Assembly (NCBI RefSeq): GCF_024580145.1
Contig: NZ_JANINI010000008.1
Location: 1-64,000, forward strand
DNA length: 64,000 nt
Origin: Methyloversatilis sp. XJ19-49
Lineage (GTDB): Bacteria; Pseudomonadota; Gammaproteobacteria; Burkholderiales; Rhodocyclaceae
Reading direction: 5' to 3'
Shown: in pieces, positions 1 through 64,000 of the stretch
How positions within the stretch are numbered: the stretch's first letter is position 1
Layout of the letters: every line of letters begins with the position of its first letter
Position numbers and translations under genes: made by a program
Notes under the pieces: generated by a model
Told to the model about the DNA's origin: nothing
Databases searched by the model: none
Seen by the model: only the letters and a program-made list of their open reading frames with translations

Positions 1-3000
1 GCGGGCGGCGCGGCGGGCCTGGTGCTGATCGATCCGCTGAACATCGTGCTCAGCGCGAACCTGCTGCGCGGAGCGGGCGGCTACGCCGGCATTCCGGCCG
101 GGCCGGACAATGGCGTCAGCGTCACGGGTGCCAACCTGCTGCTGCAGGCGGACAACAGGATCACGGTGAACGAAAACGTGACGGTATCCAGCCGCCGCGT
201 CGCCGGAACCGACGCGGTGAGTCACGCGACCGGCGCTTCGGTCGGGCCGTCCGGCGACATCACCTTCGAAGCGAAGCACATCGACCTGAAGTCCGGCAGC
301 AAGGTGCTGGCGCACGCCGACGGCGATTTCGCCCCTTTCGGAGGCGACATCCAGTTGCTCGCCACGGACAACCAGTCGACGCCGGTGCTCGGCTCGGTCG
401 ACGATTCCATCGCGTCCATCACCGTCAACAACGCCACCATCACGGGGCGCGATGTCACGCTGAAGGCCGACGCGAACGACAAGTGGGTGTGGACGGGTGA
501 GGAATACACCGACGCGCTGCTCGACTTCCTCGACGATCTGGCGCTGGTGGTCGATGCCACGGTGTCGGTTGCCCACGCCACGATAGACGTCGATGGCGGC
601 GCGCGCATCGAAGCGAGCGGTGATCTGAAGATCGAGTCGGTGGCGGTGACCGATGCTTCGATGCGGGTGGTCGGCTCCGTGCTCGGCATCGGCTATGGCG
701 AAACCGACGCGCTGGCCACGGTCGACATCAAGCGCGCCACATTGTCGTCCGGCGGCGCGATGACGCTGCGCTCGCAAGCCGACAGCACGCTGCTGGTGAA
801 GGTCGACACGATCAACACCGGCCACTACAACAACATGCTGTCGACGGCCAGCGAGTACGCAAACTTCGCCTTCGCCGTCGGCATTGCGAATCAGCGCGCC
901 GAAACGACCGTGGGCAGTGCGGCGGTGATCGAGAAGGCTGCATCGCTCGCTGTCGAAGCGACCGGTGCCAAGTCGATCGAGGTGTCGGCCACCGGCAGTT
1001 CCTTCAAGGACGGCATGGCTTCGTCCGGCATCGCCGTGATGGTGAACACCACCACGATGACCGCTTCGCTGGGTGGCACCGTGACTGATGCCGGCAGCGT
1101 GAGCGTGACGGCCTCGCTGGCCGACGACGCACAGACCTCGGTCGGTGCGTCGGCCGGCACTGCCGGTGATCCGAATCCCGAAGAAGGTTTCAGCAACGCG
1201 CGCCCGATCGATGTCGCGCTGTTCGAAAAACTGACCGCCTTCGTCGCCGATGTGCCGAACAAGGACGCGCGCGCCGGATCGAGCGGCAACTTCGGCCTGT
1301 CGGCGTCCTTCGCATGGGTCGACAACAGCAACGCGGTGAAGGCAGAGATCGTCGCCGGTGCGGGGGTGACCTCGCGCGGGCGCGTCGACGTGTTCGCGAA
1401 CGCCGAGGAGTCGCTGTCTTTCGAAACGTCTGCGGCTGTCGACGAGCGCTCGCTGGAAGCGCCTGACCCTGATAATCCGTTGCCGCCCGACGAACAGAAG
1501 GCGAAGACGGAAGAGAAAAAGAAGATCGCGATTTCCGGTTCGATCGCGGTGATCGACGTGACGCATCGCACCGATGCGCTGATCGGCGATGGCGCGACGG
1601 TGAATGCAGACGGCGCCATCACGGTCGCCGCCGACACGAAGCTGACGCCGTTCTGGACGCAGTGGCTCGATGCCTACGACACGCTGGACACGATGGATTG
1701 GGCCGACCCCGACGCGTGGACGAATCTTGGCAGCAATCTGTTCGACCTGATCGGCCAGCCGATCAATGCGACGTCGTGGGTGCAGAGTGGCGTCGAAAGC
1801 GAAAGGCTGTCGTTCGCCGGCGCGGTCGATTACTTCACCCTCGACAGCCAGGCCAACGCGAAGATCGGTTCGGCGCATATCAATGCCGGCACCGCACCGC
1901 TGTCGGCGGCGCAGGATGTCACCGTTTCCGCGAACGCCTCTCACGGCCTGCTGAATCTGGCGGGCGTGCCGGAAATCGATCTGACCACGCTGCCGGACGG
2001 TGGGTCGAACAGCGCTTCGGCCGGCTTCGGCGGCACCTACCATCACCTGACGCTGACCGGCGGATCCGACGCGACCATCGCGCGCGGCGCGACCGTGCGC
2101 GCCGACGGACTGGCGCTGCTGGCCGGCACCGATTTCGACCAGGTGACCATTGCCGAAGCGGCCGGCAAGGCCGGCAAGGTGTCGGTCCAGGGGGCGTTCT
2201 CGCTGATCGACAGCGATCTGCAAACGATTGCGCAGATCGCATCGGGTACCACGGTCAATGCGCGCGACGTCGTGCTGCAGGCGGTCGACGACAGCATGTC
2301 GATCAATGTCGCTGGCGGCGTGGCACGTTCGGGCAGCATCGGCATCGGCTTCTCGGTCGCGGTCAACGACCTTGACCGCACCACGAGCGCATTGATCGGC
2401 AACCGCCCTGATGAAACCGGGTCGGGCGGCGCGCTGACGGCTGCCGGAAACATCTTCCTGAAGGCGGTCACGGGCGCGACGCAGGGCGCGTTCACCGTGG
2501 CCGGCTCGCTGCCCGGCGGCGGTGACGAAAGCACGGACGGCAAGCCCGGCGGCGACGGCGCGAAAACCAATGTCAAGGACAAGGGCGAACAGGGAAAATC
2601 CGGCATCGGCATTTCGGCTGCCGTGTCGATCAACCTGGTCAATGACACGACCCGCGCGACCGTGGCCGATCTGGCCAGCGTGTCGGTCGCCGGGACGGAG
2701 GCCTCGACGCTGGACATCAATACCGATGCCGACGGCGTGACCGACCTGACGGTTGCGCTGACACACGGGCTCAACGCCGGTGCGCGCAACGACGCGCTGG
2801 CGCTTGCCGGCGCCGGTGCGCTGACCATCGCCACGGACAAGAGCGCAGGCCTGGGCGGCGCTTTCACCTGGAATCAGCTGGAAAAGATCACGCAGGCCAC
2901 CATCGCCCGAACGGGGCTGACCTTCGGCGGGTCGGGCAATGTGCTGCTCGATGCGTGGAACGGCGGCCCGATGTGGTCGGTGTCGGCCGGCGTGGCCGCA

Positions 3001-6000
3001 GGGCAGAAGGTCGGTGTTGCCGGTTCCGTTGCCTACAGCAATGTGGACAACAGCACGCGGGTGTCGATCGACGGCGCCGGGGTGGACACCGGCGGGTCGG
3101 TGTCGCTGATTTCCAGTGACAGTTCGGACATCCGCAGCGTGGCCGGTGCCGCGAGCTATGGCGGCAAGGCCGGTTTCGGCGCCGCGGTGGCGATTTCCAC
3201 GGTGGATTCCGACACCGTCGCCGAACTGGTCGGTGACGACACCGACAGCGATGACGAAATCGTGCGCGGCGCAGCCGGCGTTTCGGCGAGTGCCACCAGC
3301 GACAACGACATCGCGTCGGTCGCGGCCGCACTGAGTGCGTCGAACGGCGTGTCGCTGAGTGGCGCAGTGACGATCAATACGATCACGAACGAGACGCGTG
3401 CATCGAGCGACGCGATGGTGTTGAAGTCGGGTGGCGCGATCGCACTGTCGGCCAGTGACCTGTCGACGATCGAGTCGCTTGCCGGTGCGGTCGGGTTTTC
3501 GCTCAGCACCGCGGGCGTCGGTGTGGCCGTCGCCTACAACGAGATCGGCAACACGACGCGGGCGGCACTCGAGGACTCCCTGGTCGAGGACCGGACCGGC
3601 GAGGCCGTGGATACGCTGGCGCTGACGGCGACCAACACGTCGACCATCAAGTCGGCGTCGGTCGCCGGCGGTCTCGCATCGACCTTCGGCGGCGCCGGCT
3701 CGGCGTCGACCAACTTCAGCGATCAGACCCGCACCACCGCCGAGATCGTTGACTCCGATGTCGCTGCAGCCGAAGCAAACGTGACGGTCACGGCGACCGA
3801 CACTTCGCTCATAGAATCGCTGGCCGGTGGCGTCGGGCTGGGCCTGTCCGCCGGATTCGGCGCTGCCGTCGCGGTGAACGACATCGGCAACGTGACGCTC
3901 GCCCGGGTGTCGGGCAAGAAGACGACCGATGGTCTGGATGTCGCCAGTGTCGTCATCAGCGCCGATTCGCTGGCCACCATCAAGACGGCATCGGTGGGGG
4001 TCGGTGCCGGCGTCAAGGTCGGCGTTGGGGGCTCGGTCGCGGTGAACCTGATCAGTTCCGACACGCGTGCGCTGATCGAGAACGGCGCGGTGATCGAGGC
4101 GCGCGACGATGTCGCCGTGTTGGCCGAAGCCGATGACCGGATTTCGGTTCTGGCCGGTGCGGCCGGCATCGGCCTGGCGGCGGCCGGGGTGGGCGCATCG
4201 GTGACGGTGAATGAGATCACCGGCACCACCGAGGCGGCGATCCGCAGCAGCGAGGTCGCAGCGCGCGCCCAGCAGGGAAGCGGCGTGAATGTGAATGACG
4301 GCGAGGTTGCCGGCGCCAACCTGCGTGACAGCATCGACGAAATGAATACCGAAGGCGGCGGCTATTCATCCAGCAATCCCTTCGTGGCGCCGGACCTGAC
4401 CGCCTCGCGCGGCAAGGTGAACGTGCGCGGCATCGCGGTCAACGCCCTGGCCACGCATCACACCAGCACCGGTGTCGCCAACGTGGCCGGCGGGCTGTAT
4501 GCGGGCGTTGCACTGACCGCGAGCGCGAGCGTGATCGGTGGCGAAACGCTGGCAACGGTGAGCGATTCGGTGCTGAACGGTGGCGACAACAGCGGCGCGT
4601 CGGCGCTGCAGGCGGTCAGCATCCGGGCGGCGGACCACGCCTACGGCAACACCTTCATCGGCTCCATCGCCATCGGCGCGGCGGGCATCGGCGCGTCGGC
4701 CGACGTCAACGTGTTCCAGCGCAACACCATCGCCAAGGTGACCGGCGGCGATACGCGTCGCGCCGACATCACTGCGAAAGGCAATGCCGACATCAATGCG
4801 CTGTCGGCGCAGGGTGTGGCATCCGTGGTGGTCGGCGCATCCGGCGGCGTGGTCGCCGTGGTCGGCAGCGGCTCGGTGGCAAAATTCACCAGCACCACGG
4901 AAGCCTCTGCGCAGCAGGCGGATTTCGAAGTCGGCTCGCTCGACGTCATGTCGCAGCACTTTTCGACCTTCCTTGTGGCGGGTGGCGGACTGGCGGTGGG
5001 CGGCGCTGCCGGCGCCGGCACGTTTGCGGTCGGCCTCGATGACAGCACCACGCGCGCGCGCCTCGAGGACACGACAGTCGACGCCGACGAGGCGGTGACA
5101 GTCACCGCAGGCACCACCACTGAAATGCGCACCTGGGCTGTCGGCGGCGCGGGCGGCGGCTTCGCCGGCGTGGCCGGTGCGGTGGCGGTCGGCATCATCG
5201 GCAGCACGACCGAAGCATCGGTGGTCGGCAGCGCCATCGGCGGCAGCGATGAGCGCGCTGCGAGCCTGCTGGTCAGCGCCAGCGACAGCGTCGTGACCGA
5301 AAGCCGGGCCGGTGCGGCCGCGCTTGGCGGCATGGCCGGCGTGGGCGCGGGTGCTTCGGTGACCAAGGTGGACAACACGACATCGGCGACCATCCGGGAC
5401 AGCGATGTGTACGTCAGCGGCGACATCGATGTCATGTCGACAGCCGAACGCAAGCTGTCGAACCTTGCTGCTGCTGCGGCGGCGGGCGGGACGCTCGGCA
5501 TCGGTGGCTCGGCCGCGGTCACGCTGCTCAATGCGACGATGAACGCGAACGCCGCCGGCGAACTGGACAACACCGACGGCGAGAACGAAGGCACGCTCAG
5601 TTCGGCGCAAAGCTTTTCCGACCGCGACCTGCTGTCCACCGACGAGGAGGGCGGCAATGTCCGCACGGCCGACAGCTTCTCCGAAACCGACATCGAACGC
5701 GTCAATGCGGCGGGCAAGGTCGCGACGAAGGACGACATCAACGCCGCGCCGGTGGGTGCCACGCAGGCCAGCGTGGTCGACGGCGACGGCAGCCGCGACA
5801 CGCTGGTCGCCGGCGGCAACATCCGCATCGGTGCATCGGAAAAGGACCGCATCGAAGTCGGCGCCGGCGGCATCGCGCTGGGCGGTCTGGCAGGCGTCGG
5901 CGCATCGGTCGGCGTGCTCGACGTGCGCCACAACGTCGGCGCGACCACGGTCGGCGCCATCTCGCTGCAGGCCGATACCGGCGACATCGAACTGAGCGCG

Positions 6001-9000
6001 AAAACGGCCGAACTGCCGGACGACGATCCGCTGGTGCAGGCCGAACCGGCACTGCAGGTCGACAGCTTCCAGGCGGCCGGCGGACTGGTCGGCGTCGGGG
6101 CCGCCGTCGCCACGGCAGACGTGAACAACACCGTGCGTGCCGGGCTGGGTGCCGGGGCGCAGGCCACCGTCGGCAGCGCGTCGGGTGACGTGCGCGTGAG
6201 CGCCGACGACACGCTGGATGCCCGCGCCAAGGCAGAGGGCTACGCGGTCGGCGTGGTCGCGGCCGGCATCGTGATTGCGCGCGCCGACAAGAGCGGCAGC
6301 ACGAGCGCGCAGATCGGCGGCCTCGATACCGCCACGGCGCAGACTGCCGCCACCGGCGTCACGCTGGCGGGCGGGCTGCTCGATGTGCGGGCGACGCGCG
6401 AAGACACGGTATCTGCCGAGTCGAAAGCCGGTGCCGGCGGTGTCGCGGCGGGTTCGGGCTCCGAGTCGCGCGCCGGCGCGCTGGGGACGGCGAATGCCGC
6501 CGTCGCCGACCGGGTGACGATCGCCGGCGCCGGTTCGGCGGTGTCGGTCACCGCCAACAGTACGCCGCAGGTCAGCGCGGTCGCCCGCGGCTACAACGGC
6601 TCGCTCGCCGTGTCGATCGGCGTGTCGCTGGCTGAAGCGTCGGCGTCGACGCAATCCTATGCAACGGTGGGCCGCTACAACAGCATCACGGCTGGCGCGC
6701 TGTCGCTGAATGCGGCGACACTGCTGCCGAGTGTTGGCACCAGTGTGGGCCACAGCGCCTACTCGTACGCCAACGCGACCGGTGGATCGCTGCTGGTCGG
6801 CGCCAATGGCAGTGACTCATACGCCGGCGGCACCTCGCTGGTCAACGCGACGATGGGCACGGGCAATGTGCTCGCGATCGCGGACAGCACGTCGCTGACC
6901 GCATCGAACCGCACGCGCCAGACGGCCGTCACCAGCGGCGTCACCCTCGGCGGACTGCTCGCGCTCGGGGCGAATCTGGCGGATGCCGTCGCGGGATCGA
7001 TCACGCTCGCGTCCATCGACAACGGCAATACCGGCACGGTCGGCGACGCGCTCAGCGTGGTCGCGACCGGTCACGACGAAACTTCGGCCGATGCCGAAGC
7101 CGGCTCGGGCGGCATCATTGCGGGTGCAGCCGCCGTGGCGTCAACGCGCAATCTGTCCGATACGCAGGCGCTGCTCGGTGGTGGCGCGGCCGGCGATGCG
7201 CTGGTCACGGACAGCGGCGGGCGCATGGAAGTCCGCGCCGATCACATGGCGAGCTTCAATGCCCGCGTCGATTCGCTGTCGGCGGGTGTGGTCGGTGCCA
7301 GCGGCGCGCAGGCGCGCAACGACATCGACGCCAGGGTGGTCGCGGGCATCCGCGCGGGTGCGCATCTGAACACCTGGGATCTGGATGTGTACGCGCTGAA
7401 CGAGACGCGCAAACCGTGGCTCACACGCGTGGAAGGGACTGCCGTCATCGACGTGTTCAACGTGTTTGCCGGAGCGGGTGGCCTGGCAGGCGGCGCGGCC
7501 GGGTCCGGCGAAACGCGGGTGGACAACATCACGCGGGTCGAGGTCGGCGACAACGCGCGGGTCAGCGTACTGGGCGATCCGGATGACGCGGGGCGCAGCG
7601 ACTTCAATGCGGTGTCGGACGTGATGCTGCGCGACCGCGCCAAGCTGGAAGCGGGCGGGGCGATCAGTGCCGCCGATGCCGAATCCATCATCGAGGTGAA
7701 CATCAACCCGCTGACCACCGCGGCAGGGGATGTCGGACGGACCGAAGCGCGCATCGGCAGCAATGTCGTCGTCGATACCGTGGGCGACTTCAATCTTGCG
7801 ACGCGCGAAAACATCGATGTCGAGGCGCGCGCCAGTTCCAAGACCTGGGGTCTGGCGGCCTACGCCGATGGCTTCTCGAAATCGGACATCCACAGCAGGT
7901 CGACGACCTCGATCGGTGCCGGGACGGACATTCGCGCCGACGGCTTCATCAACCTCGGTGCCGGCCGCGATGCCGGCGGCGTGCGCAACCGCTTCTCGTC
8001 GGTCGCCTACACGGACCTGTACAACAACTCGCTGATTCCGATACCCGGCCTGGACTGGGGCGCGGACGGCCTGCTCACCCAGACCAACCGCATCGTCGTC
8101 GACGGCAGCCTGCGCAGCGTCAAGGACGTGAGCCTGATCGCCGACAAGGGCTTCGGTCACCTCGTCGACGGACATGGTGTGGCGCGTGACCTGTACAGCC
8201 AGGCGGCGAGTGCCATTGCCAGCGGTATCAGCAACCTGTTCGGTGGCGGCGACGTGTCGATCGAGCAGAACAGCGGACGCATCATAGAACAGTCGCAGGC
8301 CGGTGCGACAGTGAATGGCTTCATCGACGCCGGCATCCACAATCAGCGCTGGATGACCATCAGCGAGACGGATCCCGGTGGCGGTGCGCTGCCGCTGACG
8401 CTCAGCTCGCAGGTGTCGCGCGACGGCCAGGAGGCGAAGTGCCAGGCGCCCGGCGTTGCGGGCTGCGTCTACGACACCTATTCGAAGCAGTACTGGATCA
8501 CGCGCTCCGACGGCCTCGACATGCCGGTCGCGCGCATCGAGAACCTGCAGGACAACCTGCAGACGCGCATCGACTCGCTGAAGGAAATCCGCGGTCAGTA
8601 TCAGGGCGTGACCAGCACCGGCGCCGATGCGAGCAGCCCCGAGACGGTGGCGGCACTGACCGCCGAAATCAACTTCCTCGAGCAGCAGCTCGCCGATCTG
8701 TTCCCGGCGGGCGGCGCGACGGCATCGGTGTCCGACGCGGCCTTCATCATCCTGCCCGAGATGAGCGCACGCGGCGGCAACATCAATGTGATGGGCGACT
8801 ACCTGGCGGGCAGCGGCCAGCTGGTGGCGCGCGGCGACGCGCAGATCCGGATCATCAACAACAGTTCGGCCTTCCTGCGCACCGATGCACTGACCATTCC
8901 GGAAGATGCGACCGGGCGGCTCGTGCTGAACAGCGTCGCCATCCTGAACACGCCGGGCACCCGCCCGACGACGGCCGACATCAACGCCGAGCTGAATGCC

Positions 9001-12000
9001 CGCAACAAGGGCGGCGCGGCCGGCTTCGGCAACGTCGACATCGCACCCGATTCGGCCGTGCCGCTGATCGAGGCGAGGAACACCTACATTCCGCTCGATG
9101 CGGACGCCCGCGCGCCGGACATCGAGGTGGTCGGCGACATCAGCAACCTGCTCGGCACCGTCACGCTGGAAAGCGAGCGCGGCAGCGTGCTGGTGCAGCC
9201 GAAGGACCCGTTGAATCCGCTGACGGCCCCCAATATCCAGGCGGCAACGATCAACATCACGGCAGGGCGCGATTTCGTGTTCAGTTCTCCGTCGGCCTTC
9301 TATCACACCGCCGGCGCCGCACGCGACCTGTGGGGCGGCACGCGCACGCCCAGCGGCGGCAGTGGCGGAACCGCCAACAATTTCGAGGATGGCAGCCTGT
9401 TCAGCGGCGCGGCCGACGACGTACGCATCGGCAACGGTGCGCCGACCATCGCCGGCAACAACATCTTCATCAGTGCCCGCTACCTGAACATCAACGGCCT
9501 GCTGCAGAGCGGCCTTCCCGACCGGTCGATCACGATCGACGCCGATGCGCGCGTCAATCTCGACATCGGCCCGTACAAGACCGCCACCACGCTGGCGCAG
9601 GCGAAGACGAATTACGACGCGCTGGTGGCCGGTGGCATGAAGCCGGCCGATCCGCGCTTCCGCATCACCGGCACCGACGGCAACATCGTCGCCTTCTTCA
9701 ATGCCGAACTGAACCGCATCGAACAGGAGCCGGTCAAGGTCGAGGGCGGCAAGCTCGAACTGCTGGGCGAAATACTGAACACCGGTGGCGGCCGCATCGC
9801 GGCCATGGACGGTTACGGTCGCTTCGACATCGACAACCTCACCGGCTACGATATCGTCATCAGCGGACTGGACACCGGCAACGACATCGAAGGCCGCGTG
9901 CGCATCACCGATTACCTGCGCCGCTGGGACCCGGCCGCGAACGGCGGCTTCGGTGCCATCGTCAGCAGCCCGCTGCAGTCGAGCACGCCGACGACCGCCT
10001 ACTACAACAGCCTGACGCCGGTCACCCGCATCGTCACGCGGCTGGGCGCCGATGTGCAGACGTCGGACGTCATCGTGACGACCGAAAGCACGCCGGCGGG
10101 CGACAAGTTGGTCGAACGTCCGGTGGCGTCTTATGTGGATCTGATCAACACGCGCAGCACCGGCTACGCGCCGGTCGAGGACCAGACCTATACCTGGGTG
10201 ACCGGTCAGCGCAGCACGACGAACACCTACGCGCGCTACGAGAAGGAAACCAAGTTCTGGTTCTTCCCGGGCAGCTGGTCGATCGCGGATCGCACGGCCT
10301 ATGTCGAGTATCCGGACGCGACGCCCTTGATGGAAGGCGAGTACACGAGAGTCGATCCGGCCCTTGGTGACGACGCCTATCGTTACCAGCGCAGGGACGT
10401 CACGACGTCCTACAGGGAGTGGTCGACCGAAAGGTCGAAGTGTTCGTGGTTTTTCTGCATCTGGAAATGGCACACCTACGAAGTCTGGAGCGATTTCGGC
10501 ACCAAGCGCTACAACACCCACACGGTCAAGGCCGACCACCTGATCCCGATCAGCTTCATCGGCCACGACACCGGCGGCATCGACATCGTCAGCCGCGGCG
10601 ATATCATCCTCACCGGCAGCCTGACCAACCGGACCGGTCTGGTTTCGCTCGATGCGACGGCGGGAGACGGGCTGCCCGGCGGCGCCATCGCATCGGAAAG
10701 CGCGCGCGGCACCATCACGACGGAAAGCCTGACGATGCGGGCTGCCAGTGGCATCGGCAGCGCGATTGCACCCTTGCAACTCAATCTGTCCGGAAACGGC
10801 AGCATCGATGCCGTGAGCGCTGGCGGCGACGTCGGCTTGCTGGCGGTGTCGGGTGACATGCGCGTGGCGCAGGCGATCACCGGTGCGGACGGCCGCGTGT
10901 TCCTGCAGGCCGATGGCGACATCGTGTCGGCCGGGGTCGGAGATGCCGTGCGGGTGCAGGGCGGTGGCGTCGAACTGGTGTCGCTGAACGGGCGCATCGG
11001 CAGCAACACTCAGGCGCTCGTCGTGCAGACGCAGGCCACGCTCCAGGGTGGCCTCGACTTCACCGCGATGGGCGACATCGTCGTGCTGCAGCCGGACGGC
11101 GACCTGCAGCTGGACAAGGTCGAATCGCTGACCGGGGACGTGACGCTGACCGCCGGCACTGGCCGCATCGTCGATGGCAACCGCAACGAGACGCGCGATA
11201 CGCGTGCCGAAGCCGAGCTGGACGCCGTGTGGAAGAACCTGCGACTGCGTGAATCCGACGGCGCAGCCGACAGTCTGGCCGATGCGCTCAAGGCGCATCG
11301 CGCAGGCATCGACCGCGAGTACCGCGAATACTGGTCGCTGCGCAACGTTAAGCTGATCGAAGATCCCGCCAATGCCGGCAGCTATGTCTACCGGGCCGAC
11401 GCCTACGATGCGGCCGCCGTGCCGCCTCGGCTGCGCGACCTGCACGACAAGCTGGGTGGCCTGGGCGTGACGCTGGCCACCGGAGCGTTGCCCGACTATG
11501 ACGCCGACTTCCAGTATGTCGGGTCGGTCGACACGGACCGGACGCTGGCTGACATCTCCAACGGCACGCACGCATGGACCGACAACCAGGTGCGTTACGG
11601 CGTCAGTGCCGCGATCTACAACAAATCGGTGTCGGACACCGAAACCCGCATCGAACAGCCCAATGTGGTGGGTCGTCACATTGTGCTCAATGCCGCCGGT
11701 ACGGCGGGGGGCGTCGGACGCGACGAAGGGCAATTCACGGTCAGCATCGCTGCACTGGCGACCCTCGATCCCGACCAGCGTCGTGCGCTGGCAGCAGCTG
11801 AAGCCGACGACGTGGCGGTCGACACGGTGGCGAAGACCGCCACCGTGCTCAAGCGTGATGACGTCGATGTGTCGACGACTGCGGACGGCAGCGTGACGGT
11901 GAATGCACGCGGCCACGTATTCCTCGGGGCCGACGACTACGAGCGCAACGGCACGGCGCTGCCGGGCGACATCAATCTGGTGTCGCTCGATGCCAGCGGG

Positions 12001-13461
12001 GGCGGTGCCGACTACAGCAAGACGATACGTCTCAAGGTATCGGGCGGCATCATCGATGCCGGCGCGGGTGCCGTTCCGAATCTGCGCGGCGGCAGCACCA
12101 TTCTCGAAGCCAGCCACGGCAGCATCGGCAGCGCAGCACGCCCGGTCAGTCTCGATCTGGGTACGGCCGCGACGCTGACGGCGCGCGCGGCGAGCGGCAT
12201 CTGGCTGAATGAATTGAGTGGTCCGATGCGCGTGGCAGAAATGTTCGCCAGTGCCGGCGGCATTCACCTGACCAGCGCCGGCAGCATTCTGGATGCCCGC
12301 GGCGCGCAGCGTGTCGTGGCGCTGCAGACGGAGGAGGGCGACATCGACCTGCGCTCGCTCGCCGGCAGCATAGGTGCATCGGGCGAGGCACTGGTCGTCG
12401 CGCCGGGCAACGGTTACGTGGTCAATGCAGAGGCGGCGGAGGACGTGCATCTGTCGGGCATCACCACCGCCGATCCTGACTTCTCGTCCGATCTCGCAGT
12501 GGGCGAAGTGAAGGCCGGTGGTGATGCGTCGGTCACGGCAATCGGCACGGTCAGCGGCGGCAGCGTCCGTGCCGTGCGCGGCAATCTCGACCTGCGCGCC
12601 GGTCAAAGCGTGACGGTGCGTGAAGCGACGGCCGATGCGGGCAACGCAAGTGTGTTCGCCGAACAGGACATCCTGATGGATGCGGTGACCGCCGGCCGGG
12701 GCGTGCGACTGGAAACGATCAACGGTCGGGTCAGTGTGAAGCGGCTGAGCGGCGACACCATCGACATCATCACGGATGGCGACATCGAGGCGGGCGCGCT
12801 CGAAGTCGATTCGCAACTATCGATCGGCGTCGGTTCGATTACTGCAAAAATCGTTCAAACCGGCACTTCGGGTCCGCTGCTGATGAACGTGACGGGTCCT
12901 GGCGGCGGGATGGCGCGCTGGGTTGATCTGACGTTCGACAGTCCGATCGGTACGCGCTTCGAGCGGCTGTATTCGCAGGACGCGCGGATCGAGACGGAAC
13001 GTGGCTGGCTGGAAGTGCTGGATGGCCGGATCGACAACCAGGCGCGCTTCATCAATCCGCTGAGCAATGTTTACATGGACAACGCGACGACGGTGATCGA
13101 GCCGGCGGACATCCAGCTCAATGCGCCGGACGGGCAGTTTGCGCTGCGTCTTGAGCGCTACCGTCTGGTGACCGACGAGACGGCGCTGACGCGCAGCTCG
13201 CTGCACGAAGTGGTCAATGCGACGGACCCGGACAACAGCGGTCGGGAGGAGTCGCGCAACGCGATCGAAGGTCGGGTGCCGAATCCGACGCGCCCGCAGG
13301 CGGTGAATGTGGTGCCGGCGCTGTCGCAGATCGCGATCAACAGTCCGCTGGACATTCCGGCCGTGAATTCGGGCGATGAAGAGACGGAAGAGGACGCCGA
13401 GGCCCGTCGCGCAGCGGAGGAAGAAGCAGGCAATGAAACCCCGAAGGAGACCGCACCGTGA
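1..13461 (+). CDS. Giant filamentous haemagglutinin/LktA-type adhesin, C-terminal 4487 codons (5' partial)
   Basis: The reading frame is already open at base 1 and runs without a stop to 13461, so the start and the expected N-terminal secretion domain lie upstream of the window. The protein is almost wholly made of Gly/Ala/Val/Thr/Asp-rich beta-strand repeats of the filamentous haemagglutinin type, as in large two-partner-secreted adhesins and LktA-like proteins. The most regular repeats lie at about codons 1035-1850. The later part (about codons 2600-4300) is less regular. It holds the only cysteines I noticed, as two pairs (codons 2814/2822 and 3481/3486), the second inside a Trp/Phe-rich stretch. 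The C-terminus is an acidic Glu/Ala tail with no autotransporter barrel. No TpsB-type exporter gene is in the window. Expected role: secreted surface fibre for adhesion or biofilm. Family assignment is by composition and repeat style; the exact subfamily is uncertain. Confidence 0.85.
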   Translation, partial: AGGAAGLVLIDPLNIVLSANLLRGAGGYAGIPAGPDNGVSVTGANLLLQADNRITVNENVTVSSRRVAGTDAVSHATGASVGPSGDITFEAKHIDLKSGSKVLAHADGDFAPFGGDIQLLATDNQSTPVLGSVDDSIASITVNNATITGRDVTLKADANDKWVWTGEEYTDALLDFLDDLALVVDATVSVAHATIDVDGGARIEASGDLKIESVAVTDASMRVVGSVLGIGYGETDALATVDIKRATLSSGGAMTLRSQADSTLLVKVDTINTGHYNNMLSTASEYANFAFAVGIANQRAETTVGSAAVIEKAASLAVEATGAKSIEVSATGSSFKDGMASSGIAVMVNTTTMTASLGGTVTDAGSVSVTASLADDAQTSVGASAGTAGDPNPEEGFSNARPIDVALFEKLTAFVADVPNKDARAGSSGNFGLSASFAWVDNSNAVKAEIVAGAGVTSRGRVDVFANAEESLSFETSAAVDERSLEAPDPDNPLPPDEQKAKTEEKKKIAISGSIAVIDVTHRTDALIGDGATVNADGAITVAADTKLTPFWTQWLDAYDTLDTMDWADPDAWTNLGSNLFDLIGQPINATSWVQSGVESERLSFAGAVDYFTLDSQANAKIGSAHINAGTAPLSAAQDVTVSANASHGLLNLAGVPEIDLTTLPDGGSNSASAGFGGTYHHLTLTGGSDATIARGATVRADGLALLAGTDFDQVTIAEAAGKAGKVSVQGAFSLIDSDLQTIAQIASGTTVNARDVVLQAVDDSMSINVAGGVARSGSIGIGFSVAVNDLDRTTSALIGNRPDETGSGGALTAAGNIFLKAVTGATQGAFTVAGSLPGGGDESTDGKPGGDGAKTNVKDKGEQGKSGIGISAAVSINLVNDTTRATVADLASVSVAGTEASTLDINTDADGVTDLTVALTHGLNAGARNDALALAGAGALTIATDKSAGLGGAFTWNQLEKITQATIARTGLTFGGSGNVLLDAWNGGPMWSVSAGVAAGQKVGVAGSVAYSNVDNSTRVSIDGAGVDTGGSVSLISSDSSDIRSVAGAASYGGKAGFGAAVAISTVDSDTVAELVGDDTDSDDEIVRGAAGVSASATSDNDIASVAAALSASNGVSLSGAVTINTITNETRASSDAMVLKSGGAIALSASDLSTIESLAGAVGFSLSTAGVGVAVAYNEIGNTTRAALEDSLVEDRTGEAVDTLALTATNTSTIKSASVAGGLASTFGGAGSASTNFSDQTRTTAEIVDSDVAAAEANVTVTATDTSLIESLAGGVGLGLSAGFGAAVAVNDIGNVTLARVSGKKTTDGLDVASVVISADSLATIKTASVGVGAGVKVGVGGSVAVNLISSDTRALIENGAVIEARDDVAVLAEADDRISVLAGAAGIGLAAAGVGASVTVNEITGTTEAAIRSSEVAARAQQGSGVNVNDGEVAGANLRDSIDEMNTEGGGYSSSNPFVAPDLTASRGKVNVRGIAVNALATHHTSTGVANVAGGLYAGVALTASASVIGGETLATVSDSVLNGGDNSGASALQAVSIRAADHAYGNTFIGSIAIGAAGIGASADVNVFQRNTIAKVTGGDTRRADITAKGNADINALSAQGVASVVVGASGGVVAVVGSGSVAKFTSTTEASAQQADFEVGSLDVMSQHFSTFLVAGGGLAVGGAAGAGTFAVGLDDSTTRARLEDTTVDADEAVTVTAGTTTEMRTWAVGGAGGGFAGVAGAVAVGIIGSTTEASVVGSAIGGSDERAASLLVSASDSVVTESRAGAAALGGMAGVGAGASVTKVDNTTSATIRDSDVYVSGDIDVMSTAERKLSNLAAAAAAGGTLGIGGSAAVTLLNATMNANAAGELDNTDGENEGTLSSAQSFSDRDLLSTDEEGGNVRTADSFSETDIERVNAAGKVATKDDINAAPVGATQASVVDGDGSRDTLVAGGNIRIGASEKDRIEVGAGGIALGGLAGVGASVGVLDVRHNVGATTVGAISLQADTGDIELSAKTAELPDDDPLVQAEPALQVDSFQAAGGLVGVGAAVATADVNNTVRAGLGAGAQATVGSASGDVRVSADDTLDARAKAEGYAVGVVAAGIVIARADKSGSTSAQIGGLDTATAQTAATGVTLAGGLLDVRATREDTVSAESKAGAGGVAAGSGSESRAGALGTANAAVADRVTIAGAGSAVSVTANSTPQVSAVARGYNGSLAVSIGVSLAEASASTQSYATVGRYNSITAGALSLNAATLLPSVGTSVGHSAYSYANATGGSLLVGANGSDSYAGGTSLVNATMGTGNVLAIADSTSLTASNRTRQTAVTSGVTLGGLLALGANLADAVAGSITLASIDNGNTGTVGDALSVVATGHDETSADAEAGSGGIIAGAAAVASTRNLSDTQALLGGGAAGDALVTDSGGRMEVRADHMASFNARVDSLSAGVVGASGAQARNDIDARVVAGIRAGAHLNTWDLDVYALNETRKPWLTRVEGTAVIDVFNVFAGAGGLAGGAAGSGETRVDNITRVEVGDNARVSVLGDPDDAGRSDFNAVSDVMLRDRAKLEAGGAISAADAESIIEVNINPLTTAAGDVGRTEARIGSNVVVDTVGDFNLATRENIDVEARASSKTWGLAAYADGFSKSDIHSRSTTSIGAGTDIRADGFINLGAGRDAGGVRNRFSSVAYTDLYNNSLIPIPGLDWGADGLLTQTNRIVVDGSLRSVKDVSLIADKGFGHLVDGHGVARDLYSQAASAIASGISNLFGGGDVSIEQNSGRIIEQSQAGATVNGFIDAGIHNQRWMTISETDPGGGALPLTLSSQVSRDGQEAKCQAPGVAGCVYDTYSKQYWITRSDGLDMPVARIENLQDNLQTRIDSLKEIRGQYQGVTSTGADASSPETVAALTAEINFLEQQLADLFPAGGATASVSDAAFIILPEMSARGGNINVMGDYLAGSGQLVARGDAQIRIINNSSAFLRTDALTIPEDATGRLVLNSVAILNTPGTRPTTADINAELNARNKGGAAGFGNVDIAPDSAVPLIEARNTYIPLDADARAPDIEVVGDISNLLGTVTLESERGSVLVQPKDPLNPLTAPNIQAATINITAGRDFVFSSPSAFYHTAGAARDLWGGTRTPSGGSGGTANNFEDGSLFSGAADDVRIGNGAPTIAGNNIFISARYLNINGLLQSGLPDRSITIDADARVNLDIGPYKTATTLAQAKTNYDALVAGGMKPADPRFRITGTDGNIVAFFNAELNRIEQEPVKVEGGKLELLGEILNTGGGRIAAMDGYGRFDIDNLTGYDIVISGLDTGNDIEGRVRITDYLRRWDPAANGGFGAIVSSPLQSSTPTTAYYNSLTPVTRIVTRLGADVQTSDVIVTTESTPAGDKLVERPVASYVDLINTRSTGYAPVEDQTYTWVTGQRSTTNTYARYEKETKFWFFPGSWSIADRTAYVEYPDATPLMEGEYTRVDPALGDDAYRYQRRDVTTSYREWSTERSKCSWFFCIWKWHTYEVWSDFGTKRYNTHTVKADHLIPISFIGHDTGGIDIVSRGDIILTGSLTNRTGLVSLDATAGDGLPGGAIASESARGTITTESLTMRAASGIGSAIAPLQLNLSGNGSIDAVSAGGDVGLLAVSGDMRVAQAITGADGRVFLQADGDIVSAGVGDAVRVQGGGVELVSLNGRIGSNTQALVVQTQATLQGGLDFTAMGDIVVLQPDGDLQLDKVESLTGDVTLTAGTGRIVDGNRNETRDTRAEAELDAVWKNLRLRESDGAADSLADALKAHRAGIDREYREYWSLRNVKLIEDPANAGSYVYRADAYDAAAVPPRLRDLHDKLGGLGVTLATGALPDYDADFQYVGSVDTDRTLADISNGTHAWTDNQVRYGVSAAIYNKSVSDTETRIEQPNVVGRHIVLNAAGTAGGVGRDEGQFTVSIAALATLDPDQRRALAAAEADDVAVDTVAKTATVLKRDDVDVSTTADGSVTVNARGHVFLGADDYERNGTALPGDINLVSLDASGGGADYSKTIRLKVSGGIIDAGAGAVPNLRGGSTILEASHGSIGSAARPVSLDLGTAATLTARAASGIWLNELSGPMRVAEMFASAGGIHLTSAGSILDARGAQRVVALQTEEGDIDLRSLAGSIGASGEALVVAPGNGYVVNAEAAEDVHLSGITTADPDFSSDLAVGEVKAGGDASVTAIGTVSGGSVRAVRGNLDLRAGQSVTVREATADAGNASVFAEQDILMDAVTAGRGVRLETINGRVSVKRLSGDTIDIITDGDIEAGALEVDSQLSIGVGSITAKIVQTGTSGPLLMNVTGPGGGMARWVDLTFDSPIGTRFERLYSQDARIETERGWLEVLDGRIDNQARFINPLSNVYMDNATTVIEPADIQLNAPDGQFALRLERYRLVTDETALTRSSLHEVVNATDPDNSGREESRNAIEGRVPNPTRPQAVNVVPALSQIAINSPLDIPAVNSGDEETEEDAEARRAAEEEAGNETPKETAP
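3103..5550 (+). repeat. Degenerate protein-level tandem repeats inside the giant adhesin
   Basis: Successive units begin near 3103, 3283, 3445, 3622, 3784, 3952 and 4117, a period of 54-60 codons. Each unit has a Ser/Thr-rich strand with an Ile-(Glu/Lys/Arg/Ala)-Ser-(Leu/Val/Ala)-Ala-Gly core, a Gly/Ala-rich strand ending in Val-Ala-Val-Asn-like residues, and a Thr-X-Ala strand. Looser copies continue to about 5550. The DNA itself is diverged, so this is an old repeat kept at the protein level, consistent with coils of a beta-helix. Confidence 0.7.
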
Positions 13462-13557
13462 AGCGCGCGCGCAGGCAGGGCGAAAAGCGGTGCAAGCCGG
13501 GAGAGAGGTGCGCTGCCGGCAACGTGGACCGTTACCGCCACCGGCAGCGCGGAGGGA

Positions 13558-13896
13558 TCATTCGGCCGGGATGAAATCGAGGCCCTTCGACAGGACGAAC
13601 ATCACCGTGCAGCCGGTGTCGGTCGTGTGCGGTCCATGTGCCGTGCCGGCCGGTGCCGTGAATATCGAACCCGGACCATAGGCCTTGCCGTTTTCGATGA
13701 ACTGACCGTCGAGCACATACGCGACCTCATCGGCCTGCGTATGCAGATGTGATTGCACGCACGAGCCCGCGTCGAATTTGTACAGCACGGTGGATGCCGT
13801 CGTCGCGAGTTCGCCGTCGATCACCTTGAAGTACACGCCATCGATACCGCTGGGTTCCCATGCGAGCGAGTCGGCGTGGAATTCCTTTGTATACAT
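13558..13896 (-). CDS. Small single-domain cupin protein
   Basis: A 112-residue protein made of one cupin barrel. The first cupin motif is visible as a His-Leu-His-Thr-Gln-X-Asp-Glu stretch followed by Val-Leu-Asp-Gly, and the second as Pro-Ala-Gly-Thr-Ala-His-Gly-Pro-His. These His/Glu residues normally bind one metal ion. The ATG at 13896 is chosen because AGGAG lies 7-8 bases upstream; a longer frame reaching 13935 has no such site. It converges with the adhesin gene, with 96 bases between the two stops. Small cupins include ChrR-like sensors, dioxygenases and isomerases; nothing here fixes the reaction. Confidence 0.75.
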   Translation of the reverse strand: MYTKEFHADSLAWEPSGIDGVYFKVIDGELATTASTVLYKFDAGSCVQSHLHTQADEVAYVLDGQFIENGKAYGPGSIFTAPAGTAHGPHTTDTGCTVMFVLSKGLDFIPAE

Positions 13897-13943
13897 GCAC
13901 AGTCTCCTGGGGTGCCCGGTGTGTACCGGGTTCATTACATTAG

Positions 13944-13954
13944 TGGTCTAACGA
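13944..13954. promoter_or_regulatory. Possible GntR/FadR-type operator upstream of the cupin gene
   Basis: TGGTCTAACGA fits the generic FadR-family pattern TnGTnnnACnA and overlaps a TTAG-N4-CTAA inverted repeat (13941-13952). It lies about 50 bases before the cupin start, where a promoter would be. Short sites like this occur by chance, and no GntR gene is in the window. Confidence 0.25.
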
Positions 13955-14180
13955 AGAAGCACGGGCCATGCCACGCGCGGTGTCACGGCTGCGCGCCGTA
14001 TCCCGGGAGGACGTCGTTCATCCGGGGACGAAAGTCGGACCCCGTCCGATCACGATGACCGATTTCCGGACCGGAGCAGGGTTGATTCGGGGAGCCTGCA
14101 CCATGCGCGGGCCCCGAGATGACCCCGGCACGCTCGGCGTTCGATCACCTGGCGTTCGGGTTGCAACCGCCGCCGGACAA
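13955..14180. other. Intergenic stretch between the cupin gene and the DUF1329 gene
   Basis: Together with its flanks this is a 336-base gap (13897-14232). It holds the upstream region of the cupin gene and the terminator of the DUF1329 gene. Apart from these I see no gene with a ribosome binding site on either strand. Confidence 0.5.
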
Positions 14181-14213
14181 AAGGCCCGTCCGCGCGCAGC
14201 TCGGACGGGCCTT
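14178..14213 (-). terminator. Rho-independent terminator of DUF1329 gene copy 1
   Basis: A perfect 12-base-pair stem (14181-14192 with 14202-14213, loop of 9) lies 20 bases beyond the stop of the minus-strand DUF1329 gene. Read on the minus strand, the stem ends in a short run of T. This is a standard intrinsic terminator. Confidence 0.85.
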
Positions 14214-14232
14214 CGGGTCATGGCCTGCGGTC

Positions 14233-15552
14233 TTACTTGCCGGTTGCGACTTCTTCCAGCACGTTGAGCGACACGTCGGTTTCCTTGACGCCAGCCGGAT
14301 TGGACTTCATGTTCGACGACCAGTTGGTGGCATGGCCACGCTTGACGTCGATGATGTGTCCGATCACGGGCATGACCGCCTTGTAGCCGTCGTCGCCGAT
14401 GTCAGGCCGGTTCTGGAAGATGAACATCTTCCAGAATTCGCCCTTGCGGTCTTCCGCATAGCCCAGATACGGGCGCGGGAAATCGACTTCCATGTACACC
14501 ACCTTCTTGCTGTAGGGGTGTTCCGGGGGCGGGATGCCTTCAACGACGTAGACTTCACGCGGCTCCCAGCCGATGTCCGGCGCCGGGTTGAAGTGCGGCG
14601 GAATGTCGATGCCGATGCGCGGGAAGCGCTTGGCCGGCTCGGTGAAGGGCTGCTTCACGTCCACACTGATTTCCGGGCTGTGTGCGATGGCCAGCACCCA
14701 GCGCTTTTCCAGCAGCTTGTTCGACACATACTTCGTCGGGGCGGCATCCCAGATGTCCCAGTCGTCATACAGCTGGTCGGTGCCGCCGATCGGGTCCATC
14801 CACGCGCCGCCCGACAGGCGACGCACGCGACGCACCGACTTCAGGTAGGCGTAGGAATCATCCGGCACCTTCGAGTCAGCCTGGTTGTAACGCACCGAGA
14901 ACAGACCCAGACCGCGGATGTCCTGCGGGTAGGTCGCCACGAAGTAGGTCTTCTGCGAAATGTCGCCCTTGCCGACGGTGATCGGGCCGCCGTCAAGACG
15001 CCCTTCCATGTAGTAACGACGCGACTGGAAGGCCTGCACCCGCTCGTAACCCTTCTTCGCATCGAGGAAGGCCCAGGCGATGTCGCGCAGATCCATCGTG
15101 GCGCCGTAGGTGGCGGCACGCAGGTTCCAGATCACCTTGTCGCCGGCGTGCGGGTCGTCCATCTTGATGGTTTCCGGCGGGAACAGCATGCCGGCCTGCC
15201 ACCCGGTCACCGTACGGTCAGCCGGATTGAACTTCACCGTGTTGATGTTCTTCTTCGACCACTCCACGTACTTCGGATCCATCTCGATCTTCTTCGAGTT
15301 CGCGAGCTTGATGGTCAGGTTGTAGTTCTTGATCATCCACTCGAGCTTTTCCGGGACCATGCTGGCGATGGTCTTGTTCTCGAAGGTGTCGTTCTTGATG
15401 CTTTCGTAATTTTCCTTGTTGATCACGAAGCCTGCGGGAAGCTCCTTCGCGAAGGCGGGGCTCGCGCCCAATCCGATCGCGAGTGTGATCGCGCCTGCCA
15501 TGCCTGTTCGCAGCGCACTGCGACGTGGCGTCTGGTTGCCTTGGTTTTGCAT
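14233..15552 (-). CDS. DUF1329 family exported protein, copy 1
   Basis: A 439-residue protein with a signal peptide: Arg-rich start, hydrophobic core, cleavage after Ala-Phe-Ala at about residue 35. The rest is a DUF1329 domain, a family of periplasmic or outer-membrane-associated proteins with a LolB-like fold that is usually encoded beside DUF1302 and RND/MMPL genes. The mature part differs from the second copy (31113-32429) at only about 14 of 404 positions, while the two signal peptides are clearly different. AGGAGTAGGAG precedes the ATG at 15552. Unlike copy 2 it is monocistronic, has its own terminator, and has no DUF1302 partner beside it. The biochemical role of DUF1329 proteins is not settled; handling of hydrophobic compounds in the envelope is the usual inference. 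Confidence 0.85.
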   Translation of the reverse strand: MQNQGNQTPRRSALRTGMAGAITLAIGLGASPAFAKELPAGFVINKENYESIKNDTFENKTIASMVPEKLEWMIKNYNLTIKLANSKKIEMDPKYVEWSKKNINTVKFNPADRTVTGWQAGMLFPPETIKMDDPHAGDKVIWNLRAATYGATMDLRDIAWAFLDAKKGYERVQAFQSRRYYMEGRLDGGPITVGKGDISQKTYFVATYPQDIRGLGLFSVRYNQADSKVPDDSYAYLKSVRRVRRLSGGAWMDPIGGTDQLYDDWDIWDAAPTKYVSNKLLEKRWVLAIAHSPEISVDVKQPFTEPAKRFPRIGIDIPPHFNPAPDIGWEPREVYVVEGIPPPEHPYSKKVVYMEVDFPRPYLGYAEDRKGEFWKMFIFQNRPDIGDDGYKAVMPVIGHIIDVKRGHATNWSSNMKSNPAGVKETDVSLNVLEEVATGK

Positions 15553-16249
15553 CGTCTCCTACTCCTTTGGTCTGTGGTTCAGGATCAAACGAAAGATCGG
15601 CGTCCGGTGAAATCCGTCAGCGGGGAAGGCTTCTGCATTCCGCCATGGCCGATGTCTGACTGAAGGACGACGTGTGTCGCCCGCGACCTCCCTACATGTC
15701 CGCCTCCCGGACCGGGGGCGGACTATGCGGCGTTGCGCTGTCATGACGGCGAGGTCGTTGCCGTCCGCCAGCCTTGCATGGGGTGGGTGTCCTGCACTGG
15801 ACGAGATTCGTGGCGCACTGCGCGCGGTGACGTGTGGTACGGCAAGGAACGCGGCACGCGGCCCCACGCTGACACGGCATCGCTCTGGATCGGGAATCTC
15901 GTACATGCATTCTGAAACCGGAATATTCATGTGTCGCACCGGCTTGCTGTTCGCGGATGCGGTCATCGGGCACGCCCCGAAAAGGGTGCCGTCGCCGCGA
16001 GGGCGCCGCACCGCTTTCGACAGGGTTTTCGACAGACCTAAGATTTAGCATCGGATTCCTTAGTGTGCAACCTGTTCCTCGGTTGACCGCGTTCTTTGCG
16101 GCACCCGGCGACATGCAGCCGCTGCGCAGGCGGTTGCAGGCATTCATCATTGATGCCACCTCTACGGCATGCGCGTTCATCCGGATGCAATCGGTCGGCT
16201 GAAAGTCGAACCCCGGACTGATGGCGACGGATGATTTCCGGACTGCCCA
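15553..16249. other. Intergenic region between DUF1329 copy 1 and the CoA-transferase operon
   Basis: Part of an 880-base gap without a supported gene. It must hold the minus-strand promoter of DUF1329 copy 1, but I could not find a convincing -24/-12 or -35/-10 pair there. Two copies of CCGGACTG (about 16213 and 16238) begin a cluster of CCGGAC-type sites that continues toward the CoA-transferase promoter. Several open frames here lack ribosome binding sites and look like high-GC noise. Confidence 0.5.
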
Positions 16250-16280
16250 CCGTCCGGACAGGTCGTCACCGTTCGGACGC
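16250..16280 (+). promoter_or_regulatory. Putative activator sites upstream of the CoA-transferase operon
   Basis: CCGTCCGGACAG (16250-16261) and CCGTTCGGACGC (16269-16280) are near-copies of the perfect palindrome CCGTCCGGACGG found upstream of acxA. They lie about 65-90 bases before the -24 element, a normal distance for binding sites of sigma-54 activators. Assignment to the AcxR-type activator of this locus is inference. Confidence 0.5.
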
Positions 16281-16341
16281 ACGTGTATTTTAGATTCAAA
16301 AACAAGGGCTTGTGATGAGTGCGCTGCAGCATGCCTGCGCA

Positions 16342-16356
16342 GGCACAGGCTTTGCT
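16342..16356 (+). promoter_or_regulatory. Sigma-54 (-24/-12) promoter of the CoA-transferase operon
   Basis: GGCAC-N5-TTGCT matches the sigma-54 consensus (GG and GC ten bases apart). It lies 79 bases before the scoA start. The element AAAAACAA-N4-TTGTG (16298-16314) starts exactly 44 bases before the GGCAC, the same spacing as at the acxA promoter. Confidence 0.75.
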
Positions 16357-16434
16357 GGCCGCTACTGCTGGTCGGCGGCACACCGACACGGAGTGTTGCG
16401 ACCAAAAGTGCGTGCAGGCACAAGGAGGAGGCAG

Positions 16435-17133
16435 ATGAAAAAGCTTTACCCGGACGCGGTCACCGCGCTCAAGGGATTGATCACCGACGGCCATACGCTT
16501 GCCGTGGGCGGTTTCGGTCTGTGCGGCATTCCGGAACTGCTGATCAACGCCGTGGCAGACAGCGGCGTGAAAAATCTGACGGTGATCAGCAACAACGCGG
16601 GCATCGATGGCGTGGGTCTCGGGCGATTGCTCGGCAACCGTCAGGTGCATCGCATGATCGCTTCATACGTCGGCGAGAACGAGGAGTTCGAGCGTCAGCT
16701 GCTGTCCGGCGAACTGGAGGTCGAACTGACGCCCCAGGGCAGTCTGGCCGAGAAGCTGCGCGCCGGCGGCGCCGGCATTCCGGCGTTCTACACGCGTACC
16801 GGTGTCGGTACGCCGGTGGCGGACGGCAAGGAAACGCGCGAGTTCGGCGGTCAGCGCTATCTGCTCGAACATGCCCTGCGCGCCGACGTGTCGCTGGTCA
16901 AGGCGTGGAAGGCCGACGAATCGGGCAACCTGATCTACCGCAAGACCGCGCGCAACTTCAATCCGATGGTGGCGACGGCAGGCAAGGTAACGGTGGTCGA
17001 GGTCGAGGAACTCGTGCCGACCGGCGCGCTGGATCCGGATCAGATCCACACGCCCGGCATCTTCGTGCATCGCATCATCGTGAATACCGCACCGCTGAAG
17101 CGCATCGAAAAACTCACCACAAGGCAGCAATGA
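16435..17133 (+). CDS. scoA: 3-oxoacid (acetoacetate) CoA-transferase, subunit A
   Basis: A 232-residue family I CoA-transferase alpha subunit. The N-terminus carries the conserved Gly-Gly-Phe-Gly-Leu-Cys-Gly-Ile-Pro motif of the CoA-binding region. The length matches ScoA/AtoD-type subunits (about 230). The ATG at 16435 is preceded by AAGGAGGAGG; an upstream in-frame ATG at 16312 falls on the promoter side and is not used. It begins a six-gene operon and scoB follows one base after its stop. The pair moves CoA from succinyl-CoA or acetyl-CoA to acetoacetate, which fits the nearby acetone carboxylase. The CoA donor cannot be told from sequence. Confidence 0.9.
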
Positions 17134-17134
17134 C

Positions 17135-17782
17135 ATGGCCTGGACACGAGACGACATGGCGCGCCGCGCCGCGCGCGAGCTGAAAGACGGCTATTACGTT
17201 AATCTGGGCATCGGCATGCCCACGCTGGTGGCCAACCACATTCCGGAGGGCATGGATGTCTGGCTGCAGTCGGAAAACGGCCTGCTCGGCATCGGCCCCT
17301 TTCCGCTAGAAGGCGAAGTCGACGCCGACCTGATCAATGCCGGCAAGCAGACGGTCAGCACCATCCCCGGCAGCAGCTTCTTCAGCAGCGCCGATTCTTT
17401 CGGCATGATCCGCGGCGGGCACATCAATCTGGCCATCCTGGGTGCGATGCAGGTCAGCGAACACGGTGACCTGGCGAACTGGATGATTCCGGGCAAGCTG
17501 GTCAAGGGCATGGGCGGCGCGATGGATCTGGTGGCCGGTGTGCAGCGCGTGATCGTGCTGATGGACCACTGCAGCAAGGCGGGCGAACACAAGATTCTGA
17601 AGAACTGCGATCTGCCCCTGACCGGCGTCGGGGTGGTCAACATGATCATTTCCGATCTGTGCGTGCTCGTCGTGACGCCGGACGGACTGGAACTGCGCGA
17701 ACTCGCGCCGGGCGTCAGCCTGGAAGAGGTGCAGGAAAAGACCGGCGCTCCGATCCACACCGCGCCTGTGGTGATGCGATGA
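17135..17782 (+). CDS. scoB: 3-oxoacid (acetoacetate) CoA-transferase, subunit B
   Basis: A 215-residue beta subunit of the same enzyme. The catalytic glutamate lies in the Ser-Glu-Asn-Gly-Leu-Leu-Gly motif at about residue 47, and Gly-Ile-Gly-Met-Pro-Thr near residue 28 is the usual family signature. The length is typical of ScoB. Its stop overlaps the next start (ATGA at 17779-17782), indicating translational coupling with the MerR-like gene. Cytoplasmic; forms acetoacetyl-CoA for the thiolase encoded further downstream. Confidence 0.9.
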
Positions 17783-18216
17783 AACCGGCGGCCGCTTCAA
17801 CGAAGTCGGCCGCGCGGCCCGCCGATGCGGGGCGCACCCTCAGCCGCGAACAGCTGGTCGAAGGCTATGGCCTGCCGCTGAGCCGCTTCGGTGTGTTCGA
17901 AGCGCTCGGAATCATCGTGCCCGAGGGCGACGATGGCTTCCGCTGCGACGACGACGACCGTCTGATCATCGCTGCCGCTGCCGTGCAGCTCGGTTTCGAC
18001 GAACGCGAATTGGGCGAGTTGATGGAGCTTTACGACAACACGACCCCGCAGGATCGCGCCTTGCCGCGTTTCATGAAGCTGCTTGCGAGTTACCAGCGCC
18101 TGATGGCTTGGCGGCATCCGGAAGGCTGTGACCCCGACACGCTGGCGAGCCTGGCGCGTCGGCCCTTCCGCGCTGAACAGTTCGGTTTCGGTGAGTCGGG
18201 AAAGGGCCGGGCGTGA
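17779..18216 (+). CDS. Small MerR-like/CbpM-like helical protein
   Basis: A 145-residue protein. Residues about 20-85 resemble a MerR-type winged helix (Leu-Ser-Arg-Glu-Gln-Leu, then Glu-Ala-Leu-Gly-Ile, then Phe-Arg-Cys-Asp-Asp-Asp-Asp and Leu-Gly-Phe-Asp-Glu-Arg-Glu-Leu). The Arg-Tyr-Tyr-Glu of true MerR proteins is missing (Arg-Phe-Gly-Val-Phe-Glu instead). A helical C-terminal part of about 50 residues follows. It overlaps scoB by ATGA and the peroxiredoxin start by GTGA, so it is translated as part of the operon. It could be a diverged regulator or a CbpM-like adaptor; I do not recognise a specific family. Confidence 0.55.
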
Positions 18217-18809
18217 GTGCGCTGGTCGGGCGTAGCGCCCCTGAATTCACTGAGAGCGCGGTCTGGCCCGACAACGAATTCCGGCCGTTTCGCCTCGCCG
18301 ACTACAGGGGGCGGTATGTGGTGCTGTTCTTCTACCCGCTCGACTTCACTTACGTCTGTCCGTCGGAGCTGATTGCGTTCGAACATCGCATGGCCGAGTT
18401 CTCGCGGCGTCAGGTGGATGTGGTCGGGTGTTCGATCGACTCGACCTTCTCACATCTTGCGTGGAAGAAGACGCCGCGGGAGGAGGGCGGAGTCGGTCAG
18501 CTCAGCTATCCGCTGATCGGCGACGTGACCCACTCGGTTGTTCGGGCCTTCGACGTCGAAGGCCCGACCGGCGTGGCATTGCGCGCCACCTTCCTGATCG
18601 ACAGGGAAGGCATCGTGCAGCACCAGATCGTCAACAGTCTCGCCATCGGGCGGGACATCGATGAACTTCTGCGCGTCATCGATGCACTGCAGTACACCGA
18701 ACGTAACGGTGAAGTGTGTCCGGCCGGCTGGCAGAAGGGCAGGGTCGGCGTAATGCCGACTGACCGCGGTGTGGCCAAATACCTCGCCGAACATTCGGAC
18801 ATGTTGTGA
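18213..18809 (+). CDS. 2-Cys peroxiredoxin (AhpC/Prx1 type)
   Basis: A 198-residue AhpC/TSA-family peroxidase. The peroxidatic cysteine is C49 in Phe-Thr-Tyr-Val-Cys-Pro-Ser-Glu, and the resolving cysteine is C169 in Glu-Val-Cys-Pro-Ala-Gly-Trp, both in standard positions. It reduces hydrogen peroxide and organic hydroperoxides in the cytoplasm. The GTG at 18213 overlaps the stop of the preceding gene. No AhpF-like reductase is in the window. Its place inside a CoA-transferase operon is unusual and may reflect oxidative or carbonyl stress during growth on the inducing substrate (inference). Confidence 0.92.
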   Translation: MSALVGRSAPEFTESAVWPDNEFRPFRLADYRGRYVVLFFYPLDFTYVCPSELIAFEHRMAEFSRRQVDVVGCSIDSTFSHLAWKKTPREEGGVGQLSYPLIGDVTHSVVRAFDVEGPTGVALRATFLIDREGIVQHQIVNSLAIGRDIDELLRVIDALQYTERNGEVCPAGWQKGRVGVMPTDRGVAKYLAEHSDML

Positions 18810-18829
18810 CAACAAGGAGGATTGCCCCG

Positions 18830-19459
18830 ATGAAACTGTACGACTGGCATGCAGCACCCAATCCGAAGCGCGCCCGCATGTGCATTGCGGAAAAGGGACT
18901 CGACATCGAAATCATCGAAGTCGGTGGTGACGACCTGAAGCTGCGCCCCGACTACATCGCGAAGTTTCCGCAGGCCATGGTGCCGATGCTGGAACTCGAT
19001 GACGGCCGCCAACTGGGTGAATCGATTGCCATCGCGCGCTATATCGATGAGATGTACCCGTCACCCCCGATGTTCGGCCGCAATGCGTATGAGCGTGGCG
19101 TCGTCGAAATGTGGGAGCGCCGTGCGTTCGACGAAGGCATGATGGCTGCCGGCGAGGTGTTCCGTAACACGCACGAAGCCTTCATCGACCGCGGTCTGCC
19201 CGGCTTTGCCGTGCCGGTGCCGCAGATTCCCGCGCTGGTCGATCGCGGCCGCATGCGCCTGGAACTGTTCTTCCGGAAGTTCGACGAGCAACTCGCCAAC
19301 AACCGCTTCATTGCGGGGGACATGTTCTCGATCGCCGACTGCACGCTGTTCTGCAGCGTCGAATTTGCCTTCTGGTCCGACATCAAGATTCCGGCCGATT
19401 GCAGGAACCTGCAGCGCTGGTTCGACGAAGTCAGCGCCCGTCCGAGCGCCAAGGCCTGA
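18830..19459 (+). CDS. Glutathione S-transferase family protein 1
   Basis: A 209-residue GST with an N-terminal thioredoxin-like domain (start Met-Lys-Leu-Tyr-Asp-Trp, Val-Pro-Met-Leu with the cis-Pro, Gly-Glu-Ser-Ile-Ala-Ile-Ala for the glutathione gamma-glutamyl site) and an all-helical C-terminal domain (Ser-Ile-Ala-Asp-Cys-Thr). The ATG at 18830 follows AAGGAGG; an upstream in-frame start at 18806 is inside the end of the peroxiredoxin gene and less likely. It probably conjugates or isomerises electrophiles; the substrate is unknown. Confidence 0.88.
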   Translation: MKLYDWHAAPNPKRARMCIAEKGLDIEIIEVGGDDLKLRPDYIAKFPQAMVPMLELDDGRQLGESIAIARYIDEMYPSPPMFGRNAYERGVVEMWERRAFDEGMMAAGEVFRNTHEAFIDRGLPGFAVPVPQIPALVDRGRMRLELFFRKFDEQLANNRFIAGDMFSIADCTLFCSVEFAFWSDIKIPADCRNLQRWFDEVSARPSAKA

Positions 19460-19487
19460 TCCGGCTGACGATTCAGGGGACGCGCAG

Positions 19488-20141
19488 GTGATAGATCTTT
19501 ACACCGCACCGACACCGGAAGGATGGAAGGTGTCGATCGCGCTCGAAGAGTTGCGCCTCCCCTACATCGTGCATCCCGTCGACGCCTGCAGCGATCCGCA
19601 GCTTGCGCCGGATTTTCTGCGCATCCGCCCGTGCGGTTGCGTGCCGGCCATCGTTGATCGCACAGCCGGTGATCAAGCGGTGATCGAGTCACGGGCCATC
19701 CTGCTTTATCTGGCGGAAAAGACCGGACGCCTGATGCCCCGCGACGAAGCCGGTCGCGCCCGGGTCGAGCAATGGCTCGCCACGGATTTCGCCAACCCGG
19801 TATCCGGCGGCGTTTCCGTCGTGACACGACGCGTCACATCCGACCCGGCCGGCAAGGGCGGCGCCTCACGAAGCGAACTGCGCGTGCTGTTCGCCCGCCT
19901 TGATGCGCAACTGCAGGCAGACGAATACCTCGCCGGGGATTTCAGCATCGCCGATATCGCCCAGTGGGCGTGCGTGCGCATGCATGCCTGGTCCGGCATC
20001 GACATGACGCCCTATCGCGCGCTGGCGCGCTGGATCGAAAAGATATCCGCGCGCGAAGCATGTCGCCGCGGTGTCTCCGTGCCGCGACCGTTCGAACCGG
20101 CCGAGCAGGTCTATCGCGTCAAGTCCATCCTCTTGCGCTGA
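19488..20141 (+). CDS. Glutathione S-transferase family protein 2
   Basis: A 217-residue GST-like protein starting at GTG 19488 (AGGGGA upstream), 28 bases after GST 1. The N-terminal domain shows Thr-Ala-Pro-Thr-Pro-Glu-Gly-Trp-Lys-Val, Cys-Val-Pro-Ala-Ile-Val and Glu-Ser-Arg-Ala-Ile-Leu. The C-terminal domain has Phe-Ser-Ile-Ala-Asp-Ile-Ala. The Thr-Pro-Glu-Gly-Trp-Lys segment resembles the Ure2p/YfcG-like GSTs (disulfide-bond oxidoreductase type). It is the last gene of the sigma-54 operon; I see no clear terminator after it. Confidence 0.82.
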   Translation: MIDLYTAPTPEGWKVSIALEELRLPYIVHPVDACSDPQLAPDFLRIRPCGCVPAIVDRTAGDQAVIESRAILLYLAEKTGRLMPRDEAGRARVEQWLATDFANPVSGGVSVVTRRVTSDPAGKGGASRSELRVLFARLDAQLQADEYLAGDFSIADIAQWACVRMHAWSGIDMTPYRALARWIEKISAREACRRGVSVPRPFEPAEQVYRVKSILLR

Positions 20142-20256
20142 GCACGCGCATCCGGACTTCCATCCGGCGCTTTTCCGGCGGCTCGCGAAGCCCGGACTGC
20201 CTGGCGGAAGTGCCCGCGTTTTCGCCCCCTGCCTGCCCAGCAGAACACCCTTCGAA

Positions 20257-20270
20257 TGAACGTTCGTTCA
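20257..20270. promoter_or_regulatory. TetR-type operator candidate upstream of acxABC
   Basis: TGAACG-N2-CGTTCA is a perfect inverted repeat of a kind bound by TetR-family regulators of acyl/fatty acid metabolism. It lies about 330 bases before the acxA sigma-54 promoter and just after the GST 2 gene. No TetR gene is visible in the window. Confidence 0.4.
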
Positions 20271-20376
20271 ATCATTTGGATAAGCATCGAGCGTACGGTC
20301 ATGTCGGCCGCATCGCGTTGCCAAGATGACCCATTCCGCGCCCTTGGCGTCGGCAAGCCGTTTCAAGCGATTTGAC

Positions 20377-20393
20377 ATGTTGCGTCGCAACAT
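20377..20393. promoter_or_regulatory. 17-base palindrome upstream of acxABC
   Basis: ATGTTGCG-T-CGCAACAT is a perfect inverted repeat 200 bases before the -24 element. The position and size fit an enhancer-like site for the sigma-54 activator, or an operator for another regulator. No second perfect copy was found near the CoA-transferase promoter. Confidence 0.45.
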
Positions 20394-20426
20394 CCGCCTG
20401 CGGCCGAAAGTGCTTCGTTCTGCATG

Positions 20427-20499
20427 CGTCCGGACGGACTGTCCGACCGACAGACGGTCCGCTTCAAGCAAGCCGTCCGAATTCCATCCGTCCGGACGG
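20427..20499 (+). promoter_or_regulatory. Putative activator (AcxR) sites upstream of acxABC
   Basis: CGTCCGGACG (20427-20436) and the perfect 12-base palindrome CCGTCCGGACGG (20488-20499) lie about 160 and 97 bases before the -24 element, with further CCGTCCGA and GACGGTCC half-sites between. Near-copies precede the CoA-transferase promoter, so both may be targets of the same activator. Confidence 0.55.
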
Positions 20500-20589
20500 T
20501 CGTACGGTTCAGGGTGCTTGTGACCCACCTTGAACTTTAGTGTTTTAAAAACAAATGGTTGTGCTTGTTTTGCGTGATCGAATGCACGC

Positions 20590-20605
20590 TGGCACTGTCC
20601 TTGCA
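20590..20605 (+). promoter_or_regulatory. Sigma-54 (-24/-12) promoter of acxABC
   Basis: TGGCAC-N5-TTGCA is a perfect consensus sigma-54 promoter, about 100 bases before acxA. The block AAAAACAA-N4-TTGTG (20547-20563) starts 44 bases before the GGCAC, exactly as at 16298-16314. The rest of the 560-base gap after the GST gene holds the palindromes listed separately and no supported gene. Confidence 0.88.
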
Positions 20606-20707
20606 GAGCATCAGTGTTCGATTGCACGACGGTCGATCAATAAAGGCCGGTCCGTCCGGGCGGGCCGGAAGCAAACACAGGCAGGTTAATTAAATGGAGA
20701 CGTGGAG

Positions 20708-22855
20708 ATGACGATCGAAAACTCGTCGGTTCAGGTGCTGGGGATTGACGCAGGCGGCACCATGACTGACACCTTTTTTGTCCGTGCTGACGGCCGCTTC
20801 GTGGTCGGCAAAGCACAAAGCAATCCCGGGGACGAATCCCTGGCGATCTACAACTCTTCGGTCGATGCATTGGCGCATTGGGGCCGCGAAGTTGACGATG
20901 TGTATCCGGAGCTGGTGACCTGCGTGTATTCGGGCACCGCCATGCTGAACCGTGTTCTGCAGCGCAAGGGCCTCGATGTCGGCCTGATCTGCAACAAGGG
21001 TTTCGAGCAGGTCCACTCGATGGGTCGCGCACTGCAGAGCTACCTCGGCTACGCCCTCGAAGACCGTATTCACCTGAACACGCACCGTTACGACGAACCG
21101 CTGGTTCCGATCTCGCGCACCCGTGGTGTGACCGAGCGTACCGACGTTCAGGGCAAGATCGTTATCCCGCTGCGGGTTGAAGAAGTCCGTCAGGCCACGC
21201 GTGAGCTGGTAGAAGCGGGTTCCAAGGCCATCGTGATCTGCCTGCTTCAGTCGCACAAGAACGAAGACAGCGAAAAGCTGGCTCGCGACGCCTGCAAGGA
21301 AGAGCTGAAGAAACTCGGTGCCGACATTCCGGTTTTCGCTTCGGTGGATTACTACCCGCAGCGCAAGGAAAGTCACCGCATGAACACCACGATTCTGGAA
21401 GCCTACGGCGCAGAACCGTCGCGTGCGACCCTGAAGCTGGTGAGCGACCGTTTCAAGAAGCACGGTGCCAAGTTCGACCTGCGCGTGATGGCTACGCACG
21501 GCGGCACGATCAGCTGGAAGGCCAAGGAACTGGCCCGTACCATCGTGTCCGGCCCGATCGGCGGCGTGATCGGTTCGAAGATGCTTGGCGAGTGCCTGGG
21601 TGACGAAAACATCGCGTGCTCGGACATCGGTGGTACGTCGTTCGACGTGGCTCTGATCACCAAGGGCTCGTTCGCGATCAAGTCCGATCCGGACATGGCG
21701 CGTCTCGTGCTGTCGCTGCCGCTGGTGGCGATGGACTCGGTCGGTGCCGGTGCAGGTTCGTTCGTTCGTATCGATCCGTACTCGAAGTCGATCAAGCTGG
21801 GCCCGGACAGCGCCGGTTACCGTGTCGGCACCTGCTGGCCGGAAAGCGGTCTGGACACGGTTTCGGTGTCGGACTGCCACGTTGTGCTGGGTTACCTGAA
21901 CCCGAACAACTTCCTCGGCGGCCTGATCAAGCTCGACGTTCAGCGCGCACGTGACCACATCAAGGCACAGATCGCTGACCCGCTGGGCCTGTCGGTCGAA
22001 GACGCCGCTGCCGGCGTGATCGAACTGCTTGACCTGACGCTGTCGGAATACCTGCGTGCGAACATCAGCGCCCGCGGTTACAACCCGACGGAATTCACCT
22101 GCTTCTCGTATGGCGGCGCCGGCCCGGTTCACACCTACGGCTACACCGCAGGCGTGGGCTTCAAGGACGTCGTCGTTCCGGCATGGGCCGCTGGCTTCTC
22201 AGCCTTCGGTTGCGCCTGCGCAGACTTCGAATACCGCTACGACAAGTCGGTTGACCTGGCTGTACCGCAGCATGGCACCGACGCAGCCAAGATCGCCGCT
22301 TGCGAAATCCTGCAGAGCGCCTGGGCCGAACTGGCTGCCAAGGTGGTCGAAGAGTTCGTCATCAATGGCTACAAGCCGGAAGACGTGCTGCTGATCCCGG
22401 GTTACAAGATGCAATACACGGGTCAGCTGAACGACCTCGAAATCATTTCCCCGATCACCAATGCATCGACTGCAGCGGACTGGGACAAGATTGTCGAAGC
22501 GTTCGAAACCACCTACGGTCGCGTGTATGCCAATTCGGCTCGTTCGCCGGAACTGGGCAATTCGGCTACCGGCGCGATCATGCGCGGTACCGTCGTGACG
22601 CAGAAGCCGGTGCTGCCGGAAGATCCGGATGGTGGCCCGACGCCGCCGGCCGAAGCTTTCCTCGGTACGCGTCCGTTCTACCGTCACAAGAAGTGGGTCG
22701 ATGCGAAGCTGTACAAGATGGAATTGCTGAAGGCCGGCAACCACATCGTCGGACCCGCGATCATCGAATCGGACGCTACCACGTTCGTCGTGCCGAATGG
22801 TTTCGAGACCACGGTCGACAAGCATCGCCTGTTCCATCTCAAAGAAGTCAAGTGA
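20708..22855 (+). CDS. acxA: Acetone carboxylase beta subunit (HyuA-like)
   Basis: A 715-residue hydantoinase A/oxoprolinase-family protein, the size of AcxA. The N-terminus carries the ATP-binding signature Asp-Ala-Gly-Gly-Thr-Met-Thr-Asp (residues 14-21), and a second one is Asp-Ile-Gly-Gly-Thr-Ser-Phe-Asp at about residue 308. In acetone carboxylase this subunit takes part in ATP-driven phosphorylation of acetone and bicarbonate (MgATP to AMP and two Pi), giving acetoacetate. The ATG at 20708 has GGAG 8 bases upstream; GTG 20702 is a less likely start. acxB follows after 12 bases and acxC after that, so the three-subunit order is intact. Codon use is strongly biased, with many CGT and GGT codons, fitting high expression. 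Confidence 0.93.
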   Translation: MTIENSSVQVLGIDAGGTMTDTFFVRADGRFVVGKAQSNPGDESLAIYNSSVDALAHWGREVDDVYPELVTCVYSGTAMLNRVLQRKGLDVGLICNKGFEQVHSMGRALQSYLGYALEDRIHLNTHRYDEPLVPISRTRGVTERTDVQGKIVIPLRVEEVRQATRELVEAGSKAIVICLLQSHKNEDSEKLARDACKEELKKLGADIPVFASVDYYPQRKESHRMNTTILEAYGAEPSRATLKLVSDRFKKHGAKFDLRVMATHGGTISWKAKELARTIVSGPIGGVIGSKMLGECLGDENIACSDIGGTSFDVALITKGSFAIKSDPDMARLVLSLPLVAMDSVGAGAGSFVRIDPYSKSIKLGPDSAGYRVGTCWPESGLDTVSVSDCHVVLGYLNPNNFLGGLIKLDVQRARDHIKAQIADPLGLSVEDAAAGVIELLDLTLSEYLRANISARGYNPTEFTCFSYGGAGPVHTYGYTAGVGFKDVVVPAWAAGFSAFGCACADFEYRYDKSVDLAVPQHGTDAAKIAACEILQSAWAELAAKVVEEFVINGYKPEDVLLIPGYKMQYTGQLNDLEIISPITNASTAADWDKIVEAFETTYGRVYANSARSPELGNSATGAIMRGTVVTQKPVLPEDPDGGPTPPAEAFLGTRPFYRHKKWVDAKLYKMELLKAGNHIVGPAIIESDATTFVVPNGFETTVDKHRLFHLKEVK

Positions 22856-22867
22856 GGAGAAACAATT

Positions 22868-25192
22868 ATGAATATGCTCAGCAACACTGAAACCGGTTTT
22901 GCCGATCTGCTGAAGAACGGCCAGACGTTGTCCCAGTTCCGCGCCGGCATCATGGAGCGCACCGCAGCAACCGGCTGCTACAACGGACTGGAAACCCTCG
23001 AGCTGCGCGAACGCGATCCGATCGGCTACGAGAAGCTGTTCTCGAAGCTGCGCGGCGGCCTGGTTCACGCTCGTGAAACCGCCAAGAAGATTGCCGCCAG
23101 CCCGATCGTCGAGCAGGAAGGTGAACTGTGCTTCACGCTCTACAACGCGGTCGGCGACTGCGTTCTGACCTCGACCGGCATCATCATCCACGTCGGCACG
23201 ATGGGCGCTGCGATCAAGTACATGATCGAGAACAACTGGGAAGCCAATCCCGGTATCGCCCCGGGTGACATGTTCACCAACAATGACTGCGCCATCGGCA
23301 ACGTCCACCCGTGCGACATCGCGACCATCGTCCCGATCTTCCACGACGGCCGTCTGATCGGCTGGGTGGGTGGTGTGACGCACGTGATCGACACCGGTGC
23401 CGTGACGCCGGGTTCGATGTCGACGGGCCAGACCTCGCGTTTCGGCGACGGCTACATGATCACCTGCCGCAAGACCGGTGTGAATGACACCCCGCTGCGT
23501 GACTGGCTGCATGAGTCGCAGCGTTCGGTGCGTACGCCGAAGTACTGGATCCTCGACGAAAAGACCCGTATCGCCGGCTGCCACATGATCCGCGAACTGG
23601 TTGAAGAAGTGATCGCTGCCGACGGCATCGAAGCGTACGAAAAGTTCGCCTACGAAGTTATCGAAGAAGGTCGTCGCGGCCTGATGATGCGTATCAAGGA
23701 CATGACGATCCCGGGCGTTTACCGCAAGGTCGCTTTCGTCGATGTGCCGTACGCACACGAGGACATCGGTGTGTCGAGCAAGTTTGCCAAGCTTGATTCG
23801 ATCATGCACTCGCCGTGCAAGATGACGATCAAGGAGAACGGCAAGTGGCGCCTCGACTTCGAAGGTGCGAGCCGTTGGGGCTGGCATACCTTCAACGCCC
23901 ACCAGGTCGCTTTCACCAGCGGCATCTGGGTGATGATGTGCCAGACGCTCGTTCCGACGCAGCGTATCAATGACGGTGCCTACTACGCCACCGAGTTCCA
24001 CCTGCCGAAGGGCGCATGGTGCAACCCGGATGACCGCCGCACCGGCCACGCTTACGCATGGCACTTCCTGGTGTCGGGTTGGTCGGCTCTGTGGCGCGGT
24101 CTGTCGCAGGCTTACTTCAGCCGCGGCTACCTCGAAGAAGTCAATGCCGGCAACGCCAACACGTCGAACTGGCTGCAAGGTGGCGGTATCAACCAGGACG
24201 GCGAGATCCACGCGGTCAACAGCTTCGAAGCTTCGTCGTGCGGCACCGGTGCCTGCGCAGTCAAGGACGGTCTGAACCACGCTGCCGCCATCTGGAATCC
24301 GGAAGGCGACATGGGCGACATCGAAATCTGGGAAATGGCAGAACCCCTGCTGTACCTGGGTCGCAATGTCAAGGCCAACTCCGGCGGCTACGGCAAGTAC
24401 CGTGGTGGCTGCGGCTTCGAAACCCTGCGCATGGTCTGGAATTCGCAGGATTGGTCGATGTTCTTCATGGGCAACGGCTACATGAACAGCGACTGGGGTC
24501 TGATGGGTGGTTACCCGTCGGCAACCGGCTACCGTTTCGAAGCCCACAACACGGGCCTCGAGCGTCGCATCGCCAACGGCGAAGCGATCCCGCTGGGCGC
24601 CGATCTGGATCCGGGCCTGAACATTTACGAGCAAAGCATCGATGCAACGTCGCTCGTGAAGCGCGACAAGCAGTGCATGACCACGGAAGACTGCTACGCC
24701 AACCACGATCTGTACCTGAACTACCTGCGTGGTGGCCCGGGCTTCGGCGATCCGCTGGATCGTGACGTGAAGTCGATCGAGAAGGACCTGAACGAGCTGT
24801 TCCTTCTGCCCGAATTCGCTGCCAAGGTCTACGCGGCCGTCGTTACGCAGAATGCCAAGGGTGTCTACACGGTTGATGCTGCAAAGACCGCTGCCCGCCG
24901 CGCCGAATTCCGCAAGGAACGTATCGCACGCTCGGTGCCGACCCGTGAGTGGATGAAGGAAGAGCGTGCCCGCATCATCAACAAGCACGCTTCCACGCCG
25001 GTTCAGCACATGTTCGCAACCAGCTTCGCGCTGTCGGAAAAGTTCAAGAACGAATTCAAGACGTTCTGGAGCCTGCCCGCCGACTGGGACGTGCTGGAAA
25101 CCGAGCTGGGTGTTCCGTCGTACGGGTCCAAGTTCCGTATGGACCTGTCGTTGATGCCGGACGTCCGTACCATCGTCCAGGTCGAAGAATAA
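22868..25192 (+). CDS. acxB: Acetone carboxylase alpha subunit (HyuB-like)
   Basis: A 774-residue hydantoinase B/oxoprolinase-family protein, matching the length of the AcxB alpha subunit (about 775). Family landmarks include the Asn-Asp-Cys-Ala-Ile-Gly-Asn-Val-His motif at about residue 139 and the Gly-Gly-Gly-Ile-Asn-Gln-Asp segment near residue 438. It forms the catalytic alpha2-beta2-gamma2 complex with AcxA and AcxC and contributes to the metal site. GAGGAG precedes the ATG. Cytoplasmic, expressed from the sigma-54 promoter upstream of acxA. Confidence 0.93.
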   Translation: MNMLSNTETGFADLLKNGQTLSQFRAGIMERTAATGCYNGLETLELRERDPIGYEKLFSKLRGGLVHARETAKKIAASPIVEQEGELCFTLYNAVGDCVLTSTGIIIHVGTMGAAIKYMIENNWEANPGIAPGDMFTNNDCAIGNVHPCDIATIVPIFHDGRLIGWVGGVTHVIDTGAVTPGSMSTGQTSRFGDGYMITCRKTGVNDTPLRDWLHESQRSVRTPKYWILDEKTRIAGCHMIRELVEEVIAADGIEAYEKFAYEVIEEGRRGLMMRIKDMTIPGVYRKVAFVDVPYAHEDIGVSSKFAKLDSIMHSPCKMTIKENGKWRLDFEGASRWGWHTFNAHQVAFTSGIWVMMCQTLVPTQRINDGAYYATEFHLPKGAWCNPDDRRTGHAYAWHFLVSGWSALWRGLSQAYFSRGYLEEVNAGNANTSNWLQGGGINQDGEIHAVNSFEASSCGTGACAVKDGLNHAAAIWNPEGDMGDIEIWEMAEPLLYLGRNVKANSGGYGKYRGGCGFETLRMVWNSQDWSMFFMGNGYMNSDWGLMGGYPSATGYRFEAHNTGLERRIANGEAIPLGADLDPGLNIYEQSIDATSLVKRDKQCMTTEDCYANHDLYLNYLRGGPGFGDPLDRDVKSIEKDLNELFLLPEFAAKVYAAVVTQNAKGVYTVDAAKTAARRAEFRKERIARSVPTREWMKEERARIINKHASTPVQHMFATSFALSEKFKNEFKTFWSLPADWDVLETELGVPSYGSKFRMDLSLMPDVRTIVQVEE

Positions 25193-25230
25193 TTTACGGC
25201 CTGAACGTTAAGCGAATCTAGGAGTAGCAA

Positions 25231-25737
25231 ATGTCGACTTACAACAAAGAGCAAGTAGCACACCTGGCCGCGGGCACCCTCGACTGGGATACGACGTTCC
25301 GCATGCTGTCGATGCCGAAGGACAAGGCACGCTTCGGCATGTACGTGGAAGCACTGCAGGCGAAGGTGACGTTTCCGGATCGCATCGTCCTTCCGCTGGG
25401 CCCGCATCTGTACATCGTGCAGTCGGCCAAGAACAAGCAGTGGATCGTCAAGTGCGATTGTGGCCACGAGTTCTGCGGCTACAAGGAAAACTGGAAGCTG
25501 TTCGCCAACATCTACGTGCGCGACACGCCAGAAGCGATGGCCGACGTGTATCCGGCGCTGATGGCTCCGGACACGAAGTGGCAGGTCTATCGTGAGTACT
25601 ACTGCCCGAGCTGCGGCACGATGCACGACGTCGAAGCTCCGACCCCGTGGTACCCGGTGATCCATGACTTCGAGCCGGACATCGAAACGTTCTACAAGGA
25701 GTGGGTGGGCTTGCCCGTACCCGAACGCGCCGCCTAA
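25231..25737 (+). CDS. acxC: Acetone carboxylase gamma subunit
   Basis: A 168-residue protein, the exact usual size of AcxC. Two cysteine clusters are visible: C75, C77, C82 (Cys-Asp-Cys-Gly-His-Glu-Phe-Cys) and C125/C128 (Cys-Pro-Ser-Cys-Gly), consistent with the zinc site known in the gamma subunit. AGGAG lies 6 bases before the ATG. It completes the acetone carboxylase operon; the next gene is separated by 211 bases that hold two hairpins. Confidence 0.93.
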   Translation: MSTYNKEQVAHLAAGTLDWDTTFRMLSMPKDKARFGMYVEALQAKVTFPDRIVLPLGPHLYIVQSAKNKQWIVKCDCGHEFCGYKENWKLFANIYVRDTPEAMADVYPALMAPDTKWQVYREYYCPSCGTMHDVEAPTPWYPVIHDFEPDIETFYKEWVGLPVPERAA

Positions 25738-25750
25738 ACAAGGCACGCGT

Positions 25751-25805
25751 GGCCCCTGACCGGAGGAGGTCAGGGGCCAGTTCGCAGCCGGCTACAGCCG
25801 GCTGC
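25751..25805 (+). terminator. Two tandem hairpins after acxC
   Basis: A perfect 11-base-pair stem (25751-25761 with 25768-25778, loop GGAGGA) is followed by a perfect 9-base-pair stem (25784-25792 with 25797-25805, loop TACA). Neither is followed by a run of T, so they may act as partial terminators or as 3'-end stabilisers between acxABC and the downstream envelope genes rather than a full stop. Confidence 0.6.
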
Positions 25806-25948
25806 GTTCCTCCAAACACCCTGTACTTGATGCCGGCAGAGCCGAAGTGCTCTACACCGCCGTAGGGAACGGTCGTGTCGAACATCGAAAACAGGTCATG
25901 AAAAGCGTCGCGCGCAGAGCACGAAATGACGCGTGAAGGAGACTGAAG

Positions 25949-26956
25949 ATGCAACAGGCAAGAGACTCTGGCGGTGGTGTTCAGAAGATACTGAGCATCA
26001 TTACTCAATTACTCCCGATCATCATTATTGGCGGTTTGCTTTACGCCGGCTTCTTCGTGAAGGCGGAAGCAGTCATCACCAAGGTTGAACCGAAGCCGAT
26101 CGAACGGCGCGACAACTTCTTCAGCATCATTACCCCCACCGAGCAGATTGCCTGGGCAGCGGGTACGGCCGGCAAGATCGTCCGTTCCGACGATGGCGGA
26201 AAGACCTGGCTCCGACAGCCCACTCCCACGCTTGTGAATCTTCAGGGCATCGCAGCCTGGGATGCACAGACCGCGGTCGCAGCGGGCAACGAAGGCACGA
26301 TCCTGCATACCAACGATGGCGGTGCGAGCTGGAAGCTTGCAAACACTCCCAAGTCCGAAAATCCCAACAAGCTGTTCCGTGTTCGCGTATTCGGTGACAC
26401 GGCGTGGGCCGTTGGCGAATTTTCCGGGCTCTACAAATCCACCGACAAGGGTGCCAACTGGACGCGGCTGCTTCCGGAAGACGACCGTGCGCTGAACGCC
26501 ATCTACTTCGTCGGGCAGTCCGGCTGGGCGGTGGGTGAAGTCGGCTCGATCATGCGTACCGAAGACGGTGGTGAAACGTGGACGCCAGTCGAGACAGAGA
26601 ATCAGTCCAGTCTGATGGCGGTCACCTTCCGCGATGCGACACACGGGGTTGCCGTGGGCTTGACCGGGACGCTGCTTGTGACCGACGACGCCGGTGTGAC
26701 CTGGCGCGTGGTGCCGGGTCTGACGCGCGAGCACCTGCTTGATGTCATCTGGGATGAGAACAACTGGATTGCAGTCGGCGACAAGGGCGTGAAGGTCACC
26801 TCGAACGCGGATGCGACCGAATGGACTGCCGGGCGTCTTGCTGAAGGTGATGTTGCGTGGCGCACCCAGATCGTCCGGGCTGGCTCGAAGTATTTCGTTG
26901 CCGGCGCAAATCTCGGAATTCTCGAGGACGGGAAGATCACCGTCGTCGGTCGATAG
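25949..26956 (+). CDS. YCF48/BNR-repeat protein
   Basis: A 335-residue protein with an N-terminal membrane anchor or uncleaved signal (about residues 12-34, Ile/Leu-rich) followed by about six beta-propeller blades. Each blade has a Gly-X-X-Gly-X-Ile/Val-X-X-(Ser/Thr)-Asp-Asp-Gly-Gly-X-X-Trp pattern, as in the photosystem II assembly factor Ycf48/HCF136. In proteobacteria such proteins occur next to HAE3/MMPL, DUF1302 and DUF1329 genes, the arrangement found here, and are thought to support that envelope system. AAGGAG precedes the ATG. Its job is not known biochemically. Confidence 0.88.
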   Translation: MQQARDSGGGVQKILSIITQLLPIIIIGGLLYAGFFVKAEAVITKVEPKPIERRDNFFSIITPTEQIAWAAGTAGKIVRSDDGGKTWLRQPTPTLVNLQGIAAWDAQTAVAAGNEGTILHTNDGGASWKLANTPKSENPNKLFRVRVFGDTAWAVGEFSGLYKSTDKGANWTRLLPEDDRALNAIYFVGQSGWAVGEVGSIMRTEDGGETWTPVETENQSSLMAVTFRDATHGVAVGLTGTLLVTDDAGVTWRVVPGLTREHLLDVIWDENNWIAVGDKGVKVTSNADATEWTAGRLAEGDVAWRTQIVRAGSKYFVAGANLGILEDGKITVVGR

Positions 26957-26973
26957 CAGGCAAGGAGAATCGC

Positions 26974-29376
26974 GTGAAAAATACTACTTTCAGCAAGGTC
27001 GAACATGCGTTCGCATTGCTGATCAAGAATCGCATGCTGGTTGTACTCGCGGTCCTGATTGCAACGGTCGTTATGGCCTACCTCGCTTCGTTCGTCGAAG
27101 TGAAGACAGTCTTCAGCGATCTGCTTCCGAAAAACCACCCCTACGTCGAGGTCAATCAGAAATTCAAGTCCACCTTCGGCGGATCGAACATGGTCAGCAT
27201 CATGGTCGAAGTCGAGGACGGAGACATTTTCAAGAAGGAAGTGCTTGAAAAAGTACAGAAACTGACGGTCGGTCTCCAGCAGGTCGATGCAGTCGATACC
27301 TACCAGATCGTTTCCATCGCATCCAAGAAGACAAAGGAAGTCCGGGCATCCACTGAAGGGGTCGAGTCACGCCCGATCATGTGGCCGCGCCTGCCTGCGG
27401 ATGACAAGGAGATGGCCATTCTGCGCGAGGCAGTGTTGAACAACCCGCTGATCTATGGACCGTATGTGTCCATCGATCTGAAGGCTACGCTGATCACGGC
27501 TGACTTCCTTGATACGGAAATCAACTACAGCAAGGCCTTCGATCAGATCATGGGTCTGATCAAGGAAGCGGAGGGCGATGGTGTGCTCGTTCGAGTCGTC
27601 GGCGAGCCGGTGCTGTATGGCTGGGTGAACTTCTACCTCGACGAAACGATCCAGATCTTCTTCGCTGCCATCGCATCGCTCGTCCTGATCCTGCTGCTGA
27701 TCACGCGTACCGTGCATGGCACGATCATTCCGTTGATCGCCGCCATCATCAGCGCCTGCTGGGCGCTCGGTGCTGCAAAGCTGATGGGCTTCCACCTCGA
27801 TCCGCTGGTCATTGTGGTGGCCTTCCTGATCACGGCGCAGGCGATCTCGAACTCTGTGCAGCTCATTTCGCGCTTCGACGATGAAATCGCGCACGGAACT
27901 GCCAAAGCGTCCGACGCAGCGGTGGCGAGTGCGAAGCACCTGTTCAAGCCCAGTCTGCTTGCGATCGTCGCTGACGCGGGTTGCGTGCTGGTGGTTGCGC
28001 TGACCCCGATTCCGATGCTCGAGAAGATTTCCTACATCGGTACCGTCTGGATCTTCGCGATTTTCATCGGCGCGCTGATCATGACGCCCGTATTGCTGTC
28101 GTGGTTCAACCCGCGCAAGAACGCCGACGGATCGTACAGCCACCGCTTCGTTCATCCGATCAATATCCGTCCGGTATTGATGGTCATTCTCAACCTCGCG
28201 TCCAGCATCGTGGTCACGAAGGCGCGCTTCGTTGTTCTCGGCGTGGCGCTGGCGGTGTTTGCGGTGTCCTTCTGGTACTCGTTCAACCTGAAGGTGGGCG
28301 ACGCGAATCCGGGCTCGCCGATTCTCTGGCCGGACTCGCAGTACAACACCGATGCGGCTGACATCAACCGCCAGTTCCAGGGCTCGGACCGCATGTTCGT
28401 CGTGGTCGCAGGCAAGGAAAAGGGTTCTTTGCGCGAGCCGGAGGTGCTGCAGAGCATGGCCAACTTCCAGCGCTACATGGAAGCCCAGCCTGAAGTTGGC
28501 GGCAGCATTTCGCTCGCTGACATCCTGCCGCAGGTGCGTCGCGTGCTGCGCGAAGGCAATCCGATGTACGGAGAGCTTGGCAATGATGCGGGTGAGAACG
28601 GCGAGCTGACCTACATGTTCGTGTCGGGCTCCGACCCGGGTGACATGGATCGCTACGCCGACAGTGATGCGCTGAACGGGGCTGTGACGCTGTTCTTCCG
28701 CGATCACCAGGGCGAAACGATCCGTACCGCTGTGGCACGTGTGCAGGACTACGTGAAGCAGAACCCGATCGAGAACGCCGAATACCTGCTCGCGGGCGGT
28801 CTGGTCGGTGTGCTGGCCGCGGTGAATGAAGTGATTCTCGCGGGCCAGATCGAAGCCATCGCGCTGGCGCTGCTCGTGCTGGTCGTGTGTTGCACCGTGA
28901 CCTTCCACTCGATGGTCGCCGGCGTTTTCTTCATGATTCCGGTGATGCTGTCGAACACGATCACGTTCAGCTACATGGCCTACAACGAAATCGGCATGAA
29001 CATCAATACCTTGCCTGTCGTGGCACTGGGTATCGGTCTGGGGGTGGATTACACCTTCTACATCGTCGATGGCATCCGCGAAGAGCTGCACCTGCATGAC
29101 AACGTCGAGAAGGCCATCCTGAACTGTCTGACCAGCCAGGGACGTGGCGTGTTGCTGACGGCACTGACGCTGATTACCAGCGTGGGTCTGTGGAGCTTCT
29201 CGTCGCTCAGGCTTCAGGCAGACATGGGCCTGCTGATTGCTCTGTGGCTCTTCATTTCGGCCTTCAGCGCGCTGTTCATCATGCCGGCAATCGTATATGT
29301 GTTCCGCCCCACGTTCGTCGTGGGGAGCAAAGAGCGCCCGATCGAGCGCGCCGAGGGATCTGCAGTAGTTGTGTGA
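26974..29376 (+). CDS. HAE3-type RND/MMPL transporter
   Basis: An 800-residue inner-membrane protein with two repeats. Each has a transmembrane helix, a large periplasmic loop and five further helices. The first repeat starts with the helix at about residues 20-40 and its helix bundle lies at about residues 220-400; the second bundle lies at about residues 630-790. The short loops and length fit the HAE3/MMPL branch of the RND superfamily, relatives of hopanoid and lipid transporters, rather than three-component drug pumps. GTG 26974 is the start because AAGGAG lies 6 bases upstream. It follows the YCF48 gene by 17 bases. It probably moves a hydrophobic compound between inner membrane and periplasm; substrate unknown. 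Confidence 0.88.
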   Translation: MKNTTFSKVEHAFALLIKNRMLVVLAVLIATVVMAYLASFVEVKTVFSDLLPKNHPYVEVNQKFKSTFGGSNMVSIMVEVEDGDIFKKEVLEKVQKLTVGLQQVDAVDTYQIVSIASKKTKEVRASTEGVESRPIMWPRLPADDKEMAILREAVLNNPLIYGPYVSIDLKATLITADFLDTEINYSKAFDQIMGLIKEAEGDGVLVRVVGEPVLYGWVNFYLDETIQIFFAAIASLVLILLLITRTVHGTIIPLIAAIISACWALGAAKLMGFHLDPLVIVVAFLITAQAISNSVQLISRFDDEIAHGTAKASDAAVASAKHLFKPSLLAIVADAGCVLVVALTPIPMLEKISYIGTVWIFAIFIGALIMTPVLLSWFNPRKNADGSYSHRFVHPINIRPVLMVILNLASSIVVTKARFVVLGVALAVFAVSFWYSFNLKVGDANPGSPILWPDSQYNTDAADINRQFQGSDRMFVVVAGKEKGSLREPEVLQSMANFQRYMEAQPEVGGSISLADILPQVRRVLREGNPMYGELGNDAGENGELTYMFVSGSDPGDMDRYADSDALNGAVTLFFRDHQGETIRTAVARVQDYVKQNPIENAEYLLAGGLVGVLAAVNEVILAGQIEAIALALLVLVVCCTVTFHSMVAGVFFMIPVMLSNTITFSYMAYNEIGMNINTLPVVALGIGLGVDYTFYIVDGIREELHLHDNVEKAILNCLTSQGRGVLLTALTLITSVGLWSFSSLRLQADMGLLIALWLFISAFSALFIMPAIVYVFRPTFVVGSKERPIERAEGSAVVV

Positions 29377-29389
29377 GGGTCGCTTGCCT

Positions 29390-29415
29390 CGCCCGGCATC
29401 ACACGATGCCGGGCG
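29390..29415 (+). terminator. Intercistronic hairpin between the transporter and DUF1302 genes
   Basis: A perfect 11-base-pair GC-rich stem with loop ACAC, without a following T run, lies in the 85-base gap. It may adjust the amount of DUF1302/DUF1329 mRNA relative to the transporter. Confidence 0.55.
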
Positions 29416-29461
29416 TGAGCAGATGGCTCATGGGTAGTGCCAAAACGGAGGGAATGGAGAC

Positions 29462-31096
29462 ATGAGAAGAAGCAAAATCTTCAGGCAGACCGGACCGGGT
29501 CTGGCTGTTGCAGCTGTGCTGGCCGGGATGGGCATGCCCGTCGCGAACGCCGCTGGCCTCGAAGGAACGTGGATGGGTCGCGACGACTTTACCTGGGCAC
29601 TGAGCGGCTATGTGCGCGCCTGGGCTTCGATGAACCTGGAAGATCAACCCGAGCTGAGCCGGGTGGGCAAGGACAGCTTCGGCAAGCTTTCGATGCTGCG
29701 CGGTTCGTTGCTGCTTGACCTTGACGTCAAGACTGGCCCGGTGAAGTGGAAGGCCATTGGCCGTCTCGACCGCGAATACAAGACAAACTACCTGTCGGAT
29801 CTTGAAGAGTTGCGCGCCGACGGTACCGCGAATGCGTTCGGCGTCAACAGCAATCGCGATTCCAGGAGCATCACCGAGAACTACAACAACGGCGAGATCC
29901 GTGAGTTCTGGGCTGAAGTGCCCATCGGCGAGCGCGTGACGGTCAAGTTCGGTAAGCAGCAACTGGTCTGGGGTGAGTCGGACTTCTTCCAGGCGATGGA
30001 CCTCGTACACGGTTACGACTACAGCTGGCGCCTCTTCTTCGAAGGTGAGAACGAAGAATGGCGCAAGCCGTTGATTCTGTTGTCGACCAAGATCCGCATT
30101 CCTGAAGCAAATGGCTTGATTGCAGCCTATATCCGTCCGGGCTGGGATCGTTGCGAAGACATCGGCAATACATACGACATCAACGGCGGTCGCTGGTTTT
30201 TCCAGCCGTATCGCGGCTTTGACCTGAGCTCGGGTACGAGCAAGAACTGCGAGCACAAGGATGGCGACCAGGACGACGTGACGGGTGGTATCCGCTGGAA
30301 TGGTGAGGCCTATGGCCTGAACTACTCGGTTGCCTATCTGACGACGTTTGCAGCAGATCCGGTCGCGAGCGCGGGCGTTGTTCCTGGCCTGTTCGGCGCA
30401 GTTGCCCACCAAGGGGTTACGAACGGCGAACAACTGTTCCAGCGCATTCACCCGAAGATCGATGTTCTCGGTGTGACCGTCAGCGGATACAGCGAAACGC
30501 TGGATGCCGTTCTGAGCGCGGAAGTGGCCTACACGAAGGACCAGCCGTACAACGCAGGCGTGGGTGGTTTCGGCGAAGGTAACTACATCACGCGCGGTGG
30601 TGGTGTGTGTACTGCGGGTCTCGGTCTTTGCGAAATCGTGAAGAAGGACACTCTTCGCACGATGCTTCGCATCGACAAGGACCTGAACTTCCAGGACCTG
30701 CTCGGCACGTCGCGCCCGTCGTTCTCGTCGATCCAGCTGTTCAACACGCAAGTGCTGAACTATGACGGCAACGAACAGCTTGTTCGCCTGTTTGCCTATG
30801 GCACGCCGCTGAACGAGCACAACACCATCCTGACGTTGTTCACCGGCCTGAACTACAAGAACGACACGATCAACCCGGGTTTTGCAGTGGGCTTCGATCT
30901 GTCCAACGGTGGTGGCTTTGCAATCCCGAGCGTGTCGGTCGTGTTCGACGACAAGTGGGTGGCGAAGGCTGAAGCGGACATTTTCTGGGATGGTGGCAAG
31001 AGCAATCGTCAGCAATTCAGCGGTGGCGAATCGCAGCTGTTCGGCTATTTCAGCCGCGCCAGCCAGCTCGTGCTTCGTGTGACCCGTCAGTTCTGA
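29462..31096 (+). CDS. DUF1302 family exported protein
   Basis: A 544-residue protein with a signal peptide (cleavage after Ala-Asn-Ala at about residue 30) and a long body of alternating aromatic and polar residues ending in Arg-Gln-Phe. A C-terminal aromatic residue and this pattern are typical of outer-membrane beta barrels, and DUF1302 proteins are predicted to be porin-like. It sits between the transporter and DUF1329 copy 2, the usual partners. GGAG precedes the ATG. It may form the outer-membrane part of the same envelope system; this is inference from context and composition. Confidence 0.87.
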   Translation: MRRSKIFRQTGPGLAVAAVLAGMGMPVANAAGLEGTWMGRDDFTWALSGYVRAWASMNLEDQPELSRVGKDSFGKLSMLRGSLLLDLDVKTGPVKWKAIGRLDREYKTNYLSDLEELRADGTANAFGVNSNRDSRSITENYNNGEIREFWAEVPIGERVTVKFGKQQLVWGESDFFQAMDLVHGYDYSWRLFFEGENEEWRKPLILLSTKIRIPEANGLIAAYIRPGWDRCEDIGNTYDINGGRWFFQPYRGFDLSSGTSKNCEHKDGDQDDVTGGIRWNGEAYGLNYSVAYLTTFAADPVASAGVVPGLFGAVAHQGVTNGEQLFQRIHPKIDVLGVTVSGYSETLDAVLSAEVAYTKDQPYNAGVGGFGEGNYITRGGGVCTAGLGLCEIVKKDTLRTMLRIDKDLNFQDLLGTSRPSFSSIQLFNTQVLNYDGNEQLVRLFAYGTPLNEHNTILTLFTGLNYKNDTINPGFAVGFDLSNGGGFAIPSVSVVFDDKWVAKAEADIFWDGGKSNRQQFSGGESQLFGYFSRASQLVLRVTRQF

Positions 31097-31112
31097 TCAA
31101 AGGAAAGAAGAC

Positions 31113-32429
31113 ATGATGAAGATGAGTACCCAATCCCGTAGCAACCTTGCCCGCACCGGCGTCGCCGGCGCGATCGCGCTGATGCTCGCAGCTGGTGCCG
31201 GTCAGGCCTTCGCAAAGGAACTGGCCGCAGGCTTCGTGATCAACAAGGAAAATTACGACAGCATCAAGAACGACACCTTCGAGAACAAGACCATCGCCAG
31301 CATGGTCCCGGAAAAGCTCGAGTGGATGATCAAGAACTACAACACGACCATCAAGCTCGCGAACTCGAAGAAGATCGAGATGGATCCGAAGTACGTGGAG
31401 TGGTCGAAGAAGAACATCAACAACGTCAAGTTCAACCCGGCCGATCGTACGGTGTCGGGATGGGAAGCCGGCATGCTGTTCCCGCCGGAAACCATCAAGA
31501 TGGACGACCCGCACGCCGGCGACAAGGTGATCTGGAACCTGCGTGCCGCCACCTATGGCGCCACGATGGACCTGCGCGACATCGCCTGGGCCTTCCTGGA
31601 TGCGAAGAAGGGTTACGAGCGGGTGCAGGCCTTCCAGTCGCGTCGTTACTACATGGAAGGGCGTCTTGACGGCGGCCCGATCACCGTCGGCAAGGGCGAC
31701 ATTTCGCAGAAGACCTACTTCGTGGCGACCTACCCGCAGGACATCCGCGGTCTGGGTCTGTTCTCGGTGCGTTACAACCAGGCTGACTCGAAGGTGCCGG
31801 ATGACTCCTACGCCTACCTGAAGTCGGTGCGTCGCGTACGCCGCCTGTCGGGCGGTGCGTGGATGGACCCGATCGGCGGCACCGACCAGCTGTATGACGA
31901 CTGGGACATCTGGGATGCCGCCCCGACGAAGTACAAGTCGAACAAGCTGCTGGAAAAGCGCTGGGTGCTGGCCATCGCACACAGCCCGGAAATCAGTGTG
32001 GACGTGAAGCAGCCCTTCACCGAGCCGGCCAAGCGCTTCCCGCGCATCGGCATCGACATTCCGCCGCACTTCAACCCGGCGCCGGACATCGGCTGGGAGC
32101 CGCGTGAAGTGTATGTGGTCGAAGGCGTATGCCCTGACGAGCATCCGTACAGCAAGAAGACCGTGTACATGGAAGTGGACTTCCCGCGTCCGTACCTCGG
32201 CTTCGCGCTCGACCGCAAGGGCGAATTCTGGAAGATGTTCATTTTCCAGAACCGGCCTGACACCGGCGACGACGGCTACAAGGCGGTTATGCCCGTGATC
32301 GGACACATCATCGACGTCAAGCGTGGCCACGCCACCAACTGGTCGTCGAACATGAAGTCCAATCCGGCTGGCGTCAAGGAAACCGACGTGTCGCTCAACG
32401 TGCTGGAAGAAGTCGCAACCGGCAAGTAA
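31113..32429 (+). CDS. DUF1329 family exported protein, copy 2
   Basis: A 438-residue DUF1329 protein with a signal peptide cleaved after Ala-Phe-Ala at about residue 34. The mature part is about 96% identical to copy 1 at 14233-15552. Most differences cluster near the Val-Glu-Gly-(Ile/Val)-(Pro/Cys)-Pro segment at about residue 340, where copy 2 has a cysteine that copy 1 lacks. It follows DUF1302 by 16 bases and ends the operon that began with the YCF48 gene; an intrinsic terminator follows. Probable periplasmic or outer-membrane-associated partner of DUF1302 and the HAE3 transporter. Confidence 0.87.
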   Translation: MMKMSTQSRSNLARTGVAGAIALMLAAGAGQAFAKELAAGFVINKENYDSIKNDTFENKTIASMVPEKLEWMIKNYNTTIKLANSKKIEMDPKYVEWSKKNINNVKFNPADRTVSGWEAGMLFPPETIKMDDPHAGDKVIWNLRAATYGATMDLRDIAWAFLDAKKGYERVQAFQSRRYYMEGRLDGGPITVGKGDISQKTYFVATYPQDIRGLGLFSVRYNQADSKVPDDSYAYLKSVRRVRRLSGGAWMDPIGGTDQLYDDWDIWDAAPTKYKSNKLLEKRWVLAIAHSPEISVDVKQPFTEPAKRFPRIGIDIPPHFNPAPDIGWEPREVYVVEGVCPDEHPYSKKTVYMEVDFPRPYLGFALDRKGEFWKMFIFQNRPDTGDDGYKAVMPVIGHIIDVKRGHATNWSSNMKSNPAGVKETDVSLNVLEEVATGK

Positions 32430-32471
32430 GCGCTTTTGCAAGTATTGCTGGTACCTCCTCCCGGCATGTTC

Positions 32472-32506
32472 GCCCGCCCCCGCATTCAGCGGGGTCGGGC
32501 TTTTTT
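32472..32506 (+). terminator. Rho-independent terminator after DUF1329 copy 2
   Basis: A GC-rich stem with one mismatch (about 32472-32483 with 32489-32500) is followed directly by six T at 32501-32506. It ends the envelope operon before the acyl-CoA ligase gene. Confidence 0.85.
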
Positions 32507-32579
32507 CTCATGTCCGGCGGAGATCAAGAAGTCAGCAGGAACCCACGTTTGCGTGATTGCATGATCACAAGGTTCAACA

Positions 32580-34553
32580 ATGAAGGTATTCACGCCCTCT
32601 GATTACGCATGGAAGGGCACCCGGCTTGCCCTGTTCATCGAACGTCATGGATATGGAACGCTGGATCAACTGCAGGAAGATGCAGAACGTGATCCCGCCA
32701 CGTTCTGGGATCGGGTGTTGCAGGACATCGGACTGGAGTGGCAGGTCCCGTATCGGCAGACGCTCGATCTTTCGGGTGGAATCATGTGGCCCGACTGGTT
32801 CGTCGGCGGCCAGCTGGATCTGTTCGATAATCTCGTCGGCAAGCATGCCAGGCGAAACAGTGAAAAGGTCGCGATCCGGTGGGAAGGCGATGCGGGAGAG
32901 TTCCGCAGTCTGAGTTACGGTGATCTTGCCGATGAGGTGGCCCGCGTTGCATCAGGGCTGCAAGCCATCGACATGCGGGCAGGTGACCGGCTTGCAATCT
33001 ACCTTCCGATGATTCCCGAAGCTGCAGTGGTCATGCTTGCTGCAGCAAGGATAGGGGTCGTTTCAGTACCGCTCTTTTCGGGCCTCTCGTCCGATGCCAT
33101 GGTCAAATGTCTGGCCGATTCGGGCGCTACGGTGCTGATCTGCGCCAACAGCCACGACCGTCGGGGTCAGTCGATACGCATGCTCCCCGTTGCGCTGAGC
33201 GCGTCATCTCAATGTCCGTACATCCGCCATGTAATCGTGGTGGACCAAAAGCCTTCGGACGGTTCGTATTGGCATGATCATGAGCAATCCAGCTTTGGCG
33301 TGCTGGGCTATGAAGCAATGAAGTCCCTCCCGTCGCACGGTGCCGGTGCCGGTGCGCAGAGCTTCCCACCCGATCAGACCTTGATGCTGATCTACACATC
33401 GGGTACTGCCGGACGGCCCAGGGCCGTTATCCATACCCATGCCGGTTTTCCGGTCAAGGCGGCGCAGGATCTCGCGATGGCGTTTGACCTGAAGGCTGAC
33501 GACACGCTGATGTGGGTGACCGACATGGGCTGGCTGATGGGCCCCTGGATGGTGTTCGGCGGGCTGATGCTCGGCAGCACGATCGTGTTGTGCGAAGCGC
33601 CGCCCGACTATCCGGATCCGGGTCGCCTGTGGCGTGTGGTCAAGTCTCACGGCGTGACGCATCTGGGCTTTTCACCCAGCCTGGTGCGCAGTCTCATGGG
33701 CAGTCACGACGCGGTACCTCCGCCCGGCATGCTTGATACGCTCAAGGTGTTCGGGTCGACCGGCGAGGCATGGAACGAAACGCCCTGGCTGTGGTTGTTC
33801 GAAACCGTCGGCAAGCGCAGGCGGCCCATCATCAACTACTCGGGCGGCACGGAGGTGGGGGGCGGAATACTGACCTGCTTCCCCGGGCTGCCCCAGGTGG
33901 CATGCGGATTCAATGGCCCGATACCGGGCATGGCAGCTGACATCGTCGATGTCACAGGCCGGCCGGTGCGCGGGACCGTCGGCGAACTGGTCGTGCGACA
34001 GCCGTGGCCCGGTATGGCACGCGGTTTCTGGAAGGACTTTGCTCGCTACGAGGAAACTTACTGGTCGCGCCTTCCGGATGTTTGGCTGCATGGCGATTGG
34101 GCGAGCATGGACAGCGACGGCTACTGGTTCGTACATGGCCGCAGCGATGACACGATCCGCGTGGCGGGCAAGCGACTCGGTCCGATCGAATTCGAATCGG
34201 CGCTCGTGTCGCACCCGCTCGTCGCCGAAGCGGTTGCAGTAGGCGTTCCCGACGCGGTGAAGGGGGAAGCCGTGGTGTGTTTCGTCCGCCTGCATGACGC
34301 GCGTACCGATTCCGATACCGGCTGGAGCGTATGGGAGTCCGAATTGTCCGATCACGTGGCACGTTTGCTTGGCAAGCCTTTGCGACCGGCACGTATTCAT
34401 GTCCTCGGGCAGATTCCGAAAATGCGCAATGGCAAGGTGTTGCGCCGGGTGCTTCGAAATGCCTACATCGGGCGACCTGTCGGTGACCTTTCATGCATGG
34501 AAGATCCGCGGTCCATTGACGAAGTGCTCAGCCTGCGCAACGCTTGGGCTTGA
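32580..34553 (+). CDS. AMP-forming acyl-CoA synthetase, probably acetoacetate-CoA ligase
   Basis: A 657-residue ANL-family ligase of the acetyl-CoA/acetoacetyl-CoA synthetase type. Visible motifs are the P-loop Tyr-Thr-Ser-Gly-Thr-Ala-Gly-Arg-Pro-Arg-Ala (about residue 272), Asn-Tyr-Ser-Gly-Gly-Thr-Glu (A5), His-Gly-Asp-Trp (A7) and the catalytic lysine K619 in Asn-Gly-Lys-Val-Leu-Arg-Arg. The P-loop carries Arg where most members have Lys. The size and its position between the acetone carboxylase block and a thiolase suggest acetoacetate as substrate, but acetate or propionate cannot be excluded. The ATG at 32580 has only a weak AAGG upstream. It lies 150 bases after the previous stop, beyond a terminator, so it needs its own promoter, which I could not identify. 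Confidence 0.82.
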   Translation: MKVFTPSDYAWKGTRLALFIERHGYGTLDQLQEDAERDPATFWDRVLQDIGLEWQVPYRQTLDLSGGIMWPDWFVGGQLDLFDNLVGKHARRNSEKVAIRWEGDAGEFRSLSYGDLADEVARVASGLQAIDMRAGDRLAIYLPMIPEAAVVMLAAARIGVVSVPLFSGLSSDAMVKCLADSGATVLICANSHDRRGQSIRMLPVALSASSQCPYIRHVIVVDQKPSDGSYWHDHEQSSFGVLGYEAMKSLPSHGAGAGAQSFPPDQTLMLIYTSGTAGRPRAVIHTHAGFPVKAAQDLAMAFDLKADDTLMWVTDMGWLMGPWMVFGGLMLGSTIVLCEAPPDYPDPGRLWRVVKSHGVTHLGFSPSLVRSLMGSHDAVPPPGMLDTLKVFGSTGEAWNETPWLWLFETVGKRRRPIINYSGGTEVGGGILTCFPGLPQVACGFNGPIPGMAADIVDVTGRPVRGTVGELVVRQPWPGMARGFWKDFARYEETYWSRLPDVWLHGDWASMDSDGYWFVHGRSDDTIRVAGKRLGPIEFESALVSHPLVAEAVAVGVPDAVKGEAVVCFVRLHDARTDSDTGWSVWESELSDHVARLLGKPLRPARIHVLGQIPKMRNGKVLRRVLRNAYIGRPVGDLSCMEDPRSIDEVLSLRNAWA

Positions 34554-34580
34554 CTGTCCGAATTTGGTGCGTCCTAATAT
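34550..34580 (+). promoter_or_regulatory. Possible sigma-70 promoter for the thiolase gene
   Basis: TTGACT and TAATAT are 19 bases apart, starting at the last codons of the ligase gene and about 170 bases before the thiolase start. The boxes are good but the spacing is long. Confidence 0.35.
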
Positions 34581-34751
34581 CGAACACATTGCAAATGTCC
34601 AACGACGCTGTGTTCGACGTGTGTGAAATGCGATCTGTGCCCGATGTTTGTGGGGCGCAGTTGCGACCGAGTGTGAGTGTGTTGCGAGAAGCCGCATCCT
34701 GCGGAGCGTCATCCCTCCGCTTCGTCGCGTGCAACCCTTCAGGAGCGTGAA

Positions 34752-35960
34752 TTGAATTCAGCCCAGGATCCTGTAGTCATCGTCGCCTCCCGGCGTACGC
34801 CACTCGGTGGCTTTCTGGGTGAGTTGTCGTCGCTCGCCGCCCCGCAACTCGGTTCGATTGCGCTTGCGGCTGCGGTCCAGCAAGCGGGAATCCAGGCGTC
34901 AGACATCGAAGAGGTCTACATGGGCTGCGTACTGCCCGCGGGACTTGGACAGGCACCCGCCCGGCAGGCGGCCCTTGGTGCCGGCCTGCCTTATTCCAGT
35001 GCTTGCACGACCGTCAGCAAGGTGTGCGGGTCGGGCATGAAAGCGGTCATGCTGGCGCATGATTCAATCGTTGCAGGTTCCGCGGGCATCGTTGCGGCGG
35101 GGGGCATGGAGTCGATGAGCAATGCGCCTTACCTCCTCGCGCGCGCGCGCAGCGGCTATCGGCTTGGTCACGATCGGGTCATCGACCACATGTTTTTTGA
35201 CGGTCTGGAAGATGCATACGACGACCGTGGCTCGTTGATGGGCGTGTTCGCCGAGCAATGCGCCGACGAGTACGGTTTTTCGCGCGAGGATCAGGATGCG
35301 TGGGCGCTGCGCTCGCTGACGCGCTCGCGTGACGCCGCGGCTTCCGGCGCCTTTGACTGGGAAATCGCACCGGTGACGGTTGCCGGCAAGGGACGCGGTG
35401 CTCCGGCCACGGTCATTGCGCGCGATGAGCAGCCGCAATCGGCCAAACCGGAAAAGATTCCTGCCCTCAAGCCCGCGTTCAGAGCGGATGGAACCGTCAC
35501 GGCTGCGAATTCGAGCTCGATCTCGGATGGCGCGGCGGCCATTTTGATGATGCGCGCCTCGCGCGCGTCGGCCCTGGGCTTGACACCGCTTGCCATTATC
35601 GTTGCCCACGCGTCCTACGCGGGCGAACCGCGGCGTTTCCCGATGGCCCCTGCGTTTTCGATCCGCAGTGCGGTCGAGCGCAGTGGCTGGAGGATGGCCG
35701 ATGTTGATCTTTTTGAAATCAACGAGGCATTTGCAGTGGTGACCCTCGCCGCAATTCGTGACCTCGGTCTGGACGCGGATCAGGTGAACCCCCATGGTGG
35801 CGCCTGTGCGATGGGCCACCCGATCGGCGCAACGGGTGCGCGCCTGATCGTTACGCTTCTTGGTGCACTGCGCCGTGCAGGCGGCCGTCGCGGTGTGGCA
35901 AGCTTGTGCATTGGTGGCGGTGAAGCCACGGCAGTGGCGCTTGAGTTGTGGCAGGAGTAA
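34752..35960 (+). CDS. Acetyl-CoA acetyltransferase (thiolase II type)
   Basis: A 402-residue thiolase with all catalytic residues: the acylated cysteine C92 in Val-Cys-Gly-Ser-Gly-Met-Lys, H356 in Gly-His-Pro-Ile-Gly-Ala-Thr-Gly and C386 in Leu-Cys-Ile-Gly-Gly-Gly, plus Asn-Glu-Ala-Phe-Ala. It starts at TTG 34752, with AGGAG 6 bases upstream; this start matches the N-terminus of the family, whereas the open frame extends upstream to 34677 with unrelated sequence. In this setting it would cleave acetoacetyl-CoA to two acetyl-CoA, the last step of acetone breakdown. It could also work in the synthetic direction for polyhydroxybutyrate. Confidence 0.92.
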   Translation: MNSAQDPVVIVASRRTPLGGFLGELSSLAAPQLGSIALAAAVQQAGIQASDIEEVYMGCVLPAGLGQAPARQAALGAGLPYSSACTTVSKVCGSGMKAVMLAHDSIVAGSAGIVAAGGMESMSNAPYLLARARSGYRLGHDRVIDHMFFDGLEDAYDDRGSLMGVFAEQCADEYGFSREDQDAWALRSLTRSRDAAASGAFDWEIAPVTVAGKGRGAPATVIARDEQPQSAKPEKIPALKPAFRADGTVTAANSSSISDGAAAILMMRASRASALGLTPLAIIVAHASYAGEPRRFPMAPAFSIRSAVERSGWRMADVDLFEINEAFAVVTLAAIRDLGLDADQVNPHGGACAMGHPIGATGARLIVTLLGALRRAGGRRGVASLCIGGGEATAVALELWQE

Positions 35961-36201
35961 GCTTCACGTAAGTTTCGGATACACCAGCGATTTATGGCCC
36001 GAGAAGGCTTGCATTGATCGCTTCAGTACTTCCGGCGAATCTTTTTTCGTCGGCGCATAAGATTTAAACTCAGCCCGCGAGACGGTGTGCCTCGAAGTAC
36101 ATCGCTACGCAGGTCCTGGAGGAGTCGGACCCTGTGCTTCGCAACGCAATGTTGTGGCGTATGGGGTATCCGTCTGCCTCCGTGCAAAAAAGGAGGTGGC
36201 C

Positions 36202-38256
36202 ATGGATGTAAGGGACGACGATCAAAGCCAGATGTTTTCCCGCCCCGAGCGTGACCGGGACGTCATGAAACACTGGGAGCGAGTGCTCAACGGTGAAGAG
36301 TGCAGTTCCGATGCTCTGCGCCGACTGATCGACGATTCCTGGCGCCGTTGTCTTAACGCGCACGTTGATCCAGGCAAGTACCAGGCCCCGCCTCCCCTGA
36401 GCGAGAACTCGCTCTATTCCCTGCAGCAAAAACACGGCGATCTGCTTAGCGCAAGCACGCCGGTCATGGCGATGGCACGCGACTTCCTCGCTGAAACCGG
36501 CACCATCATGGTGCTCACCGACCACAGCGGTACCATCCTCAGCCTCGAAGGCGATCATGCAACGCGCGAAGAAGGCGAAAGCATGAACATGACGCCCGGC
36601 GCAAGCTGGAGCGAAACCGCCTGTGGCACGAACGCAATCGGTACGGCAATCGCCGTACGTCATCCGGTGCAGATCCATTCAGCTGAGCATTACTGCGCCG
36701 GTATCAAGCGCTGGACATGTTCGTCGACCGTCATTCTTGATCCCTACGACAGTTCAGTACTGGGTGCCATCGACGTGTCCGGATTGCACCAGACCTACAA
36801 CCGTCACAGCCTCGCGCTGGTGGTGGCGACTGCCAGCAAGATCGAGGGTCGTCTGGCCAAGCATGAAATGGGTATCCGTTTCCGTCTGCTTGAGCGCTGC
36901 ATGCACCGACTGACGCATTCCAGTGGCGACGGCGTCGTGGTGTTCGATCGCCGCGGCAATCCGGTCAAGACCAACGAGCGGGCAGAAGAGGCGCTCAATC
37001 AACTCGCGGTTGGCCGTATCGGCTCGCGCAGGCTCGATATTGCGTCTATCTCGCTCGGCCATGCCACCGATGACGGACTGCCTGCCGGTTTGCAGGGCTG
37101 GATTGCACCCGAATGGCTGGAACCCGTATTCGACAATGGCCAGCGCATCGGAACCTTGCTGACGATTCCGATCTTCCGGCCTCGCGCGGCTCACAGCAGC
37201 GCCGCGCCCCTGGTGGCGGAGAGTGCCGCACAGGAGCCGAGCAAACTTGACTGCGTCGTGGGCAAGGATCCGGCGCTGGTCGAATCAGTCGAGCGTGCGC
37301 GTCAATTGTCCAAGTCGAATGTTCCGGTGCTGCTGCTCGGCGAAACCGGTGTCGGCAAAGAGGTGTTTGCCAAAGGCATCCACGATTGCGGCAGCGCGAA
37401 GTCGGCACCTTTCGTCGTCGTCAATTGCGGCGGCCTGTCGCGCGAGTTGCTTGCGACGGAATTGTTCGGCTACGCGGAAGGCTCTTTCACCGGCGCACGA
37501 CGCGGCGGCATGATGGGCAAGATCGAAGCAGCCAACGGCGGCACGCTGTTTCTGGACGAATTGGGCGAAATGCCGCTCGACATGCAGCCGCACCTGCTGC
37601 GCGTGCTCGAAGAGGGTGAAATCTACCGACTCGGCGAGAATGCGGCCCGCAAGGTCAAGTTCCGGCTCATCACCGCGACGAACCGTGACCTGCGCAAGGA
37701 GGTGACCGACGGTCGATTCCGCATGGATCTTTACTACCGCGTCGCCGTGACGAGTATCCGCATCCCGCCGCTGCGTGACCGTCTGAGCGACATTCCGGTG
37801 CTGTCTCGTGCGCTGCTCGAAAAACTCGCGCTGCATCATGGTTTGCCGGCCCCGCAACTGAGTGCAGGCGACCTTGGTGACCTGTCGTCCTACTCGTGGC
37901 CTGGCAATGTGCGGGAACTTCGCAATGTGCTGGAATCGATGCTGCTGACGGGAGAACGTCCGCGCGCGATCATCCACACCGATGATCCGCAGGTTCGCGG
38001 CATTCGTCCGTTTGATGCGCCGATGCATGGCGGAGAGCAGCACATGTTCGGCATCGGCGAAGTGCGCGACAGCCGGCGCCTTGAAGAAGCCGAGCGGGAA
38101 GCCATCCTGAGCGCAATTGACGGCAGTCACGGAAACATGGCGCTGGCCGCGCGTTCGCTCGGCATCGCCAAGAGCACGCTCTATCTGAAACTGAAGAAGT
38201 TCGGGCTGGATGCGCTGGTTGAACGGGCCCGCGAGGTGCACGCCAAAGGCCATTGA
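36202..38256 (+). CDS. acxR: Sigma-54-dependent activator of the AcoR/AcxR type
   Basis: A 684-residue regulator. The N-terminal part has a GAF-like sensor with the Ala-Cys-Gly-Thr-Asn-Ala-Ile-Gly signature (about residue 139) typical of AcoR/AcxR. The AAA+ domain has Walker A Gly-Glu-Thr-Gly-Val-Gly-Lys (about 380), the sigma-54 contact loop as Gly-Ser-Phe-Thr-Gly-Ala (about 427; Ser in place of the more common Ala) and Walker B Leu-Phe-Leu-Asp-Glu (about 450). A Fis-type helix-turn-helix lies at about 641-671. The ATG at 36202 has a perfect AAGGAGGT. It is the obvious partner of the two sigma-54 promoters at 16342 and 20590. The effector is likely acetone or a related ketone/alcohol (inference from neighbours). 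The 240-base gap before it shows no clear promoter. Confidence 0.88.
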   Translation: MDVRDDDQSQMFSRPERDRDVMKHWERVLNGEECSSDALRRLIDDSWRRCLNAHVDPGKYQAPPPLSENSLYSLQQKHGDLLSASTPVMAMARDFLAETGTIMVLTDHSGTILSLEGDHATREEGESMNMTPGASWSETACGTNAIGTAIAVRHPVQIHSAEHYCAGIKRWTCSSTVILDPYDSSVLGAIDVSGLHQTYNRHSLALVVATASKIEGRLAKHEMGIRFRLLERCMHRLTHSSGDGVVVFDRRGNPVKTNERAEEALNQLAVGRIGSRRLDIASISLGHATDDGLPAGLQGWIAPEWLEPVFDNGQRIGTLLTIPIFRPRAAHSSAAPLVAESAAQEPSKLDCVVGKDPALVESVERARQLSKSNVPVLLLGETGVGKEVFAKGIHDCGSAKSAPFVVVNCGGLSRELLATELFGYAEGSFTGARRGGMMGKIEAANGGTLFLDELGEMPLDMQPHLLRVLEEGEIYRLGENAARKVKFRLITATNRDLRKEVTDGRFRMDLYYRVAVTSIRIPPLRDRLSDIPVLSRALLEKLALHHGLPAPQLSAGDLGDLSSYSWPGNVRELRNVLESMLLTGERPRAIIHTDDPQVRGIRPFDAPMHGGEQHMFGIGEVRDSRRLEEAEREAILSAIDGSHGNMALAARSLGIAKSTLYLKLKKFGLDALVERAREVHAKGH

Positions 38257-38263
38257 TTCAAAT

Positions 38264-38304
38264 TACAAAAAAAGGGAGCCGGCTTTTCGCGGCCCCCTTT
38301 TTTT
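38264..38304. terminator. Bidirectional terminator between acxR and the anti-sigma gene
   Basis: A run of A, a GC-rich stem with one mismatch (AAAGGGAGCCG with CGGCCCCCTTT) and a run of eight T lie between the convergent genes. It has the right features to stop transcription from both sides. Confidence 0.8.
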
Positions 38305-38317
38305 TGCCTCAAGGCCG

Positions 38318-39028
38318 CTACATAACCTTGACAGCCCGACCGATGAAAAGAATCGGGCCGGTCGGACGATCGATCGGCGAGCCCTGTTCCGGTTCCAGCG
38401 TGATTTCGAACAGCTGGTTGTTTTCCAGAGGCGGCAGCTTGTCCAGTTTCACGTCCAGCGTACGGCCCGGCTGAACCAGCCCGAGCGAAACCGGGCCTTG
38501 CCACTTGTCTGCCTTGGTCCAGAACTGGAAAGCCTTGGCAGGCGGCACTTCGCCACTGCCCAGCGGGATGAGTTTGAGCGACTGTTCGGTACTTGCCTGG
38601 ATCACCCAGCCAGGTGCCTTGTCGTCAGGCGCCACCAGCACGACCATGTAGCGCGGCGTGTCATCGCGTGGCGCACCGGCCAGGCCGGCAACCGCCAGTA
38701 TCGTTGCAGCGGCGAATCCGGTTGCCGCAAGGGATCGCCAAAAGGCCAGGTTGTCCCACAGACGGCTCCATGCTGAAGGCTCGACGCGTGGCACCTGGCG
38801 TACAACCGGTGCAATGCTGCGCTCGATGCGCGACCACAGCGCCGGGGGCAGTGCCTCGGGTTCCACCATCGCAGCGAGCGGAAGCAGGCGCTCCTGCCAG
38901 TAGCTCACTTCGGCGGCGAGAGCGGGGTCGGCCGCCATCTGCCGGCTGACCTGCGCATGCTCGTCATCGTCGAGCAGACCGAGCACATAGAGGCCGGCGA
39001 GTTCATTGTTGTCCATGGACTCATTCAT
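38318..39028 (-). CDS. RskA-type anti-sigma factor
   Basis: A 236-residue protein. The N-terminal zone (residues 1-80; Leu-Ala-Gly-Leu-Tyr-Val-Leu-Gly-Leu-Leu-Asp near the start) is the usual sigma-binding region of anti-sigma-K/RskA proteins. One transmembrane helix lies at about residues 103-120, and the C-terminal RskA domain is on the periplasmic side. The start at 39028 is set by an ATGA overlap with the sigma gene and AAGGAG upstream. It should hold the ECF sigma factor at the membrane until a signal triggers release. The signal is unknown. Confidence 0.85.
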   Translation of the reverse strand: MNESMDNNELAGLYVLGLLDDDEHAQVSRQMAADPALAAEVSYWQERLLPLAAMVEPEALPPALWSRIERSIAPVVRQVPRVEPSAWSRLWDNLAFWRSLAATGFAAATILAVAGLAGAPRDDTPRYMVVLVAPDDKAPGWVIQASTEQSLKLIPLGSGEVPPAKAFQFWTKADKWQGPVSLGLVQPGRTLDVKLDKLPPLENNQLFEITLEPEQGSPIDRPTGPILFIGRAVKVM

Positions 39029-39588
39029 GCCAGACACTCCTTCAGTGCCTGCAGGCCGCGACGTATCCAGGCCTTGACCGTTCCCAGCGGTGTGTTCATT
39101 CGGCTCGCTATTTCCGTGTGCGTGCAACCTTCCAGATAGGCCAGCAGGATGCTTGAACGCTTCGCAACATCCAGTTTTTCCAGACAGTCGTACAGTTGAC
39201 CGGATTCGGACGACAGCAACACCTGTTCGTAAGGGTCGGCAGCACTGGAGCCTGCCTCAACTGCGAATTCGGTCTCCGGCGTGGCATCAACCGACACCTC
39301 CCGTGCGTGGTCGCGGATATGGTTCAACGCGCCGTGGCGAACGATGCTGTAGATCCAGCCACGCGCCGAACCGCGGCTGGGGTCAAAGCTCGCCGCCTTG
39401 TCCCAGATGCGAACGAAGGCGTCGTGCAGGACATCTTCGGCAACATCGCGCCGGCGTACGATGCGGAGTGCGACGCCAAGCAGGCGGCTACCTTCAAGTT
39501 GATAGATGCGATGGAGGGCGTTGCGTTCACCTCGTACGCATGCAGCGAGGGCGGATTCGAAGTCAAAGTCGTTCGTCAGTGAGCTCAT
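39025..39588 (-). CDS. ECF-type RNA polymerase sigma factor
   Basis: A 187-residue ECF sigma factor with region 2 (Leu-His-Asp-Ala-Phe-Val-Arg-Ile-Trp-Asp-Lys, then Gly-Trp-Ile-Tyr-Ser-Ile-Val-Arg) and region 4 (Glu-Gly-Cys-Thr-His-Thr-Glu-Ile-Ala, then Leu-Gly-Thr-Val-Lys-Ala-Trp-Ile-Arg-Arg). It is translationally coupled with the RskA-type anti-sigma gene. Such pairs usually control envelope or oxidative stress genes and their own promoter. I could not find a convincing ECF promoter in the 420-base region upstream. Confidence 0.9.
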   Translation of the reverse strand: MSSLTNDFDFESALAACVRGERNALHRIYQLEGSRLLGVALRIVRRRDVAEDVLHDAFVRIWDKAASFDPSRGSARGWIYSIVRHGALNHIRDHAREVSVDATPETEFAVEAGSSAADPYEQVLLSSESGQLYDCLEKLDVAKRSSILLAYLEGCTHTEIASRMNTPLGTVKAWIRRGLQALKECLA

Positions 39589-39758
39589 CAAGTCATCCGG
39601 AGTAAAGAGCGAACCCGCCGAAGTATGTCAGCAAGCTCGCCGATCGGGCTAGCGCACAGTCTGTCTGTCGGCTACCCGAAACCGGACTGGTCGGATGCAG
39701 CACAGCGCTCGTTCAGGCTGGCGCGTGGCTCGTGAAATGTTGCAATGCGAAAAAGCAC

Positions 39759-39787
39759 TTGCAAACATACGCGAGCGTCTGTAAAGT
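39759..39787 (+). promoter_or_regulatory. Possible sigma-70 promoter of rhlE
   Basis: TTGCAA-N17-TAAAGT lies about 220 bases before the helicase start. The 420-base gap 39589-40009 between the divergent sigma and helicase genes holds this promoter candidate and no supported gene. A long leader would follow if this promoter is used. Confidence 0.45.
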
Positions 39788-40009
39788 CCGCCCCTCAGTG
39801 CAGAGCGGCCGGTTTCCGATCGGCTTCCGGGTAATTCCGGTGCGTGCACAGCAAGTTATCGTCCCTGGCCTGTCTTTTTCTCCCGCCTGTTTGGTCATGC
39901 GTGGTTGATCGGTTAGTGCCGATAGATCGTCGGGATTTCGCCCGACCAACCCGCTCCTTCCGTTCTGCCTCACGCAGCACGGCCGGTGGCCATCGTGTGG
40001 AAAAAACTC

Positions 40010-41305
40010 ATGGAATTCTCAGAACTCGGTCTTAACGAAAACCTTCTTGGCGCAATCGTCGAGGCCGGCTACCCCAATCCTACGGACGTCCAGCAGATGG
40101 CAGTGCCTGCCGCTCTGGCCGGTCGTGACCTGATGGTGTCGTCGCAAACCGGCTCCGGCAAAACCGCTGCATTCATGTGGCCGGCGCTGAATCGACTGAT
40201 GCAGGAATCGCCGGTCAAGGCGCGCGGTCCTCGTGTGCTGGTGCTGACCCCGACCCGCGAACTGGCGATCCAGGTGACCGAAGCCTGCCGCAAGTACGGC
40301 AAGGGCATGCGCTATGCCAAGGCGGTCAGCGTGGTCGGCGGTACATCCTATGTCATGCAGAACAAGCTGCTGGCCCAGCCGTACGAAGTGCTGGTCGCCA
40401 CGCCCGGTCGCCTGATCGACCAGATGGACAGTGGTCGCATCGATTTCGGTCGCCTCGAAATGCTGGTGCTCGACGAAGCCGACCGCATGCTCGACATGGG
40501 TTTCATCGAAGACATCGAAGCGATCGTTGAACGCCTGCCGCAGAATCGCCAGACGCTGCTTTTCTCGGCCACCTTCGAACCGCGTGTCTGCCGTCTGGCC
40601 GAGCGCCTGACGCGCGATGCGCAGCGCATCGAAATCGTCGCCACCGCAGCACAGCACGAGAAGATCGAGCAGCGGTTGCTGTTCGCCGACGGCATGGGCC
40701 ACAAGCAGCGTCTGCTTGACCACTTGCTGCGTGGCGAAGACGTCGAACAGGCCATCGTGTTCACGGCGACCAAGCGCGATGCGGACCAGATCGCCGAAAC
40801 GCTGGGCGAAAACGGTTTCCTCGCAGCTGCATTGCATGGCGACATGCATCAGGGCGAACGCAACCGCACGCTGGGTCATCTGCGTCGCGGAGCGCTGCGC
40901 GTGCTGGTGGCGACCGATGTCGCTGCGCGCGGCATCGACGTGGCCGGCATCAGCCATGTGATCAACTTCGATCTGCCGAAGTCGGCAGAAGACTATGTAC
41001 ACCGTATCGGCCGCACGGGCCGTGCCGGCCGCAGCGGCATCGCGGTCAGTTTGGCGTCCGGCGACGACGTGCGCCGCGTGAAGACGATCGAACGCTTCAT
41101 CCGCCACGTGATCCCTGTGCACACCATTCCGGGCCTGGAGCCGCGCGTACAACCGCGCAGCACGGCACCGCGCAGCGCTCGTCCGGGCAGCTCGGCTCGT
41201 CCGGGCGGCTGGGGTGCCAAGCCGGGTGGCGCACCGCGCCGCGAAGGTGGTTATCGTGGTGGCGCAGGCGGTGGCCGCACAGACCGGGCACGTCGCCCGG
41301 ACTGA
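40010..41305 (+). CDS. rhlE: DEAD-box RNA helicase, RhlE type
   Basis: A 431-residue ATP-dependent RNA helicase. Q motif at Tyr-Pro-Asn-Pro-Thr-Asp-Val-Gln-Gln, Walker A Ser-Gln-Thr-Gly-Ser-Gly-Lys-Thr (about residue 43), Asp-Glu-Ala-Asp (about 154), Ser-Ala-Thr, and His-Arg-Ile-Gly-Arg-Thr-Gly-Arg (motif VI). The C-terminal 60 residues are Arg/Gly/Pro-rich and probably bind RNA. The ATG at 40010 gives the usual RhlE N-terminus (Met-X-Phe-Ser-Glu-Leu-Gly-Leu); a GTG at 39986 is possible. RhlE proteins act in rRNA maturation and RNA turnover. Confidence 0.92.
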   Translation: MEFSELGLNENLLGAIVEAGYPNPTDVQQMAVPAALAGRDLMVSSQTGSGKTAAFMWPALNRLMQESPVKARGPRVLVLTPTRELAIQVTEACRKYGKGMRYAKAVSVVGGTSYVMQNKLLAQPYEVLVATPGRLIDQMDSGRIDFGRLEMLVLDEADRMLDMGFIEDIEAIVERLPQNRQTLLFSATFEPRVCRLAERLTRDAQRIEIVATAAQHEKIEQRLLFADGMGHKQRLLDHLLRGEDVEQAIVFTATKRDADQIAETLGENGFLAAALHGDMHQGERNRTLGHLRRGALRVLVATDVAARGIDVAGISHVINFDLPKSAEDYVHRIGRTGRAGRSGIAVSLASGDDVRRVKTIERFIRHVIPVHTIPGLEPRVQPRSTAPRSARPGSSARPGGWGAKPGGAPRREGGYRGGAGGGRTDRARRPD

Positions 41306-41327
41306 TCGCTGCAGCAGCCTGACACGG

Positions 41328-41366
41328 GCGAAGGGGCATCGGGGAACCGGTGCCCCTTCGCTTTTT
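41328..41366 (+). terminator. Rho-independent terminator after rhlE
   Basis: A perfect 11-base-pair stem (41328-41338 with 41351-41361) is followed by five T. Confidence 0.88.
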
Positions 41367-41437
41367 CATTTATTGCTCTACAGGTGTAAAGTTCGCACCT
41401 TTTTCCGGGCGGCGCGGGCTGCCGGAGGACCTTGACG

Positions 41438-41944
41438 ATGAGTGCTTCTGAAGCAGCGCTAGCGCCCCGGGTTGGCGTGGTGATGGGGTCGAATTCCGAC
41501 TGGGACACACTGCGCGCGGCGACTGCGCTGCTCGAGCAGTTCGGCGTGCCTTTCGAAGCACGCGTCGTGTCGGCGCACCGCACGCCGGACCTTCTGTTTA
41601 CGTATGCCGAGGAAGCGCGTGCGCGCGGCCTGCGTGCCATCATCGCCGGGGCCGGCGGCGCCGCGCATCTGCCGGGCATGCTGGCCGCGAAGACCACTGT
41701 GCCTGTACTGGGTGTGCCGGTGCAATCGAAGGCACTCAACGGCATGGATTCTCTGCTGTCCATCGTACAGATGCCGAAAGGCGTTCCGGTCGCCACCTTC
41801 GCCATCGGCGAAGCGGGCGCAGCCAATGCGGCGCTGTTTGCGATTGCCATGCTGGCGGGCGAAGATGCTGCGCTGGCCCGGGCGCTGGATGCCTTCCGCG
41901 CGCGGCAGACCCAGACCGTGCTCGACATGAAGCTTGACGACTGA
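41438..41944 (+). CDS. purE: N5-carboxyaminoimidazole ribonucleotide mutase
   Basis: A 168-residue PurE class I protein of purine biosynthesis that converts N5-CAIR to CAIR. The signature Gly-Ser-Asn-Ser-Asp-Trp-Asp (residues 17-23) and Ser-Ala-His-Arg-Thr-Pro, with the catalytic histidine, are present. GGAGG lies 8 bases before the ATG. purK follows, as in most bacteria, after a 168-base gap in which no convincing gene is seen. Confidence 0.95.
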
Positions 41945-42112
41945 TCATGCATTCCGGTGCTGCCAGCCGGCAGCGGCCGCTTGTCTTGCTTGTGCTGTGC
42001 GGGCTCTCGTTTTTCAGGTTCTTGTATTCGTTGAATTTCACCGCTCTTCGGGCACTGCTTCGCCAAATATGGGCGATGCCGGTACCAAGCGCTTTCGTCG
42101 GAGTCGCAACAC

Positions 42113-43258
42113 ATGATTCTTCCTCCCGCGACACTGGGCATGCTGGGAGGCGGTCAGCTTGGCCGCTTCTTCGTGCTGGCCGCTCATGAGATGGGTTACC
42201 GGGTGGTCGTGCTCGATCCGGACCGGAACAGTCCGGCCGGGCGGGCGGCCGATGAACACCTGTGTGCCGCCTACGACGACGCGGAGGCGCTGGAGCGGCT
42301 GGCGCAAGGCTGTGCGGCGGTGACCACCGAATTCGAGAACGTGCCGGCAGACACGCTGGACCATCTCGCCAAATTCATCCCGACTCGTCCCAACGCCGAG
42401 TGCGTGGCGGTGGCGCAGAACCGCATCGCTGAAAAATCCTTCCTGTCGGATCGCGGTTTCGCGGTCGGGCCGTTCGCCGCGGTCACCAGCGCCGTGCAGA
42501 TCGAAGCGGTCGATCCGGCGCTGTTCCCGGCGGTGCTGAAGGTGGCGCGCTTCGGTTACGACGGCAAGGGTCAGGCGCGGGTGGCCAACGTGGCGGAAGC
42601 CAAGGCTGCGTTCGAAAGCTTCCGCGGCGAAGCCTGCGTGCTGGAAAAGATGCTGACGCTCGACATGGAAGTGTCCTGCGTGCTGGCCCGCGATTCGGCC
42701 GGCCGAGTCGAACCTTTTCCGATCGCGGAGAACAGCCATCGCAACGGCATCCTGGACGTGAGCATCGCGCCGGCACGCATCAGCGGCGCGCTGGCCGCCG
42801 AAGCGACTGAAATGGCGATCGGCATCGCCGCTGAACTGGGTTACGTCGGCGTACTCGGCGTCGAATTCTTCATTTCGGAAGGCCGGCTGCTGGTCAATGA
42901 AATGGCACCGCGACCGCACAACAGCGGCCACTACACGATCGATGCCTGCATCAGCAGCCAGTTCGAGCAGCAGGTGCGCATCCTGTGCGGCCTGCCGCTG
43001 GGCGATGCGCGACAGCATTCGCGTGCGGTGATGGTCAATCTTCTGGGTGACCTGTGGTACGAGCGTGATCCGCACCATGCGCACGAGCCCGAATGGTCGC
43101 GCCTGCTGCGCGTCCCCGGATTGAAGCTGCATCTGTATCGCAAGCACCACGCGCGCCATGGTCGCAAGATGGGGCACTTCACGGTGCTGGGCGAGTCCGG
43201 CGAGCCCCTCATCGATCTGGCGATGAACGCACGTTCAGCGCTCGGCATCGAGGACTGA
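42113..43258 (+). CDS. purK: N5-carboxyaminoimidazole ribonucleotide synthase
   Basis: A 381-residue ATP-grasp enzyme that carboxylates AIR to N5-CAIR using ATP and bicarbonate. Gly-Met-Leu-Gly-Gly-Gly-Gln-Leu-Gly-Arg at residues 9-18 is the PurK N-terminal signature, and Asn-Glu-Met-Ala-Pro-Arg-Pro-His-Asn-Ser-Gly-His is the conserved C-terminal active-site segment. It supplies the substrate of PurE. The following gene starts five bases after its stop. Confidence 0.95.
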   Translation: MILPPATLGMLGGGQLGRFFVLAAHEMGYRVVVLDPDRNSPAGRAADEHLCAAYDDAEALERLAQGCAAVTTEFENVPADTLDHLAKFIPTRPNAECVAVAQNRIAEKSFLSDRGFAVGPFAAVTSAVQIEAVDPALFPAVLKVARFGYDGKGQARVANVAEAKAAFESFRGEACVLEKMLTLDMEVSCVLARDSAGRVEPFPIAENSHRNGILDVSIAPARISGALAAEATEMAIGIAAELGYVGVLGVEFFISEGRLLVNEMAPRPHNSGHYTIDACISSQFEQQVRILCGLPLGDARQHSRAVMVNLLGDLWYERDPHHAHEPEWSRLLRVPGLKLHLYRKHHARHGRKMGHFTVLGESGEPLIDLAMNARSALGIED

Positions 43259-43263
43259 GCCGC

Positions 43264-44244
43264 GTGGTGGCGGGCAGTGCGGATATCGACGCGGCGGCCC
43301 GATCGCTGCAAGCCGGCGAGCTGGTCGCGTTTCCGACCGAAACCGTATATGGCCTGGGCGCCGATGCGCTCAACCCCGATGCCGTGCGTCGGATCTTCTC
43401 TGCGAAGGGCCGGCCGGCGGATCATCCGCTGATCGTGCACCTGCCGGAGACCGCCCTGATGGTCGACTGGGCGCGCGACATCCCGCGTGAAGCGATCGCG
43501 CTGGCAAACGCGTTCTGGCCCGGACCGCTGACGCTGATCCTGAAACGCGACGCCGATGTACCGGACGAAGTCACCGGCGGGCAGGACACGGTCGGTCTGA
43601 GGGTTCCGGCGCATCCCGTTGCGCTGCAGTTGTTGCGCGCCTTCGGAAGCGGCGTGGCTGCGCCGTCGGCGAATCGCTACGGCCGCATCAGCCCGACCAC
43701 CGCCGCGCATGTCCGCGATGAATTCGGCGACGCGATCACCGTGCTGGACGGTGGCGCCTGCGAAATCGGCATCGAATCGACCATTCTCGATCTGTCGGGT
43801 GAGGCGCCACGCATCCTGCGCCCGGGGGCGATATCGGCGGCACAGATCGAAGCGGTGATCGGTCGCCCGCTTGCAGACGCAGCCGGGAAGGGCGCACCGC
43901 GCGCGTCAGGCACGATGGCGGCGCATTACGCTCCGCGCACGCCGATGAAGAAAGTGGCTGGCGAACGCCTGCGCGATTTCCTGAACGCCTTTCGCCACAG
44001 CGGGCGCCGCTGCGCAGTGATCGCCCACTCCCAACCGCCGCTGGCAGACTGTCCGCACCACTGGAGCATGCTGCCGGCTGATCCGGCGGGTTACGCGCGC
44101 GGCCTTTACGCCGCCCTGCGCGAAGCCGATGCCAGCGGTGGTGCGATGATCGTGATCGAGGCGACGCCGGAGGCCGGCCCCTGGTCGGCGGTGAACGACC
44201 GGCTCAAGCGCGCGCTGGCCGGGGCGGGCATCACGCCACGCTGA
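43264..44244 (+). CDS. L-threonylcarbamoyladenylate synthase, Sua5 type
   Basis: A 326-residue protein with an N-terminal YrdC/TsaC domain (Phe-Pro-Thr-Glu-Thr-Val-Tyr-Gly-Leu-Gly and Lys-Gly-Arg-Pro near residue 55, Ala-Pro-Ser-Ala-Asn near 140) and a C-terminal Sua5 domain. It makes threonylcarbamoyl-AMP for the t6A37 modification of tRNAs reading ANN codons. The start is GTG 43264 or the next GTG at 43267. It is likely co-transcribed with purEK. Its end overlaps the convergent lipoprotein gene by 14 bases. Confidence 0.92.
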   Translation: MVAGSADIDAAARSLQAGELVAFPTETVYGLGADALNPDAVRRIFSAKGRPADHPLIVHLPETALMVDWARDIPREAIALANAFWPGPLTLILKRDADVPDEVTGGQDTVGLRVPAHPVALQLLRAFGSGVAAPSANRYGRISPTTAAHVRDEFGDAITVLDGGACEIGIESTILDLSGEAPRILRPGAISAAQIEAVIGRPLADAAGKGAPRASGTMAAHYAPRTPMKKVAGERLRDFLNAFRHSGRRCAVIAHSQPPLADCPHHWSMLPADPAGYARGLYAALREADASGGAMIVIEATPEAGPWSAVNDRLKRALAGAGITPR

Positions 44245-44974
44245 ACGACGTCAGTTCCCAGACGATCCAGTCTTCGCGAAAGTAGGGCATGCGGGCGCGC
44301 ATCTTCTGCAGGTACTGCCCGCGCCATTCGCGCTTTACCCAGCGTTTCACCTCCGGCGCGTACCACAGGTTTTCGACCCGCTCCGAGTGGCTGCGGAAGA
44401 AATCCGGGTGCTCGAACTTGATCAGCCGGCGCACGTTCAGCGCCTCGAACGTGCCTGCCGGCACCGTGACCGACTCGGTGCGCAGGGCGTCGATCTGCAC
44501 GTGCCAGCGTTTGGCGCGCGATTTGGCGTCATGCACCACCATCGACTGCCAGCTTTCGCGCGCTCCCGGCTCGAGCAGCGCGGGCAGCAGCGGCAGCGGC
44601 GGGTTGTACAGGTTGTCGTAGTCGTACACCGAATCGCGCGTGACGACCCACGGCGCGTCGTATTCCTCACGCTGGTCGTGGCGCAGGCCGCTCAGCGGCT
44701 TGCCCTCGACTTCAAGCCGCAGCACCGGCGAAGCCCCTGCCTCCACAATGTAGCGAATCTGCGCCTGGCGCTCGCGGTTGTAACCATTGAGCTCGTCGTA
44801 AGCCCATTCATCGCCCGTCGCGATCGCCGATGCATCGTGATCGCCAACCTTCGAATACAGCCCGGCCGTCGCGCAGCCTGACAGCAAGGCCGGTACCGAG
44901 CCCGCCGCCAGCAGCGCGATGCCGTTGCGCATGAAGAGCCGGCGTTCCTGCCCGCGTGTTTCGTCCGATTCCAT
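44231..44974 (-). CDS. Predicted lipoprotein of unknown function
   Basis: A 247-residue protein with a lipoprotein signal peptide (Arg-Arg-Leu-Phe-Met-Arg-Asn-Gly, hydrophobic core, lipobox Leu-Leu-Ser-Gly-Cys at about residue 33). The rest is mixed alpha/beta with many aromatic and charged residues and no motif that I recognise. The ATG at 44974 has GGAG 6 bases upstream; a start 15 bases further upstream is possible. It converges with the Sua5-type gene and diverges from the tRNA-Ala gene. Expected location: membrane-anchored in the periplasm. Confidence 0.75.
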   Translation of the reverse strand: MESDETRGQERRLFMRNGIALLAAGSVPALLSGCATAGLYSKVGDHDASAIATGDEWAYDELNGYNRERQAQIRYIVEAGASPVLRLEVEGKPLSGLRHDQREEYDAPWVVTRDSVYDYDNLYNPPLPLLPALLEPGARESWQSMVVHDAKSRAKRWHVQIDALRTESVTVPAGTFEALNVRRLIKFEHPDFFRSHSERVENLWYAPEVKRWVKREWRGQYLQKMRARMPYFREDWIVWELTSFSVA

Positions 44975-45034
44975 CGTTTGCTCCGTCACTTGATTCCGTG
45001 CAGCAGTGCGACCGGTTTCTGCGTCGCACGTTCC

Positions 45035-45063
45035 TTCACAAGCCGCCTGCGGCGCACTATACT
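45035..45063 (+). promoter_or_regulatory. Promoter of the tRNA-Ala gene
   Basis: TTCACA-N17-TATACT is a near-consensus sigma-70 promoter, followed by a GC-rich discriminator (GCGCGC) as in stringently controlled stable RNA genes. The mature tRNA starts 12 bases after the -10 box. Confidence 0.75.
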
Positions 45064-45074
45064 GCGCGCTCGTT

Positions 45075-45150
<76 letters not shown>

Positions 45151-45479
45151 CGACTACTTTGACCTAGCCGGAAAGAGTCCCTCAGACGTAGCATTCTTGC
45201 TATCACGCGGTTAGATTTCCGGTTTCGCCAGAGCATCACGAGTCTCTAAGATTTTGCAAGGTGATTCCGCGAGAATTACCAGTGTTTTCTTTTAGGCATA
45301 CTACGGCATTGCTGCGCCATTAATTTTCCCACTATTATCGATTCGGAATGACGTGGATCAATAGTCTCTGACGAACCGGCCTTAATCTGCCATTCGTCGC
45401 AATAACGTGATCGCGCTTGCTAAGTTGTTGGGTGGTGAGGATGATGCACAGGTAAGGCTGTGCTGCCGAGAGAGGCTTT
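45151..45479. other. AT-richer gap between tRNA-Ala and the glycan cluster
   Basis: A 329-base region of clearly lower GC than its left side, with no supported gene and no visible repeat of the tRNA 3' end. It contains the promoter candidate at 45309-45338 and leads into the first glycan gene. Confidence 0.5.
45309..45338 (+). promoter_or_regulatory. Possible promoter of the glycan cluster
   Basis: TTGCTG-N18-TATTAT, about 140 bases before the first glycan gene. I saw no JUMPstart/ops element. Confidence 0.4.
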
Positions 45480-47813
45480 ATGCCCGAGTGTTTCGTTGTC
45501 GGCTGGAAGCTTGCTTCATTGTCGTTGCAGATCGCATCGGTTCGATACAGAGGATTGCTCCCGATTCTCGAACTGGATCACCGCGGTATAGAAAATCGTA
45601 TTTTTTCAGTTTCTTTTCCGTCGCAGCTTGACGGTATCGACTGCTTGGTGATCGTAAAGAGCTTTTCCCCGGATGATCTGGTGTTGGTAAGCGAAGCCAG
45701 ACGCCGAGGTATTCCTGTCATTGTCGATCTTTGCGACAACATCTTCATCGATGGATATGGCAGCAAGGGCGGTGTCGTTTCCTCTCGCCCGACGTTGATT
45801 TTTGAACAGATAGCCCGTCTTGCGTCCGTGGTCGTGACCACTACGGAACCGCTTGCTGACGTCCTCAGAAGTCGCATTCCAGTCGATTGCGTAGTACGGG
45901 TTATTCCGGATGGAATAGAGACGGACGAACTCGTGGAAGCGATGTCGAAACGGCTTGCAGATGTTCGTCTGGCGGAACGACAAAGCGCTCGTCAGCGTAT
46001 GCTGAAGCAACTCGATACGTTGAAGCGCAAGGTTAGACATATGCAGACGGGGGAACTCGGTCCCGTTATAGGTCACATTGCGAGAATCGCAGTCGAAACG
46101 ACTTGGAATGGAATGTTTCGACGTCGAGCACAGCCGTCCCAAGCAAGGCCTGTCATTCGAGACGCAGTTGAGCCGCGTCGCCTCGTTTCGGCGCAGCTCA
46201 GTGAGCATGCCGATCAGCGTATTGTCTGGTTCGGGCATCACGGAGCGGACTACGCTCAGTTCGGGATGCTTGATTTAATCCTTGTGAAGGACGATCTAGA
46301 ATCGATCGCGGAGGAGTTCGACGTAGAGTTGGTTGTCGTGAGTAACAACATCATCAAGTTCGATACGCATATTCGACCGTTTCGAATGCGCACCCGCTAT
46401 ATCGAATGGTCGAACTCCACTTTGCTGAATGAGCTCAGAGGCGCGGACGTCGTCATAATCCCGAACAGCTTGGACGAATTCAGTGTCTGCAAATCATCCA
46501 ATCGGGCGGTGCTTGCGCTGCTTAGCGGTGCGCCGGTCGTAGCGACCCGTACGCCTGCACTGGAGCCTCTGTCCTCGGTCATATCGCTCGACGGCGGGCG
46601 GGCTGGCCTTGCCGCTTATCTGGCGGACGCTGAACGGCGACGAGCTGACGTCGAACGTGCTCGGCTGCTGATCGAATCACTCTACGGGGGGCGGATCATT
46701 GGTGATCTCTGGTGCAAGGTAATCGATGATGCGATCGATCGCGGCGTACCAGTTGTCCCTGCCACCGAAGCGGCGGTCGTTGTTCAGATGGCGCTGGACT
46801 GGGTGCTGCTTCGACCGTTGGTCGCCGAAATGAGGCGACGCGGACGCAGCATCGTTGCGATCCTCAATGCGGAACTCCAGAAGGATCTGGTTGATATCAC
46901 TTCTGAGCTCGGCGTGCTGGGCGTGCAAATGATTGCTGTCGATCCTGCAGGACTTGGTGCCTACCATTTGCCAGACGGTATTCGCGTATTGCTCGCGGCC
47001 TCGGAATCCAGCCTCCTGCCGCACCGATTCGCGCACTCGCTTTGCCGGGTTGCGAATTCGAAGGGCGTCGTCACCGCGACCTTGCAACACGGCTATGAGA
47101 CTCCTGGCCTGACTTATGACGATCCGCTCCAGTCGGCCCGAAAGATACGCTTTGCATCGAAGAGGATTTACTTGTGGGGCAGCCGCTCCAGCCTCTGTCC
47201 GCAGGTGCGGCGTGCGACACTCGAGAAGTGCGTCACTGTGGGGTGCCCGGATATCATCGGGCCACCGTCACATGCTGTACGTCACGCTGAAACAAACGCC
47301 CGACGCGTGATCGGCATCTTCGAGAATCTGCACTGGCATCGCTATCCGGAGGCATACCGGGATTTTTTTGTCAAAGGTATCCGGGCGCTCACGCGACGCT
47401 TCCCTGAAATTTCGTTCGTCGTTCACACCCATCCTGCCGGACGCTGGCTCGATATTCCAAGCCGTCGCAAGCTTGTCGAAGCGCCGAACGTCACGATCGC
47501 CAAACTTAGCGGCGAAATGCGGGAAATACTTCCGCGCCTCGACGCGGTGATCAGTTCGCCTTCGTCCGTGGCCATTCATGCAGCGCGGTTCGGGCTTCCG
47601 GTGGCAGTGGTGACTCGAGGCATAGATGCGGCTCGCTACAACGGACTATTTGGCATCGAAACGCTTGAACAGTGGGGCGAGTATGTACTGCAGGTGGTCG
47701 AGCCTGGTGGACACGACACCCTTGCAGCCCAGTCTCGGCAGTTCGCCGACCAGGTGATTCAACCCGGCGATGCGGCTACACGCATCGTCGACGATCTTTT
47801 CAGCGATGTCTGA
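45480..47813 (+). CDS. Two-domain glycosyltransferase (GT-B type; C-terminal CDP-glycerol transferase-like)
   Basis: A 777-residue protein. The first 410 residues look like a GT4-style GT-B fold (Arg-Val-Ile-Pro-Asp-Gly-Ile-Glu near residue 143; a late Asn-Arg-Ala-Val-Leu-Ala-Leu-Leu-Ser-Gly-Ala-Pro-Val-Val-Ala acceptor/nucleotide segment). The second half ends in Ile-Ser-Ser-Pro-Ser-Ser-Val-Ala-Ile-His-Ala-Ala and Phe-Val-Val-His-Thr-His-Pro, reminiscent of CDP-glycerol glycerophosphotransferases and capsule transferases. GAGAGG precedes the ATG. It heads the glycan cluster. Substrates are not predictable. GC and codon use are somewhat lower than in the housekeeping genes to the left. Confidence 0.65.
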   Translation: MPECFVVGWKLASLSLQIASVRYRGLLPILELDHRGIENRIFSVSFPSQLDGIDCLVIVKSFSPDDLVLVSEARRRGIPVIVDLCDNIFIDGYGSKGGVVSSRPTLIFEQIARLASVVVTTTEPLADVLRSRIPVDCVVRVIPDGIETDELVEAMSKRLADVRLAERQSARQRMLKQLDTLKRKVRHMQTGELGPVIGHIARIAVETTWNGMFRRRAQPSQARPVIRDAVEPRRLVSAQLSEHADQRIVWFGHHGADYAQFGMLDLILVKDDLESIAEEFDVELVVVSNNIIKFDTHIRPFRMRTRYIEWSNSTLLNELRGADVVIIPNSLDEFSVCKSSNRAVLALLSGAPVVATRTPALEPLSSVISLDGGRAGLAAYLADAERRRADVERARLLIESLYGGRIIGDLWCKVIDDAIDRGVPVVPATEAAVVVQMALDWVLLRPLVAEMRRRGRSIVAILNAELQKDLVDITSELGVLGVQMIAVDPAGLGAYHLPDGIRVLLAASESSLLPHRFAHSLCRVANSKGVVTATLQHGYETPGLTYDDPLQSARKIRFASKRIYLWGSRSSLCPQVRRATLEKCVTVGCPDIIGPPSHAVRHAETNARRVIGIFENLHWHRYPEAYRDFFVKGIRALTRRFPEISFVVHTHPAGRWLDIPSRRKLVEAPNVTIAKLSGEMREILPRLDAVISSPSSVAIHAARFGLPVAVVTRGIDAARYNGLFGIETLEQWGEYVLQVVEPGGHDTLAAQSRQFADQVIQPGDAATRIVDDLFSDV

Positions 47814-47823
47814 AGGAGAGGCC

Positions 47824-48750
47824 ATGATTCAGAAGCCAACCGTGTTCATCCACACGAATGACAAGCAGGTGATCGGAGCCTACGTCGGAATGTATTCGAT
47901 GAAGCAGGCGTCTCGTGATCCCGATGCTTTCGCCGTGAAGCTGCTCCGGCTTGAGGATACGCCGCATCTGATGAAGCGCCAGGGGCAGCGGTATCTTCGC
48001 AAAGGAAAGAACGCCGTATGGCTGAACGAGGATCTGCAATCCTTCAGTCCGCTTCGTCGCATGGTGCCGCAGTTGATGGGATTCAAGGGAAGGGCACTGG
48101 TCACTGATCCGGATGTGTTCGCGGTCGGTGACATCCTTGATCTGCTCAACGCCGACATGGGCGGAAAGGCCATCCTGTGTCGTCACGTCCGCGATGGCTA
48201 CAAAGGCAACGGTCACACCTTCTACGCGAGCAGCGTGATGCTGCTCGATTGCGAGAAGCTCAAGCATTGGCGCTGGGATGAAGAGATAGACCAGATGTTC
48301 GCGGGTAAGCTCGACTATGGCCCCTGGATCGGGCTCACGAACGAAGATCCGACCACGATCGGCGAGATCGGCGAGGAGTGGAATTCGTTCGATCGTCTCG
48401 TGCCCGAAACCCGACTGCTGCACACCACCGAGCGTCTTACCCAGCCTTGGAAGACCGGGCTTGCGATCGATTTCAACCTGACAACGAAGACCTCTCAGGT
48501 ACAGGATGACGGATTCTTCGCGCGCCTGCGTCGAAACTTGGGGTTGTCCCGCGCCGATGCGGCAAGGGACAACGTCGAGCGCTATCAACCGCATCCCGAC
48601 CAAGCGCAAGAGGAGCTGTTCTTCAAGCTGCTCAAGGGAACGCTGGACAGCGGCTATCTGGATATCCAGCTGCTGAAGCAGCGAATCCAAGCGAAGGACG
48701 TGCGCCAGGATGCGCTTCAACTGATCGATGCGATGGCAGCGAAAGCGTAA
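47824..48750 (+). CDS. Glycosyltransferase-like protein (GT8-like)
   Basis: A 308-residue protein that begins with Val-Phe-Ile-His-Thr-Asn and has a Thr-Asp-Pro-Asp-Val-Phe motif near residue 98, which could be the metal-binding DxD of a GT-A fold, as in GT8-like sugar transferases. AAGGAG lies before the ATG, 10 bases after the previous stop. The C-terminal 70 residues are helical and charged. Family placement is tentative; the role in glycan assembly follows from context. Confidence 0.6.
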   Translation: MIQKPTVFIHTNDKQVIGAYVGMYSMKQASRDPDAFAVKLLRLEDTPHLMKRQGQRYLRKGKNAVWLNEDLQSFSPLRRMVPQLMGFKGRALVTDPDVFAVGDILDLLNADMGGKAILCRHVRDGYKGNGHTFYASSVMLLDCEKLKHWRWDEEIDQMFAGKLDYGPWIGLTNEDPTTIGEIGEEWNSFDRLVPETRLLHTTERLTQPWKTGLAIDFNLTTKTSQVQDDGFFARLRRNLGLSRADAARDNVERYQPHPDQAQEELFFKLLKGTLDSGYLDIQLLKQRIQAKDVRQDALQLIDAMAAKA

Positions 48751-48767
48751 GAGGGAACGGCCAAGCA

Positions 48768-49607
48768 ATGAGATTTATCAGCGAGCTGTACGACAGGCAT
48801 CCGGGCAGTGACATCTACATTGTCGGAACGGGTACGAGTCTTCGTGTCTTTCCGCTCGAACTGCTGGAGGGAAAGATCACTATAGGCCTTAACCAAGCCT
48901 GGAAGGTGTTCGAGACACGCTATGCGATCACCATGATGCCGCGGCTGAATATTCCCGAATTCATCGAAGGTGAACCACCGCGCCCCGATATTACGTGGGT
49001 CACCAAACCTTCCAAAATCGGCGCCCAGTGCACGCCGGAAGAGGTCGCCTATGCCGACCAGCGATTCTTCGGCTTCGAGAACGACGGAAAGGCCAGTCTG
49101 ACCGGCCTAGATGAGCCCAGCGAAACCGGTCGTGTGCTCGACTGGGTGCGCAAACCCCATCCGGAAAAACTCTATCTCTGGACCTCGATCTCCCAAAGCG
49201 CGATGAATCTTGCCGCCAACATGGGGGCTCGGAACATCGTCCTGATCGGCTGCGACAACGGCGCGATCGGCGAGAATCATCATGCGCATGACCAGCACAC
49301 TATGTGGAAGGGGGAGTCGCCGGACGTGCGCTACCTGCAGTACTACGAAGGTGTCGCCGAGGTCCGGTCCGCGCTGCGCACGCGCGGAGTGAACGTCGTG
49401 ACGATGAATCCTTTCGTGAAGATCGACGGAGCCGCAATGGACTTTGCAAGGCTGTGCGCCGAGACCGGCAACCCAGCCTTTATACATAATCGGGATATTC
49501 CCCGCGGTACCACGTTGATGCAGGACAATGCCCGATACCTTAAGCTGACACGCTACATCGTCGAGAAGAATTTCCGACATTTCGCAAGGAAGTTCGGTCT
49601 GCGCTAG
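48768..49607 (+). CDS. DUF115-like/sialyltransferase-like protein
   Basis: A 279-residue protein. The N-terminus Ile-Tyr-Ile-Val-Gly-Thr-Gly-Thr-Ser-Leu and the later Asn-Ile-Val-Leu-Ile-Gly-Cys-Asp-Asn-Gly with a His-His-Ala-His segment resemble the nucleotide-sugar-binding core of DUF115 (flagellin glycosylation, MptE-like) and the CstI-type sialyltransferases. It starts at ATG 48768, 17 bases after the preceding stop. No firm family assignment; probable glycosyl transfer. Confidence 0.5.
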   Translation: MRFISELYDRHPGSDIYIVGTGTSLRVFPLELLEGKITIGLNQAWKVFETRYAITMMPRLNIPEFIEGEPPRPDITWVTKPSKIGAQCTPEEVAYADQRFFGFENDGKASLTGLDEPSETGRVLDWVRKPHPEKLYLWTSISQSAMNLAANMGARNIVLIGCDNGAIGENHHAHDQHTMWKGESPDVRYLQYYEGVAEVRSALRTRGVNVVTMNPFVKIDGAAMDFARLCAETGNPAFIHNRDIPRGTTLMQDNARYLKLTRYIVEKNFRHFARKFGLR

Positions 49608-49621
49608 CCTGGAAAATTTCG

Positions 49622-50602
49622 ATGAATGACGTTTCAGTAGCCACCGAGCGTGTGGACGAGTGCCCTGCATGCAGCGGGCGCGACGCAGCGCTCTGGTCAC
49701 GTGCCAAGGACCGTCTGTACCGCTCGACAGATCAGGAATTCGAGTACAGCACGTGCAACGGATGCGGATCGCTTTTCCAGTCCATCCGTCCGATCGAATC
49801 CCAGGTACATCGGTGCTACACGTCGGCCTATGGTCCTCACGCCGCGAAGCATGACGTGCGCACGCTTTCGCACTTGCCCGCAGTGGTCAATGCCTTTCTC
49901 GACCGCATTGCACGCAGCCTGGTCGGCATGGACGACTTCGCGAACTGGATGAAGTCCCTCGACAAGCAGATGGCGGCCGCCGGCGACATCCTCGATTTCG
50001 GTTGCGGTTCGGGCAAGTATCTGGACCGTGCCCGAAAGCTCGGTTGTCGAACCCTGGGCATGGATTTTTCAGATCAGGCTCTTGCGGAAGTGGCACGGCG
50101 CGGGCATGAGACGATGGACGTCAGTGACGCATCGTGGGACAAGCTCGCACATCGCCGGCTCAAATTCGTGCGCCTCAATCATGTTGTCGAACATCTCTAT
50201 CGACCGCGCGCCACGCTCGGAAAGGTTTTCGATGCGATGGACGAGGGCGGCATCATCCATATTTCCACACCCAACCCTGCGGGTCCCTCGGCGGCCCGTT
50301 ACAGGTCGGCTTGGTGGGGACTCGAATGTCCGCGGCACATCGTTTTGCTGCCGCCCGCCCAGTTGGTGAAGTTGCTCGAATCGCTCGGATTCAGATCCAT
50401 CGAGGTCATGCAGGAGCCGGTCATCAAGGATATGGTCCGCAGTTGGGCTTACACCCGCGTTGACCGGGGGGCGCTGTCGAACGACCGCGTGGAGGGACTT
50501 GCCGGCGACGGGTTGCTGAACTGCGCTTTCGCCCTGCGCATCCGGCGATTCTTCCGCGAAAGCGGTCTGGCCGACCGATATCACGTGATCGCACGTAAAT
50601 AG
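49622..50602 (+). CDS. SAM-dependent methyltransferase with N-terminal zinc-finger-like motif
   Basis: A 326-residue protein. Residues 14-45 contain Cys-Pro-Ala-Cys and Cys-Asn-Gly-Cys, as in sugar C-methyltransferases and related enzymes. A class I methyltransferase domain follows, with Ile-Leu-Asp-Phe-Gly-Cys-Gly-Ser-Gly-Lys (motif I, about residue 122) and Asn-His-Val-Val-Glu-His. Probably methylates a sugar of the exported glycan. Weak ribosome binding site, 14 bases after the previous stop. Confidence 0.8.
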   Translation: MNDVSVATERVDECPACSGRDAALWSRAKDRLYRSTDQEFEYSTCNGCGSLFQSIRPIESQVHRCYTSAYGPHAAKHDVRTLSHLPAVVNAFLDRIARSLVGMDDFANWMKSLDKQMAAAGDILDFGCGSGKYLDRARKLGCRTLGMDFSDQALAEVARRGHETMDVSDASWDKLAHRRLKFVRLNHVVEHLYRPRATLGKVFDAMDEGGIIHISTPNPAGPSAARYRSAWWGLECPRHIVLLPPAQLVKLLESLGFRSIEVMQEPVIKDMVRSWAYTRVDRGALSNDRVEGLAGDGLLNCAFALRIRRFFRESGLADRYHVIARK

Positions 50603-50620
50603 CCATTCGGGTGCCGTTCG

Positions 50621-51655
50621 ATGGTTGGTTATCTCCGATTCATTCTCGCCGCGCTCGTTCTGTACTCGCACCTGAACTATCCGCTCTGGAACGTTCTCGG
50701 CGTCAGGATCAATCAGGGTGTCTATGCAGTCTTCTGCTTCTATCTGATCTCCGGTTTCTTCACTGCCGCGATTTTCGACCGCTACGAAGGAGAGGGGCGT
50801 GTCTGGCGCTATTACGGCGATCGTCTCCTGCGCATCTACCCGATGTTCCTCGCGGTGATGGTACTTGTCGGCATCGTCGGTCTCGTCTGGTATGAGCCGT
50901 CGCTGCGCGCCCAACCCTCGGACTATCGGGACCTGCAGACATGGGTATTTGCTTTCCTCCAGCCCTTGAACGGCCTGCTTGGCTTCATGCATGGCGGAGA
51001 CTTTCCTTATGGCGCCTTCTTCGCATTCACGCCGGTTGCGTCTCTGGCGCTCGAGGTCAAGTACTTCACGATCTTTCCGGTCATCCGGCGACTGCGCGAG
51101 TGGGTGATCGTCCTGATCGTCCTCGCGTCGACCATCCTCGTCTATCAGGCCTTGCGCTCGGGTAACGCGGATCTGCTGGAGAGCTTCACCTATCGCTTTT
51201 TGGTTGGTGTGCTTCCGGTGTTCATCGTCGGTTTCATGCTGTACCGTAACTTGAATGTCGTTCGTCCGTGGTGGGCGCGCTGGCAGTACCTTTCGATGGC
51301 GCTCGGCGTGGTGCTCTTTGTGATCGCTGCCCGAAGTAGTGCTCCGGTGGTGCGCTGGCTCGGCGAGTACTCGCTCGCGCTCATCACCGCACCCCTGCTG
51401 CTGCTTGGCGGATTGAAGCTTGCACCGCGGCGGTATGATTCAATGGCGGGCTATTTGTCTTACGGGGTGTTCCTCGTGCATATACCGGTGCTCCGATACT
51501 TGCAGTTCAAGGGAAGCAATTATGGTGAATTCGTCATCGCGCTGGCGATCGCGGCAATTGTTTCGCTTGCGCTTCATCTGCTCGTAGAGCGGCGCTTCAT
51601 CGGTCTGCGCCACCGAATGGCGCGTCCGACGATGATTACCATCAACCACCTCTGA
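50621..51655 (+). CDS. Acyltransferase 3 family membrane protein
   Basis: A 344-residue integral membrane protein with about ten hydrophobic helices. Typical AT3 features are Leu-Val-Leu-Tyr-Ser-His-Leu in helix 1 (conserved His), Ile-Ser-Gly-Phe-Phe, and Tyr-Gly-Asp-Arg-Leu-Leu-Arg-Ile-Tyr-Pro. AT3 proteins transfer acetyl or other acyl groups to sugars at the inner membrane. Likely decorates the polysaccharide made by this cluster. Confidence 0.88.
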   Translation: MVGYLRFILAALVLYSHLNYPLWNVLGVRINQGVYAVFCFYLISGFFTAAIFDRYEGEGRVWRYYGDRLLRIYPMFLAVMVLVGIVGLVWYEPSLRAQPSDYRDLQTWVFAFLQPLNGLLGFMHGGDFPYGAFFAFTPVASLALEVKYFTIFPVIRRLREWVIVLIVLASTILVYQALRSGNADLLESFTYRFLVGVLPVFIVGFMLYRNLNVVRPWWARWQYLSMALGVVLFVIAARSSAPVVRWLGEYSLALITAPLLLLGGLKLAPRRYDSMAGYLSYGVFLVHIPVLRYLQFKGSNYGEFVIALAIAAIVSLALHLLVERRFIGLRHRMARPTMITINHL

Positions 51656-51714
51656 CATCGCGTGCGGCCGATGTTCTGTATTCGTCAGGCATTCATCATT
51701 CAGGAGATAAAGCG

Positions 51715-52695
51715 ATGACCCAAGAGCGGAGACAGGAAGACAGTGCCGCGTTTTCCACGGACACGGGGACGAGGCGATCTTTCGTCGAGGGCCAGTACGA
51801 GCACCTATGGCAGGGTGTGAGTGACAAGTTTGATCGGGTGGTTTCCCAGGGGGAATCGGATCTGAGCCGCGTTCACCTGTTCATGCGTCGCAATTTCGGT
51901 CCGGATTTCGAAGACGAAATGCTTCGCGAGAAGTACGCGCAGCACGAACGCAAGATTGCCGAGACGGGATACATCCTTGATAGACAGTTGATAAGGGTGT
52001 CAGACCTTGATCCCCGCGTAGTAACCCTGTTGACGGATTCCGTGAAGATGCGGGAGATGATCTCGATGTTCGGATCTGGTGCCAAGCGCATCGTCGAGCT
52101 TGGATCGGGCTGGGGAAAGAATCTCTTCAACCTTTACAAGTTCGGTGCCCGGCTGGATGCCGAATACTGGGGCTTCGAGTTGACGCGGACCGGGCGAGAG
52201 CTGATGGAGCGCGTCGGTACGACATGCGCACCGGAAATGACAGTGCGCTCGTCGGCTTTCGATTATTACAATGCCGATTTTTCGGCGCTGGATGGCGATG
52301 CTGAAACCTGCGTTTTTACGCACCACAGCATTGAACAGATTCCGGAGGTGCCGGCCACGCTGATCGACCGGATACTCGAAATTCCAGGTTTCCGGGTTTG
52401 TATGCACATGGAACCGGTCGGTTTTCAATTCGCGTCCGACAAATGGCTCGATGCACCTGCCGGGAAGGATTTGATGAAACGCATCGATACGGAGAATCGA
52501 CGGTTTGCTGAGAAACGCAATCAAAACGCGAACCTTTACGCCCTTTTGCGTCGATACGAAGCCGAGGGTCGGATCCGGATCACGTCGGTCAAAAAGTACT
52601 TCACTTCCCATCTGCTCGCGAATGCGACGACGGTGATTACGTGGGGGCCTGCGACGAAGACGGCGGGCGGTGAATTCCGCCGCGATGATCTTTGA
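51715..52695 (+). CDS. Predicted SAM-dependent methyltransferase (sugar modification)
   Basis: A 326-residue protein. Residues 120-200 show Ile-Val-Glu-Leu-Gly-Ser-Gly-Trp-Gly-Lys-Asn (motif I) and later Phe-Thr-His-His-Ser-Ile-Glu-Gln-Ile (motif IV-like), a methyltransferase fold similar to putative sugar O-methyltransferases. The first 100 residues are helical. AGGAG precedes the ATG at 51715. Confidence 0.7.
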   Translation: MTQERRQEDSAAFSTDTGTRRSFVEGQYEHLWQGVSDKFDRVVSQGESDLSRVHLFMRRNFGPDFEDEMLREKYAQHERKIAETGYILDRQLIRVSDLDPRVVTLLTDSVKMREMISMFGSGAKRIVELGSGWGKNLFNLYKFGARLDAEYWGFELTRTGRELMERVGTTCAPEMTVRSSAFDYYNADFSALDGDAETCVFTHHSIEQIPEVPATLIDRILEIPGFRVCMHMEPVGFQFASDKWLDAPAGKDLMKRIDTENRRFAEKRNQNANLYALLRRYEAEGRIRITSVKKYFTSHLLANATTVITWGPATKTAGGEFRRDDL

Positions 52696-52725
52696 ACCGG
52701 GGAGCCTCAACAACTGGATGCACAA

Positions 52726-54627
52726 TTGAACGCAAAGCACTTCCTTGAGCGGCGCTCTGTCCGCTGGATCACGCCTCCGCAGATGGCGGAGACGGACCAT
52801 CTTGTGGTTTTCTGCGCTTGCGACGCCGAGTACATTGGTTACGCGCTTTCGCTGATTAAGAGCCTTGACTGCTTTTCGCCGGGCTACCTGTTTGTCCTGC
52901 ACGTCGTAAACCCGGGCGATGCAGACCTTCTCCGGATCGATGATTTCGCGCGCCGGCTTGCGACCACGCGGCTTGCGGTGATGTCTGAACAACTAGATTT
53001 CAGCTTCGCCTCTGACGAAGCCCGCAGGACCTATTTCGCATGTGCGCGCTTCATGGTGTTGCCTGACCTGCTGGATGCCCTGTCGCTGCCGGTGTTCTGC
53101 CTTGACGCAGACAGCCTTTTCGTCAACCCCATAGACCACGATTTCAGCACGTGCGCCGACGCCGAGGTGATCCTTTTCAGTGAGCAACTAGAGGCTGACG
53201 TTCCGCTGAAACGCAGGATTAAGAACGGCGCCATACTGTTCCGCGTCAATCCTGCAGTGCGTGCGTTGCTGGTTGACGTGCGGAACAGATTTGCCGAATG
53301 TTTTGCGGATGAGCGTGCGACCTGGTACCTCGATCAAGAGGTGTTCTCGAGCATTTTGTTCCGGCGGCGGCACGAACTAGTGATCGGACACATCCGCAAG
53401 GCATACCTGGATTGGGAGTTCGGGAGTTCCAGCATCGTCTGGACAGCCAAGGGTGATCGCAAGGGCGATGCCCGTTTCCTGTTTATGAAGGACATGCTGT
53501 CGGATAGGCGTCCTGAGCACTTTGTCAGCCTGTCTGGCGGATCGATGTACTCGCCACGGTCCCCGTGGGCACATGCGAAGGTCGCGATCTTCCAGCCACG
53601 CTTCGATCTGCCCTGGAAGACGATCGATGAAAGTTCTGTGATCCCGAAGCTGAAGGACGATGTTGTCGACCTTCGACTGCGCTGGAAGGAATTTTCGATT
53701 CATCTCGCCAATGCGCTTGAGCGACGGGGCGTCCGCACTGCGATCCATGAGCTTCCAGCGGCCGAGATTCAGCCGGCACTGATCGACCGGATGGGCTACG
53801 AACTCGCATTCGTGCCCCACCGCTGTCATCTGGACTTCAAGGCCGGGGGCACGAAGGTCCTGTTCTATATGCAGGAGTACTTCCGTTGGGTATTCGTCGT
53901 CGATGGCGAGGGATGGAGTGCAGCATCGTCGATTTACCCGATCGACGCCGGCGCGTTGCCCGTGCAGCAGCAGGCTGGGGGGTTCGACGAATACCGAGCG
54001 CGATTGAAAGCCGGCAAGCTGCAGAGCAAATTCGGACAACACAAGCGCGTCTCGAGCCTGCAGCTGCGGACTTCCCGCGAAGTGCCCCTCGGTGGATATG
54101 TGTTCTTTCCCCTGCAGATTCCGCACGACCAGTCGATCCGCTATTTCTCCGATTTCGCCGAAACCGAAGTTGTAGAAGCTGTGCTCGAATGGTCCAGGCG
54201 GTCCGGCGTGCCAGTCGTGTTCAAACCGCATCCGGTGAGCCAGAAGCTCATGAAGCCGTTTGCAGAAATGGTGGCCGCAGCAGGCGGTTTCTGGAGCACT
54301 GCACACGTGCATGACCTGATAGCCAATTCGACCGCGGTCTTCACGATCAACAGCGGTGTGGGCTTCGAAGCCTTGTTGCATGTGAAGCCGGTGCTCACTT
54401 TCGGTCGAGCCGAATATGATTGCGTCACCGTGCATGCCACGCCGGATACGCTCGACGAGGCTTGGGCCGCCTGTACAGGTATTCAGGCCGGCGAGCTCGA
54501 GCGAAGGTACCGGGGATTTGTGGACTGGTTCCTTGGGGAACACTCGATCGATCTTTCCCGGCCCGAGGTCGCCCTGGGGCGGTTTGACGCCATCGCCGAA
54601 TCGGTGACCGAGGCACTTTCCGAATGA
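52726..54627 (+). CDS. Fused GT8-like and capsule-polysaccharide (KpsC/KpsS-like) transferase
   Basis: A 633-residue two-domain protein. The N-terminal 250 residues look like a GT-A fold with Phe-Cys-Leu-Asp-Ala-Asp-Ser-Leu-Phe (DxD, about residue 126). The C-terminal 300 residues carry Phe-Lys-Pro-His-Pro and Phe-Thr-Ile-Asn-Ser-Gly-Val-Gly-Phe-Glu-Ala-Leu, the hallmark of the capsule_synth family that includes the Kdo transferases KpsC and KpsS. The TTG at 52726 is the first start in frame; ATG 52783 is an alternative and the true start is uncertain. Its end overlaps the ABC permease start by ATGA. Confidence 0.7.
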   Translation: MNAKHFLERRSVRWITPPQMAETDHLVVFCACDAEYIGYALSLIKSLDCFSPGYLFVLHVVNPGDADLLRIDDFARRLATTRLAVMSEQLDFSFASDEARRTYFACARFMVLPDLLDALSLPVFCLDADSLFVNPIDHDFSTCADAEVILFSEQLEADVPLKRRIKNGAILFRVNPAVRALLVDVRNRFAECFADERATWYLDQEVFSSILFRRRHELVIGHIRKAYLDWEFGSSSIVWTAKGDRKGDARFLFMKDMLSDRRPEHFVSLSGGSMYSPRSPWAHAKVAIFQPRFDLPWKTIDESSVIPKLKDDVVDLRLRWKEFSIHLANALERRGVRTAIHELPAAEIQPALIDRMGYELAFVPHRCHLDFKAGGTKVLFYMQEYFRWVFVVDGEGWSAASSIYPIDAGALPVQQQAGGFDEYRARLKAGKLQSKFGQHKRVSSLQLRTSREVPLGGYVFFPLQIPHDQSIRYFSDFAETEVVEAVLEWSRRSGVPVVFKPHPVSQKLMKPFAEMVAAAGGFWSTAHVHDLIANSTAVFTINSGVGFEALLHVKPVLTFGRAEYDCVTVHATPDTLDEAWAACTGIQAGELERRYRGFVDWFLGEHSIDLSRPEVALGRFDAIAESVTEALSE

Positions 54628-55421
54628 ATGTCTTCTGGTTGAGCGCTGTGCGTACCGGCTGGGCGATTGCCTTGTCGGCCATCCGTCTGCAGAGCCGCAA
54701 GCATCTGCTGGGTTACAGTTGGGAAATCCTGACCCCGGTGCTTTACGCGGTGTGCTTCCTGGTCGTCAAGCGGGGCTTGTCCGATCAGTCTTCGGGCGCC
54801 GATCACCTGGTGGATGTGCTGCGGGCCTTCATGGGTATCACGCTTCTGCAGTTCTGGTTTCGGCTGCTGCAGGACATGTCGGGCCTGATCCGGACGCGAC
54901 GTTCGCTGCTGCGGGGCTTGAACGTTTCCGAGCAGCCATTGGTGCTGGCTGTCCTGTTCGAAGCGTTGTTCGGCCTGTGCCTCCGTGTTGTCACCGTTCT
55001 AGCAGCCATGCTTTTTCTCGGACTGCTATTTCCGCCCGACGGAGTGTCTTGGTTGTGGGTGCTGCTCAGCCTGCTGAGCGTGGCGCTCAGTGCGGCAGCG
55101 CTCGGCTTGAGCCTAGCACCGTGGGCGGCGTTGTATCCGGACGTCAACAAGGCCATCGGCTCCTTCAACCTTCCGCTGGTGCTGCTGTCACCGGTGTTCT
55201 ATCCAGCCACCCAGAATGCGGACTCGCTGCTGTACTGGGTGAATTGCATCAATCCGGCGGCGCCGGTGCTGGCCACCTTGATGGATGCCATCGCGGGCAG
55301 GCCGCCCACTTATCAGGTGGCGCTGGTGGTCTGGACGCTGGTGGCGGTGGTGCTGCTCGTGTTGTCGGCTCGGCAGCTCAAGGCGCAGGTGCCTATCGTG
55401 CTTGAAAGGCTGGGGGCCTGA
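54624..55421 (+). CDS. wzm: ABC-2 type polysaccharide export permease
   Basis: A 265-residue membrane protein with six predicted helices, of the Wzm/KpsM family. Near the N-terminus are Leu-Gly-Tyr-Ser-Trp-Glu-Ile-Leu-Thr-Pro and later Leu-Ser-Pro-Val-Phe-Tyr, typical for polysaccharide permeases. It is translationally coupled to the gene before (ATGA) and to the ATPase gene after (TGATG). It forms the channel of an ABC exporter in the inner membrane. Confidence 0.9.
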   Translation: MNVFWLSAVRTGWAIALSAIRLQSRKHLLGYSWEILTPVLYAVCFLVVKRGLSDQSSGADHLVDVLRAFMGITLLQFWFRLLQDMSGLIRTRRSLLRGLNVSEQPLVLAVLFEALFGLCLRVVTVLAAMLFLGLLFPPDGVSWLWVLLSLLSVALSAAALGLSLAPWAALYPDVNKAIGSFNLPLVLLSPVFYPATQNADSLLYWVNCINPAAPVLATLMDAIAGRPPTYQVALVVWTLVAVVLLVLSARQLKAQVPIVLERLGA

Positions 55422-56626
55422 TGGATCTGTTGCTCACGGTTGATAACGCCGGCAAGAAATATTCCCGCGATTTCAAATCTTCGCTCCGGTCCGGTGCGCG
55501 AGGGCTCATGCGCAGCTACCTGAGGGAACGGTCTGGAGAGACGAAGGGGGCGACGCTCGATGTACAGGAGTTCTGGGCGATTCGCGATGTGTCGTTTGAA
55601 CTGCGCCGAGGCGAAGTTCTCGGCATTCTTGGTCAGAACGGTGCCGGCAAGAGCACGCTGCTCAAGTGCATTGCCGGTAAACTCAAGCTGGACACGGGGC
55701 GGGTCGAGCTGAACGGTCGCATCGGTCATCTTCTCGAAATGAGCGCAGGTTTCGAGCCGGCGCTCACTGGGCGCGAGAATGTCCGCATGCGCGGCCGTCT
55801 CATGAACCTGGTCGGCAAGGAACTTGACCATTATGTCGAAGAGGTGGCCGACTTCGCCGAGCTCGACGAGTTCTTCGATTCACCGGTGCAGTTCTACAGC
55901 TCGGGCATGCGGTCCCGGCTTGGCTTTTCCGCGTCTTCCGTAATGAAGCCCGATGTGCTGATTCTCGACGAAGTATTGGCGGTCGGTGACCTGAGTTTTC
56001 GTCTGAAATGTTACCAACGCATCAATGAAATGACTCGGGAAGCTGCGGTGCTCTTTGTCTCTCACTCATTGGGACAGGTTTCACGGATGTGTAACAGAGG
56101 TATCTTCCTGCAAAAGGGGCGCGTCATTCACGACGGCAATATCCAGCAGGCAATTGCGCTGTATCAGGAGCGACTCGGGGATATCAATGAGAATGGCAAG
56201 CGGCACACACTGAATGCTGAACTCGTCGATCTTGTCCTTTATGTTTCAAACAGTCCTCTCAGGGAGGGCCAGCGAGTTTCATATGGCGAACAGCTCGCGC
56301 TTGCCATCAACATCTCCAGGTTGCCCAAAGGCATACAGGTTCGTATTTTGTTGAAGGAAGTGACCAGCAACGTCTTGATGGAGTGGAATTCCACTCGAAG
56401 CGATATCGAATGGCCGGCCGATCCTGGCTGGTTGATGGCCGATATCGGGAACGCTGAGTTCAACCCCGGTGCATATTCGTTGTCTGTCCTCATTTCCAGC
56501 AGTGATGGCCTCGATCAGCTTTGTCTTTCCGATTCCGTGAGCTTCCGTGTGACCGGCGAGCTTTTCCTCGGAAGCGCGCTTCAGCGGCTTGCGCGTTGGA
56601 CATTCTTGGACAAGGTGGAAGAATGA
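55421..56626 (+). CDS. wzt: Polysaccharide export ABC ATPase with C-terminal substrate-recognition domain
   Basis: A 401-residue ATPase. Walker A Gly-Gln-Asn-Gly-Ala-Gly-Lys-Ser (about 72), signature Tyr-Ser-Ser-Gly-Met-Arg-Ser-Arg (about 163) and Walker B Val-Leu-Ile-Leu-Asp-Glu lie in the first 250 residues. The last 150 residues form an additional beta-rich domain, as in Wzt proteins that recognise a modified chain terminus. The KpsT type lacks this domain, so an O-antigen-like or S-layer glycan with a capped end is more likely than a Kdo-linked group 2 capsule. Confidence 0.9.
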   Translation: MDLLLTVDNAGKKYSRDFKSSLRSGARGLMRSYLRERSGETKGATLDVQEFWAIRDVSFELRRGEVLGILGQNGAGKSTLLKCIAGKLKLDTGRVELNGRIGHLLEMSAGFEPALTGRENVRMRGRLMNLVGKELDHYVEEVADFAELDEFFDSPVQFYSSGMRSRLGFSASSVMKPDVLILDEVLAVGDLSFRLKCYQRINEMTREAAVLFVSHSLGQVSRMCNRGIFLQKGRVIHDGNIQQAIALYQERLGDINENGKRHTLNAELVDLVLYVSNSPLREGQRVSYGEQLALAINISRLPKGIQVRILLKEVTSNVLMEWNSTRSDIEWPADPGWLMADIGNAEFNPGAYSLSVLISSSDGLDQLCLSDSVSFRVTGELFLGSALQRLARWTFLDKVEE

Positions 56627-57471
56627 ATATCTTTTGTGCCCTTCGTTCAAAGTTAACACGATACGGAGCTGCCGCCGTTCGAAAATCCGGAATCACTCGA
56701 TCTGAAGCTGACTGCGCAAGAACAGCCCTGATCATCGGTGGCCATGAAATCGAACTTCGACTCGATAACAAGCACGAAATTGCTTATCTCGATAAATCGA
56801 GATCGGGAATCGATGATGTCGATGTCGCTGTTGCGCATCAACTGTTGCGTCCCGGTGACCTCGTACTCGATCTGGGAGCGAACATCGGGTATGTTTCACT
56901 CCATTATCTTGCGCAAGGAGCCCGGGAAGTCCATGCGTTTGAACCAAGTCCCGAGATTTTTTCTCGCCTCGAATCTCTCCGGGCCCCCGGCTTGCACAGC
57001 TACAACCTGGCGATCGGCGATCGCTTGGGACAGGGTGCGCTGATCCTTTCCTCGTCGCATCACCAAGGATCTACACTTTATCCGGAAGTCGTCGAGATCC
57101 GGCCGAAAGTATATGGAGAGCACCCGGCTTCTGTTCTTGTCGAGATACGCACGATTGATGATTTATTTCCCTTGCTCCGGTTCGATTACGTCAAGGTCGA
57201 TATCGAAGGAGGAGAGCTTGACTTCGTGCGCGGCGCGGTCCGCATGCTTAAGGAACGTCCCCCTCGGGTGTTGTCACTTGAAATCAAGCCCGAGTTTCGC
57301 ACCGAATATCTTGCCGCGCTCGAGTCCTATTTTTCGTGTGTTCGACGGGTTGATTATGATCGGAATTCCGGGCGAATCAGGTTCATGGAGGTAGACGCGG
57401 CTAGCGTGGGGCCATTCCTGAATAGTCCTCCGAACTACATCTTTTCAAATGACGAAAGTATTTTTCGCTGA
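56623..57471 (+). CDS. FkbM-family methyltransferase
   Basis: A 282-residue protein with the FkbM signature: Val-Leu-Asp-Leu-Gly-Ala-Asn-Ile-Gly-Tyr-Val-Ser (motif I, about residue 85), Ala-Phe-Glu-Pro-Ser-Pro, and Tyr-Val-Lys-Val-Asp-Ile-Glu-Gly-Gly-Glu. FkbM enzymes O-methylate sugars or polyketides. The ATG at 56623 overlaps the stop of the ATPase gene (ATGA); an in-frame extension upstream lies inside the ATPase gene and is not used. Confidence 0.88.
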   Translation: MNIFCALRSKLTRYGAAAVRKSGITRSEADCARTALIIGGHEIELRLDNKHEIAYLDKSRSGIDDVDVAVAHQLLRPGDLVLDLGANIGYVSLHYLAQGAREVHAFEPSPEIFSRLESLRAPGLHSYNLAIGDRLGQGALILSSSHHQGSTLYPEVVEIRPKVYGEHPASVLVEIRTIDDLFPLLRFDYVKVDIEGGELDFVRGAVRMLKERPPRVLSLEIKPEFRTEYLAALESYFSCVRRVDYDRNSGRIRFMEVDAASVGPFLNSPPNYIFSNDESIFR

Positions 57472-57476
57472 CGATC

Positions 57477-58211
57477 ATGAATATACTTTCGTTTTTCCGC
57501 AAGCAGCGTTTCGAAGGAAGCAAATCCAGGGTCCGTGAGGAAGGGGACTCGGGGGCTATGATCGCTTCCGGATTCCTGCAGCTGGTCGTGCCGAGAAGCG
57601 CGAAGGATTTTAAGGTTCTGAACGAAGGGGCGTACTCGCCGCATGTAGATATGGTTGGCAGGGATGCTGCCTTTCGCTTCATCCGGGAAGCCGCTGCTCC
57701 CGGTAAGTCCTTTCTTGACGTCGGCGGCCGGAAGGGGGAGCGCAGGGCGCTTGCAGAAGGCTATGAGTATCGCGTGATGGATATCGATCCAGGATGGAGC
57801 GATGCAATCGTCGGTGATATCTGCAGTTGTGCCCATGTTTCGACCGATTCGTTTGATATTGTTTTTTCAATGAATCTTCTTGAACACGTGGCTGATCCCT
57901 GGGCTGCAGCCTCCGAGATGGTGAGAATTGCGCGGCCCGGTGGTCTCGTTGTTCAGATCGTCCCTTTTTCGTGGCGCTATCATCCGTTTCCGGAGGATTA
58001 TTGGCGCTTCTCTCACTCCGGACTCCGTCTGCTTTTCGAGAAGACTGGAACGGTTGAGACGCTACTGTCCGGATATGATGCGGAAATGCGAAGGAAAGAT
58101 CAGCGCGGCGGCTCATTGCCCGATAATCTCGACGTTCCTCCCATCGATGAACTAGGTGGGTGGCGAGAACATTGGCATGCCTTGTGGGTCGGTCGGAAAA
58201 TTGGACGGTAG
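57477..58211 (+). CDS. Class I SAM-dependent methyltransferase
   Basis: A 244-residue protein with Phe-Leu-Asp-Val-Gly-Gly-Arg-Lys-Gly-Glu (motif I variant, about residue 79), Asp-Ile-Asp-Pro-Gly, and Phe-Ser-Met-Asn-Leu-Leu-Glu-His-Val (methyltransferase 11 type). Glycan modification is inferred from location. It starts five bases after the FkbM gene. Confidence 0.82.
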   Translation: MNILSFFRKQRFEGSKSRVREEGDSGAMIASGFLQLVVPRSAKDFKVLNEGAYSPHVDMVGRDAAFRFIREAAAPGKSFLDVGGRKGERRALAEGYEYRVMDIDPGWSDAIVGDICSCAHVSTDSFDIVFSMNLLEHVADPWAAASEMVRIARPGGLVVQIVPFSWRYHPFPEDYWRFSHSGLRLLFEKTGTVETLLSGYDAEMRRKDQRGGSLPDNLDVPPIDELGGWREHWHALWVGRKIGR

Positions 58212-58249
58212 ATTGTCAGGAACATTGATTCAATTTTTTGGAAATCAAA

Positions 58250-58900
58250 ATGGTAACGGGGATTGATCGACCGGGTGCGCTCGACAAGGCATTCGAGTTC
58301 ATCTATAAGTCGGAAACAAGCGGCGACTATTTCGAATTCGGCGTGTTTCAGGGTGTTTCTCTTGCGCGCGCCGTTCGTTCAGATCTTCACTGGCGCAAGA
58401 AGACCGGCCGCGCTCATGTCAGTCGATTCTTCGGTTTCGATTCTTTTCGCGGTCTGCCTGTGTTTTCCGACGCTGACCAGCTCGAGGGTTACGCGGTCTT
58501 CCAACCCGGACAGTTCGCCGACACGGACAGCCGCACTGTGTATGCGCTGATCGAAGGCGAGGGTGTCCCGGTCGATCGGGTGTGTCTGATTCCGGGTTTT
58601 TTTTCGGACAGTCTCGTTGCTGAGTCCACGACGACGCAGCTCGCCGGTTCAGACGTTGCCATTGCCCATATCGATTGTGACCTTTACAGCTCGGCCAAGG
58701 AGTGTCTCGATTTCCTGGGTCCGCGACTGGTCGACGGAGCCGTGCTGCTCTTCGACGACTGGTTCTGTTATCGCGGACGTCCGGACCGAGGTGTGCACAA
58801 GGCATTCGATGAGTGGCGTATGCATAATCCACATTTTGTTTCGGATTTTTTCAACTACAGCTGGGCAGGCCGTGCGTTCATCGTGAATCTGCCGCTTTGA
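58250..58900 (+). CDS. TylF/MycF-like O-methyltransferase
   Basis: A 216-residue protein of the macrocin O-methyltransferase family: Phe-Glu-Phe-Gly-Val-Phe-Gln-Gly, Phe-Phe-Gly-Phe-Asp-Ser-Phe-Arg-Gly-Leu-Pro, and His-Ile-Asp-Cys-Asp-Leu-Tyr-Ser-Ser with Leu-Leu-Phe-Asp-Asp-Trp, the Mg-binding aspartates. Members methylate sugar hydroxyls. The ATG at 58250 is preferred; a TTG 12 bases upstream is possible. Confidence 0.87.
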   Translation: MVTGIDRPGALDKAFEFIYKSETSGDYFEFGVFQGVSLARAVRSDLHWRKKTGRAHVSRFFGFDSFRGLPVFSDADQLEGYAVFQPGQFADTDSRTVYALIEGEGVPVDRVCLIPGFFSDSLVAESTTTQLAGSDVAIAHIDCDLYSSAKECLDFLGPRLVDGAVLLFDDWFCYRGRPDRGVHKAFDEWRMHNPHFVSDFFNYSWAGRAFIVNLPL

Positions 58901-58937
58901 TTTCGTCTCATCGCTGTTCCTGTTCTCCGGATATCTG

Positions 58938-59696
58938 ATGCCAGACATTCAAGTTTCTGTCCCGCCCTCGCCCTCGGCTACCGTCATTCATGACGGTATC
59001 GTCTTTCCTCTTTCGGTGCTGCATGTATTGCTTGCGCAGGGTGCCGCGGCCGAGGTCCGTCGACGCTATGAAGGGGAAGGTGATGTGTTTGCGACCATTC
59101 TCGAGAATCGCGCCTTTCAGGAAGAGTTCATTGCTTCCTATCTGGAAGCCAATCGCGTTTTCTTTACTGCCATCAAGTCTTGCCTTCCCGCAACTTGTCG
59201 CAGCATCCTTGATATCGGCTGCGGCATCGGTTTGATTGACTTGCTGCTGTACCGCTGCTGCGGTGCCGAAAAGCCGGTGATCTACCTGTTTGACAAGTCG
59301 GTCGACCTGAGCAGTATTCAGACCGCGCCGACAGGCTTCAATCAGACCTACGTTTTCACGGCATCGCTGGAGGTGACGGCGGAATTCCTGGCGCTGAACG
59401 GTGTTGCCCCCGGCGACCTGCGGCTGTGTGAGGTCGGGAATTGGTCGATTGCCGCGTGTCGGCCAGTGGATTTCGTTTTTTCCCGCAAGTCCTGGGGGTT
59501 CCATTACCCGGTTTCGGAATACGTTGATGACGTGGCCGATTCATTGTCCGACGACGGTGTCGTGGTCACGGATGTGCGACTGGGGCAGGGAGGCGAGCGC
59601 CTTTTGCTCGAAAGGTTCACGGATGTGCGCCCCTTGCAGGAGGCAGCGAAGAGTGCCCTGATGCTGGCCAGACATCCACGACCGAGGGCCTCATGA
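58938..59696 (+). CDS. Predicted SAM-dependent methyltransferase
   Basis: A 252-residue protein with Ile-Leu-Asp-Ile-Gly-Cys-Gly-Ile-Gly (motif I, about residue 95). The helical N-terminal 85 residues and the body are otherwise not familiar. It overlaps the sulfotransferase start by ATGA, so the two are co-translated. Sixth methyltransferase of the cluster. Confidence 0.75.
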   Translation: MPDIQVSVPPSPSATVIHDGIVFPLSVLHVLLAQGAAAEVRRRYEGEGDVFATILENRAFQEEFIASYLEANRVFFTAIKSCLPATCRSILDIGCGIGLIDLLLYRCCGAEKPVIYLFDKSVDLSSIQTAPTGFNQTYVFTASLEVTAEFLALNGVAPGDLRLCEVGNWSIAACRPVDFVFSRKSWGFHYPVSEYVDDVADSLSDDGVVVTDVRLGQGGERLLLERFTDVRPLQEAAKSALMLARHPRPRAS

Positions 59697-60520
59697 AGAA
59701 TGGGGTCTTGCTGATAGGCGGCAGCCCGCGCAGCGGTACGACCGCCGTGCTTCAGGTTCTCAACTCGGCGCCTGGCGTATTCATTTCGTCGGAAGAGAAT
59801 CTGTTGAAGAGCGTGCAGGTTCTCGAAAAGCTGCTCGACACCCGAACCCGCCGGGCCAAGGCCCTGCAGAACGGAATGCGCGAACTGTCGCCGCGCGAGA
59901 CGCTTACGCTTGACTCGATACACAGCCACAATTTCGATCGTTCGGCCGTATGGCCGACGCTGCACTTCATCTATTCACATCATCACGCGCAACTGCATCC
60001 CGGCGCGGCACTGCAACTCTGGGGCGACAAGCTGCCGGCCTACGCGCGTGAGATCGATCAGGTGCTGAGCCTTCCCGGAGTGCGTTACCTGCACGTCACG
60101 CGTAATCCGCTCGATGTCGTCAACTCGATGCTGCGCCGGCTCGAGGCGGCGCGCCTGGGACGGGACTGGTGGAAATCCATCACCGATTTCGACGCGATGC
60201 TCGAAGCCTGGGTCGCGGCCTTTCAAGCGATCGAGCAGGTCGAGGCGCGGCACGATGTTCTGCATCTGCACTATGAGGATTTGGTCTTCGACTTCGAGCG
60301 CAGCGTCTCGGGGTTGAACGGTTTTCTGCATGCAGACTTCGACTTCCGCAATGTGCTGGTCGACGAGCCCGCCAAGCACTTCGACCGAAGCCAACTGTTG
60401 CCCGAGATGGTGCGAAGGATCGCCGCGCATTCGTGCGTGCAACGCTATGTAGAGCGTGTCCGGCCACGGATGGCGCGCATTCCGCACGCAGCATTCGCGC
60501 TTGCGCCGTTGCTTTCATGA
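59693..60520 (+). CDS. Sulfotransferase family protein
   Basis: A 275-residue PAPS-dependent sulfotransferase. The 5'-phosphosulfate loop Gly-Ser-Pro-Arg-Ser-Gly-Thr-Thr is at residues 10-17, and the 3'-phosphate motif region (Thr-Arg-Asn-Pro-Leu-Asp-Val-Val-Asn-Ser) at about residue 145. It probably sulfates a sugar of the exported glycan. No PAPS-making genes are in the window. Confidence 0.85.
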   Translation: MKNGVLLIGGSPRSGTTAVLQVLNSAPGVFISSEENLLKSVQVLEKLLDTRTRRAKALQNGMRELSPRETLTLDSIHSHNFDRSAVWPTLHFIYSHHHAQLHPGAALQLWGDKLPAYAREIDQVLSLPGVRYLHVTRNPLDVVNSMLRRLEAARLGRDWWKSITDFDAMLEAWVAAFQAIEQVEARHDVLHLHYEDLVFDFERSVSGLNGFLHADFDFRNVLVDEPAKHFDRSQLLPEMVRRIAAHSCVQRYVERVRPRMARIPHAAFALAPLLS

Positions 60521-60530
60521 GACGACGTTG

Positions 60531-61475
60531 ATGGATGCCAGCGTGCACGCGCCGAGTGTTGTCGAGGTCGAAGGTCCCGTGCGCGTGTTCGTTGCCTGTA
60601 CGGAGGCTGAATTGCTGCCCATGCGCGTGCTCGAGTTCTCGATCCGCGCTTCTGCTTCGCTGCCCGTAACGCTTGTTGCACTCCATTCGCAGGGCCGCGA
60701 GATTCCGATGCCTGCCGATCTTGTGAACCGGCCGCGCACGCCATTCTCGTTCCAGCGCTTCCTTATCCCCGAACTTTGTGGGCACGCCGGCCGCGCCATT
60801 TATCTTGATGCGGATATGCTGGTGTTCTCCGATATTGCCGAACTCTGGTGTCAGGAATTTCATGATCACGATCTGTTGACGGTGATCGAGGAGGACCATG
60901 GGCGCCGCGGGCAGTTCAGTGTCATGCTCCTCGACTGTGCAGCGCTGGACTGGCGGATCGAGAGCATCGTCGCCCGCCTTGACGCCGGCGAGTTGGACTA
61001 CGGCGCACTGATGTACGACATGCGGGTCGCTCGAAGTGTAGGTCGCGTGCTTCCCGCAGGCTGGAATGCTCTTGAACGATATAGTCCGGGCGATACACGT
61101 CTGCTCCACTACACCGACATGAACTCCCAGCCATGGGTGTCCTGCGCCAATCCGCAGGGTCACTTGTGGGTAACCTGGCTCCGTCGTGCCATTGCCGACG
61201 ACTTCATCCCGCGTGCCAGCCTTGCGCAGATGGTGACCTGCGGGCATGTCCGTCCATCGCTACTCGTGCAGATCGACGAGGGTATTGACGATCCATTGGC
61301 ATTGCCCGCGTCGATGCGAGCACTCGATCGCGGATTCGTTGCGCCCTACAAGCAAATGAATACCGGCAAGGCCCGGCCGTGGACGACACCTGCTGCGGCT
61401 GTTCGCGCATTGCTGCGGCGACTGTATTTCCATACTCCGTTTGCGCGCAGATCGAGGCGCAAGGATTCGATGTGA
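60531..61475 (+). CDS. GT8-like glycosyltransferase
   Basis: A 314-residue GT-A-type enzyme with Phe-Val-Ala-Cys-Thr-Glu at the start and Ile-Tyr-Leu-Asp-Ala-Asp-Met-Leu-Val-Phe (DxD motif, about residue 90), as in GT8 enzymes. The ATG at 60531 follows the sulfotransferase by 10 bases; the end overlaps the next start (GTGA). Confidence 0.75.
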   Translation: MDASVHAPSVVEVEGPVRVFVACTEAELLPMRVLEFSIRASASLPVTLVALHSQGREIPMPADLVNRPRTPFSFQRFLIPELCGHAGRAIYLDADMLVFSDIAELWCQEFHDHDLLTVIEEDHGRRGQFSVMLLDCAALDWRIESIVARLDAGELDYGALMYDMRVARSVGRVLPAGWNALERYSPGDTRLLHYTDMNSQPWVSCANPQGHLWVTWLRRAIADDFIPRASLAQMVTCGHVRPSLLVQIDEGIDDPLALPASMRALDRGFVAPYKQMNTGKARPWTTPAAAVRALLRRLYFHTPFARRSRRKDSM

Positions 61476-62464
61476 CGACAGTTGCCGTGGTCATCGTGAC
61501 TTGGAACGCCAGCGGGCTGCTGGGTAGCGTGCTCGACGCACTCGATACGCAGACGTTTCAGCCTCGTCGCATTTTGGTAATTGACAACGGTAGCGCCGAT
61601 GCAGACCGGCTTGAGGCGGTCGTCCGGGGCCGCGCGCTTTGCGAGCTGGTTCTGTCGCCCGAAAATCTCGGCTTTGCCGCAGCCAACAATCTTGCCATTT
61701 CACGCTGCAGTGACGTCGAGTACGTGGCTCTGCTCAATCCGGACGCGTTTCCCGCGCCTGGCTGGCTGCAGGCACTTCTCCGTTCGGCCAGCGAGAATCC
61801 GTCGTGCGCCAGCTTTGCAAGCCGGATGCTCGATCATGGTAATGCCTGCAGGCTGGATGGTGCCGGTGACGTTCTGTCGGTCAGCGGAAAGCCTGCCCGA
61901 CGGGGGCATGGCGGCGCCGCCGCAGCTCGCTTTCTGGTCGAGGAGGAGGTTTTCGCGCCGTGCGCGGCTGCGGCGCTTTATCGCCGCTCTGCTTTGATGG
62001 AGTGCGGTGGTTTCGATGAGAATTTTTTTTGCTATCTCGAAGATGTCGACCTCGGCTTCAGGCTCCGATTGGCCGGATACGGTTGCCGCTACGTCCCCGA
62101 CGCGATCGTGCGACACATTGGTTCCGCATTGACCGGGCGGCGAAGTGATTTCGCGGTTTATTACGGGCATCGAAACATCATCTTCAATTATGTTAAAAAC
62201 ATGCCTTCCACATTGTTCTGGCTTCTTTTACCTTTGCATCTTCTGATGAACTTCGCCTATCTGGCTGCTGCGATGCGCTCGGGGCAGGCGGCGGTCATGA
62301 TGCGAGCCAAGCGCGACGCAGTGCGGGCGCTGCCGGCCGTCTGGGTGCAGCGTAAGGCGATACAGCGCGTGCGCAGGGCGAGCGTGCGGGACGTCTGGAT
62401 TGCACTCGACAAGTCACTTTTCCCAGGGGCCGGATTCCGTGTGTCCCGGCAGTCCGCGCGATGA
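61472..62464 (+). CDS. Family 2 glycosyltransferase (rhamnosyltransferase-like)
   Basis: A 330-residue GT2: Val-Val-Ile-Val-Thr-Trp-Asn-Ala-Ser at the N-terminus, Val-Ile-Asp-Asn-Gly-Ser, Leu-Leu-Asn-Pro-Asp-Ala (DxD region) and Tyr-Leu-Glu-Asp-Val-Asp-Leu-Gly-Phe-Arg (catalytic ED). A hydrophobic stretch near residue 245 could attach it to the membrane. Start GTG 61472. It resembles WbbL-type rhamnosyltransferases. Confidence 0.88.
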   Translation: MTTVAVVIVTWNASGLLGSVLDALDTQTFQPRRILVIDNGSADADRLEAVVRGRALCELVLSPENLGFAAANNLAISRCSDVEYVALLNPDAFPAPGWLQALLRSASENPSCASFASRMLDHGNACRLDGAGDVLSVSGKPARRGHGGAAAARFLVEEEVFAPCAAAALYRRSALMECGGFDENFFCYLEDVDLGFRLRLAGYGCRYVPDAIVRHIGSALTGRRSDFAVYYGHRNIIFNYVKNMPSTLFWLLLPLHLLMNFAYLAAAMRSGQAAVMMRAKRDAVRALPAVWVQRKAIQRVRRASVRDVWIALDKSLFPGAGFRVSRQSAR

Positions 62465-63378
62465 CGACGCCCGTAGTGTTGCCTGGTCGGGACGACTTAT
62501 CTGTAGTCATCGTCAACTACAACGCCGGTTCGCTGCTCACGGAGTGCGTGCGTGGCGCACTGGCAGGCTCTCGCAAGGTGCTGGTGGTCGACAACGATTC
62601 GACGGACGGCAGTCTGGTCGAGTGCGAACGCGAGTTCGGCAGCGACCCCTACTTTGGTTGCATCCGAAACGGGTACAACGCAGGATTTGCCGCAGCCTGC
62701 AATGTGGGTCTGCGGGCCTGTTCTACCGAGTACATCCTCTTCCTTAATCCGGATTGCAGCCTTGAGGCTGGGGCGATCGCGAGAATGCTGGAAGTTTTCG
62801 CAGAGCAGTCCCACGTCGGGATGGTTGGTGGGCTCTTGCTCAACGAGGATGGAAGTGAGCAGGGCGGCGGGCGTCGTGCAGTGCCGACTCCCTGGCGGTC
62901 GTTGGTGCGCATGACCGGACTGAGCCGTTTCTCGTCGCGCTGGCCGAAGCTATTCTTCGACTTCTATCTGCACAAGCAGCCACTGCCCTTGGCTCCGATC
63001 GACGTCGAGGCGATTTCCGGCGCATGCATGCTTGTCAGCAAAACCGCTGTCGACGATGTTGGCAACTGGGATGAGGGCTACTTCCTGCATTGCGAGGATC
63101 TGGACTGGTGCATGCGCTTCCGCCAAAGGGAGTGGCGCATCGTGTTCGTGCCGACGGCGCGCGTTGTTCACGCACTTGGGGCATGCAGCCGTAATCGCCC
63201 TATCTTTGTTGAGTGGCACAAGCATCGCGGCATGATGCGGTTCTACCGAAAGTTTTTCCGCCATCAGTATCCAGGTCTTCTCATGTGGATTGTGGCCGTC
63301 GGCGTCTGGACACGATTTGCCCTGCTGGCGTCGGTTCATTTCATCCGTGGTCTCCGTGGGAGAGTAGGTGATCGCTGA
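62461..63378 (+). CDS. Family 2 glycosyltransferase (rhamnosyltransferase-like) 2
   Basis: A 305-residue GT2 similar in plan to its neighbour: Val-Val-Ile-Val-Asn-Tyr-Asn-Ala-Gly, Val-Val-Asp-Asn-Asp-Ser-Thr-Asp-Gly, Leu-Phe-Leu-Asn-Pro-Asp-Cys, and His-Cys-Glu-Asp-Leu-Asp-Trp-Cys. A C-terminal hydrophobic helix lies at about residues 275-293. Overlaps the preceding gene by ATGA. The two enzymes may add successive sugars. Confidence 0.88.
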   Translation: MTTPVVLPGRDDLSVVIVNYNAGSLLTECVRGALAGSRKVLVVDNDSTDGSLVECEREFGSDPYFGCIRNGYNAGFAAACNVGLRACSTEYILFLNPDCSLEAGAIARMLEVFAEQSHVGMVGGLLLNEDGSEQGGGRRAVPTPWRSLVRMTGLSRFSSRWPKLFFDFYLHKQPLPLAPIDVEAISGACMLVSKTAVDDVGNWDEGYFLHCEDLDWCMRFRQREWRIVFVPTARVVHALGACSRNRPIFVEWHKHRGMMRFYRKFFRHQYPGLLMWIVAVGVWTRFALLASVHFIRGLRGRVGDR

Positions 63379-64000
63379 GAGGATTACAGTCGCAGTTCTG
63401 GGTGCGCGTGGACTGGTTGGCCCGATACTGCTCGAAAGTCTGCGCGAGCAGGGTTGCGGGATCCGTGCCTATTCGCGCAGCGCGCAGGTGTGTGAGATCG
63501 AGTCCGTGGCGTGGCGACCGACCGCGGAACTCAATGTCGCTAACGTTGACCGGGTTGAAGTATGGTTTTGCCTCGCGCCGATATGGATACTTCCGGAGTA
63601 TCTGGCAACCGTGCTTGCGAGCGGAGCCAAGCGTGTGGTTGCCGTATCCTCGACGAGCCGGTTTACGAAGCTTGATTCTTCCGATCCACGTGAGCAATTG
63701 ACCGTGAAGCGGCTTATCGACGGCGAGCGTGCGTTGATCGCATGGGCGGAGAGCAATGGCGTCGAATGGGTCATCCTTCGCACGACGCTGATCTACGGTT
63801 TCGGACGAGACAAGAATGTGGGTGCCGTAGCCGCCTTCATAAGGCGTTTCGGGTTCTTTCCTCTACTGGGTTCCGCGCGCGGGCTGCGCCAACCGTTACA
63901 TGCCGAGGATCTTGCGCATGCAGTCGTCGCGGCTGGGTGGTCGCCCGCCGCTGCAAGGCGTTCCTACGACCTGTGTGGCAAAGAGAGGTTGACTTACCGG
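63368..64000 (+). CDS. NAD-dependent epimerase/dehydratase-like protein (3' partial)
   Basis: The frame opens at GTG 63368, overlapping the end of the preceding gene by 11 bases, and is still open at the window end (211 codons). It starts with a Rossmann strand and Gly-Ala-Arg-Gly-Leu-Val-Gly (nucleotide-binding loop), and later has Val-Ser-Ser-Thr-Ser-Arg, Leu-Arg-Thr-Thr-Leu-Ile-Tyr-Gly-Phe-Gly-Arg-Asp and Gln-Pro-Leu-His-Ala-Glu-Asp-Leu-Ala, all typical of extended SDR epimerases. The catalytic Tyr-X-X-X-Lys is not recognisable: the Lys is present but the position four before it is Gln. It may make or modify a sugar nucleotide, or be an atypical reductase. Confidence 0.75.
   Translation, partial: MIAERITVAVLGARGLVGPILLESLREQGCGIRAYSRSAQVCEIESVAWRPTAELNVANVDRVEVWFCLAPIWILPEYLATVLASGAKRVVAVSSTSRFTKLDSSDPREQLTVKRLIDGERALIAWAESNGVEWVILRTTLIYGFGRDKNVGAVAAFIRRFGFFPLLGSARGLRQPLHAEDLAHAVVAAGWSPAAARRSYDLCGKERLTYR

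Follow-up and report, generated by a model that had tools for sequence, protein, structure and literature searches.

Two predicted sigma-54 promoters of a probable acetone regulon share a candidate enhancer motif, an IHF-type site and a -24/-12 element in Methyloversatilis sp. XJ19-49

The window, by which we mean the whole stretch of 64,000 nucleotides analysed here, carries the CoA-transferase genes scoAB, the acetone carboxylase genes acxABC and the gene of a sigma-54 activator of the AcxR type, together with the upstream elements that are the subject of this study (Table 1). The gene at 20708..22855 is one that we take to be acxA, a name that agrees with the literature on acxABC, and it is 90-100% identical at this locus in 11 genomes of the genus. 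The activator, whose translation contains a GSFTGA loop, has a match of at least 83% identity in 13/13 genus genomes, interrupted by stop codons in G283 (one) and G070 (two). Since the same query finds 19 matches in its own genome, the pairing of this activator with the two promoters is drawn from synteny.

Table 1. Genes and predicted regulatory elements in the window, in order of position
Feature	Position	Strand	Basis
Predicted additional copy of the AcxR-type enhancer at scoA, weaker, CGGCTGAAAGTCGAAC	16196..16211	+	1 mismatch to shared 16-letter motif
Predicted AcxR enhancer of CoA-transferase promoter, GTCCGGAAATCATCC	16229..16243	-	Centre 106 bases before -24 GG
IHF-type site AAACAAGGGCTTG, core of block 16298-16314	16300..16312	+	One mismatch to WATCARNNNNTTR
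Predicted sigma-54 -24/-12 element of scoAB, AGGCACAGGCTTTGCT	16341..16356	+	In 11/11 genus genomes with scoA near acx, an element with GG, GC and no fewer than 9 of the 11 consensus letters
scoA, 3-oxoacid CoA-transferase subunit A	16435..17133	+	TIGR02429, 253.6 bits (cut-off 128.5)
scoB, 3-oxoacid CoA-transferase subunit B	17135..17782	+	TIGR02428, 333.3 bits (cut-off 243.55)
Possible further activator site at acx, GTCCGACCGACAGAC	20441..20455	+	By eye; uncertain, weak motif match
Predicted AcxR enhancer of acxABC, GTCCGAATTCCATCC	20475..20489	+	Centre 109 bases before -24 GG; exact genome match
IHF-type site AAACAAATGGTTG, core of block 20547-20563	20549..20561	+	One mismatch in window
Predicted sigma-54 -24/-12 element of acxABC, TGGCACTGTCCTTGCA	20590..20605	+	Perfect; 10 or 11 of 11 letters in 11/11 genus genomes
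acxA, acetone carboxylase subunit	20708..22855	+	Related carboxylase profiles, below NCBIfam cut-offs
acxB-type subunit	22868..25192	+	Acetophenone carboxylase delta-type profile below cut-off; name from operon order
acxC-type small subunit	25231..25737	+	Weak acetophenone carboxylase beta profile match; name from operon order
AcxR-type sigma-54 activator (GAF, AAA+, Fis-type HTH)	36202..38256	+	Pfam Sigma54_activat, GAF and HTH_8 over cut-offs

The initial annotation had recognised GGCAC-N5-TTGC(T/A) at 16342 and 20591, and both are present, within elements conserved across the genus. Measured against TGGCAC-N5-TTGCW, the candidate before scoAB has one mismatch and the one before acxABC none. 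Both elements combine agreement with the consensus, conservation among relatives and an RpoN gene in the same genome (profile score over the cut-off), and the conservation supports reading them as two sigma-54-type promoters. In the segment 16001-27000, sigma-70-like sites are about as frequent as in shuffles (3 against 2.3), terminator-like sites are rarer (4 against 8.4), and a structured RNA in the acx leader was rejected, its z of -0.88 being ordinary. By itself the sigma-54 pattern is no more frequent in the window than shuffling would predict (3 matches with at most one mismatch, shuffle mean 2.2), which would fit a merely accidental likeness of two unrelated promoters; such an accident is nonetheless close to negligible in probability, given a block that the genome carries at these two promoters only and that relatives conserve.

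This block, AAAAACAA-N4-TTGTG, had been placed exactly 44 bases before each GGCAC, and exact copies indeed begin at that distance at both promoters. Neither a third match with up to two mismatches in the window (shuffle mean 0.59; 11 shuffles with at least two) nor a further one with up to one mismatch in the 4.1 Mb genome (reversed-pattern control 1) was found. The surrounding DNA was likewise correctly described as otherwise different: when the 500 bases upstream of either operon are compared by blastn, the best match spans 25 bases at 88%, with an E of 0.009, and covers CCGTCCGGAC palindromes, not the AAAAACAA block, and the promoter regions of scoAB and acxABC are therefore not duplicates of each other.

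Conservation of the arrangement was followed in 13 genus genomes with a composite of AAWCAR-N4-TTG, 29 bases and GGCAC-N5-TTGC, allowing two mismatches. It yields 28 matches (6 in total, without a breakdown by mismatch, for the reversed control), of which all 17 with zero or one mismatch lie at an acetone carboxylase or CoA-transferase promoter; the other 11, with two mismatches each, are elsewhere in the genomes. At up to one mismatch, the composite marks the acx promoter in 11/11 genomes with acxA and the CoA-transferase promoter in 6/11, the acx counts covering the 11 of the 13 genomes that have acxA; the gene may be absent from G271 and G283, contig C35 of G271 stopping about 4 kb short of the activator gene. 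The expectation that relatives would carry the block 44 bases upstream was thus borne out at acx and in part at scoA, where 5/11 promoters are without it and still keep the enhancer and the sigma-54 element. Full AAAAACAA-N4-TTGTG occurs at both promoters only in the window's own genome among the 11 with both; what the genus keeps at -42 is CAR-N4-TTG amid A/T-rich DNA. The proposal that block and spacing are selected is supported by this conservation, in a weaker form in which the exact letters are not essential and the block is not universal.

The kept letters resemble the binding site of IHF, which the initial annotation had named as a possible binder. The consensus used is WATCARNNNNTTR (WATCAR-N4-TTR; PMC7962754, in its excerpted text, where IHF is described as sitting between enhancer and RpoN promoter). 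Both window sites depart from it by one mismatch, an A in place of T (AAACAA). At acx the site lies at -42 from GG in 11/11 genus genomes, perfect in 6/11 and with one mismatch in 5/11; at scoA the same -42 position is held in 6/11, each with one mismatch, and a perfect consensus in 0/11. The A/T-rich flank is one-sided, with 72% A+T on the 5' side against 47% over 17 genus sites (80% against 40% at AAACAAGGGCTTG), although two scoA sites (G257, G070) have no A/T-rich 5' flank. IhfA and IhfB are both encoded in the genome itself, over NCBIfam cut-offs. IHF is a likely binder of the block, judged from these features.

Further evidence comes from acx upstream regions of other genera, with the proviso that the loci counted are related and the counts not independent. 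Perfect WATCARNNNNTTR occurs in 16/74 (0.32 expected from shuffles; coding controls 0/74) and, with up to one mismatch, in 36/74 (6.0 from shuffles; coding controls 0/74); the remaining 38/74 have no site even at one mismatch. The perfect sites occur in both orientations, most of them near -31 and -43 or -43 and -55, positions about one helical turn apart, and their A/T-rich flank is one-sided (56% versus 37%) over 14 of the 16, two having too little upstream DNA.

Two other readings of the block deserve attention. A regulator other than IHF could use it as a palindromic operator (ACAA-N4-TTGT), as both window blocks are symmetric and the same palindrome stands upstream of other sigma-54-like elements in the family: a looser search (ACAA-N4-TTGT, 20-36 bases, GGCNC-N5-TTGC) matched 35/395 family genomes, and in 13 of the 30 loci examined the palindrome and the sigma-54-like element are 21-22 bases apart. 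A guess that these loci precede PEP-CTERM genes fitted only 1/30 by a crude pattern. The operator is nevertheless improbable, for relatives lose the symmetry (CAG-N4-TTG in G118, G152 and G070; TCAA-N4-TTGC or TTGA in others) and retain the asymmetric IHF consensus with its A/T-rich flank on one side only. Alternatively, the A/T-rich block could aid RNA polymerase without IHF, as an UP-element-like or intrinsically bent stretch; an A-tract and an A/T-rich flank are present, and 5/11 scoA promoters do without a consensus site. Such a role would not account for specific letters, CAR-N4-TTG, kept at exactly -42 beyond A/T content, or for perfect sites on either strand about one helical turn apart outside the genus, and we regard it as very improbable.

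Further upstream, a conserved element, GTCCGRAWWYCRKMC, has its centre 106-109 bases ahead of the -24 GG in both window promoters. At acx, GTCCGAATTCCATCC is invariant in 11/11 genus genomes, and a GTCCG-N9-CGGTC element found by eye is present in 11/11 acx upstreams as well. At scoA the motif stands at the 106-base distance in 10/11 promoters (in G152 with one mismatch) and 22 bases further upstream in G070; its second copy recurs at a matching distance, with up to two mismatches, in 9/11 genus upstreams, excepting G070 and G152. The 15-mer GTCCGRAWWYCRKMC, derived from the same promoters that its search finds, has 4 exact matches in the genome (reversed control 0). Two of them are the predicted enhancers before scoA and acxA; the remaining two (L180, L181) fall within long reading frames and were discounted as accidental. 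A degenerate 16-mer with up to two mismatches proved useless genome-wide (578 matches, 488 in the reversed control).

The motif is asymmetric in this genus and has a palindromic form outside it. At acx promoters of other genera the palindromic form GTYCGRWWWYCGRAC is perfect in 28/72 and within one mismatch in 51/72 (shuffles 0.0 and 0.1), the other 21/72 having no enhancer at that level. Enhancer-promoter spacing favours helical-turn steps (R 0.58, with 0/20000 random draws as high, over the 42 promoters that remain once near-identical ones sharing a position are merged; counting each position once gives 0.013 from random draws and 0.085 from the Rayleigh formula). A lax sigma-54 scan, made without a chance estimate, gives a candidate in 80/81 loci, the 81 being 80 loci plus the window and L063 the exception; that of L022, at -366, is doubtful. 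An activator homolog lies in the fetched stretch of 63/80 loci, the other 17 including L003-L006, where the gene would be past that stretch, and several short contigs. We read this motif, a dyad conserved ahead of the sigma-54 promoters of acx with an AcxR-type gene nearby, as the probable AcxR enhancer. It is not exclusive to acx, because 6 of the 12 perfect palindromes in 131 sampled family genomes have no acxA, scoA or activator homolog near them (fetched 3 kb).

The initial annotation had instead pointed to CCGTCCGGACGG as a place to look for activator binding. The CCGTCCGGAC palindromes are found at 16250 and 20488, and CCGTCCGGACGG was rejected as the activator site since its core is not conserved in the genus: at acx the GTCCGGAC core is absent in 5/11 genomes, with GTCCGAATTCCATCC directly upstream of the core in 11/11, and the conserved scoA sites, at 16196 and 16229, are both upstream of the palindrome. 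CCGTCCGGACGG is the best stretch common to both window upstreams and could be an extra site in the subclade.

Overall, we favour, with a probability of roughly 0.83, a single acetone regulon with two sigma-54 promoters, each composed of an AcxR/AcoR-type enhancer, an IHF bend and a -24/-12 element. The activator encoded at 36202-38256 would bind the enhancer, and IHF would bind the block at -42 to -30 from GG and bend the DNA between enhancer and promoter, so that the activator could contact sigma-54 RNA polymerase and drive ATP-dependent open-complex formation. Transcription would begin at these promoters, presumably when an acetone-related ligand switches the activator; the acx promoter would supply acetone carboxylase (acetone to acetoacetate) and the scoA promoter CoA-transferase (acetoacetate to acetoacetyl-CoA), and AcxR would switch on both halves of acetone catabolism. 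The earlier idea of one regulon in two operons gains from the conservation of the elements, the identity of its activator being the part that leans on gene neighbourhood.

Outside the genus, scoA follows acxC by 77-187 bases in 17/76 loci, presumably in one operon with it. In this lineage scoA is separate from acx and has its own predicted promoter, in which the activator motif recurs together with an IHF-type site at equal distance and a sigma-54 element, in DNA otherwise unrelated to that of the acx promoter. It is conceivable, and we advance it tentatively at somewhat less than even odds, that the scoA promoter is an independently built copy of the whole enhancer-bend-promoter module, its spacing tuned by selection to helical phase. 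Two promoters that differ in sequence but follow one geometry form a natural experiment on how strictly the position of IHF and the helical phase limit sigma-54 activation. Moreover, the candidate AcxR enhancer, the fixed-position IHF-type site and the second operon provide a testable cis-regulatory code for bacterial acetone use, and the enhancer motif could be leveraged to predict AcxR regulons of other Betaproteobacteria.

The layout of enhancer, IHF site and sigma-54 promoter is a known type of bacterial switch, well conserved here. Pu and nifH are IHF-assisted sigma-54 promoters, from which the present ones differ in activator and enhancer sequence. The order of enhancer, IHF site and -24/-12 promoter is that of IHF-assisted sigma-54 promoters in general, for which excerpts of PMC7962754 give a usual enhancer distance of 100-140 bp. 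As in Xanthobacter autotrophicus Py2, where sigma-54 and AcxR control acxABC (PMC2244623), and Cupriavidus metallidurans CH34, with a sigma-54 promoter in the acxRA gap (PMC2864759), a sigma-54 promoter precedes acxABC and the activator is of the AcxR type. In C. metallidurans acxR adjoins acxA in the opposite direction, whereas here the activator starts about 13 kb beyond the acxA end. Unlike those systems, as far as the excerpted accounts describe them, scoAB here is preceded by a matched promoter of its own, 4 kb upstream of the acx one, and a candidate IHF site and enhancer motif are proposed. The Helicobacter pylori cluster also places acetone carboxylase and CoA-transferase genes under common regulation; unlike here, its acxABC/scoAB genes are reported, in the excerpted text of PMC2244623, as activated by HP1021 and outside the RpoN regulon. 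Sigma-54/AcxR control of acx is thus already published, and the IHF site, the enhancer motif and the second promoter look like the new detail.

In the window, the motif AAAAACAA-N4-TTGTG is present upstream of both the 3-oxoacid CoA-transferase operon scoAB and the acetone carboxylase operon acxABC, each time exactly 44 bases ahead of a GGCAC-N5-TTGC element, and no further copies with up to one mismatch were found in the 4.1 Mb genome. The two upstream regions are otherwise dissimilar, their best local match being just 25 bases in the CCGTCCGGAC palindrome region; both the fixed block and the divergence of its flanks had been claimed in the initial annotation and are borne out. As the search for the sigma-54 hexamer alone remains at chance level in the window, the case rests on the composite pattern and its conservation. 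We consider it probable (about 0.83) that an AcxR-type activator, a bend by integration host factor (IHF) and sigma-54 promoters together serve one acetone regulon. A further pair, TCGAT(T/C)G...TCGATCA, is located downstream of the predicted start site and ahead of acxA, is kept in 11/11 genomes of the genus and could be an operator; no unusual stability was found for the acx leader RNA.

Features of the acetone locus in the window
Feature	Position	Remark
Block before scoA	16298-16314
Block before acxA	20547-20563
TCGAT(T/C)G...TCGATCA pair	20617-20640
scoA, scoB
Peroxiredoxin; glutathione S-transferase
Second transferase-like frame		after glutathione S-transferase; identified by eye
acxABC
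YCF48-like protein, MMPL transporter, DUF1302 protein, DUF1329 protein	25949-32426	after acxC, same strand as acxC
AMP-binding enzyme (acyl-CoA synthetase type); thiolase
Activator	36202	GAF, AAA+ and Fis-type HTH domains

It was expected that the block and its spacing would recur before acx in related genomes, and in the form of an IHF-type site this holds: acxA occurs at this locus in 11 of the 13 genomes of the genus compared, and each of these 11 has such a site with its start exactly 42 bases ahead of the GG of the -24 element. Six of the sites match the consensus WATCARNNNNTTR perfectly and five match it with one mismatch. The scoA upstream regions were compared in the same 11 genomes, leaving out G283, whose sole scoA is more distant and without a sigma-54 element, and G271, in which no scoA match was found. 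Here the GG, the GC of the -12 element and the predicted enhancer are retained throughout (11/11), and the IHF-type site in only six, each with one mismatch and each exactly at -42. When site, spacing and promoter were searched jointly in the 13 genomes, 28 matches were obtained versus six for the reversed control; those with no more than one mismatch number 17 and fall on the 11 acx and six scoA promoters and on no other place, and the 11 with two mismatches all lie elsewhere. At the third position of the IHF-type site, A replaces T (AAACAA) in both promoters of a four-genome subclade (G000, G005, G226 and G295) and at scoA in G257 and G070. Six genomes outside the subclade have perfect acx sites, a pattern that possibly reflects parallel tuning of site strength.

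The exact letters of the block, which had been taken as essential, are specific to this genome, and the ACAA-N4-TTGT symmetry of the window is absent in relatives. What the genus sites keep is CAR-N4-TTG and a preceding A/T-rich flank (over the 17 sites, 72% A+T 5' of the site versus 47% 3' of it; at scoA in G257 and G070 this bias is missing). Given this site, its position and the conserved flank, IHF, one of several binders initially suggested, is the likely one; genes for IhfA, IhfB and an HU-like protein are present in the genome, the HU match lying below the curated cut-off. Of the 76 acx loci outside the genus, 74 were examined; L063 lacks a promoter candidate, and the upstream DNA of L030 is too short. 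A perfect consensus occurs no more than 100 bases from the GG in 16/74, one of them (L022) at a doubtful promoter candidate, versus 0.32 expected from dinucleotide shuffles and 0/74 coding controls; with one mismatch allowed the count is 36/74 versus 6.0 and 0/74, and in the other 38 none was found within this distance, all these counts being non-independent because the loci are related. Among 30 further loci of family genomes (L083-L112), ACAA-N4-TTGT precedes GGCNC-N5-TTGC with a gap of 21-22 bases in 13, and several read ACAA-N4-TTGTTTT ahead of TGGCAC; the loci with the 21-22-base gap might represent a separate class of sigma-54 promoters that has an activator site of its own.

The CCGTCCGGAC-type palindrome proposed as the activator site was the wrong choice, and it is GTCCGAATTCCATCC that is invariant at the acx promoters of the genus (11/11). 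At scoA a reversed relative is kept (GTCCGGAAATCATCC in the window), in 10/11 at this distance, one of these with a mismatch; in G070 it lies 22 bases further upstream. Four exact copies of the combined 15-mer GTCCGRAWWYCRKMC were counted in the genome versus none for the reversed control, two at the acx and scoA promoters and two within long reading frames; as the pattern was drawn from these promoters, its count measures specificity, not discovery. Across the 72 of 76 outside loci with enough upstream DNA (L030, L063, L069 and L078 were dropped), GTYCGRWWWYCGRAC is found no more than 250 bases from the GG, perfectly in 28 and with at most one mismatch in 51 (shuffles, 0.0 and 0.1). Its distances tend to fall into groups about 10 bases apart, centred near -140, -129, -119, -110 and -100. 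When near-identical promoters sharing a position are merged, which leaves 42 of the 51, a Rayleigh length of 0.58 is obtained for a period of 10.5 bases, a value that none of 20000 random draws reached. If only distinct positions are counted, the test gives 0.013 with random draws and 0.085 with the Rayleigh formula. We take this helical-step spacing of enhancer and promoter as suggestive. The perfect palindrome GTCCGGAWTCCGGAC was found at 12 places in 11/131 sampled family genomes (reversed control, one genome), of which three precede acxA and another three have an activator homolog as neighbour, in one case together with scoA. At the other six (L186, L187, L188, L189, L193 and L194), no acxA, scoA or activator homolog was found within the fetched 3 kb; the motif may therefore have other users, and our confidence in the overall reading was lowered slightly on this account.

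The activator has a close match in 13/13 genomes of the genus, although in G283 and G070 the match contains stops, and a homolog lies within the fetched stretch in 63/80 named loci: divergent and upstream of acxA in 31 (27 at 41-45% identity, four at 32-34%), upstream in the same direction in five (48-51%), downstream in the same direction in 26 (48-54%), the kind to which the window activator belongs, and downstream reversed in one (38%). The recognition helices compared are much alike (e.g. ISRSTLYVKL, IAKSTLYEK), except in the four most distant. From the co-occurrence of these homologs and the motif, we infer that the activator would bind the enhancer. By the protein sequence of acxA, the closest named relatives of the window are from Methyloversatilis (98% identity). 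A second locus of the genome (contig C1:17778-33722) has acxA-like genes at 29% and 26% identity and two more activator homologs, one 57% identical to that of the window. The YCF48-like, MMPL, DUF1302 and DUF1329 genes would form an export-type cassette inside the acetone cluster.

As for the second operon, scoA starts 77-187 bases past the end of the acxC match in 17/76 loci outside the genus, and within the genus scoA is found 4 kb ahead of acx, under its own promoter. One locus outside the genus, L025, is arranged in this way too; its sigma-54-like element is weak, with two mismatches, and follows a perfect IHF consensus at a distance of 43 bases, and a clear enhancer is lacking. That two unrelated sequences share one functional layout suggests an origin of the second promoter under selection.

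No paper joining IHF with acetone carboxylase was found in a literature search that covered subscription papers and larger result lists only in part, nor any title or abstract on the acx enhancer or on IHF there, and the detail can be claimed as new only within the limits of this search. Sigma-54 and AcxR control is stated for acxABC of Xanthobacter autotrophicus (PMC2244623), for Cupriavidus metallidurans a sigma-54 promoter in its acxRA gap is reported (PMC2864759), acxR is named in Methylobacterium (PMC3621897), and at RpoN promoters IHF is described as commonly acting between enhancer and promoter (PMC7962754). Judged by sequence conservation, the twin promoters are a real and well-conserved regulatory architecture of this known kind, with new detail.
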